A model generated the notes under the pieces. The model saw nothing but the letters and a program-made list of their open reading frames with translations. It had not been told where the DNA came from and did no database searches. Shown piece by piece: positions 1 to 64,000 of a stretch of DNA of 64,000 nucleotides. Both the position numbers and the translations under genes were made by a program. The number at the start of each line of letters is the position of its first letter. The first letter of the stretch is position 1. This DNA is from Chrysaora quinquecirrha (lineage: Eukaryota; Cnidaria; Scyphozoa; Semaeostomeae; Pelagiidae): NCBI GenBank assembly GCA_014526335.1, contig JACTAT010000013.1:2329987-2393986 (forward strand). The letters run 5' to 3'.

Positions 1-815
1 ACAGGATCTTTTTTGATAACAAGTTGTATAAACTAATCTTATTACGAAACCTCAATCCGTGACCGTGAATAGTGATGCAAAAATAATTAAATGGCAACTT
101 ACCGAGAAAACTTAACGAGAATAAAATAGTGGGTTTCCTATTCGCTTCGCTTTCATTCTTCAGTTGGGACCATCCTTTCCTTTGACAAAAGCCACAAAAG
201 CGAGAAGAGAAAGAGAGAGAACCATGCATGGACGAGCACGAGACAACATTCAAACAAACTAGACACCAGACCCTTGAATTTTACTTCTTTTGTTTCTCCA
301 ATTCTCCAGTGCTTCCATCACGCTTCCATTGTCAACAAAGCTGCATTCCATCAATAGTCTTGGGACAATGATTCATCCTGCGCGCTGCGCGGTAAAAAGG
401 AACTTTGACAACTTTGCGCGGCCCTTTAAAGAACATGGCAAAACTGCGCGGCGAAAACTGAAAAGCGCGCAGCAAGCTGCGCGCGCAATATATTGCGCGC
501 GCGCGTCAAAGTTTCCAGTCTGGTAAGATCAAGCTGTCAAGGGGCCTGCTCTGCTTGCCTGCCTGCGCTTCCTTGGCCTAAAAATAAAAATGGATGCTCT
601 TCTGACCAAATTTGGTCAGACAGACCAGTGCATCGACCAATACTTCTGATTTGGCATCTCTAGGGCAAGCTGAAGCTCCTGGTAGTTTTTTAGTGCTACT
701 GTAGGCCTATCTAAGTCGTGGGTTTGTTATTGTAATGGTTATGACTTGCTGTTTCTCACTTTTATCTTTGCATACAAAAAGATTCTTTCGAAAATGCTTG
801 TTTATTTTCCTCTAG
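1..815. other. Upstream flank / 5' part of a PAK1IP1 intron, no gene recognised
   Basis: No exon could be recognised here. The missing N-terminal 20-30 residues of PAK1IP1 must be encoded here or, more likely, beyond the window edge. Positions 360-510 are strikingly rich in GCGC steps, unlike the AT-rich surroundings, and contain a palindrome at 479-502. The open frames at 290-526 and 995-1240 have no recognisable domain. Confidence 0.5.
479..502. repeat. 24-bp perfect palindrome in GCGC-rich patch
   Basis: The half-site is 12 bp (gcgcgcgcaata) followed directly by its reverse complement, centred between 490 and 491. It sits in a 150-bp patch (360-510) full of TGCGCG/CGCGCA words, so it may be part of a repeat whose limits I could not define. 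Confidence 0.7.
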
Positions 816-3800
816 ACCTGGCATTTTGAACCAAGATTTACAGATCAAGGGCATGATGGCTGCATAAAAACTGTTGCAGCAAGTGAAAGATACCTTGCTT
901 CAGGCAGCACTGATGAGACTATTAGGCTGTATGATTTGCGAAAACATGTAGAGCTTGGTTCACTAGTTCAGCAAAATGGTAAGAAACCGCATCTTTGAAA
1001 TACCTTGGAATTCTTTTATCAGTGCCAGTTTGCATTGTCAGGATATCTTATTTCAAGCCTTCTATAGATAGCAGACCAGGCATGCGTGCTCAGCAGCCTA
1101 CTGTACAGCAGCGAATCCTGGACGACGTATGCCAGACAAGAGAACCGCCTGGAAAGCTTCAACATTCGCTGTCTCCAACGTATTCTCGGTATCACATGGC
1201 AGGACAAGGTAATCAACACCGCATTGCTGGAGAAAGCTGACTCACTCAGTATTCATCTCATGCTTTGCCAGCGTCGTTTGCGATGGCTCGGGCATGTACA
1301 CAGGATGGATGACGGCCGCATACCTGTTGACGTCATGTACAGCGAGCTGGCTTCTGGACGTCGACAAACAGGACGTCCAGCTTTGCGGTTCAACGACGTC
1401 TGCAAGCGCGACTTGAAATTGACAGGCATTGACCCAAACTCCTGGGAATCGCTTGCAGACGACCGCAGTGGTTGGAGACACAGTGAGAGAAGGAGTCAAG
1501 CGAGGTGAGGAAAGAGAAAGCAACAGCTGAAGGAGAGGAGAGCAAGAAGGAAAGAGAGGCAGCAGAACCAAGCACCAAATCCACCTTCAAACTATGTGTG
1601 CGGTATCTGCAGTAGAGACTGCCATGAAAGGATCAGGCTGCTGAGTCATACCCGTCTCTCCTCTCAACAAGACTGACCTGATCAATCAGGGCGCAACCCA
1701 TCGTCTCCCGAGGCGGAAGGATGCCTACTACTACTACTATGGATAAATTATCTTTTTAACATTTGTAGGGTCAATATCAGATATAGCATTTAGTGGAAAC
1801 AATCATATGCTAAGTGCAAGTGAAGATGGAACAATATGTGTATGGAAATGCAAGACATGGGAATGCCTAAAGACATTGAAAGGACACAGGTAGGTGTATG
1901 TCATATGGCCTGTTTTTTTCTTGTTTATCACGAAGGGTTACTGCTGCTCCCAATGACTACAGACATATGCTATCATAATCATCTGCGATTATTGGCATTG
2001 ATCATATAGGCATTGATCTAAATGATAGATCAAAGATATTTGCACTTATATCAATGCAAAACACCTGACACTGTATAAATGTCATAATCACTGCTTATCA
2101 TGACGAAAGTCTTTTGATATATATTGGAGCAACTTTTTTGACATATCCCATCGTTTTAGGCAATAAATGTTACAGTTGAACCTTGATAAGTCAAACTCCC
2201 AAGAGAAACAAATTTGTTCAACGTATTGAGGTTTCCACTTATCAAAGTTTGTTCTATAGTGACTTCAACCAGGGGAAACAGAATAAACTTGGAGATAGCA
2301 AGAATTAGACTTAAGTGGTAGTTGACTCATCAAGTTTCAACTGTTTTCTTTTCTTATTTGTTGCATTAGTTGGGCTGGGAAAGAGGGAAAGACACTAACC
2401 AAACTTGCAAGAAAGCTGCAATCATTCCCCTGATAAATGCCAATGGATTTTCATGATAAGCAATGATTATCATGTCTAATACCATCTTTGTTATTGCCTC
2501 ATTTCAACGAATTATGTAAAGGTATCTTTGCATTGGCTGCCATTATCAACACTTTTTAGTAAATCATAGTTAGGCTTGGCTTCCATACCCACTGCCTTTT
2601 AGCTATGTTGTTGAAGTTGCCTTTCCAATAATTTTTAAATGTTTTAAGTAAGTCGGCAAAGCTGAATGATTTTTTTTTCACAGGGATGCCATTAATTCAA
2701 TATCAGTTCATCCAACTGGCCGTCTTGCACTTTCTGTTTCCAAAGATAAAACAGTGAGGTTTGGACAGTCATTCCAGCTAATTCTTTCTTTTAGTACCAT
2801 TTCATTTGTTCATTTTTCAAAATGAATACTATTTCAAGAGAGAGCAACCACTTCCAACCTCCAAACAACAAACTAGGACACTTACACATGATTCTGCATT
2901 ATGGCAACATTTTCTTCATAACCCAGACTTTTGTATTTGTTATTGCAGAACCTGGAATCTCTTAACTGGACGAAGTGCCTACACAACAAGCATCAAACAA
3001 GGTACATTTATATCACTGACCGAGTCGCCAGCTCAAATTTAATTTTTTTTTAATTCATGATGTGACACTTAACCATGATTATGGCTTATAAACATCTTTA
3101 ATATTGTCTATAATAAAATCCAGTTCAGTTTAATGGCAGACGGACGCAGAAGCTGATAATTACAGAGTAGTTACACCACTTACACTTTAAGCAGTGCTCT
3201 TTGATTTTATTACCTTTTCTTTTAAAGTTGGCGATCTTGTTATTTGGTCACCTAGCGGAGATAGCTATGTTGTGTCATCAGGATCAAAAGCTACCATAAA
3301 CAAAATATCTGTAAGTCTTCAGCTCTGTCCAAACATTCAAACATTGTTTCTTAAATATCTGAAGTTTGCTTCTCAAACGTTTCACCGTTGTCAAAAAAAT
3401 GTTTGATCATTTTGCCACGTCGCAAAACATTGCTTGTCTGGCTTCGAACCTCTGTTCTCTGGCTTTATACGCACGCCATTGCTCTTCTGTTATATGCTAT
3501 TTTTTGTGTGTTTTTGTCAATGTATCGAACTGTTATTTCATTGAAAGTTGTTTTGTACTGTTGCTTGTAGGATACGAGTGATGTTTCTGTTATTGACTGC
3601 CCAAAAACAATATTGGCAATGGACTTCATTACGGTATGTTTTCGATGTAAAGTAAATGTATTACAAAATCTATTGGGGCTATTACTGCACTTTTGCAGGC
3701 TGATTTTTCCTTGTTCAGTGTTGTTGAATTCAGGGATTAGCCCAACTAGGTTTCTCAGTTATTTGAGCTTTAGACATTCAGAAACTATTCTTTTGAGCAT

Positions 3801-6800
3801 GTTTTTGGAAGGTGACAGATTTCAATGGCTTTTAAACCTTCTGCATCCGTAGCTTTATAGTTTTGTTCACTTAGCAGAGATTCTGAAATGATAGATTGAA
3901 TAAGTTTTCAAATTTCTGTCGACATTGGCTTTTTATTATTCTGCTCACATCATTTTTCGAACGTTCGCCATCCGTTCGGCCGCGAATATTGTGAATTCTC
4001 GCGCCATTTTTCGAATATTCGTCATTAATGCATTCGCATTCATTCTGCTGGCCAACAGTGCTGCAACTATTCAGCCATAATATGGAACGTTTTTAGTTGA
4101 TGAATTGGGATGTTTTAGTTGATTATATTCTTTTATTTTTACACTGTATGTTGGTTCTGTAAATAGCGAGTTTATTGGTTATAAAAATGAATAAAAAAAA
4201 AATTAATGCATTCGCATTCTCCATTCGTTCGAAAAATTATCGAACTAGTCTAAATTTATGCAAATCGTTGAGAAAAGTTCTCATTTTCCCTCAAACTTTT
4301 TCTTTCGTCTGTAAGAAATTTGGTCTACATGGAAGGTTAGTATTAGCTAGAAATCAATAAAAAATGTTTTCGTCTGTTTTGGATTGTTTCTTTGCGAAAT
4401 TCAACAGTCTAATTTCAACAATAATGCCTTATCTCTTCTGCACAGTAAACAAAATCGCACATTTTGCCGAAAGAGACATCTTTTTAGCGACTTCCATCGA
4501 ACCATCTTGCAAATAGGAAGGCATGGATTCTTCAGGAGTGGTTTGATTTGAAATATATTTTCTACTAACGACCAAAAAGTTCTAATGAATTTATTTCGCA
4601 GTCGCAGAAACGAAAAGGCTGCATTTCTGACCTTTAGGAAACCTAATCACACAATTTTGCCTGAAATTTTATTACTAGCCAGGTCATTTTTAGGGATGCT
4701 CAACAATGTTTGAGCATCGCTTTACCGCACGTTTAGGCCCTAAACAAACTGTACTTTATTGCATCTGCTATAGCCTAACCTTTTTTCGCTTGTAATAAGC
4801 AGAAATTGTTTTTGAAATTTTTTGAAAACATTGCCAATCGAATGCTGCCTGACAAACTAGTAAGTCTTGCGACATGACTAAACAGCCAAATGTTGGTTAG
4901 AAAGCAAATTGCAAATGTTTGACCAACAATGTTTCATATTCAAGCCAGGGGTTTAAAAGCATGGTGACGATTTTAAGCCTTACCTAAAATTTCCGAGACA
5001 AGTAACTACATATGCTAATGTTGCTCGTTCATTTTTTAGCCAACAGTCCTTGTTTTGGCTGGAGAAGCCGAGGAAGTTATTGTTTACGACATAGAAGAAC
5101 AAACGATGCTGCAGAAGTTTAAAGCTCATGAAATCAGGTATTGTAGTACGTACAGTTGACATCCGCTATCTCGACTGCCCGCTATCTCGAACATTCGCTA
5201 TCTCGAACGATTTTCCATTTCCCCTCGTTTTGGTATAAGGGTTTGTATAGAAAAATCATTCGCTATCTCGAACCCCGTTATCTCGAACATTCGCTGTCTC
5301 GAACCATTTTCGATTTCCCATGGAGGAAAACCTGCTTTTTATCTGGAACTTTGCCAAATTTTGTGCTGAACTGGATAAAGAGACAGGCTGAAAATATGTA
5401 TAAGTTCGCCTATTGGAGCAGGAATGGCAGCAGCTCAGTGATATGCTGCCCATGTATACATTAGATGAAGCTGTTCTCTTTCGAGATGTGCTGCATCGCC
5501 ATTATCTCAATTTCACCAATAGTAGGGATGAAAGCAGATGAGCTTTGACTCCTATATTAAAAAATACCAGACTTGTTTGATGAAATTTGGAATCAGTAAC
5601 CCTGCATGTTAATAGGGCTCCTTTTCTGACTTAAAAACTATACTTTTTTATATCTATATGGGGCATCCGTTATCCCGAACATTCGCTATCTCGAACAAAT
5701 TCCAGTTTCCCTTGAGAGTTCGAGATAGCGGATGTCAACTGTATGTCTTTTCTACGATATTTTGTAGCTACTGTAATTTATATATTACACTGCTATAATA
5801 AGTATTTTGGAGAATTTACGGCCAATCTCTAGAACTAAAATAGTCTTTGAGTTGTACAAAACTTCAAAATTGCGATGAATAGCGGAATCATTTTCGGGCA
5901 TACTTCAACAAAGACGTCGAGAAACGGCAAAGAGTTGTTTTGCTCCTTTTCGAAAGTAAATTTTAGAGACGGATGCAAGGCGTTGAGTTTTTCGATATGT
6001 TGATGACACTTTCGCCATTTTCAAAAAAGAGTCCGATTGTAACGTTTTCCTCCAAAAACTCAACGCCTTGCATCCGTCTCTAAAATTTACTTTCGAAAAG
6101 GAGCAAAACAACTCTTTGCCGTTTCTCGACGTCTTTGTTGAAGTATGCCCGAAAATGATTCCGCTATTCATCGCAATTTAGAACTAAAATACCGAAACAT
6201 CAAATAATATTCTTTACATCGCTTATTACTATAGGGTTGGTTGCATGAATTGTTTAGCAGTTTGAGAAAGTTGCTTGTAAAACGAATAGAGTGTATAATG
6301 TTTGTGTAGCGTGTGTACATGTTTTTAGCTTGCGTACGTGTATGAATGGACATGTTTTTCTTCTTTCTTGCAGAGTCAAAGCTGTAAGAAGCATTGTGGA
6401 TCCCAATGATGGGGCCTTTTCAATATTATTCACTGTAGCTTCAGATGGTTGTCTCAAGGCCTGGAGATTTGCAAATGAAAACGTAAGTAAATACACAAGC
6501 AAGAGAATAGTCATCTCGCACCTCGAAACAGTAAAATACATTCAAACTTTGCTGCTATAGCAATTTCAAGGGAGGTTAGTTCCACATAATTGGTAGAGTA
6601 AGGCCTTCGTTTCATCAAGGGTTTAGCCATCAACTGTCTCTATCAAAATCAATAAGTTGATATCTATTCTTATTTTGTCGTTGTTGCCTATTTTTACAAC
6701 GGCTCCTTCCAGTATTTTCGAACATGTTTTTATATGCTTCCCAATTTTGAATTTTGTTCGACTCGAGCCCATCTTTAAAGGGGTGCGGATATGTTTCGTG

Positions 6801-8241
6801 ATTCTTACCCATCACGTACCTTTTCTAGAAAATTATGTTATTTAGAAAAGTTCGATTCAAGGGCTGTATTCAAGGGCTGTGTATCTATATTAATAATGTA
6901 TATATTGTTGTTGAATTAAAGGAAACTTAACTGAACTTAACTTAACTTAATAACCATTCTGAGATTCGTATTTTTCTTTTTTAGATGAAAGAAAGCCCAG
7001 TATTGCTGGCAGAATTTTTCATTCCTGGTAGGCCTGTTTGTTTGACAGTAAAGCAACAAAATAAATCTAAAAAGAAAGATCGTAAATTACAGAAGCAAGA
7101 AGGAGAACAGCGTGCGTCAGAAGAAACCAATGACATGAAAATACTAATGAAAGACAAGAAGAACCAGGTGCATTGCTTGAGGATGCTGATGCGAGTTCGC
7201 AAGATAAAGATACCACGCAAAGAAGTGAAAAGTCTCAGAGTAGAAAGAAGAAAAGTATGCAACTTAAAGCCCTTACACCAGTAGCAACCTTAACTGTAAA
7301 CAGTTTAGGATTTGAGTTATTATTGAGTAGAAAACGCCATCAGTAGAGGCTTTAGAGCCGTAGGCCGCTTCCTTTGTTTTTAAGTAAGGATTTTCAAAGG
7401 GAATTCTGGGAATAATTTCCTTTCTTACAAGAATTCAACGAACTCAACGTGTTTATGCTGCAGTAACTTAGGAAATTATTCCAAGAATCCCCTAGACTTA
7501 CTACATGAGTCATAGTTTTCATTGCCTTCACCCACCTCAATTCAATTCATTCAAAAAATGTAAAATCAAAAATAGTTGTTGCTGTTGTTAATGGTGGCAG
7601 CTCAAACTACGACGGGCGGGCTCTGTTGCGTGGGAGGGGGGGGGCTTGCAGCGAATCTACGACTTTTGTTGTGAGTCTAAGAATCCCCCTTAAAAATTAC
7701 TTGATAAAAACAAAGGATAGCACAGCCGCCATCTTTTTCGGAAGCCTGTATTTTTATTTGCAGACAAATCGTTTGAAAATAGTGTATTGAGTAGATCGCA
7801 TATACACGAATTTTTTTATAAAGCCAAAAAATGCTCCCAGTACTGAAAGTTTCTAAATAGATTCAAATTTTGAGGACTGGAAATTCTAAGTATTTCTCAA
7901 ATATTCAATCATTATTTTATTTATATAATTTTTCCAACAATTCGAATGTTTCAACAGTGAAATGCTGAGATTACCGGTGGGTATGACTAAGTATATGGCC
8001 TACTTTACAGTATACAAATTTATCACTATATATAATAAAGCCTTGGATGAATCATTATCATTTTGATTTCTCATAGACTTTCTTGGCAATTGGAAGGTCT
8101 GAGTTTATTAGAAAAATATTACTTGTACTAAATATGAAGATACAACTGATATGTTGTCCATCTTTTCTAGAATCGAAAAAAGATCAAGAACCCGAGAAAA
8201 AGAAGCGAAAAAAGAAGTCCAAAGAAATGGATGATGGATGA
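816..8241 (+). CDS. PAK1IP1: PAK1IP1 / MAK11 WD40 ribosome-assembly protein (5' exon missing)
   Basis: Exons: 816-978, 1769-1889, 2684-2758, 2949-3001, 3228-3310, 3571-3633, 5040-5137, 6374-6482, 6985-7254, 8171-8241; all have GT-AG borders and agreeing phases except as noted. Together they encode about 368 residues, close to full length for the family (roughly 390), so only the short first exon is absent. WD-repeat signatures are clear: GSTDETIRLYDLRKH, SASEDGTICVWK, SVSKDKTVRTWNLLTG, VASDGCLKAWRF. The C-terminus is a lysine-rich tail (EKKKRKKKSKEMDDG then stop), as in nucleolar family members. Known role of the family: nucleolar 60S ribosomal subunit assembly, and binding of p21-activated kinase in mammals. 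Oddity: exon 6985-7254 begins in one frame (MKESPVLLAEF, family-like) but must end in another (EPGALLEDADASS) to splice into the last exon; one base appears to be missing near 7135. Confidence 0.9.
1060..1741 (+). mobile_element. 3' fragment of a non-LTR retrotransposon (LINE), degenerate
   Basis: Lies in a PAK1IP1 intron on the same strand. From 1086 it reads YSSESWTTYARQENRL, then LRWLGHVHRMDDGRIP and GRRQTGRPALRFNDVCKRDL, the typical C-terminal end of endonuclease/reverse-transcriptase polyproteins of LINE elements. The frame is broken by a TGA at 1506-1508, then continues to a small zinc-knuckle-like C-x2-C...H-x4-H motif (CGICSRDC...LLSHTR) and a stop near 1675. The 3' end carries a short (TAC)n tail at 1725-1740. 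The catalytic domains are absent, so this is a dead 5'-truncated copy. Clade (CR1/L2/Jockey-like) not decided. Confidence 0.85.
2173..2343. mobile_element. Short pogo/Tigger-like MITE, 171 bp
   Basis: Starts CAGTTGAACCTTGATAAG and ends with an imperfect reverse complement (gactcatcaagtttcaactg), giving about 25-bp terminal inverted repeats. The left flank is TA as expected for this superfamily; the right flank is TT, so the target duplication is not intact. A relative lies at 48201-48375. Confidence 0.65.
3329..3480. mobile_element. Partial copy of palindromic MITE family 'A'
   Basis: In the intron after the PAK1IP1 exon ending at 3310. Contains the family words caaacattgtttcttaaat, gaagtttgcttctcaaacgt and cacgtcgcaaaacattgctt, but lacks the second half. 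Confidence 0.5.
5153..5741. mobile_element. pogo/Tigger-type MITE with TA target duplication, 589 bp
   Basis: The left end CAGTTGACATCCGCTATC and the right end GATAGCGGATGTCAACTG are perfect inverted repeats, flanked by TA on both sides (5151-5152, 5742-5743), as known for pogo/Tigger elements. Several inner copies of the word 'gctatctcgaac' suggest subterminal repeats. No transposase frame. It was inserted only 14 bases downstream of the splice donor of the PAK1IP1 exon ending at 5137. Confidence 0.85.
5843..6179. repeat. Insertion carrying a perfect 126-bp inverted repeat (hairpin)
   Basis: Arms at 5867-5992 and 6054-6179 are exact reverse complements over 126 bp, separated by a 61-bp spacer. 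The 12-bp word agaactaaaata occurs just before (5831-5842) and just after (6180-6191), consistent with a target-site duplication or a template-switch product. Located in the PAK1IP1 intron 5138-6373, on transcribed DNA, so the RNA would fold into a long fully paired stem. No coding potential recognised. Confidence 0.9.
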
Positions 8242-9163
8242 TGGATAAGTCAATACTTAAATACATTGTATTAAAGGTTACATTACTGTATTGAATACTG
8301 TTGATCGCTTCTGATCAGCACTTTATTCGATCAGAATTTGTGACTATGTATGCATACAACGCCACATGAAGGAACTTTACATACAGTATATGTGAATATA
8401 TGCATTAATATTGCGTATGTGAAGTCATGTACAGGGGATGTGTAATATGTGAAATGCTGCGATCTAAATGAAAATGATGACGTATTTGTAAACTAACTTA
8501 GGCCTATTTGTCTAATTACGCCTTTATATAGCCTGGTTCTCATATGTCGCAAACTTGCTCACAGACAGTGAGCGATCATCGCCGACGAAGTGTTTACATA
8601 TGCTGCTTGTCTTCTTGATCGATGATTCTCCGTTCCCTGTGGCTCTCACTTGTGACCCAGAAAACAAGGAACCTCGTTTTGATATAATCCAGAAATGATC
8701 GCCTGATCGCCAGTGGTCGCCAACGATGTTCTCATATGGACTGTCGGCGAAAGCAAATACAAAAGTTTTTTGGCTAAGCGGCGTGAAAATGCATGTTCTC
8801 ATAATTCGTGATAGCGGATGATTTGCGATATATGAGAACCATCTGAATGATAATAAAAGTTCTATAAATATAGGAAAGTACAGTTATATTGCCCTAACCC
8901 TATGCCCTAACATTGCCCATTGCCTTATATGCCCTAACAAATCAACACTCAAAACCGAGCATCTTTTTTTATGACCTTAGTTTTCTCATCAGAGGCTAAA
9001 GCAATCTTCTCCAGTGCAAGAAATTAGGCCTATCCAGTGCAAGAAATTAGGCCTATCCATCTAATTATTTCCACAAATTTCTAGGACTAGGAGGTATAGA
9101 ATAGTTCATTCAGGACGATAATCCACTCAAGGTGATGTTTTCGACTGTGTGCGTGATTGGAGT
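8242..9163. other. Tail-to-tail spacer between PAK1IP1 and villin
   Basis: Between the two stop codons I see a short inverted-repeat element (8534-8841) and a tandem duplication of about 23 bp (gcaagaaattaggcctatc, twice within 9012-9058). The remainder is AT-rich with no frame of interest. It must contain the 3' UTRs and polyadenylation sites of both genes, but no site could be assigned with confidence. Confidence 0.6.
8534..8841. mobile_element. MITE-like element with 19-bp inverted ends
   Basis: The ends tggttctcatatgtcgcaa and ttgcgatatatgagaacca are inverted copies with one mismatch, 308 bp apart. Internal sequence shows no transposase. The 92-residue open frame at 8524-8802 on the minus strand lies inside the element and is not regarded as a gene. 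Confidence 0.65.
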
Positions 9164-23635
<14,472 letters not shown>

Positions 23636-24912
23636 ACTTGCTAAAAAGTTTCGGTGCTTTCGTCCTAAATCTAAGTATAAAACTAACTCAAAACATAGAG
23701 CTGCTTGCAATGTATCAATGCTTTATTGCAGTAAATGATCTCACGTACATCAAGGGTGTTAGTTGTGTTACCCCAAGCTAAGGATCAAACAGTAATTGAA
23801 CTTTTCAAGCTTTTGTCATAAACCTAACAGGTTATCCTATAGCAGTAATACGAACGGTGTGTATAGACATTATGTTTTATGATTCACATGCAAAGCAGGA
23901 TGATGAATGCATGGTGGTATATTTATTGAATATACACATCCGTTCTTTCCCTGAAAACACAGTTGGTAGGAGTTGCAAGAAACAAGCGGAAACGTTTCTG
24001 AACATACCCTTAAAAGCTTTTTTCGTCTGACACTCCTCCGGGTATAAACGTTAGAAACAGTCCGGAACAGTTGAAAGTGGTGGAATTTATTATTTACGCC
24101 CAGATAACGATGCGGATCGAAAAGCACCAATCAGAAAGGTAGCTCTGAATCTGAATTGGCATTGTCTTTTCGTCAGAGCCGGCCTTTTGGCCCTGTGTAC
24201 ACAGGAAGAGGTCGTTTTCTCACTTGGACCCTTCAGTTAATCCTATTGGTCTTCCCGCTGTATCCTGCAAGCTTATTGGTGTTTAAAACACAGTGCCAAC
24301 TCAGCGCTACTTTCTGATTGGTCATTTTCGATCCGCATCTGGATAAAAAGGATAAAAATTTCGCCTTTTCCAACTATTTCTGTCTATTTCTGCCTTTAAA
24401 GCACTGAGGAGTTTCAGACGAAAAAGCTTTAAGATATTTCCAAATATGTTTCCGATATTTCTTGCAATTTTTAAATTTCGTACTGCTCAGAGATTGTTTT
24501 AAGGAGTATTCTCTAGCATCTAACAAAATTTTCCTCACGTACTATGAGAAATGAAAGTTTAGTTAAAACAAGATCCCTTTGAGCTATTCTGCATACCCGT
24601 ATATATTATAAAAAGCAAATGATGATAACTATCAAGTGACTACATCTTACAACGCTAGAATATAATATACAGCGTCAACGTCTACACAAGATGCATGTTG
24701 ATGCATGCTATGTTCTATTACACCTTGAATAAAGTTTCGTGAAGCATTGTTACAGTGCAGTAAGACAGTGCTTCATGCCGTTAAGTTGAATTTAGGAGTA
24801 GTATGATTTACTGACTCTAGTTACAGTAAATTTGTGCAATTGTTTTAAAGCATAGAATACTCCACGACTCTGTGCAGTTGGGTGAATTACATGAAATAAA
24901 ACAAAGTTACAT
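23636..24912. other. Spacer upstream of villin, downstream of the first secreted-protein gene
   Basis: Contains the villin promoter and 5' UTR, the foldback element at 24011-24432, and from about 24530 a stretch that is repeated at 30525-31170 as part of the tandem duplication (shared words actatgagaaatgaa, cattgttacagtgcag-like). A stretch near 23870-23940 (attcacatgcaaagcaggatg) resembles one near 27185-27250. No gene seen. Confidence 0.6.
24011..24432. mobile_element. Foldback / MITE-like inverted-repeat element, about 420 bp
   Basis: Outer arms: aaagcttttttcgtctgac (24015 on) pairs with gtttcagacgaaaaagcttt (to 24430). Inner arms: gatgcggatcgaaaagcacc with ttttcgatccgcatc, and accaatcagaaag with ctttctgattggtc. 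Most of the element can fold on itself. No coding sequence. Confidence 0.7.
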
Positions 24913-26825
24913 TTAGTCTTGCTTAATAGCCAGAACATACATGAAAACACTTCCATGGTTATCTTGTTCACTCCGTTTCATACGATCTTCCTTATACCAA
25001 ATACGAAGCTCTTGACCATACGTAAGATGCAATGGATCGTTGAAGGTGACAAATGTTGATCGACTGTTTCTCCCATCATGTGTACTTCCACTGTTACCAG
25101 GCAGCAAAACTGTGTTATCAGTCTTTGTTATCAACATTTCGACCTCGTCCTCTTGATCTGTCCAGCAGCCGAAATATGTGGGGTAGTTAAAGTTAGAGAC
25201 GCATGAAATGTAGCCATACCCGTGAACCAGTTTGATTTTGTAGTTGCCGGATGGTACATCCACCTTTATTGTGGCAAATGCATTATTTTTTCCTCCGACC
25301 GCTACAAAGCCCTTCTGTAGAGGCTGGATGCTTCCTGAAATTCGAATGAAAATCAGTGTACAATTACTTGTCAAAGGTGCACTTTCTTGTAGAAAGGTTG
25401 GGGAAGTTTAGCTATACTGGGAGTTCTTTTATTTATTGGTAAGGAACTAATCTGAAGTCTCAGTAAATGATTAAGGAAACAATGGTCTATGAAATTTTCT
25501 TATTAATTAAAAAGGAAGTTTGCCATTTTTAGGGATGTTTGGCTTGGAGAGCCCCCTTTCCCCACTTAGCTTGTATCACTGCTCTCTGTGGCTACAGTAC
25601 GTTTTGTGCGACTTGGACTCGTGGAGACCCGTGCCCACGCCCGCCTACATACCTCGTACCCACAAAACCAGCGGTTACAAGTTCGAGACTTATGCTTGTC
25701 GAGTCGATCTCTAAACTATCTCCGGTCTAGCTAGCTCTAGCTAGCTCTAGCTCAATTGATGTCTGTGCTGTAAAGTTGAACGCTTGTTGCAACTTAATGA
25801 TACCGGCATTTTCCCAGAATTCACTGCGTGAAAAAGTATTCGCCATCGTTTTTACAATCGTTAAAAGATGATTTGACTTGAAAACGTTTTCTGCTTGTGG
25901 ATAAAGGTTTTACTGAATAATGTTGCACTTTTCAATTTTTCTATGAAACAGATCATAGCAGAAAATGCTATTGCCATCTAGTTGCTGAAAATATCTAGAA
26001 ATGCTAATTAGAATAAAAGTGAACAAAATAACCTTTATTGCATCTGCATTTTGAAGATGTTTCTGTGCATGGCCCGTCGTACTTGCATTCTGGCTCACAA
26101 TATGTCTTTATGTAGGACTGACCTGACTTCGGCTACGAGGGAAAATTTATTGCCTTATTATTGCACTGTAGCTTGTAATAATACACTATGGTGTGCTATC
26201 TTCAATGTTCTAATCATCATCATAATCATAATCATAATCGTCATCATCATCATCATCAGAATCATGATCGTCATCATCATCGTCATCATCATCATCATCA
26301 TTCTCATCATCATCATCATCATAATCATTATAATCATCGTCATCATCATCATCATCATAATCATTATAATCATCGTCATTTTCATCATCATCAAAATCAT
26401 CAGCATCAGCATCATCATCATCATCATCATCGTCATCATCAGTATCATCCTAATTTCACAAACAGTCACAAATTTCACAAATATCTTTTCACCTTGGGGG
26501 TGTCTAAATTCTCGTAATATGTAGAGTTGTTGTCTTCCACTAAGACAGCATTGTCTGAATTCACTGAAAGCAGTTCACACATCAGATTTCCTTCTACTTG
26601 CTTTATGTTAAACGACTTGCATCTCGAATTGGTGTTGCAATGAATTTGACATTCTAATTCATGCACGATTCGCAATGTCTCCACCGGTTTCATATTGAGA
26701 GCTCTTGACTGATATCGCTTGAATGTTGTACCACTTGACAAAAGACAGTTGTTTTGAACGTCCTTTATGGATATGAATACGAACAGGCCAAGAGTTAAAT
26801 GTCGAATAATACCATATTTTCCCAT
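24913..26825 (-). CDS. Secreted PAN-EGF protein, SOMP5-like, tandem copy A
   Basis: Three exons: 26493-26825, 26033-26105, 24913-25334; phases 0 and 1 agree and the total is 275 residues. Exon 1 starts MGKYGIIRHLTLGLFVFIS, a signal peptide, then an apple/PAN-like segment with spaced cysteines (LECQIHC, RCKSFN, MCELL). Exon 2 is a compact cysteine-rich EGF-like module (YCEPECKYDGPCTE...KCRCNKG). Exon 3 is a domain of about 140 residues with GYISCVSNFNYPTYFGCW, LRIWYKED and NHGSVFMYVLAIKQD, resembling the C-terminal module of cnidarian 'uncharacterized skeletal organic matrix protein 5'. Likely extracellular; molecular role unknown. Intron 1 carries an (ATC)n tract. The paralogue at 31171-33213 has identical exon lengths. 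Family naming is from memory of domain order, so moderately sure. Confidence 0.85.
26215..26452. repeat. (ATC)n microsatellite in intron 1 of copy A
   Basis: Imperfect ATC/ATA repeats between exons 1 and 2. The matching intron of copy B (32560-32832) carries a related tract. The frames reading I, M or H runs here are spurious. Confidence 0.95.
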
Positions 26826-27251
26826 TATGTGATCTCTTTGGCGTTCTTGGTCAATCTGCGTTGAAGCGAAATAACGGTGAGGACTTATTAACTTGACTGT
26901 AAAGGAGTTTTAAGTAAGTTTCTTTCACTTACACGATTATAGAAGCTGCAGCTGTATCTGAACCATATTTAATTTTTCATCAATCAAACCAATCAAATCA
27001 GTTTTATTTCTTGAATTCAACCTTGAACTGACCAATCAAAGTGCAACATTTTAAAACTTGTTTATTTCAAACGTCTTGGCTTGTTGTGTGAATGTGGTCA
27101 TTATAGTGTTTTGAATTACTACTGCTACTATGTGGAACAGGTTATCACATAGTGATAACACGAATGGCGTCTATGAGCATTTTGTTTTTGATTCATGTGT
27201 AAAACGGGATGTTGAATGAATGGTGGTACGTTTGATGAATATACAAATAGC

Positions 27252-27285
27252 TATTGTCTGTTTTTGCAAACAAAAACAGACAATA
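27252..27285. repeat. Perfect 15-bp stem, 4-base loop hairpin
   Basis: tattgtctgtttttg, loop caaa, then the exact reverse complement. It lies about 430 bases upstream of copy A. It could be a foldback relic; no terminator role is expected in an animal. Confidence 0.8.
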
Positions 27286-27399
27286 TTTCACTCTAGTGTT
27301 TGATTTACGATAATTCAGTTGACTCTATCATATTTCACCCCCACCGTATCCTCCCGTACTTCAAGATATCACCCACAGTACTGAATATCTAGACTTATT

Positions 27400-27660
27400 A
27401 CATGAGTCTCACTCTTCGCCAACATTAACAACAACAACAACAACCATACAGCTATTTGCTCAGAGCACTCAGAGTGGGACTCGTTATCTTTCAGCTGAAA
27501 AAGTGGTCAACGACTTCAACTTTCTGGAGCCATCTCTTATTGCTAGTCATTTTTCTCCCACCTTTTCCTCGATTTCATCTTAAGATTCAAGCGTAGTTTG
27601 AGCGTCCAGCATAGACTCAATAGCGATAACTACGGCCCATGTAATAAGTCTACTGAATAT
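27400..27660 (+). repeat. SINE 3'-tail module with CAA repeats
   Basis: Shares 'catgagtc(c)cactcttcgc', a (CAA)n tract, 'catacagctatttgctcagag', 'gagcgtccagcatagac' and 'atagcgataactacg' with 51040-51200 and partly with 37425-37525. At 51040 the module directly follows a tRNA-like head, so here it is probably a 5'-truncated copy. Confidence 0.6.
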
Positions 27661-28167
27661 CCGCCACGGCAATCACGATGTGTGCTCCACCGTACTGCGC
27701 ATCCGGCAATTTTCTCAGAGATGCCACCCTACGGCAATCATGGTATTTCCTACAGTACCGTACTGCACAGACATTACATGGAGTGTTTCTTTACACCCCA
27801 CGTGCACCTGGAACTCATCGACCCAGTGCCTATATCTTATCTGGTTTGTTATTGCAAAATTTTAGCAATTTTGCAATAATTATCCGAAAATTCTACTGTG
27901 TTTCGTTTGCTTGTAGTCTGACTGTGAATAATCCGCCGTATTATTTGGCTTTTCTTTTATCAGTAGCTTATCATTTAATAATTTAATACCAAATATAGAT
28001 AACCCAGGCTTGAGTTAGAAAATCTAAGATCTTGTCTTGTTACTATGTTAATCAATTAAATTGTTTATACAGGATGATATGCTGGACAAGGCGCATAGCC
28101 TCTTGCCAGTAGACCTGGAACTTAAGTCCAAGAATCGAGTGATAGCAAAACAGACCACATGCCATCT

Positions 28168-30285
28168 CGGGCAATGTATGTGCAGTACAGTGGAGGGTGT
28201 GCGGTTCAGTGGAGGATATTCAGTACAGTAGAGGGATATCATCAGTACAGGTTTTCAGTACGGACTGTACTGTACTGATGATATCCCTCCACAGTACTGA
28301 ATATCCTTCACTGTACTGATGATATCCCTCCACTGTATTGATGATATCCCTCCGCTGTACTGATGATATCCCTCTACTGTACTGATGATATCCCTCCACT
28401 GCACTGAATATCCTCCACCGTACTATTGATATGTAATGTATCTGTGTTATTAATTATTTTCGTATTTTAGTTCATTCATTTATTTCGTTTTTACTTTCGT
28501 ATCTGTAAATTGTCGTGATGTCTAGTTGTGTGCGTGCAGTTCTCGTGTTAGTGTAAGTTACTCCCTTACCGGGAAATGTGCGTTCCTTTGTCTTTGTTGT
28601 CAACGTGTTGTGTGATGTATCGCTGTGTTGTTTAATTAGTCAGTGTTATATATTTGTGTGTAATCATATTTTAGTTTAGTCTTCGTCTTGATTGGAATAG
28701 AATCACATCTTAGAGTTATACAAAGTTTGAGTCTTTCTTAGCTTAGGCCTAGGGGCCTAAGCGTGTTCTTTCTTCCCTTCGCGCTATCCAAAGAACCAAC
28801 ACGCTACAAATTGGTGACAGGAGCGGGATAGCGTTGAAGGGAAGGGAGTCGCTTTCCTGAGAAGAATCGTATCGATCAATCATGGATTTTATGGATTTGG
28901 ATTGTTCATGGTTTGCTACGTTTCAGACGAGAGCGAATGATGTGAACCGAAAACTGAGATATAGCCGGCGTGGTGATAAATTTGTTCTTTCGTTTATTTT
29001 TTTCGTGTGCTTAAAGCTGGAGCTGGAGCTGGAGCTGACCTATTGAAGATTGAACTTTTGCTCAAAATTTAAAGTTGAACTTATTTTCTTATTCTGCCGT
29101 TCGATTCAAAGATGAAATTAGCTTATGTACACTGAACGTACATGAGACCCGATGTTGGAACCTGACACACCCACTGAAATGCCGCGAGGCCGAAGATGAT
29201 GTGATTTTTTGGATTTTGGTGAGCCGATGGATGGCCGTGAGAAGGACCAGAGAGGGTGCCTTGTATTTTGAATCAAATTTATGAACTTTAATTTCCAAAG
29301 ATGTTTTCGTGCAGAATGGAACTCCGGGTGTCGTTGAAGGCACTTCCTTCACCCGCCAATTCGGCCTTTGAGCCTTCACAAGACACTTTGGACATTTTTA
29401 TTTTTATTTTATCTTCGTTGGACTTCGCGGACAATTCAGCCCTACATTGTGTTCAATCTTGTTCTTGTAACGGAGGGGAGAGTGTAATGTATCTGTGTTA
29501 TTAATTATTTTCGTATTTTAGTTCATTCATTTATTTCGTTTTTACTTTCGTATCTGTAAATTGTCGTGATGTCTAGTTGTGTGCGTGCAGTTCTCGTGTT
29601 AGTGTAAGTTACTCCCTTACCGGGAAATGTGCGTTCCTTTGTCTTTGTTGTCAACGTGTTGTGTGATGTATCGCTGTGTTGTTTAATTAGTCAGTGTTAT
29701 ATATTTGTGTGTAATCATATTTTAGTTTAGTCTTCGTCTTGATTGGAATAGAATCACATCTTAGAGTTATACAAAGTTTGAGTCTTTCTTAGCTTAGGCC
29801 TAGGGGCCTAAGCGTGTTCTTCTTCCCTTCGCACTATCAAAGAACCCACACGTTACAGATATCCCTCCACTGTACTGATGATATCCCTCCATTGTACTGA
29901 ATATCCTCCACGGTTCGATGATATCCCTCCACTGTACTGATGATATCCCTCCGCTGTATTGAATATCCTCCACTGTACTGATGATATCCCTCCACAGTAC
30001 TGAATATCCTCCACTGTACTGATGATATCCCTCCACTGTACCGATGATATCCCTCCGCTGTATTGAATATCCTCCACTGTACCGATGATATCCCTCCACT
30101 GCACTGAATATCCTCCACCGTACTAATGACATCCCTCCACTGTACTGATGACATCCCTCCGCTGTACTGAATATCCTCCACGGTTCTGATGATATTCCTC
30201 CACCGTATTGATGATATTCCTTCACTGTAGTATATATCCTCCACTATACTGCACACCCTCTACTGTACTGCACATACATTACCCG
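28168..30285. mobile_element. Inverted-repeat element with satellite core, split by an LTR element
   Basis: The left end cgggcaatgtatgtgcagta and the right end tactgcacatacattacccg are inverted copies. Between them lie tandem units of the type gatatccctccactgtactgat, reading toward the right end, at 28250-28431 and 29858-30240. The 1.4-kb LTR element 28432-29857 interrupts the array; without it the element is about 690 bp. A smaller uninterrupted relative is at 38406-38644. Confidence 0.8.
28432..29857. mobile_element. Short non-autonomous LTR retrotransposon (TRIM-like)
   Basis: Direct repeats 28432-28808 (377 bp) and 29483-29857 (375 bp) are nearly identical, start TGTAATGTATC and end in TACA. 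Right after the left LTR comes a plausible primer-binding site (aattggtgacaggagcggga); right before the right LTR is a purine tract (ggaggggagag). The internal 674 bp begins with a short frame after 28881 that stops within about 55 codons; no protease, reverse transcriptase or integrase is present. Flanks share 'gata', consistent with a 4-5 bp target duplication inside the satellite array. Confidence 0.88.
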
Positions 30286-31170
30286 GGGTGTATGCACCTT
30301 GAAAAATACCTAAAATTTCAGCCGTCAGTCAGAGTTGCTTTTGAGTTGTTCAACTCTCTGCCAACAGAATGACAGTTGCCAGCCTTAGTATTATAAGAAA
30401 GTAAAATTTTGGGGGCGCTTTTTATAATAAAATGGCCGGCGATCACTTGACAAGCTTTTACTTAAGGACGTTCCGCCCGCTCTTCAAAAACATACCCCAT
30501 TTTATACCAATTTTGCGACAAAGCACTATGAGAAATGAATGCTTAAGAGAAAATCACTTCAAGCTATTCTACATACCCACATATGTTGTAAAAAGCGAAT
30601 AATGTTAACTACCAGCTGTATCCAAATTGATTACAAACTACGCTTCACTATTATTTGCAAAGTCGAAATCTACACAAATAAGATGCAGAGAAATTCAAAA
30701 ATATAATTTTCTATACTCAAACTTTTCGATCTATGATCTTCTTAAGTGACTGTCTATTTTGCAATTTATAGCTATAGATTTAGTTAAGGAGCTCATTTCT
30801 GATAATCACCTAGCACATTAAGTTCTATTACACCTTGAATAAAGCTTGAAGCATTGATACGGAGAAGTATGGCAGTGCTTGACCCTTTCAAAGAGGTCTG
30901 GATCGGCACGACATATTTCTGGAAGTTGGCGGACATCTTCATTGAGGAAAGCCTCTCCGCGTGCAGCGACTGAGATTGCGGTCGCTTAAGAGAGACAGTG
31001 CTGCAAATTTTGCTTCAGATTCACGAATAACGGAAGACAAAGAGAGAAAAGAAATCTGTGACAATAAATGTTGAAAATATCTGCAAAAACTTAACACACA
31101 GAAACAAGATGCAAATGATTCACAAAAAGGAAAATACTGGTGAACTACATGAAATAAAACAAAGTTACAT

Positions 31171-33213
31171 TTAGTCTTGCTTAATAGCCAGAACATACAT
31201 AAAAACACTTCCATGGTTATCTTGTTCATACTGTTTGAAAAGATCTTCCCTATACCAAATACGAAGCTCTTCACCATACGTAAGATGCAATGGATCGTTG
31301 AAGGTGACAAATGTTGATCGACTGTTTCTCCCATCATGTGTACTTCCTTTGCTACCAGGCAGCAAAACTGTGTTATCAGTCTTTGTTATCAACATTTCGA
31401 CCTCGTCCTTTTGATCTGTCCAGCAGCCGAAATATGTGGGATAATTAAAGTTAGGGACGCATGAAATGTAGCCATACCCGTGAACCAGTTTGATTTTGTA
31501 GTTGCCGGATGGTACATCTACTTTGATTGTGGCAAATGCATTATTTTTGGCTCCGACCGTTACAAAGCCCTTCTGTAGAGGCTGGATGCTTCCTGAAATT
31601 CGAATGAAAATCAGTGTGCAATACTTGTGAAAGATGCACTTTCTTTTAGAAAGGTTGCGGAAGTTTTAGCTATGCTGGGAGTTCTTTTATTCGTAAGGAA
31701 CTAAGCTGAAGTCTTAGTAAGTGATTAAGGAAAATATGGTCGATGAAATTTTCTTATTAACTAAACTTAGGAGATTTGTTCTTTTCAGCGATGGAAAGCT
31801 TGGAGAGGGTAGTAAAAGGTCGTCGTGAAATGCGATTGATCAGATTTTTATCGTGAAATGTGTAACGCCATATTTTTTAACGTGAAACGTGAATGGCAAA
31901 CATATTTATCCCCATGAATCTTGATCCTGACCCCCTTTACCACCCTGCTTAGAGAGCCCCTCTTCCCCGCTTAGGGAAGGCTTGTCTCCTGGCAGACCGT
32001 TTTCATGGTTTGCATGTATGACCCCTGCGGTTACGTTCGGTACGAATAAGACTCGTGGAGAGCTTTTGCCCATGTATGTACCTCAGTAGGTAGGTACATA
32101 ACCTGAGACCACTTGAGGCCACAAGTTCGAGACTTGTCCTTGTCGTAGCGGTCTCCTAAACTATTTCTGGTTGTTAATAACGTTTTGATGGCCTAGCGCT
32201 TGTGCTGTAAAGCTAAACTGATTGCAATGCATTGATACGTGGCATTTTCCTTAAATTAATTGCGTGAACAACTCAAAAACTCTCCATCCTTTTCGCAATT
32301 ACGGTGAATTCAAAGGTGTTCTCTGCTTGTGGAATAAGGTTTGATTGAAAACGGTTGCCCTATAAAAGATCGTTAACAGACGATATTGCCATCTAGTTGC
32401 TGAGAAAATCTAGAAATGCTGATTAGAATGAAAATCAATAAAATAACCTTTATCGCATTTGCACTTCGGAGTGGTTTCTGTGCATGGTCCATTGTACTTG
32501 CATTCTGGCTCACAATACGTCTTTTTGTATGACTGATGTGACGTAGGCTACGAGTAAAAATCATAATCATAACCATCATCTTCCTCATCATAATTATCAT
32601 CATAATAATCGTCATTATCATAATCATCATCATCATCTTGCTCGTCATCATCTGTCTCATCGTCATCATATTCACCATCACCATCATAATAATCATTATT
32701 TTAATCATAATAATAATAATCATTGTCATCTTCATCATCATAATCATTATCATCAACATCATCATCATCATTATCATGATCATCATCGTCATCATCATCA
32801 CCATCTCATCATCATCATCATCATCATCAGTATTATCATAATTTCACTAATAGTCACAAATTTCAAAAATATCTTTTCACCTTGGGGGTATCTATATTCT
32901 CGTAATATGTAGAGTTGTTGTTTTCCACTAAGACAGCATTGTCTGAATTCACTGAAAGCAGTTCACACATTAGATTTCCTCCTACTTTCTTTACATTACA
33001 AGTCTTGCATCTTGAGTTTGTGTTGCAATGAATTTGGCATTCTAATTCATGCACGATTTGCAATGTCTCCACCGGTTTCATATTGAGAGCTCTTGACTGA
33101 TATCGCTTAAATGTTGTACCACTTGACATAAGACAGCTGTTTTGAACATCCCTTATAGATATGAATACGCACAGGCTAAGAGTTAACTGTCGAATAATGC
33201 CATATTTCCCCAT
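31171..33213 (-). CDS. Secreted PAN-EGF protein, SOMP5-like, tandem copy B
   Basis: Exons 32881-33213, 32448-32520 and 31171-31592, the same lengths (333, 73, 422) as copy A; 275 residues, intact. The signal peptide (MGKYGIIRQLTLSLCVFIS), the PAN-like cysteines (LECQIHC, RCKTCN, MCELL), the EGF-like exon (YCEPECKYNGPCTE...KCKCDKG) and the C-terminal module (ELRIWYREDLFKQYEQ, NHGSVFMYVLAIKQD) are all kept. Substitutions cluster around EDRMKRSE versus EDLFKQYE and GNSGSTHDG versus GSKGSTHDG. The high likeness of introns and flanks shows a fairly recent duplication. Function unknown, probably extracellular matrix or mucus. Confidence 0.85.
32560..32832. repeat. (ATC)n microsatellite in intron 1 of copy B
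   Basis: Counterpart of the tract in copy A but different in length and interruptions, as expected for an orthologous microsatellite evolving after duplication. Confidence 0.93.
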
Positions 33214-34526
33214 GATGTTATCTTGAAGTAGAATAAAATTAAGGACTTAATTTAACATGGCTATAAAGGAGTTTTAAGTTTAAACTCTCCTTCACATGAC
33301 TCAGTTAATTTGCTTAATTACCCTGGGTTCCAGAGCCTCAAAGGGTCACAGGTAGTGGAAATGAGAAACGACGGAAAAAGACAGGGAAAGGTGATCAATA
33401 ACTTATTTTCTCTCTCTCTCTCTCTCTATTCCTCACGTACCCATTCCCCCCATTGTATTACTTTATTGTTGAGGTGAACTTCATCAAACCGAAATGCATT
33501 AATCAAAATGAAACTTTTTAAACTTCGTTCTTAGTTTGCTAAGAATTTCGGGGATGCGAAGTGGGTGCTACTTTCTTATTAACTGCTTTCTTCGCACACG
33601 AAAAACATGCACTTGGACCTCATTCACCCAGCATCTTTATCTTATCAGGGTTGTTACTGCAAAATTTTATCTAATTTGGCAATAATTATCCAAAAAATCT
33701 AGTTTGTTTCGTTTGCTTCTAGACTGTGAATAACCCGACATATTATTTTGCTTTTTGTCTCAGTAGCTAATCATTTAATAACAAATTACATAACCCATGA
33801 TTGAGTCAGCAAAATCAAATGTCTTATCTTTAACGTGTTATGTTAGCCAATTAAATTGTTTTTACTGAGAGATGAACGGGACAAGGCACGTAGCTTCTCG
33901 CTAGCAGAAGACACGAATGTCCCACAAGGTCCAAGACACGACGATTGCCAGAGTGCTAATGTTGACAGGTCAGTTGCGATAAATTAGTTCAAAAAAACTG
34001 CTGATTAGAAGGCGGCGGCAACTATTTCTGACCGTGCGCAATTTCGATATAAGCCTGGCTTATCAATTGCTCAACTCTCTGATGGCTGCATCAGTGACAA
34101 TTGCCATTGCCAGCCCTAGTTGTAGTCAGATTTAGGCTCTTTTGCCTGTAAATGTCAGTATAAAGAGACAAGGTTTACAAGGGTGAAAATATAATTGCTT
34201 ACAAGCTCTTCACCCAGTCTTCAAGCTGCTTCACATTTAGGTATGGCCCTATTTTCTTATTAACCGATGGTGATTTATAAAAAGTGGAATTGCTTTTCCA
34301 ATGAGACTACATGAAGCACAGAATGGGGATACGCAAAAATCATTTTTTTAAGTGTTCTTACAATAAAGCATGTATTCTAAGAAAACGCATTTCGTGTTAC
34401 CTCAAGATTTCTGTTAAGCTGAAACTCCAAAAAGTATGGCGGACCTTGTAGCGATTTTTCGAGAGCTGCTTTCCATGAGGTTCGACAAATTTGGTGAATC
34501 GTATTCTGTACAAAACTGATTGATTG

Positions 34527-35348
34527 CAGGGCCGTAGCTACGTAGCTACAGGGGGTGTGGGGTGTGACACCCCCAGGCAAGTCGTCCGTCGGCAAATTTG
34601 AGAAGAACGGAATTTTTCGGCAATAGTAACTAACGGCGAGAAATGTTGCAAATCAAAAGAAACAAAATAAACGTGTCGGCAAATGTCGGGAAAGCGTTCA
34701 GCACATAGCTTGCCGACGAATATTAGCATCCACTTTCCACAGCTGCCGACATGTTAGGTATCAATAACAGTTAGGGGGTTGGTAACTGCGAGCAAATGCC
34801 GAGAGAAAGTGCTTCCTTACCAGCTAATCGTATCTGTATATGCCAGTTTGCCAGGCATAACAGATATAAGCGCGCAGCAGCAAACAGGATGGAGATACAA
34901 TACAGGGGGTCGCCAAGACTGCCTATGTCTAAAATTAGAGGTTTAGTCCTATTTCAAACTGTAAAGCGCTCTAGAGTGCATTATCAAACTAGTCTCAAAT
35001 TATACAGTGTATACAAGAATCAAACTGGCAAATGATTACAATGTTGTTGTTCAACAGCTGAAAAGGTTGTGTTTCACGGCATTTTAGAGTTCAAATTTTC
35101 AAAATTTTCCCGGGGGAGCATGCCCCCGGACCCCTCTTGCATGTGTGTCCCCTATTTCAATATGATGTTCTATCATTCAAGCATAATATTCCTGGCCTGA
35201 CGGTTGTGTGCAAAGCATGGGAAACATAAAGAAATTCGCCAAGGAAAGAGCAACAGTCAAGCCACACCCATCTCTTAAAAGCCACGCCCATTTTGTCGGC
35301 AAAATACCGAGCTACACCCCCAGTCGTTGAGTCCTAGCGACGGCCCTG
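34527..35348. mobile_element. hAT-like non-autonomous element, 822 bp
   Basis: The ends cagggccgtagctac and ctagcgacggccctg are inverted copies with mismatches, of the CAGGG type common in hAT elements. Subterminal parts are rich in ggggtgt/acacccc words. No transposase is seen and the flanking 8 bases do not match, so the superfamily assignment is tentative. Confidence 0.55.
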
Positions 35349-35717
35349 AAGCATTTACGTAGATGCCGTTCTTATCAGGATATTGCTACAGACTTGGATT
35401 CTAGAGATTTCTCAAATCCAGACACCAAATCAGCATAATCACCAAGCTTATCTCGTGTTGGTTTTTCAATTAGGCAGTTTGTCTATCCAGAACACGAAAG
35501 CTACCAAAGTTTATTTCTTTTAAGCATCTGTTATAGGAAACTTCTTGGCAGAGGTGCCGAAAGAGGGGGGCAACTCAAGCGGCATCTGCCCCTGTTACCC
35601 TCATGAAAATTGGTAAATTTTCTCGTTGTTTGCATTAATTTTCAATGTGCTGCCCCCCCTTTCGCCCTGCCCTTATTCCGGTATCCATGACTCTTGGATG
35701 ACCAGAAATTTAAGATA

Positions 35718-36087
35718 CACTCTTTTTTTATAAGAAACCCGTTTATAAGAAACTCAGTACTGAGATCAATATTGGTTAAGAAACTTTCAGTACTCGACAC
35801 AAAATGATAAGAAGGTCTCAACAATCTTTGGAATTAGAAATATAGAATCAAAAAACGAACTTCTGTTACACCATAAGTGTCTATTTTTACAAAACAACAG
35901 CTGATGTATACGTGAATTGTATTGCTTCTTCTATTTGTGAAATTTTAGTGTCAATTACCTGTTCTGGCACTAAAAAAATTTTGATCCCTAAGAAACTGCT
36001 AAGAAACTTTCAGTACCAAAATTGTCCAAAAGCTGAGAAACTTTGAGTACTGACCAAAAACCTTAGTTTCTTATAAAAAAAAGAGTG
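35718..36087. mobile_element. MITE with 22-bp inverted ends, TA flanks
   Basis: The left end cactctttttttataagaaa and the right end tttcttataaaaaaaagagtg are inverted copies; TA lies on both sides. Inner words 'aagaaactttcagtact' recur in both orientations and in a related stretch at 50190-50560. The whole is framed by a duplication of about 43 bp (see findings). Confidence 0.75.
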
Positions 36088-36789
36088 TATTCTGGTATCC
36101 ATGACTCTTGGATGACCAGAAATTGAAGATACTCCAGTAGTCTTAAAAGTCTGCAAAAGAAACTTTTTAAGTCACCTGAAAACTTCATTACTTGTCTTGT
36201 TTCCTCTCCAGTGAAGTATTTTTGTACCACTCAGACAAATTGGAAATCTACAGGTTTCGAATGCGTTCAACCCACTGCTTTAAAGCAGAACCTATCAGCT
36301 GATCAGTTTAGATTTCTAAAAAGCTCTTAAGCAACCAAAAATCGTAATTTAGAAATTATTAGAACAGCCCAAAAGAACCAAACGTTGATGGTACTTTAGA
36401 ATTGATCTAAATCTAACCAAGGACACAAGAGGAAAAAGTCATTGCGTTTCGGACTTGATACAGACAATTTCAATAGACTCACGATTTTTCAATAAAAGTG
36501 AAATGCAACGATCTATCAATTGTTCAGCAATACCACAAAAATATCGCAATACCACATAATAGACATTATTTATTACAGATTTATTACTGGTCATACTGTT
36601 TTTTCAAGCTATAGCCAGCCAGCTTGAAGACCTTAAATGCAATAACTATTTACAATTCTCTAGAATCGAGGTCATCAGCCTCGTTATCAGTCAACTGCAA
36701 TCACTCGTATTTAATTGATGTGAGCTACGTTTGACAGTTAACAAATAATACTAAGAAATGGCCGTCTTCCTAACAATTGTTAACTCCTA

Positions 36790-39700
36790 TCACATTGTCA
36801 TGGGTTCTTCATTAGCTTCTTCATATTCATAGGCTGCAGTGAAATGCCTCAAACGTTTCGGTTGTCTTACAATCCGCATACGTCTTATAGTATGAGCACG
36901 AGCAACAACCTTTCTGATAACATCGACAGCATAGTCTATGTGCCCCATTGTATACATTCTTCGGGGAAGAGCAAGGCGAACCAATTCCATAGCTGCGGGC
37001 TTTTCCATACCGTTGCTGCCACTGCCGAACATTACTGAGCCAATCTCACAACCTCTGATTCCTCCTTCCAAATACAATTCGACAGATAACGCTAACCCTA
37101 GAAGACAGAAAAGACAGTATTATGGCTCTACTTTAGACTTACTGCAGTTAGTCCTACTCTTTGGGAACAATGATTTTCATTCTAAGGAACCACCAATTCG
37201 GTTGTTGTAGTTGCTGGAAGTTATTGCTGCTCAGGCTAGTGTTAAATCGTAAAACTTGGGTTGGACCCAGAACTACTCCTCGAGTCTGATCAGATTTCCT
37301 TATTCGTATTCACAGGACTGCACGGGAGAAGCATAGCGCTCTTGTTCATAATGCAATTTAAGGGTAAGTGTATAAATTGTCCCAAGTCCTAAGTCCATAA
37401 CTTTCGCTCACATTGAATTGAATTGTTGTTGTTGTTGTTCGCCCCAGCTAAGTGGTTTGAGCGTCCAGCCATTCAATTCAATAGCGATAACTACGAATCA
37501 GGTAATACGTCTAGACTGACGTTAACTAGGGCGTTTGTTTCCAACAACAAAACCACCAAGTACAGTCTAATGTGCAGCTCCTTAGTTGCACGCTTTTGCA
37601 GCTTAATCTCAAGTCTAATCAAAGCGATAGCTGTATTTCAATCAGAGTTATGTAATGGCTAGATGACGTCTAATGAACATAAAATTTACATCTAGCATAC
37701 CTGGGTAGGAGAGTTGAGGCATGTCTGGTAGAATTTGTTGAGCATCAAGGTAGATTGCATGACCTCCAACTGGTTTTATAATTGGCACATCAGCTTTGAT
37801 AAGGCATTCACCGAAGTACTGCAATTGACCAACTCTTTGCGATAAATACTCTTCGGTTACAACCTCCTTCAAACCTTGAGCAATTATTTCAAGATCCCTT
37901 CCAGTCAGCCCACCATATGTTTTGAAGCCCTCAGTTAGAATAAGATTCTCAGTGCACTTTTCAGCAAGTAGTTCGTCATTGAGTCCGATCCACCCACCTA
38001 TGTGACTTAGGCCATCTTTTTTCGCACTCATTGTCATCCCATCTGCCAGGCTGGCCATCTCTTGTACGATCTCTTTTATCGTGTTGTGTTTAGCTGCTGG
38101 ATCGCGCTGTTTTATAAACCACGCATTTTCAGCAAACCTAGTGAGAGTGGAAAAAAAATTATGTTATACATCCTTTGTTAAATGAATACAGTACCTTCAA
38201 AGAGGAAGGGTCTCAAGTAACACAGAGAAAGGGTTCTGAAGTGGACGCCTGAGAGGATTAGGTGTATGCTGTCTTATGCTGCTGTAAATGATGATGTAGA
38301 GATCGATAGCAATGACGACTGATTTGTTGAGTAGTTAATAATACCGACAACGCAGATATTCTAAGCAAGAAATGCAATTTGTGACTTCACTGAAGCAATA
38401 CCAACCGGGTAATGTATGTGCAGTACAGTAGAGTGCTGTACTAATGATGTCCCTCCACAGTACTGATTATCCTCCATAGTACTGTTGATATCCCTCCATT
38501 GTACTGATGATATCCCTCCATTGTACTGATGGCATCCCTCCACTGTACTGAACATCTTCCTTTGTACTGATGATATCCCTCCACTGTACTGAATATCCTC
38601 CACCGTACTGCACACCCTCCACTGTGCTGCACTTACATTACCCGGAGTGAATACTTGGTGTATCCTCGTATTGTAGTACAATTCTGAATGCAGTGGGACT
38701 TGTAAATAGCAGACACCTGTGTGAACATTGTCCGCTGTAGAGAGCTTTCCACTGTACCCAGGAGCTGTTTTTGCAAGAAATGACTTGGGGTGAAGCTTTT
38801 AGTTCGCTCGCTGTTCAGAGGTAGTTTATCGAGGTTTCTGTTAATAGAGGCTCCCCCGTAAGGCAGTCATGTGATTAATCATTTAATTTAGTGAATCAGG
38901 CACTCACTTAATCACACAATCAGTCAATCGATCAAAAAATCACTAAAGCATCACATTATGATATCTTCTGTGCTTTACACCTTCATGACCTTCTAGTGTA
39001 AAACCAAAGTTCATCGCGTGTTTTAGTTTTACTAATAAATGGCTTTCTTTATTCTTAGACTCTCAGCAGTGCTCCAGATAAAAATTTCAGCAACTTGCCG
39101 AAATTATAGATGAAACTGTCTCGAGCTGAAGATCCTGAGCACGAAAAACCCTACTAAGAGGTAAGATAACCTGAAACTACTTTACGGAGCAAAAGTAATT
39201 AGTCAAGCCATGATTCATATAGGGCTTGGTCTTAAGATTGCGTATTGTATACCTATCTCTTGGCACCCTGGAACTAAATTTTGCAAAAACGTTGCTTTGG
39301 TTAACTAGTAAGGCGTCTACGGAAATACTGAAAACTGGTTGACCGAAAAATACGCTCTGAGAAACCTATAGAGGAACATTTGTACTTGGGAATGAGGAGA
39401 AATACAGCTATACTGAACCTGAACCATATGGGTTCATAGTTGTGCCCAAGTCCAGAGTGGAAGGTACTGTACAGCATGTCTAATCATACGGACAGTGTGT
39501 GAGCCAAAAACATATCGATAACTCAGTCCCAGAATAACTGTTATACATTGATACTTTGTCTATGAAGAACATGGCTTTGGCTGGGCTCGATGAAGGGTTT
39601 GAACATGTGTTTTCCAAGAGAACATTACTGAACACTAATATTATTCACTCAAATCTGAAAACGTGTTCTCGGTGCAAACAGCTAATAATCGTAAGATTTC

Positions 39701-42439
39701 TAGCTCCCTTCTCAGGAAAACTCCAGTAAAGAACCCTCCACCCATTTTCGGAATTGACTGTTAAAAATCCATCCAAAAACAGTGCTAACGACCTTCTGAC
39801 CGTGAAGCTAAGCACTGCTACAGTAATGCACCCCCCATCTGACAGCAAAGCATATCCAAGAAACTTACCTGCAAGCATCGAGGTATAAAGGCTTTCCATA
39901 TTGACGGCAGATTGCACTCACGCAACGCAAGTTATCAAGGCTGACTGGTTGACCTCCTGATGCATTGTTAGTTATCGTCATCATCACAAACGGGACATCG
40001 TCAGCTGTCTCGAGAAGCAGCTTCTCCAGAGCATCAAGATCCATGTTGCCTAATGGTAGATAATGCAGAGTATAAAGGTGCTGCATCGGGTTTTATACAT
40101 ATGACCATGCCATTTAAACGAGGGGCTCTTTAAAAGGCAAACGAGATTTCCGTGAAAACTCAAGGATTTTGAAGTAATTTCCTTGAAAAAAATAGGAGTC
40201 CCAGCAAGATGTACAAGATTTCTAAGGAGTGAATCGTCCCTTGCATATAACTGCACCCTTTATGTATACCGAGATCAGAGAGCTTACTCCTTCATATAGC
40301 ATAAAATATTTGGATTTTGAAGAGATTTCTTGGGAAGAAAAAGGATTTTAAGTGAAAGTGTACTGGGTTTGTTTTGACTGTTCTGTCTTTCCTGGTGTCA
40401 AGGATTAAAACTCTTATAACAGCTAGATAATTCTTCACTTTAGAAAAAGGGGAATCGACTTCATCGACCCACAATACGGCTCTCTCTGACGCCACAAGTC
40501 CTAAAGCTTGTTCCCATCGTTGTGTGCCGTTTGGAGGGGTTTAGAGGAGTGAAGCCCAGTGAAACGCCCATTTATGCGAACCTCGTCCCTTGTCTTATGG
40601 AATGTCGGATCAATAGATTGTGAATTGATGAGAACAATGAATGATAAAAAAGTGGATGCTAAATTGCTACTTTACAGTAAATCGGTTAATCCTCAATAAA
40701 AGAACCAATTTCCAAGTGAAAAGATCGGAAATCTGCGAGAGACTGAAAAATGAATTCGAGATTGGCGCAAATTGGCGCAAATCATAATCCTTTGCGCTTG
40801 TTTGTTCAGGCACAAAATTCAATGGTATTTCGAACCCACCTGGGAATTCTGCAACAAATTTAGTTAGTTAGAATTATGCAATAGCAAAATAATCTGTAAA
40901 TCTTGCTAATCTCAAAAAGAATGCCTTCGAAACAAACAACTTGTCTGGTATGATTTGATATTCTTTGAAAACAATATTCCCTGTATCAAGCCTTATAATC
41001 TGTCTCAATTTTTATTGTTTTATCTTATCGTTGCTCTATGACTAATCCCTGTTTTGTAACGACAGTTCTCCTTTGATTTGTCTTGTCGAAGACATATTTT
41101 GTGACGTAAACACGTTGGTCACTTTGTGCCTCAATCCAATACAGTATCAGGATGTAGGGGAATGGGGGAGCACGTGTGCTCCTACTTTTCCTCAATAAAT
41201 GGCAGTTCAGAAAAAAGCTGCTTATAAATAATAGCTATTACCTAATACTGTTTGTAAGTAGCTTTTCTAGCGTAGTGTAGAAAAATTGATAATCTTAAGT
41301 TGTAAAATTGTATGGTAAAGGGCCATGAAAAGTTCCTTAGTGATTTTCCTAGTAGATAAGTTCTTTAAATAAAAAAAAAGAAAAAATCTTTTTGCTGTTT
41401 TATGTGATGGAAGTCTTTTGCCTCCTCTTATTAGAAGACGAAATGTCCCTTGTTTTTTCTCTGTTTTATTGTATTAATATACTTGCATCCTAACAATGAC
41501 CTTAACCCTAACCCATTCTCAACCAAGGGGTAACGATTCGTATTTGTATGGTATCGTAAAGCTCGTTGTAAAGGCACGGAACATCTCTTTTGCCGTGTTC
41601 TAAACCGTACAAAACGATTCTTAATAGCGATGAGGATTTCACTCTTCCAAAAGGCATATGGATTCCTGTTGAAACAAAAGGATCTCCAAGGGATTTCCTT
41701 GAAATCAATGGAATTTACGGCAAGGGTGTATACGAGATTACAAGATTGAATCACCATTCGGTTTATAGATAGAAATAAAGTGCTCTTCAAGAAGGAGTAC
41801 AAGTTTTCCTTTAAGGTGAAATGATTTAGAAAAGGGATTTCTACGTAAGTAATAAGATTTCCGACAAGAGTGTACGAGACTTCAATTGTGCGAACAACTT
41901 CGAGAAAACGTCACAGAATGTTATAGCTACCCTACTAGTAAAAGTGTCTTTAACAACTTATGCATGAACAAACCTTTGAAAAGATGCAGAAAGTTTGGGT
42001 CCTTTGCTTCTTTGATTGGAAAATCACATGCAACTGCACCACATTTTTCAATGTTCGCTCTAGTCGTATCAAAATGTGTATTATTTGGTACAACCATGCC
42101 CTTTCTGCATATAGAATTGAACAAGATTCGCTCTGCAGCTCTGCCCTGGTGAGTAGGAATGATATGTTTGAAACCAAACAGCTCATAAACTGCCTTTTCA
42201 AATCGATACCAACTTGCTGAACACGCATAGCTCTCATCACCCATGTGCATCACTGCCATTTGTTCGTTTGATAAAGCCCCGGTACCAGAGTCAGTAAGAA
42301 AATCTAACATCACATCTTCAGCTTTTATACCAAACAGATTGTAATTGCAAGATTTCAGAATTTGCTCTCTCTCTTTACGAGTTGTTGTTTTTATTCTTTC
42401 AACTACTTTGACTTTAAACGCTGGGAATATCGCTTCCAT
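36790..42439 (-). CDS. tnaA: Tryptophanase (EC 4.1.99.1), intron-bearing
   Basis: Four exons, 41974-42439, 39869-40049, 37701-38137 and 36790-37097, join in phase to 463 residues (bacterial TnaA about 470). Reaction: L-tryptophan + water to indole, pyruvate and ammonia, using pyridoxal phosphate. The N-terminal part shows [19 protein letters not shown] and [10 protein letters not shown]; exon 2 [10 protein letters not shown] and [12 protein letters not shown]; exon 3 carries the PLP lysine in MTMSAKKDG (Lys about 256), then GGLTGRDLE and [11 protein letters not shown]; exon 4 CEIGSVMFG and [10 protein letters not shown]. Within the beta-eliminating lyase family, His in RHFTA (position about 446) and Ile in CEIGS (about 380, where tyrosine phenol-lyase has Arg) mark a tryptophanase. 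No frameshift or stop. Flanking genes are animal genes and all three introns are GT-AG, so it is a resident gene, not bacterial contamination. Probably acquired by lateral transfer. Confidence 0.93.
37098..41973 (-). other. Tryptophanase introns: contents
   Basis: Intron 3 (37098-37700) holds a SINE tail fragment (37425-37525). Intron 2 (38138-39868) holds the satellite-cored element 38406-38644. Intron 1 (40050-41973) has degenerate repeated phrases of the kind 'gagatttccgtgaaa...ccttgaaa' that also occur near 13960-14300, perhaps an old repeat family. No nested gene. Confidence 0.55.
38406..38644. mobile_element. Satellite-cored inverted-repeat element, small copy
   Basis: 239 bp. The left end cgggtaatgtatgtgcagta and the right end tgctgcacttacattacccg are inverted with few mismatches over about 28 bp. 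The core is about eight units of the type gatatccctccactgtactgat. Located in tryptophanase intron 2. Confidence 0.85.
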
Positions 42440-43480
42440 CTTCTATGTGACAGCAGAGAAAACTTGTAGCCAAATACTGAATTTCGCTCATTGTAAACTT
42501 GTATTTATGCGTATCGCTGAGGGTCCCCCCGGCATCAAGTGTTCAATTGATAGCCTGTTATTTGTGATGCATATGTCCCCCTAGCATGATCATGCAGACT
42601 GGCTAATCTTGAAGCATCGTCGGTCATGTGCATGTGCCACTGGCTGGTTGGTTCTTTCAAAAGTGTTAACTAAAGTTAACTATGGTTACAATAGTTTACT
42701 ATACAATTAAATTGTTACAATAGTTAACTATAGTTACAACTATAAAGACCATACTATCTCTTTGTTAGACAGCTGAATGACCTGAATGGGTTGCTAGATT
42801 GATGTTGATAACTTTAGAGTCAATCGGTCAATCAGTTCTAAGTTACAGTAGTAGGTTTTCCATGCGTTCCAGACGTTACCAGAAAGAATTTGACAAGCTT
42901 AAGTAAGTCAGAGCATCAGCATCCTTTCAACGTCATAGGTGTACAGGACATATCATTCTTTCAAAAAGTGGCCACGATTTCTAAAACGAAAGTAATTTTC
43001 TGGATTTTTCTTCAAACTCTCTTTTTGTCTTTTTGGTAACTTTCTAATACTTTTCCAACCCGCCACTTATTATTTAGGGGTGTTTTAACTTGATTGCCTA
43101 CTTTTTAACTCAATAAATACCAGACTGATTTGATTTGTGATAGTTTGCTTTAAGTAAGCTAAAAACAATACTGTAATGTGTCTTGTTATCAAATCATGTT
43201 TGAAACTTTGCCACATTGCACACTGACGACCGGACCTGAAAGGAAGTCTAATAATTGTTTAATTCAACTCAATGCAGGAATCTGTAAGAAAACCACATGG
43301 CCTGTGTTTGTGTTGCTCGCTGTTGCTCGCTGCCAAGCCAAAGGATAAATGTTTGCTCGAAACTGTTGGTAAATAAAGAGCTTTTTAACTTTGTTGTCAA
43401 AGATGCTCAAACTATCTTAGCGATCTATATTTCATGAATTTTGCTGAAGGAGGTCTTAGAGTTTAATCTTAATTCAACAA
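42440..43480. promoter_or_regulatory. Head-to-head spacer of tryptophanase and C1orf131
   Basis: About 1 kb between the divergent starts, so it must contain the promoter of tryptophanase and probably that of C1orf131. I see tandem 'gttaactatagttaac' words at 42665-42745 but no assignable factor site. A possible small upstream exon of C1orf131 is at 42862-42902 (MRSRRYQKEFDKL, followed by a perfect gtaagt donor), but no matching acceptor phase was found. Confidence 0.45.
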
Positions 43481-43997
43481 TGCAAAATCTAAAACAAGAA
43501 AACAATGGGCCTAGAAACGAAAGCCCGTCGAAGTTGTCGTGTTTGAAGAGCCGGGAAGAAACAAACCTATGAAGAAAGATCGAAAACGAAAAAATGATAG
43601 ATCAGGAAGGTTAGATAATGAGAAAGAGGATTTTGCAGCGATTTATAGCGATGTAAAAGAATTCGGTATCACTGGGCTGAGTAAAAAGGAAAGGAAAAAA
43701 ATTGAAGACGAAAAAATGCAGTCTCTGGGTGCAAGGAAACCAAAAGGCCTGAAGACGCCATACCCCATCTTACAGAAAGCTATAAAAATTAGACGGGAGA
43801 GAGAAAAGCAAAAAGAAGAGCTTGAAAAAGAAATGGGTATTTTTACCAAAAAGAAGAAAGATGATAAAGAGAAAAAAGTTGTTGGACATGGAGGATGGTG
43901 GAAGGATGAGCCAATCAAATTAGAGAGTAGTAAAAACAATATAAAGATTAAAGCTTCTGATTTGAGGTCATTCAGCAAACGGGCAAAACTAAAGTAA
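43481..43997 (+). CDS. C1orf131: C1orf131 homologue (DUF4602), apparent 1-base frameshift near 43518
   Basis: The clear part is 43513-43997: PVEVVVFEEPGRNKP, a KKDRKRKNDRS basic stretch, the family core VKEFGITGLSKKERKK...SLGARKPKG, then ILQKAIKIRREREKQKE and a lysine-rich end. Length and order match the small basic DUF4602 proteins; the human member is a component of the small-subunit processome in the nucleolus. The frame has a stop just before 43513, while an ATG at 43481 opens a frame (MQNLKQENNGPRNE) that would run into it if the A-run near 43518 had one more base. Either that base is missing from the assembly or an upstream exon joins at the 'cctag' before 43513. Ends tail-to-tail with HEXD, 341 bp apart. 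Confidence 0.75.
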
Positions 43998-44338
43998 ATA
44001 ATATATGCTATAAAACTTCCTGAATTTCGAAAAAAACTTGTTATTTTGAGACCGATGCTTTGACTTTTGCTACAACTGCTGGATCTAAGTTATAAGAGAG
44101 ACCCTAAGGGAGACTTAAGTTATAAGGGAGACTTTTCTTGTCATAGGTAAAGCATTTCAAGTGTAAAAAAGACAATGCCAAGAAAAAATATCCAAAAAGC
44201 ATTTCTTAAACACAAAAACGTAAATGCTATATTCTTTAAAAAAACTACAGCACCACTAGATAAATATAAATTTACCAGAAAAATACATTGCTTTATGCAA
44301 AAGTATTGATTGATAGAAATATTAAAAAGCTTAAATTA
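43998..44338. other. Convergent 3' spacer of C1orf131 and HEXD
   Basis: 341 bp between the two stop codons, AT-rich, expected to hold both 3' UTRs. No other feature seen. Confidence 0.6.
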
Positions 44339-46048
44339 TTAGTTTTTGGCTTGTTTCAAAATTCTGTCCGTTCTTATGACCAATCCATTGATTTGATTGA
44401 CAAATGAGTTGACTTTGTCTTCCATCCATTCATTTACATCTTTCTCAAAATAAATTTTCTTCAGGACATTCTTTGCCTTGATAGAAAATCTATCAATACT
44501 TTGAGTGATTTGCTTTAGCGACTCTTTTACTGCTTCAATTTGAACAATACTAGAAATATTACTTTGATATTGCCTTTTATTCCCCCAGCTGTCCAATCTT
44601 GTCTTGATGTTGTCATACCACAAAAAGTGGTTTTCAAGTTCAAGTACCAGAGAATAAACATCAGATCCTGGGAAACTTCCTGATTCAACAACATAGCTAG
44701 TTTCAGCTGTCTTTTTGAACTGAACACCACTTTCTAGCCCAAGCTTGTCAGAAACTCTGGACATGAGATATTTATCATACTGCCTAGTGTTCAGTATTTC
44801 TAGGCATACAGCCATACTTGGAATAGACACAGGAAATAATTCACACATTGCTGCCAGATGATCAAACCTAGACCACCCAGTCATTGCTATTCCAAGGACT
44901 TCCATATTGTCGGGCAATGCAGAAATGACTTTAAGCCAAGACAAGTGGTTTTCCACATGCATTGTTAAAGGTGGGATGTTCTGATTTGGAAGAAAACCAC
45001 CTTTGAAAGAGCTTGCGATCCAAATCTTGTCAAACTTTGAGGCATATTTTTTCCACATACCATCTGGGAAGGCTCCATATTTTGTCACATCAGAAACATA
45101 TGACCAAATCATTATTTCAGTGAGTTCTGACATTTGCTTTAGTTGTTTATTATTGAACCTCCGCAGCATATCATCCCAGATTATTGGCTTTACCAGCCCA
45201 TTGCTTTTCTTGGAAACATACTCAAGAACAGGTATCATATGATGCAGGTATAGATCAAACTTTGATTTTCTACTTTGAAAACACTTGTCACATGTCTGCA
45301 AGTGGAATACTTCATCGCCTCCAACATGTAACCGATTTATTCCTGGGTGCAATTCAAGCACTTGATCAATCATAGCAAAGATCATGTCTTTAGAGCCATC
45401 CTTCAATGGGCAAAGCATGTCAAGATATTTAGGGATTTCCCTTAGATTTGCAAATTTCTTATGTTTCAAAGCAAATTCTAAATGACCAAAAGACTGTATC
45501 AGGGGTATAATATCAAGAGAAAGTTCTTTAGCTTTTTCTAACATCAGCTTTATATCTTCTTTTTCGTAGGCATGTTTTGAAGCAATTCCTTCCAAAGCTC
45601 CACTGTATGGAAACATATCTTCATACTCGATCAGCACACCTGTGGCTCCGAATTTTTTTAGTACAGGTAAAACTTTGACAATATAATCGATATTGGGTGG
45701 AGCCCCTTTAAGATCTAAGTGTACCAGCTTTTGAAACATCTTACCAGTTTTGGTTGACTTCACTTTAGGCATTGCGTGTTTGAAGACAATATTATTTGAG
45801 AGAGCAACAGCATCTTCTTTTTGAAGGAAGTTTTTCTTGCTTGAACGGCAACTATCCAAAGCCAAATTAGCCTCCGTTAGTTTGCCTGAAAGCCAGAGTA
45901 ATTTCGTGCTCATGCTTTCGATTTTAAATAAATGAAGGACGAAAAGACCAACCATAGAAGCAAGCAACAGTCTGATCAAAAATGTATTTTGTCGTTTCAT
46001 GCTTGTTGGAATAGTAGTATGATGTTTCGATTTCGTAAAGAAGGCCAT
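44339..46048 (-). CDS. HEXD: Hexosaminidase D-like GH20 enzyme, membrane-anchored, single exon
   Basis: One uninterrupted frame of 569 residues. Family role: retaining beta-N-acetyl-hexosaminidase of glycoside hydrolase family 20, where a conserved Asp-Glu pair gives substrate-assisted catalysis. The pair is present as HVGGDEVF (Asp245-Glu246). Other family-like stretches: KLVHLDLKGAPPNIDYI (108-124), TGVLIEYEDMFPYSG (136-150), IPLIQSFGHLEF (181-192) and PIIWDDML. Residues about 23-42 (FLIRLLLASMVGLFVLHLF) form one hydrophobic segment after a basic N-terminus, so a type II signal anchor with a lumenal catalytic domain is likely; mammalian HEXD itself is mostly nucleocytoplasmic. The C-terminal 150 residues look helical. 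The absence of introns beside genes with many introns may mean retroposition. Divergent from GUF1, with a shared promoter region. Confidence 0.88.
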   Translation of the reverse strand: MAFFTKSKHHTTIPTSMKRQNTFLIRLLLASMVGLFVLHLFKIESMSTKLLWLSGKLTEANLALDSCRSSKKNFLQKEDAVALSNNIVFKHAMPKVKSTKTGKMFQKLVHLDLKGAPPNIDYIVKVLPVLKKFGATGVLIEYEDMFPYSGALEGIASKHAYEKEDIKLMLEKAKELSLDIIPLIQSFGHLEFALKHKKFANLREIPKYLDMLCPLKDGSKDMIFAMIDQVLELHPGINRLHVGGDEVFHLQTCDKCFQSRKSKFDLYLHHMIPVLEYVSKKSNGLVKPIIWDDMLRRFNNKQLKQMSELTEIMIWSYVSDVTKYGAFPDGMWKKYASKFDKIWIASSFKGGFLPNQNIPPLTMHVENHLSWLKVISALPDNMEVLGIAMTGWSRFDHLAAMCELFPVSIPSMAVCLEILNTRQYDKYLMSRVSDKLGLESGVQFKKTAETSYVVESGSFPGSDVYSLVLELENHFLWYDNIKTRLDSWGNKRQYQSNISSIVQIEAVKESLKQITQSIDRFSIKAKNVLKKIYFEKDVNEWMEDKVNSFVNQINGLVIRTDRILKQAKN

Positions 46049-46579
46049 AACGGCAGAAGTGCAAATGCCAACTCATTCGATTATTGTACATGTAATCAAT
46101 AAAGCATTGAAAACCGTTAGTAACAATTGAATTTCAAAATAATGTAAAAAATGTTGGATAAAGATTTGCATGAAAATACGAATTATGCGCTCAATCGCTC
46201 AAGCACGTTGAAAAGAAATTTGGCGCACTTTTGTCTCACTTCGAAAACTGGAAACGAGACATCATCTCGTGGGCCTAAATTAAAAAAAAATAATGGCACC
46301 TTTTGGCCGCAGCTTCACAGCTCCTAACATCTTCTAAATTTAGGGTTTAAGGTTGATATTTTGGCGATCGGGGATCATGTGAGGATAATGTTTGTTTGTT
46401 TGTTAAATGAAATAGCCGATGATCATGAGAAGACCGAGTTCTAGTGCATTTTCTTTTCCTTTGTTGTTGAAGAGAAAAGTAATAAAATTGGAGTAAGTTG
46501 AGTTTATCAAACAAGTTGTACTCTACGGAAGGATTTCAAAGCTTTTACCAGCAGAAACTAATTTTCTTTATCTTTCCAG
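46049..46579. promoter_or_regulatory. Head-to-head spacer of HEXD and GUF1
   Basis: About 530 bp between HEXD's start and the first recognised GUF1 exon. It should hold both promoters and the GUF1 start codon. A candidate first exon begins with the ATG at 46415 or 46421 (MIMRRPSSSAFSF...LKRK, then gtaata), basic and Ser-rich like a mitochondrial presequence, but its phase does not fit the next exon as written. Confidence 0.45.
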
Positions 46580-49500
46580 AGCTACAACACGGCTACTAAC
46601 TTCTCGATTCTACACAGAAAATGGGAAGCAGAATGGGCCAATTTCATCAAAATTGGAAAAGGTACCATTACCTACAGTATACCATTGAAAGGTGCTGTGG
46701 CATCGTGGTGAAATCCAGCTGACTGGTGGTGTCAGAAGCTCAATGTGGTCAGGGTTTGAGCCGAGCCATGGCAGCGTCACAGCCAGGGTGGAGGTCTCAA
46801 TTAGTTAAACTACTACTGAGATCCTAGCATCTGGCACTAAAACACCATTTCACCTTCATTTGAGCCAAATTGCTGGAGATGTTCCAGCCTGCATATAGTG
46901 GCACATGCATGCAGAAGGTAATCAATAGAATAATAGAAAAGAACAATGGAAATACACTTCTGCACGCATGAGATATCTTCAAGAACTGTGATACTCTGGA
47001 AACTCAGAGATGTTCAGTGTCTAGTCTGTAGAGTATGGCAATTCTTGATGAGATCTTGTTTTGCAGGTGATTTCAATTGTTCTTTCCTATTGTTCTATTG
47101 TTTATCTACATGTGCACGTGCCACACTCTGAAGACTGATCAAGTGTTGAACACAAAACTCTGTTGGCATGGATCTTCCAGAAAACAGTATAGCCAAAACT
47201 ATTACTTTGATAATGGAACAATAGATTTATTTCTTCTGTGGTCATGAAGTCAATGATTCATCATGGGCCTTGGTGGATTTGAAGGGGTTCTAGCAGCTAT
47301 ACAGCTGATGTGGACCTGCAGCTTGTGCCCCATGATCGATATTCTAGAACAAATACCCTGGGTACTCATTTACCAACCTCAGAAGGATGGACAGCTGAGT
47401 TAACTGTTTTCTTGGGGAAAGTGGTCCCAATGAGATTCGAACTCACAATCTTTAGATCATGAACCAAATGCCTTGATATCTCAGCCATGCAACCTCAAGG
47501 CTCTCCATGCAGATCACCTATTGGTTTGAGGACAGCTCCACTTTGCACAGTTCTTGTTTAAACACAGTCCAGAGTGTTTCTGGAACCATTAAAATGTATT
47601 AAGGTTGATCTGTCAAGGATCAATCAAAGATATGCCCTGTAGATGGGGTCTATACCAACTGGAATGCTCCTTGAAACATTGAGCAGAATCTGCAAATACA
47701 TTTTTGTTCATCTTGCATACTCATACTGTTGCATTCATCTTTATTTCTGGTTAAGAACAGTTTTCTTTTTTAGAAGAAGTTTGATTTGTCAGAATATCAT
47801 CAAGATTTGATAAGAAATTTCAGTATTATCGCTCATGTTGACCATGGAAAAAGCACTTTGGCAGATCGACTTTTAGAACATACAGGTGAGCAATGACTTG
47901 GGTAAATTTTCAACATTTTGCTTAACAGCGCCTTGTCAAGTGATTAGTCAAGTGCATTTGGCAAGGGCCTTAAAACAGACTGAATTGTCAAAGTTTGAGT
48001 TTTCAGAATTTGGCTAGATGATCAATATTTCTTATTGTATGATGCGAATTGGGTACAGATAGGGTACATATGATCATCTTTCATTTCTTAAAGGCACTAT
48101 AATGCGGACTTCTGCTAATAAGCAGGTGCTGGACAAACTTCAAGTTGAAAGAGAAAGAGGCATCACTGTTAAAGCACAGGTAACTTTTGTTTGTATACTT
48201 TAGTTGAACCTTGATAGATATGTGAAACACTCAGGGGAAATGAAGATTGTTCCGTTAATGAGGTTTTGGGTATTAAGGGTTGCATTGTTATATACATAAA
48301 GCTGGCCAAAATCAAGGAGAAAAATATTCATAGCTTTCAGTAAAACAAATGTTGCAATACCAAGGTTTAACTGTAGTAATCTTTAGCTTAATAAGCTAAT
48401 ATGATTGCATCAATTTTTATAACCCACCAACTAATTTTTAGACAGCATCAATGATACATACTTACCAAAGACAAAAGTATTTGCTGAATCTAATAGACAC
48501 GCCAGTAAGTAGATTTTTGTTGATTTTTCGATATTTTCTAACGTTCTGAGATATTTCCTACATCCATTAAGTCTCAGAGTTCTCAATTATTTTTGGTAGT
48601 CAAGTTCATTTGGTATCTTCTGTGCATTATGAACGCTTCAGAACATCAGACATCAGAACAACGATTCTGATTCTGTGTTCTGTGTTGCGACTGTTAACAA
48701 CGATTTTCTTAAGACTGTAACGATAAACGATCGTAAGGATCTCATGATTATTGTATTGTCCATAGGAATCTCGATATAATGGACATCTGCAGATCAATGT
48801 TATTTTCCGTTGTAGAGAAGTGTTTGCTATATATAGGTCTGTTTCTACAAAGAAATGATCTTTGAGACGAAAAATATTTGTACGTTGTTCAGAGGTGTCT
48901 CCTGTGAAGAGTTCAGTGTCCGTTTAACAAAGTTCTAGGTTCTACTTGTTTGTTTGTTTGTTTGTTTGTTTGTTTGTTTGTTTAGGAAAATAGATATAAG
49001 CTGTATTTGCTTAGGTCTGCGTCAAACTGATACGGATAGGCTTTTCGTTTAAGAAAGCGGGACCTGGTGGATGCTGGTCAATTCAATCCCGTTTGGGTCC
49101 GATCTTCTGAAAACGGGGCCTTTGGCTCCATGATATGTTTTTTGTTGCTTCTATTGCAAAAAATCATTTGAATCGCATCGTACATCCTTCATTTGAATCA
49201 TTAATCTTTTGATAATTTGTCTTAGGGACACGTGGACTTCAGTTATGAAGTATCAAGATCTTTAGCTGCCTGCCAAGGTGTATTATTGGTTGTCGATGCT
49301 GCACAGGTAATCTTAGTTAAGTTTCCAGTCACAAATTTTCTACATAATAATGAAATGTCTCGACCGAAGATGTCCGCTTTAACTGCTTTTAACTGCAATG
49401 TATACCTGTTACCTGGTTGCCTATTCTATCTAACAACAGGGTGTCCAAGCTCAGACAGTTGCAAATTACTATCTCGCTGCAAGTGCAAATCTAGCAGTTA

Positions 49501-52500
49501 TCCCGGTTTTGAACAAGGTAAGGAAAGCCAATTTATAAAATCCGTTTTCTAATAAGCACCCCCGTCTCCAGCGAGCTCCTGTCTATTTTATAATGAGCAT
49601 CCCCTCTCAGCGATAAAAAATTAAATGAGCACCCACAACACTCAGGGGGTTAGTTAGTATGTTAAAAGATGCTATGGTTCTGCTTGAACTTGCCAGCCAC
49701 CAGCTAATAACCCTTTTCAGGAAATAGACTTGTGTGTGCTATTTAGATGGCTATTTATTATGGTTTTTTAATTTGAAAATATGATTGATTTCACTATGTA
49801 ATGCACAATCTTTTTTATGTGTAGATCGACCTTAAAACTGCTGATCCTGAAAATGTTTCCAGACAAATGGAAAACGTTTTTGGTTTTCAAAAAGATGAAA
49901 TTCTCCAGGTAAGAGAAGTTTTCCTAATTTCATAATCTGTTTCATCATTTGTGTGTCAAAATTTTCTGATAAATGCATTGAGCCTCAAGCATGACTGTGA
50001 AGTATTCACTTTTATTTGGATTTTCAGGTGTCTGCTAAAACTGGAATCGGCATTGGTGCACTGATGGAGACAATTTGCAATAAAATACCAAAGCAAGTAA
50101 CTACAATTTTGTTATCGTTGTTACAGAATATGCATAACAATAGAATAATTTCTAAGCATATTCAATAGAAAAAAGTCTTTTTTCTATTGACTATCTTCTA
50201 AGAAACTTAAAAATTTGCCTAGTTATTGAGAGTTTCTTATAATTTTCAGATTTTAGTACTTGAAGTTTCTTAAGAGTTTCTTAAATATTTGCATTGGTGA
50301 CCTATTAATTGTATCTAACTGTTGTTTTAAACCCATTTATTCGATCGTATTTGAATGCTAGTGACAGTCCAGTTTGTCGGAGTAACACAAGAATACTTTA
50401 TTCGATACAAAACGTGAGAGACAAAGATATATTTCGTTGACTGAGGTTAAAAGTTTCTTACGTTAATGTTTCCAGTACTGGAGTTTCTTAAATTCTGGGT
50501 CATTCGAGAGTCAGGGCTCTTATCAAGAGTTTCGTATAAAAATACCTGTACTGGTTCTTATAATAAGCTGTGTATAATGCATGAATTTCTTTGTTATAGT
50601 AGCCACATTTGTATTTTCATATCGTAATTGGATTTCTGAATTTGCATTTTGCAGACCCTCTGGCAGTCGAGACTCCCCTTTAAAGATATTGCTGATCGAT
50701 TCTTGGTTTGATCAGTATAAAGGAGTTGTATGTTTAGTAGCAGTCATTGATGGTTCTCTAAAGAAAGGTTTGTTTTCAGTAAATAAAAAGCATTCAGTTT
50801 GAATTTTAGATATACACTCCTGTGCAGAAAATGCTGTGGCGTCGTGGTGTAATCCAGCTGACTCCTGGTTTCAGGTGTGGTCAGGGTTCGAGCCCAGCCA
50901 CGGTAGTGTCACAACCAGGGTCGAGGTCTCGATTAGTTAACGTACTACTGAGATCCTAGCGACTGGCCCTAAAAATCAATTTCACTTTCACCTTCATCTC
51001 CTGTTCCCGTCAGTCCTACACTCCGGTCAGTATTCGTGTACTATAGCAGACTGATTACCTGAGTCCCACTCTTCGCAAACAGCAGCAACAACAACAACAA
51101 CCATATAGCTGTTTGCTCAGAGTGGAGTGGAGCGTCCAGCATAGACAGCATATAGACTCAATGGCGATAACTACGACTCTTGTAATAAATCTAGTACTAT
51201 AGGTTTAATACAGTTTTGTTTGGTACTACGTTCCGTATCCATTGAAGCATTCTTCTAACTGAGCTTTTTAATGGTTACAATTATCGATGTTTTCATAGTT
51301 AATAAAGCAATTAAATCCAATCTGCTTTTGGAAGGATCACAGAGAGGACTTCGAAGTAAAAGTTTTCGCTCCGTCTGAATTTGTCGTTATATTATGCAAT
51401 ATTTTGTTGCAGAAGAAACACTGGAAATAATATGAAGACAATCCTTTTGCTCCGTCTGAATCTGTCGTTCTATTATGCAATATTTTTTTGCAGAAGAAAC
51501 ACTTGAAATAATAGTTCTTATATCACAGACTGAAGTAAATAGTTTCTCATGTAGTCTTTTTTCAAATATGTGACCTATGAGTCTGAATTCGCATGAGCAA
51601 AAATACGCTTAGATTGGCACAACATGTGTTCTAATGACAATATGAGATAGATTTTGTGTTCAAAAAGTTTTGCTGTGTTCCAAATTTCGTGTTCAATCAA
51701 AATTTTAAATTTAAAAGACATATGTTGTAAACTTTTTGTCCAGATTAAAGGTGTTACCGTTATGATTATGGCCTTTATGATAATAGTTTTATTTTGCTTT
51801 TAGGTGACCGCGTTCAGTCCGATGCTACCAAAGAACACTATGAAATCTTGGATATTGGGGTATTAAGTCCATCAGAGCTATCCTCTAACGAGCTGTAAGT
51901 TTTATAGAAAGTTATTCAACATTATTATCCTTTTGATTTGTCGTAGTATGTCAGGGACAGACGGACGAAACTTTGAACTTACACCCTTTCTCGGGTTAGC
52001 TTGAACATTTGGCCTCATAGCACAGGCTCAGAGCCTTTCCTCTCCTCTCAAAGTAACCTGCGTTGCAGACGCTACGGAGGAGTAAAATTAAATAAAGAGT
52101 GAACCATTTTTCCTTTTTTGTTGTTTTTTCCTCCTTAGGCCTAGTTCATGCTTCGGAGTTACGCCTCAGCGAATTGAAACAGAGCTATGAAAAAATTCCA
52201 TTTTCCTATGAAAAGTGTCCATTTTCCTATGAAAAGTGTCCATTTTAGTTGGCATGAGTGTAACATAACAGCGACGTATGAAACAAATACCGAAGACAAT
52301 CCTAACCGCACTACTACTTCGGCAGCCTTGCCGCATAAAACGCCTTAACTACACCTATAACTGATTTAACCTCAACCAGTGAATCAACAGCCGCAGCTAT
52401 GGAGGAGTTAGGGCAAAGATAAAGGCTCACAACTGAATTAAATTCCCTGCGGCATAACTTCTACTCATGATGAATAGATAAGGCAAAATGGAATTCAAAT

Positions 52501-55500
52501 CTTGCAACTAGTATTCTCTGTTGCCACCCATCTATAAACCTAATCGCCTTATGAACGCAGATTTTTTTCTTTACTTCTTACAATGTCAGCTTAATCGGTT
52601 AACCAATAATCTTCCAACCTAATTTTTCCCACACCGTACTTTGTACCCCAATTGTTAAGCTCTGGCGAAAAGATCCAACATTGTTGGTAATGCATTGGAT
52701 ATTTGCTTATAAGATAAAAATGCTTGTCCGTTTGTTTGGCTACGTTAGAAAACATTGCTTGTCAAACTTTTTTGCTGGGGACAAGAAGAAAAGTTTTAAG
52801 GTTCTCCAAAAACATTGAAAAGCAATTCTTCTTTTCAGCATGTTTTGTGACGTGGCCAACTGTCAAACATTGCTTGGAAAGCGACTCTGAAATGTTTGGC
52901 AAAAATGTTTGATCGTTTTGCCAGGGGATAAGGCAAGGTATTGTGACGTGGCAAAACTTTCAAACACTTCTTGTGAGGCAAATCTCAAATGTTTAAGAAA
53001 CAATGTTTGATAGTTTGGCCAGGGTATAAGGCAATGTATTGTGACGTGGCAAACTTTCAAACACTGCTTGGAAAGCGGGTCTTAAATGTTTGACAAACAA
53101 TGTTTGATCGTTTGGCAATGTATTGTTACGTGGCAAACCTGTCGAGCATTGCTTGTGCTGCGAATCTCAAATGTTAGACAAACAATGTTTGTTCGTGTGG
53201 CCAGGGGCTAAAGGAATGTATTGTGAAGCTGCCAAACTTTCACACATTGCTTGCGAAGCAGATCTTCAATGCTTGTCCAACAATGTTTGATCGTTTGGCC
53301 AGGGCCTTAGATTAACTTGTTCTTTTAGATATGCTGGTCAAGTTGGCTACATTGTCACTGGCATGAGAAAAACAAACGATGCTTTGATTGGGGATACATT
53401 TTATCACCTAGAGAAACCTGTTAGTCCATTTCCTGGTTTCCGAAGGCCTAAACCCATGGTTTGTATGCCAAATTTCTATGCTTGTTTTGAGGATATCTCT
53501 GTCTACCATTTTAGAAAAATTTTTAGTGTCATACCACGATAGATTGGAATCGAGCCTTGGATGCATGATCGGAGAGCTAACGACGTTTCCAATGAGCTAT
53601 AGAGCTCAATGAAATCGCCGATGTATATATAAAAATGTATGGTGCTGAAGAAGGCTCAACGTAGCCGAAACACAAAAATCAAACCGGAGGAGCCTTGGGC
53701 TGTTTGACTTGGAGAGTCTTGCTTGGCGATTTTATTGAGCTCTATAGCTCAGTAGAAACGTCTTTGGCTGGCTCCTTTCCCCCAGTTCTTCCTTCCTATC
53801 CTGCACAATATCTTCCTCCCAGCTACAAGGCCTTATTACTTGATTATTCCTTGAGTCTTTATTTATCTTTTGATCGTTAGGCTTATCTGACGGGCAAACC
53901 ACCCAGTGTCACTCTGAGCCCTTAGGCCATTATACTGTATTGGTGCCTACTTGTCCTGTTTTATGAGTTCTAGTAGTCACTACTGAACTAACTGCAGAAG
54001 CTAAACCTACTAGAATAAGGCTGCTATGGCGTTGTGGTCTAATCAAGCTAGCTCATGCAAGAAGCTTTGTGAGGTTGGGCTTGACCACTGAAGCGTCATT
54101 TCCAAGGTCGGGTTCTTAAAGTTTATCTACTAGGATCCTATCGACTGTCGTGAAATACACCATTTCACCTTTGTCTACGTCACTATGTGACTTCTCCCAA
54201 ACAGATTTTCGTGCAGTCAATAGAGGGATGTATCGGGTGATCGGGTGACCTAATTCTTGCTCTTTTCGTTTTAATAGGTATTTGCTGGCATATACCCTGT
54301 TGACCAAGCATCATACTCCAGCCTCAGAATAGCAATTGACAAACTTACTTTAAATGATTCTAGTGTAACCCTACATCATGACAACAGGTAAGAAAATTTG
54401 TATTGACGCTCAGGATTTGTAAATTGGCAAGGTTGATTTTGCAATACATTGTCATATGCTGACTGCGTCATATCTGATGTGGCTAACCGCTCTTCATAAT
54501 CGCATTTCACGCAACGGCAAGATACCTTGGCTTTAGGGTTGGTTGCCAATTTTAATGCTTATACGAAAAGTAAAATTCAACACACTAGATAAGCCAAGAT
54601 TAAGGTATATTATCTGCCCTATGGTATTTCATCTTTCAAAATTCAACACCATTGGTTTGTTGAAGCTCTAGTGAATTATATAAGACAATGAAACAAGCCC
54701 TGTAGGCCTAGCTCGTCTGAGTTTAATTTGCTGGTAGACACTTGATAAGACAAAAAGAAAGGAATTAGGGCGGAAAAATCGTCATGCATAAATTGCTTTA
54801 AAAAGTACAATCTGCCTATATATACCCCAATTCACCAGCCACCCATTTGAAAATGCTGATGCAAGTTGCATTTCATAATTTGGAGATCATCAGTGAAAAG
54901 TACGAGAATCTTATAAGACCTATGGTATCGTGTTCGAGTTAAGCCAGCTTGTGGGGCCAGGAGTTAAATGAGGTCGGATTTCGAGCCCTAGAGGTCTCGC
55001 TAGTTCATCCATTTCCGAGACTCTAGCGACTGGCGCTAAAATCACCAATTCGCCTTCATCTTCACCTATTTGAGATCACGTTTACTTGGATTAAAAGACA
55101 TAGAAATTTTAAGTCGCGGGATCCTCCTACTGCACCTTTCCTTGTTCCTCTCCTCAATAGATTTTTTAGCGATGATACCCCCATGCTTTAACAAAAGCTA
55201 AACTCCTCGACCTTTCTCCAAACCTCAGAAAGCCTTTGCTATCCTTAACCTTTCTCAAAACCTCACATAACATTTAGTGTCTTGTTAAATAGTGAGCTCG
55301 AGGTCACAGAACGTTTTTTTGAGCAAGTAGGAAGCGACTAATGAATCCTATATCACTTCTTGTAAGCATGTTAGCAACTACCAAAGTAAAAGCCTTATTA
55401 TAAATGAAACACGAAGAAAAGCAAACTTCTATATTTCGCTAGCGTTTGTTGTTTGCTTCCCTAAAGCACTTTAATATAGCCTAAAAGTAATTGCATCTAT

Positions 55501-58500
55501 ATAAGAGTTGCATTATATCTTGCAGCCTTGCTCTTGGCCAAGGATGGAGAATTGGTTTTTTAGGCCTTCTACATATGGATGTTTTCAGACAAAGGCTAGA
55601 GCAGGTATAACATTTATATTTAACTATAAGCAAGTTTTGTTTAGCATTTGCAAAGATAGCTTAGTGAAAACATCTAATGTTTATTTAAACGACACAGCTA
55701 ATGACGAAATTGGGTATTGTAGAAACGCAGGTAGATAGAAGCTTGTTTTAAAATTTTGGTTTCTTGATGATGATTACCATGAATATTGTTTTTTGTTTTG
55801 TCTGATAGTAGATTGATTGCTTTATCATCTAGAATTCGGCACTGAATTGTGTCTTAAGGACTGTTTACTGTTTTCACTAGTGCTATTTACTCGCTATTGA
55901 AGGTGCTGTTTCTTCGTGGTCCAATCACGCTGGCTTTTGGTGTCGGAAGCTTGGGATTCGAGATTCGAGGGTTCGAGTCGGGGTTCGAGTCATAACTACG
56001 GTAGTGTCACAGTCATGGTCGAGGTTTCGATATGTTAGCCTCCTATTGAGATCCTAGAAACTGGCACTAAATACACAATTTCACCTTCACTTTCACTTGC
56101 AATCTCTTTGCAGTCCACTTGCAGGTGGCTTGCATGAAAGGATGTCACGGTGTAAGGGTCTATAAATTGTCTGCAAACTTAGACCGTGGATTTGCAGGCT
56201 CTTTTGATGATCATACATCAAGAAAAATACCATCAAACATTGTGTCAAACAAAATGTTTCACTGTTTGGCCACGTTGCATGAAATGGTTCATTACGTTTC
56301 CGTCTAGCATGCCCAATTAACGAATTGAGAGAGAGGACAAAGATGTAAATTTAAGACCTTGACACTGTGAAATCCTTGCATGCAAGTCATCTGCCAGATT
56401 AATTGCAAGCAAATTGCAAATATATAGCACTAGGTAAACCTTAGTGGTGTTGGCTCCTTTTAGAGCCATGAAGTTCTTAGTCGCGCAGTTCTCTGTGAAA
56501 TCTCGCCATTCTCCTTTAGAAATAGCGATTTTTCATGTTGCTCATAGCAATGATTTAACTCATGTTTTTATTAGCCCTAAGCATTCTTTATACCTCTAAC
56601 GCAAAGGATTGTACTGTTCATTACACCTTTAAATAATATTAGCTGTTTTTCCCATTTTGCAGGAGTATGGCATACCCGTTATAGTAACGACGCCCAATGT
56701 CCCATACAAAGGTATGCTGTGCTTCTTTTTGAACTCTAGATTAACTCGGACCATCGTTCTGAAGTTTAGGCCCTAGTCAAGCGGTCAAATTTGTTTGGAC
56801 AAACGTATGTGAGATGTGCGTTACAAGCAATGTTTGACGTCTGATCACATTGCAAAATATTGCTTGAAAGCACAGTTTTCTGCTTGCCTCCAGCGAGAAA
56901 ATATATGTTGAGCAATGTTTTGCAGCGTGGAACACTGTCTGACCTACAATGTTTGATTGTTTTGCCAGTGCCTAAGAAGGGTCTTACGAGCAAAAAGATC
57001 AAGCAACAAGATAACACTGTTAGTAGCTTCAGAAGCGCTTAACATGGCTTTTTTTATTTCAGCTATTTTGAAAGGAAAGGAACAGAAGGAGATAGAGATT
57101 TTGACTCCATCAGATGTATGTACATGTTCATATAGTAGATTATTAGCCTTTTCCTTATTTCAGTCGTGAGCTTTCGTTGCATCTTACCTACTTTTGCATT
57201 TTATGTCACTTTGAAATTTTTTGATGTGTTTAAAACCTGTTACAATAGTGCAACCTTCATAGCCTCCATATAAATTGGAAAGCCTCGTATACATTATATA
57301 AGGGACACCTATAGGACAGCGTTTGCTGTCAGTTGTATTGGCGCGTCCGCTGTTTGGAGATTTTTTTTAAAGAAATGGTCTGAAATATGAAATCTCCAGT
57401 TCATTTATCTATTCGCATTTAGTCGACAAAAAGACAGTTTATTAAATGGACTGTTCTCAGAGAATTTTTACTTGCTATTTTGACCTAGATTAAAATAGTT
57501 GGAAACTGAAGTTCTAAATCATACACTAGATCATTCAAATTCTGTAATTCTTTAAAACTGTTTAAAACTGTAATTCTTCATTTTGTATACTTTACTTCTT
57601 GCTTTTACTCTGCTTCTTGTTATATATTTTGTATTCTTCTAATGTTCTTTCAATATTGACAGTTTCCAGACCCGTCTAAAGCTGAGACACTTCTAGAGCC
57701 TATGGTACTTGGAACTATCATATTCCCACAGGAATACATGGGAAAGATACTGTCACTATGTGAGGTAAATATATTAGCAGTTATTAAGGCTGTTTCTGAC
57801 ACCGTATTAGCCATAATAATCACCGTTTATCTTAACAAGCCACTGATATTTAGCGGCCATTTTCAAGAGGGCTCTGTCTCCCATCACCGGGATGTGTGAA
57901 TAACTATGTGAAGAAGCTATTACTTGAGCTCTTAAGTCAGGCTTATGTAGACATTGTGCACAGTCATAACTAGTTGCCGACTGCTAATCAGCGAGTTTTT
58001 GGAACTAATTGATCGCAACTGTCCTGTCCAATTAAGTGCTCTGGCAACTAATTGGCAACTATTTCTTTTTGACGGCAAATAGTCGGTGCACAGTGGCGGA
58101 AAGTTGGACATGTTATCCTCTTCTTCTACGATTTGTTGACAACTTGTTCCCTTCAGTCGCAGTCAACATGAGCTCCTTTTGCGACCGTGATCAGCTATAA
58201 GTTCTGACTAGTTATTGACATGTCGACATAAGCGGTTACAACTAATTGGCGTTAGTTTTATCGTATCGTAAATCCACATAAGCCTGGCTCTAGCCATGCT
58301 CTAGCTTAGACTATGATGTTGGCTGTCTTTGCGATTTAATATTTTTACTTGTTGAGTAATAATCGTGCCTTTTCGTTTTCAAAGGGCAAGCGTGGCAAGC
58401 AATCACAAGTAACATATCTAGATGAAACAAGAATAATGCTGAAATATGAACTACCTTTAAATGAAGTTGTCATTGACTTTTATGATCAGCTTAAGTCAGT

Positions 58501-60944
58501 ATCTTCTGGATATGCAAGGTGAGCTTAAGAACCTCGAACCTGGCAAAACAATCAAACATTGTTTGTCAAACGGAGTGTTTTACCGTTTGGCCACGTCGTA
58601 TAACATTTCTTGTAAAGGATTGCTTGCTTGTGACAAGCAGAAAACGTTTTGAACTTTTTAAGCAAATTCTTCTTGTCAGTCAATGTTTTGCTACGTGGCC
58701 AAACAGCCAAGCATTTCTTGTAAAGCAAATCTCAAATGTTTGACCAGTAATGTTGGCCAGAATGTAATATAAATATTGCAAAGAGAAATTTTTTTAATTT
58801 TTGGATTTTTCAATATCACAAGAGACAAACTTGCAGTAAATCCACTCGAATAATCCGTCTGGGGAGAACGATTTGAATGGAAAATTTATCGGGGGCAGGT
58901 GTTGATCGCTTGTGGAACTGAATGAAAAGCTTGTAGTTCCCTGAAGTTGGAAAGCTTTTCGATAGCACCAACGAGACAGAAATGATACATCTCATTTATA
59001 TTATGAAACCACTAAGCAGCAATTCGCTGTTAGCGTTTATTCTAGGAATTTACGGTCTAGATTTTCTAATAGATATTTTTGGCACTTATTTCAGCTTTGA
59101 CTATGAAGAAAATGGCTACAAGGAAACTAAACTCTCTAAGGTATTTTCAGTTGCACTTCTACCCGAACCCACATAGCTACATTCGTTGTAAAATGGTTGA
59201 TCGAGTGTGTGCTTTATCTTTGATACAACCTTAAACATGCTTTATACATTATAAATACTTGTATTTACACTAGGATAGATTTTTCTACAAATGGCATCAG
59301 TAGATGGGATTAGAACCTTGGTGGTTGCATGGCCAGAGAGCCAATGACGTTTCCACTGAGCTCAATGAAATCGCCGAGTAACTCTCTAAGTCATTCAGTC
59401 AAGGCTCTCCTCTCGTTTGACTTTTTGTATTTCGGCTATGTTGAGCCTTTTCCAGCACCATACATATTCCTATATATATTTGTCCTCTATGGCGAACACT
59501 AGGACAATTATATGACGAACATTATACATTGTTTCTTTTCAGATGGACGTTTTGCTAAATGGCAGCTCCGTCGATGCCCTGTCTACCATTGTTCATGATA
59601 CACAGGCCAAATCAGCAGGGAAGGCACTTTGCCACAAATTAAAAGAAATTATTCCAAGGTATTTCATCTGCACTTCGTAATATCGTAGCTATTGCATCTT
59701 TAGCTTAAATGCTTTATTCCTCAGCTAACTAACCAAAAACGTTGTTGTTGATGTTGAGAGCTGGGGAGCTGAGCTGGGTGAGATATATAAATTTGATGAT
59801 GCAAATTTATATGGTTCACATAGAGACCATAGAACATGAATTCCTTGAAGACTAAGATTTTATAGCCATTTTATTTCTAAAGCATTCTCTTTGTCTTTTA
59901 TGAATCAATGTCAGTGCTATCTCCATGAAACATCTCCATGATTTTAAGTTTTTCATCAATTTTCTTTTTGCAGGCAGTTATACGAAGTTGTAATTCAAGC
60001 GACAATTCGTGGCAAAATCATTGCTAGAGAGTCGTGAGTATAAATTTTGCCATTGCTTAATACACCTTTTTCAACCAAGGGCCTCGTTTCCAAAAAATTG
60101 AAAATTGCCTCACTGAAATATTGACTCAGCACCTTTATTTTTGTGTTGAGGCATATTTTTACGATCCTAATCCTTACGATGTTGATTTTATAATGATAAG
60201 AGCTTTGAAAATTAATAAAATCATCATTGTAATTGATTTCTAATGTTGAGGTACTTAATCTGAATCTGGGGGTCAAAGTGTTTTACAAACAAATTTTCGT
60301 ACATTTTGAAAACGGGGCTCTAAGTTGAAAGGGTGTAAAACGAAATATTGCAACATACACATGCGTCGAATACCTACGTATCTACCTTTTCCTTCTGGCA
60401 GTCTTGAATAATAGTTGAAACTCGTGGCAAGAGTGGAAAAATAGTTAATTCTCACATGATGTATGTGTTGTATAGGCATGTTCATAACTAATGCATTTGT
60501 GTCTAGAATACGTTTAATTGCATATGTTTCCTTTACAGAGTAAGACCCTTTCGAAAGGACGTTACAGCAAAATGTGTAAGTAGCTTGAAGCCACATGTTC
60601 TTATTGATAATTATGAGATGCTACTCATGCTATCTAAGTAGTTCTGTGGGGTTTCTGTTCCATAAATGAAGCTTGCGATGCCAGCTGAAAGCCAGAAAAT
60701 TTGTTCTATTGATCGACGTTTGTCTTTAGGTTGCGTCTTTAAAAAGAACATGCTTCTTTCAGTCATTGTCCTGAACAGGCAAATAAAGACTTATGCTTCT
60801 GCTCGGTTGCTAAAACACGAGATTTTATCAGATATTTGTCGGATTTATAAGATTTTATATGAACAAATCGTACACTTTATCTCTTTTAAGGGCAGCAAGC
60901 GTGTGTTCCTAACTAACTTATTACTAACTAACTAACTAACTAGT

Positions 60945-60987
<43 letters not shown>

Positions 60988-61391
60988 ATAACTAACTATC
61001 TAACTAACTAACCAACTAACTAACTAACTATGCTAACTAATTAACTAACTGGCTAACTAACTAACTAACTAACTAACTATTTAACTAGCTAGCTTGCTAG
61101 CTAACTTACTAGCTCGCTAACTTACTAAAATCAAAAGTTCTATGTTGACTTGTTAGCCAATAAAAATTGAATGTCTTAGATGCATTGAAGATCTATTATA
61201 AATTTTTACGGTTAACTCCAAGTTGAAAGATCATGTTTAGATCATGTCAAAAAATTTTCTTTTAGTATGGAGGTGACATAACCCGAAAACGAAAATTACT
61301 GGAGAAGCAAAAAGAAGGAAAAAAGAAATTAAAGAAAATTGGAAATGTGGAATTACCTCACGAGGCATTTTTGGCATTGCTGAAAAGGTAG
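46580..61391 (+). CDS. GUF1: GUF1, mitochondrial LepA/EF4 translation GTPase
   Basis: Exons: 46580-46661, 47774-47885, 48094-48179, 48442-48504, 49226-49306, 49440-49517, 49825-49908, 50028-50092, 50655-50767, 51804-51894, 53329-53458, 54278-54387, 55526-55604, 56663-56711, 57063-57115, 57663-57764, 58385-58518, 59095-59140, 59543-59658, 59974-60033, 60539-60575, 61266-61391; 631 residues without the first exon. All phases agree. GTPase motifs: G1 [11 protein letters not shown]2 [11 protein letters not shown]3 IDTPGHVDFS (split by an intron), G4 NKID (split at 49517/49825), G5 VSAKTGIG. Then domain 2 ([18 protein letters not shown]), the LepA-type domains ([17 protein letters not shown]) and the LepA C-terminal domain ending [19 protein letters not shown]...ALLKR. 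Known role: ribosome-bound GTPase of the mitochondrial matrix that aids translation under stress. The intron 50093-50654 has a GC donor. Confidence 0.95.
46690..46865 (+). mobile_element. tRNA-derived SINE, copy 1
   Basis: Head with A-box-like ctgtggcatcgtggtgaa and B-box-like agggtttgagccgagcc, followed by the family body 'gaggtctcaattagtt', 'tactgagatcctagc', 'tggcactaaa...tttcacctt'. In the first GUF1 intron. Confidence 0.75.
47410..47512 (-). mobile_element. tRNA-like SINE head on the minus strand
   Basis: The minus strand reads ggttgcatggctgagatatc...gtgagttcgaatctcattgg, with good A and B boxes about 40 bases apart. It lacks a convincing acceptor stem, so it is read as a SINE head rather than a tRNA gene. 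A different family from the plus-strand SINEs in this gene. Confidence 0.5.
48201..48375. mobile_element. pogo-like MITE, relative of 2173-2343
   Basis: Begins tagttgaaccttgat and ends ccaaggtttaactgta, inverted, with TA at both margins. About 175 bp, in a GUF1 intron. Confidence 0.6.
48946..48984. repeat. (TTTG)n microsatellite
   Basis: About ten uninterrupted TTTG units in the GUF1 intron before exon 49226. Confidence 0.95.
50190..50560. repeat. Degraded relative of the 35718 MITE
   Basis: Repeated words ttctaagaaacttaaaa, gagtttcttataa, aagtttcttaagagtttctt and gagtttcgtataaaa in both orientations, like the inner part of the element at 35718-36087. Ends not definable. It lies in the GC-AG intron of GUF1. 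Confidence 0.5.
50826..51200 (+). mobile_element. tRNA-derived SINE, copy 2, longest
   Basis: Head gctgtggcgtcgtggtgtaa (A box) and cagggttcgagcccagcc (a near-perfect B box), then the body, then the CAA-rich tail module at 51040-51200. This copy links the head to the tail module found alone at 27400 and 37425. Confidence 0.85.
52661..52926. mobile_element. Palindromic MITE family A, copy 8
   Basis: Starts ctctggcgaaaagatccaac, ends gtttgatcgttttgccaggg. Followed without gap by four extra copies of its right end. Confidence 0.78.
52927..53308. repeat. Tandem array of the right end of a family-A MITE
   Basis: Four further head-to-tail units of about 92-97 bp (approximately 52929-53023, 53024-53118, 53117-53209, 53210-53305), each running from 'gtattgtgacgtggcaaact' to 'tgtttgatcgtttggccagg'. 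The units differ by scattered substitutions. The array ends 20 bases before the acceptor of the GUF1 exon 53329-53458. Confidence 0.85.
53560..53775. repeat. Repeat with 'gagctctatagctcagt' words
   Basis: Shares 'gatgcatgatcggagagcta', 'aacgacgtttccaatgagct', 'gctcaatgaaatcgccga' and 'ggctcaacgtagccgaaa' with 59310-59460 (rearranged, partly inverted) and with 20905-21020. 'gagctctatagctc' is itself palindromic. Class unknown, possibly a foldback or SINE-like family. Confidence 0.6.
54020..54175 (+). mobile_element. tRNA-derived SINE, copy 3
   Basis: Diverged: head gctgctatggcgttgtggtc, body ending 'accatttcaccttt'. The B box is degenerate (gttgggcttgacc). Confidence 0.6.
54918..55070 (+). 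mobile_element. tRNA-derived SINE, copy 4
   Basis: Head cctatggtatcgtgttcgag, B-box-like ggatttcgagccc, body 'gaggtctcgctagttc' and 'gactggcgctaaaatcacca'. Confidence 0.6.
55900..56100 (+). mobile_element. tRNA-derived SINE, copy 5
   Basis: Head aggtgctgtttcttcgtggt, then a short expansion of 'gattcgaga/gttcgagtc' words, then the body 'gtagtgtcacagtcatggtc' and 'tggcactaaatacacaattt'. Confidence 0.65.
56226..56300. mobile_element. Fragment of family-A MITE
   Basis: Words atcaaacattgtgtcaaac and gtttggccacgttgcatgaa, one quarter of the element only. Confidence 0.5.
56768..56974. mobile_element. Palindromic MITE family A, copy 9
   Basis: Starts aggccctagtcaagcggtca, ends gtttgattgttttgccagtg. 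Shorter than the others, with an internal loss. Confidence 0.72.
58535..58762. mobile_element. Palindromic MITE family A, copy 10
   Basis: Starts aacctggcaaaacaatcaaa, ends aatgttggccagaatg. Lies only about 17 bases after the GUF1 donor at 58519. Confidence 0.72.
60059..60338. mobile_element. MITE with 'tacacctttt...aaagggtgta' ends, copy 1
   Basis: The left end tacacctttttcaaccaagg with gcctcgtttcc, and the right end gaaaacggggc with tctaagttgaaagggtgta, are imperfect inverted copies of about 35 bp. In a GUF1 intron (60034-60538). Confidence 0.65.
60909..61130. repeat. (AACT)n microsatellite, degenerate
   Basis: Long run of aact/agct units with interruptions in the last GUF1 intron, ending 135 bases before the acceptor of the terminal exon. 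Confidence 0.95.
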
Positions 61392-64000
61392 CGGCACCAA
61401 CAGGTATCGTTGAGATGTTTAAGTTAATATCCAAAAGAAACTGTGACAATTGTATATGACAATGTGTTCTGTGGCAATAGTGTGGCATATGAAATATGCA
61501 GATGGTTACAGGAGATAAATGAGGTCAAAAATGCGTGGTATATGATTAAAGGAAAGAGTACTTCAAAAGACGATTTGTGGCTTGTACGGATGAAGAAATA
61601 TGGAGTCTACCTGCGTTCCCCTTCAGCTTTTAAACATAACAAAAACATTAGGTAATATTGAAATTAGCGAATGTATGTAGATGACTGTAGGTCCTAAACT
61701 ACCTTATAATGTTAAGCTTCAACGAACGCTGGGTGAAGTGTTGGACCCTTTGACTGGGGCTTAACGAACGGAAAAGTATTGCAAAATGAAATCTGTCCCA
61801 AGATTTTAGGTTTAGAGACTTCTAGTTAGGTCTCCCTTCGATGAAGTGCCAGGGAACGAGGTGAATTGAGGCTCTTCTGGATGTCTTCAAGTCCACCTGT
61901 GACCCGATTCAAACTCTGATTGGCTGATGACTTCTTAATACAGCTTGTGATTGGCTACTTATTGAAACTTTTTGATTGGATGAATTCCTTCGGGCTTCAC
62001 TAACCTGTTTTGTCACTTTAATTCAACCAATGAAAGCGCTATGTCAATAAACCATGAAATTAAATTTGCAATAGTTATTAATATTCATATTCAGTATGGT
62101 GATTCATAGTTTTGCTCAAACAAAATGTATATGTTTTGGCAAACTTCGCAATCCTTTCTATTCCGCCGCGTTCTAAAATATTCATGAAGCTAAGACATAT
62201 ATTGAATAAATATTTAATTCATCACTTTGTTTAGAATAATCAATAAGACAATTTTCAAATTGAAAAAATTTAAATATTGGCTGATTTTTCAACAGAAAAA
62301 TCGTTTAGTTAACGCTTTCCCGTTTGGAGCGTTTATCGTTTTACCGACGCGATTTCCCCTCCTCAGTTAACAAGCGTCAAAATCCCATATTTAACGAATT
62401 TCCTTACAAGTAATACACCTTTTGGACCAAGAGCCTCGTTTCCTATTTTAAAACTTTTCTTAGCCATAACAAAAACATTGTGAAAACTATGTAGAAAGAA
62501 GGAACGTCTTAAATCTTATGCTGAGGTGCGGCATCTGAAGTCGAGATATTCGAATTAAGAAGTTTCGAAATTTTGAAAACTAAGGCCCTTTGTCTGAAAG
62601 ATGTATTTATTGGTAGCAAATCTCGCAATCAAGTTTCTTGAAGACCAACTGGGTGTCAAGAGTAGCCGTTTATTTCCATCAGTTTCCATTTTATGTGGCA
62701 TAGCAACACGAGGCTCCACCTACAGGGAAAACTTGGGGAACAGTTTCGAGAGGAGCGTGCCGCTAGCGAGGCATACATCCGAGCATACATCGATAGAAAA
62801 GCATGCTGTTTGATTTTAGTTTGAATTCCCTTGCATCCGTGGGCGACTTTGAAATTATGGTCTAGAAGCCCTGCCTGGGCCTCTACATTTATCTCTGTGT
62901 TTCCAAGTAATAATATTAGCAGCAATTTTAAGATGTAGCATGTTTCTATGTTTGCTTTCTGTGAACAGGAAAACATGTTACAGAGAAACCCTTTTTTTTT
63001 TCATTTTCCTAATATAATGTCAGCAAGCACTGTCAGTTACTCTCAGCTTTAGCAGTTACGTAGCAGGAAGACTTTGTTTCTGCGAAGTTATAAGATGTAA
63101 CAAAGCTTCGAGGTGCGTACAGTTCATTTCAAAATACTTAGCTAATTGTAATTGTACATTTTTTAACGTTAGTATTATACAATAGTGATAAACACTAATT
63201 CACACTAACATGAAGCAACTTCATAGATTGCATCAAAGAATCATTTATTGCAAAACGAACATGTGCATTTTTTATTTAAGAACCATGTTTTTATCAGCTA
63301 GTTGGGGCTCTATGGAAATGCAGCTGGAAAATCAATGGACAATGCAAAAAATGGTTTAAAACAAGCGCACTGACTTGTAAATGACTATACTTCGTCGAAT
63401 ATACACAAAAAGCTCTTTTTGGCATTGGTTTTCGGTTTTTCATGCACTGATTCTAATTTTCTGCCTCTTTCAAGGTTGCAAAGTGTATAGAAAAGTCTAT
63501 GGCGAAACCACAAAATGTTGCTGGATTACCCTCACGTGAAATGTGGAGGTCCAACCAGTTGATTTGTCATCTGCTAGCAAAGCGCATGTTTTAAACTATC
63601 TTTTCCATTGCCCGCTGGTTTTTCCAACTGACCGCTTGTTTTTTCTCCGTAGCTATTGGACTATTAGTATCTTATCACTTAAAATAAGGAACAATTTTAT
63701 CATTAGTTAATCCCCTTCAAACACCCTTATTCCATAATTCTAAATTGCAGATTTAATGCGCACTGTGCCTGTGTCTAAAAGATCCTTCAATTCCAAACAC
63801 TGAATTCCGTGTTTTCAGAACGGACATTTTAATTATTGATTAACTATGAGACTTCCTATTTTAAATTCCTATTTTTCATCTTAATTTCAACATTGCCACC
63901 CGTTATCTTATTCTCATGGATATGAACCATTGTATTTTATCAAGCAGGTGGGATTTCTTCAACTAGAATTATTCAAGAAGCTTTGAACATCAACGCAAGT
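61392..64000. other. Downstream flank of GUF1, no gene recognised
   Basis: Holds the GUF1 3' UTR and one more MITE (62412-62607). The remaining sequence is AT-rich. Frames at 61443-61655 and 62601-62813 show no domain, and I saw no exon-like stretch flanked by splice sites that I could tie to a known protein. Confidence 0.55.
62412..62607. mobile_element. MITE with 'tacacctttt' ends, copy 2
   Basis: Left end aatacaccttttggaccaag, right end aaggccctttgtctgaaaga then tgtatt; same family as 60059-60338 but with a different, shorter middle. Confidence 0.6.

Follow-up and report, generated by a model that had tools for sequence, protein, structure and literature searches.

Genes encoding tryptophanase (tnaA) have been listed for eight anthozoans, in Acropora (among them A. 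digitifera), Stylophora, Pocillopora, Orbicella, Exaiptasia, Actinia and Nematostella, and for the octopus O. bimaculoides by Boya et al. (2021; PMC8537960), who judge the occurrence of tnaA in animals insufficient to reveal its origins. Named tnaA sequences of a hemichordate, a horseshoe crab, a springtail and a priapulid are likewise given there. The listing for the octopus conflicts with another study, in which no match to tryptophanase in the KEGG pathway was reported (PMC4962025), and the accessible text of a KEGG paper on Acropora digitifera (PMC3750612) does not mention tnaA, K01667, indole, tyrosine phenol or tryptophan metabolism. The transcriptome of Dicathais orbita contains a tryptophanase according to the literature. 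The Nematostella gene v1g204932, annotated as “Tryptophanase,” is transcribed and regulated; it is among the most side-specific regeneration genes, with stronger expression on the oral side (at 24 h, a log2 change of 4.08; PMC5015328), and judging by its name it may be the same gene as the one described here. Our literature search found no paper joining tryptophanase, cnidarians and horizontal gene transfer.

We examined a window of 64,000 nucleotides (the whole stretch of DNA analysed) from the scyphozoan Chrysaora quinquecirrha, which contains a tryptophanase-like gene. It appears to be of the same kind as the anthozoan tnaA genes, which PMC8537960 took from NCBI records. Since corals and anemones were already listed there in 2021, a tryptophanase gene in a cnidarian is not new as such; what is added is evidence on its age, namely intron positions common to its relatives and a single clade.

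Gene Structure

The gene lies on the minus strand, where four exons, separated by introns with GT-AG ends, together encode an intact protein of 463 residues, open to the stop codon. Enumeration of GT/AG joins at the locus, in which 8 combinations yield more than 430 aa, reproduced exactly the borders and length given in a preliminary description of the window. Aligned with 13 bacterial relatives, the 463-aa product has neither insertions nor deletions at the exon joints, of which there are three. The exons were placed by join enumeration, the residue table (see below) and genome search. In order of transcription, the features are:

41974..42439, minus strand, exon 1: codons 1-155 and the first base of codon 156, with Tyr71, Arg100 and Asp124
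40050..41973, minus strand, intron 1: 1924 bases, phase 1, GT...AG, donor AAG/GTTTGT
39869..40049, minus strand, exon 2: with Asn184 and Asp213
38138..39868, minus strand, intron 2: 1731 bases, phase 2, GT...AG, donor CAG/GTAAGT
37701..38137, minus strand, exon 3: with the final base of the Arg216 codon and with the PLP lysine, Phe287 and Tyr290
38017..38019, minus strand, codon for K256, the lysine of the PLP Schiff base, in the SAKKD motif, aligned to K270 of E. coli TnaA
37098..37700, minus strand, intron 3: 603 bases, phase 1, GT...AG, donor CAG/GTATGC
36790..37097, minus strand, exon 4 and stop codon: with Cys378, Ile380, Arg402 and His446

A tandem repeat is located inside intron 2 at 38437-38632.

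Family Assignment and Active-Site Residues

The protein matches PF01212 (beta-eliminating lyases) at 1.5e-68, with 231.6 bits against a Pfam gathering cut-off of 27, and the NCBIfam “tryptophanase” subfamily NF009709 (PRK13238) at 3.4e-188, with 626 bits against a curated cut-off of 285. The PDB tryptophanase 8sbg is matched at 8.6e-129, and the two top-scoring solved structures are both named tryptophanases. Matches of this strength cannot be put down to chance. The scores stay below the cut-offs of the TnaA equivalog TIGR02617 (440 of 825.8 bits), the TnaA model NF053783 (519 of 750 bits) and the tyrosine phenol-lyase (TPL) model TIGR02618 (474 of 720.7 bits). Judged by these profiles, the protein belongs in the wider tryptophanase subfamily and not in the TIGR02617/NF053783 equivalogs; since it falls short of the cut-off of every narrow curated model, its substrate is not fixed by family.

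A residue table comparing the protein with E. coli TnaA and PDB 8sbg, 8sij and 9j3u (Phe287 being taken from the structure-match alignment) aligns K256, Y71, R100, D213, R216, Y290 and R402 to K270, Y74, R103, D227, R230, Y307 and R419 of E. coli TnaA, so that the SAKKD motif noted in the preliminary description is indeed at the position of the PLP lysine. By analogy with TnaA and TPL enzymes, we take K256 to hold PLP, R402 to bind the substrate carboxylate and Y71 to be the acid/base, with D124, F287, I380 and H446 on the indole side of the pocket.

Five residues set indole-lyases apart from phenol-lyases, i.e., Asp137, Phe304, Val394, Ile396 and His463, according to PMC5805759. Four of these positions (D124, F287, I380 and H446) are in the indole-lyase state in the Chrysaora protein; for Ile380 and His446 this had been claimed beforehand and agrees with the comparison to both TnaA and TPL. 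The fifth, C378, is neither the Val of E. coli (V394) nor the Met of TPL, and Cys is also found there in 8sbg, 8sij and 22 of the 31 bacterial rows. With E. coli TnaA and 8sbg (EC 4.1.99.1) the protein has PF01212, the PLP lysine, the aligned catalytic residues and the Asp/Phe/Ile/His pocket state in common, whereas it differs from E. coli TnaA in its eukaryotic genome, its three introns, C378 for V394 and its scores below the TnaA equivalog cut-offs. Tyrosine phenol-lyase (EC 4.1.99.2; PDB 9j3u, 401 bits) has the family and catalytic frame in common, but its T124, M288, R381 and F448 are D, F, I and H in this protein, and the D, I and H in place of Thr124, Arg381 and Phe448 do not fit a TPL, a reading that we reject.

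A functional beta-eliminating lyase acting mainly on tyrosine, on an S-substituted cysteine or on some further amino acid, and not on tryptophan, would be compatible with the scores against the narrow TnaA models and with a C378 unlike both E. coli TnaA and TPL, and a related domain with another function does exist in PDB 9cen, named a polyketide synthase protein (2.1e-29). The indole-lyase state of D124, F287, I380 and H446 and the names of the two best-matching structures argue against it, and we consider this unlikely, though a real alternative.

Relatives and Phylogeny

Among the best 120 of the 8000 scored proteins, the full-length relatives have 59-62% identity, those named by organism are bacterial, and none is a spliced full-length relative of animal type. 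Searches with single exons yielded relatives on other contigs, presumably of animals and some of them megabase-long, which break off where the introns lie in Chrysaora. Viral contigs gave one pattern match and no relative.

For the phylogeny, 80 bacterial loci were initially taken, of which L008 and L020, having no open frame by the filter, were dropped. The first tree holds 31 of the 78 bacterial loci, after thinning at 76% identity, 11 animal-type rows and the window protein; the second holds 52 of 198 (the 78 loci and the 120 listed proteins), after thinning at 80%, 5 animal-type rows and the window protein. To limit partial rows, exon-1 rows P0123, P0126, P0128, P0129, P0130 and P0132 and exon-3 rows P0244, P0245, P0278, P0281, P0308, P0317, P0318 and P0334 were left out, and the exon-1 relative P0229 (69% over 84% of exon 1) was not included; the trees took in no protist or fungal row. 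In both trees the animal-type rows form one clade (100/100), which joins Actinomycetota/Chloroflexota/Myxococcota rows at 95/94 in the first and 100/99 in the second. AU tests do not reject placing the animal rows outside the bacterial in-group or beside its deepest rows (p 0.284, 0.116, 0.16 and 0.18). A deeper branching is compatible with them, so that both the nesting and the identity of the donor are tentative. In a tree including the characterized E. coli, 8sbg, 8sij and 9j3u rows, these four are long branches, one of their joins is possibly false, and the bootstrap had not settled.

These AU tests would also accommodate a gene of ancient eukaryotic origin that passed by vertical descent from an early eukaryote and disappeared from most lineages, with no transfer into animals, as would the presence of tnaA in protists and fungi reported in PMC8537960. 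However, according to that paper protists and fungi acquired the gene on several separate occasions, and in the best trees the animal rows are nested with those of Actinomycetota/Chloroflexota/Myxococcota (100/99); such a history seems to us quite improbable.

Shared Introns

The break at intron 1 is common to 11 of the 13 exon-1 relatives that reach the joint (67-97% identity), the other 2 being too short to tell; it is absent from relative P0134. At intron 2, all four relatives that reach the acceptor fit phase 2, and the break at intron 3 recurs in 16 of 16 exon-3 relatives with 70% identity or more among the 120 matches listed. These alignments make the gene look old and shared, along with introns 2 and 3 at the least.

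The preliminary description had supposed lateral acquisition followed by intron gain. Its bacterial side stands, in that the full-length relatives at 59-62% identity are bacterial where named and the nearest bacteria in the trees are of Actinomycetota/Chloroflexota/Myxococcota types. A recent, lineage-specific transfer after which this animal gained its three introns, which these relatives might also suggest, is highly improbable and, barring independent gains at the same sites and in the same phases, contradicted by the intron positions; together with the single animal clade they indicate that the gene is old.

Genomic Context

Two family searches covering all 740 contigs (328 Mb) of the genome match this locus alone, at about 2.37 Mb of a multi-megabase contig, and neighboring frames carry FSAF1, GH20, PAN and villin-headpiece domains. 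Codon use is host-like (correlation with the neighboring GH20 frame 0.891; GC3 37.5 vs. 36.0); its correlation with the 78 bacterial relatives has a median of -0.024 (range -0.162 to 0.77). Bacterial contamination or an assembly chimera, for which we found no supporting point, is so unlikely given the single copy, the position in a host contig, the eukaryotic-domain neighbors, the composition and the three spliceosomal introns that it can be dismissed, and the same evidence bears out the earlier view of a resident gene in an animal genome.

A Probably Old Tryptophanase Gene in Animals

The explanation that we consider probable is that of an old, single-copy nuclear tryptophanase gene of bacterial origin, inherited with its introns and predicted to cut tryptophan to indole. 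Its product belongs to the tryptophanase subfamily of PLP-dependent beta-eliminating lyases and most likely catalyzes, as the pocket residues suggest, L-tryptophan + H2O -> indole + pyruvate + ammonia. Because it has no N-terminal extension, the enzyme is probably cytosolic. A bacterial donor, probably of the Actinomycetota/Chloroflexota/Myxococcota type, would have supplied the gene before the sampled eukaryotic lineages diverged, the introns having been inherited since.

As for any indole formed, its likeliest use would be as a signal or deterrent, or its formation may be plain tryptophan catabolism beside the kynurenine route; the genome also carries IDO exons and TDO exons. A host indole-to-tryptophan loop via TrpB was considered and rejected: one weak stretch was found (30.6 bits, positions 49-155 of 385) and no convincing TrpB, although the cut-off of 392 is a whole-protein score out of reach for single exons, so that absence is not proven. 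More speculatively, an early animal may have captured an Actinomycetota/Chloroflexota-type tryptophanase once, introns 2 and 3 being already in place when the sampled lineages diverged and intron 1 arising or disappearing a single time, and many marine invertebrates might keep it as a host-encoded, body-axis-regulated source of indole directed at microbes or predators, for talking or deterring.

The shared introns bear on the origin of animal tnaA, a question that PMC8537960 does not settle. Indole in corals and anemones would normally be credited to their bacteria. If the host makes indole, measurements of indole in the holobiont, antibiotic-treated controls and ideas of who signals to whom would need revising.

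Gene Structure and Genomic Setting

On the minus strand, four exons joined at GT-AG borders form a single open frame for a tryptophanase-type protein of 463 residues, and the exon borders and length given in the preliminary description are thereby confirmed. The three joints show no insertion or deletion in an alignment with 13 bacterial relatives. Clear pyrimidine tracts precede the acceptors of introns 2 and 3, whose donors read CAG/GTAAGT and CAG/GTATGC, respectively; both the donor (AAG/GTTTGT) and the acceptor of intron 1 are weaker than these. Ten neighbouring frames were examined against Pfam, five of which had no match.

Features of the window
42439-36790, minus strand: tryptophanase-type gene; exons 1-4 of 466, 181, 437 and 308 bases; introns 1-3 of 1924, 1731 and 603 bases (phases 1, 2 and 1)
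44339-46072: GH20 domain (Pfam match in neighbouring frame)
43515-43997: FSAF1 (Pfam match in neighbouring frame)
26475-26909: PAN_1 (Pfam match in neighbouring frame)
9164-9562: villin headpiece (Pfam match in neighbouring frame)
49226-49552: EF-Tu GTP-binding piece (Pfam score barely above cut-off)

The coding GC content of the gene is 42.9%, with a GC3 of 37.5% versus 36.0% in the neighbouring GH20 frame, and its codon fractions correlate with those of that frame at 0.891. For 78 bacterial relatives the corresponding correlation has a median of -0.024 (range -0.162 to 0.77), and their coding GC a median of 65.8% (40.8 to 73.2). The gene is a resident of the eukaryotic genome, and its locus was the sole match to the family in both searches of the 328 Mb assembly (740 contigs), in which the window occupies bases 2,329,987-2,393,986 of contig C113.

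Several repeats were also observed. One tandem repeat family, with GATATCCCTCCACTGTACTGA-like units near 22 and 41 bases, forms arrays outside the gene (29858-30270) and within its intron 2 (38437-38632). A tandem duplicate covers 24913-26909 and 31171-33246; it contains a pair of 164-aa frames (92% identity over 149 residues), a pair of exons at 26475-26909 (PAN domain) and 32863-33246 (86% identity over 120 residues), and a trinucleotide run between each pair, one at 32560-32829. At 1068-1508 lies a frame, without a Pfam match, that resembles the terminal part of a LINE-type reverse transcriptase ORF.

Enzyme Family and Active Site

The protein scores above the cut-offs of PF01212 and the NCBIfam tryptophanase subfamily NF009709, and below those of the narrow TnaA and tyrosine phenol-lyase equivalogs. 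Its top-scoring solved structures are the tryptophanases 8sbg (434 bits) and 8sij (429 bits), followed by tyrosine phenol-lyases at about 400. Five pocket positions are described as separating the E. coli indole-lyase from phenol-lyases, i.e., Asp137/Thr124, Phe304/Met288, Val394/Met379, Ile396/Arg381 and His463/Phe448 (PMC5805759). The jellyfish protein has Asp124, Phe287 (taken from the solved-structure alignment, the other four from residue alignment), Cys378, Ile380 and His446, and is thus of the indole-lyase type at four of the five; Cys378 is of neither type, and also occurs in 8sbg, 8sij and 22 of 31 bacterial rows. The preliminary description was correct on the PLP motif and on both diagnostic residues, Ile380 and His446.

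Of 11 animal-type rows, as we label the relatives recovered by single-exon searches, eight span Tyr71, Arg100 and Asp124 and eight span Lys256 and Tyr290; the residues are kept in every row that covers them. Nearby, G67 is replaced by Ala and D257 by Gly, in one row each. Asp213 is covered by two rows, in one of which a Phe probably reflects intron read-through. Since the N-terminus coincides with the start of the bacterial enzymes, no added targeting sequence is seen.

Shared Introns and Origin

In a full-length search, the best 120 of 8000 scored candidates had 59-62% identity, and the named organisms among them are bacterial. When exon 1 alone was the query, the 120 matches listed were headed by 14 predicted-protein rows, P0121-P0134, with identities of 66-97%. 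The contigs of seven of these measure 0.2-2.5 Mb; P0123 is from a eukaryote set and bears the depositor's name "Tryptophanase." Intron positions of these relatives were read off the predicted proteins. Thirteen (P0121-P0133) reach the intron-1 joint at ..FKG, beyond which 11 diverge from the coding sequence, as expected of read-through into an intron located there; P0122 (three residues beyond the joint) and P0125 (two of eight alike) are weaker cases, and P0123 and P0129 extend too little to judge. The following residue is compatible with a GTR donor in 11 of the 13 (exceptions P0121 and P0122), a lenient test, and the window gene's own donor reads GTT. Among the 120 matches listed for exon 3, 16 rows reach 70% identity or more; every one of them breaks at ..PG, the intron-3 joint, and has a GTR-compatible residue next. 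Near-duplicates are included (P0317/P0318 and P0278/P0282), so the number of independent lineages is below 16. The four rows extending 5' of exon 3 all show an Arg ahead of the exon and, before it, a YAG-compatible residue, as intron 2 requires. Bacterial rows run across the joints with FKGN (70 of 78) and [YF]P[GA]Q (55 of 78).

In a tree of 47 rows, the 12 animal-type rows, including the window gene, formed a single clade (100/100), and their common ancestry is strongly supported by these sequences. The preliminary description had proposed lateral acquisition followed by intron gain; a recent transfer of this kind is contradicted by this clade and by the intron joints common to the relatives' predicted proteins. 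P0134/P0305, both on a contig of 1,503,115 bases, consist of fragments that fit introns 2 and 3 without intron 1: P0134 reads through in frame there and ends at DACR/Y, the place and phase of window intron 2. This relative, a single row in the tree, is sister to the remaining 11 rows (99/95) and is of use in dating intron 1.

The animal-type clade joined Actinomycetota, Chloroflexota and Myxococcota rows (95/94), and with closer bacteria (58 rows) it again received 100/100 (6 rows) within a group of 26 rows (100/99). The proposed phylogeny thus yielded one animal-type clade near bacterial groups in the best trees, but AU tests leave the bacterial nesting unfirm: placing the animals outside an intact bacterial in-group was not rejected (p-AU 0.284; 0.18 with more rows), nor was grouping them with the deepest bacterial rows (p 0.116 and 0.16). 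A bacterial source is consequently what the best tree suggests, short of proof.

Earlier Reports and Predicted Function

The novelty originally claimed does not hold. Boya et al., 2021 (PMC8537960) list tnaA for the anthozoans A. digitifera, A. millepora, S. pistillata, E. pallida, A. tenebrosa, N. vectensis, O. faveolata and P. damicornis, and for a hemichordate, horseshoe crab, springtail, fruit fly, priapulid and two octopuses. These authors considered animal tnaA too sparse to reveal origins, and their Table 1 gives indole production as "n/a" for every listed tnaA animal. In Nematostella, v1g204932 ("Tryptophanase") was among the most side-specific genes during regeneration, higher orally, with its largest change at 24 h (log2 4.08; PMC5015328). 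The transcriptome of a whelk contained a tryptophanase that was suggested to supply the pathway to Tyrian purple; the same study found no match in O. bimaculoides (PMC4962025), although tnaA is listed for it in PMC8537960. No assay of an animal-encoded tryptophanase was found in the portions of the literature surveyed. The gene described here is real and intact in an animal genome and of a kind already known; its age is better supported here than in the literature examined.

The proposed steps follow the PLP mechanism of TnaA. PLP on Lys256 would bind L-tryptophan, whose alpha proton would then be removed; the indole ring would be protonated with assistance of Asp124 and His446 and indole released, and the remaining aminoacrylate would give pyruvate and ammonia. 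The same genome holds kynurenine entry enzymes, with TDO exons on one contig and IDO exons at two loci. The latter lie on different contigs (G000:C257:5816725-5818275 and G000:C268:1188445-1192660) and are either paralogues or haplotypes. For TrpB, which could convert indole back to tryptophan, an exon-by-exon search, which cannot prove absence, gave one stretch of 30.6 bits and nothing convincing; hence, indole made by the host would exit the cell or be modified. A bacterial signal, a predator deterrent and a mere by-product are candidate roles, between which sequence cannot tell. A capacity of the host to produce indole itself is a testable prediction.
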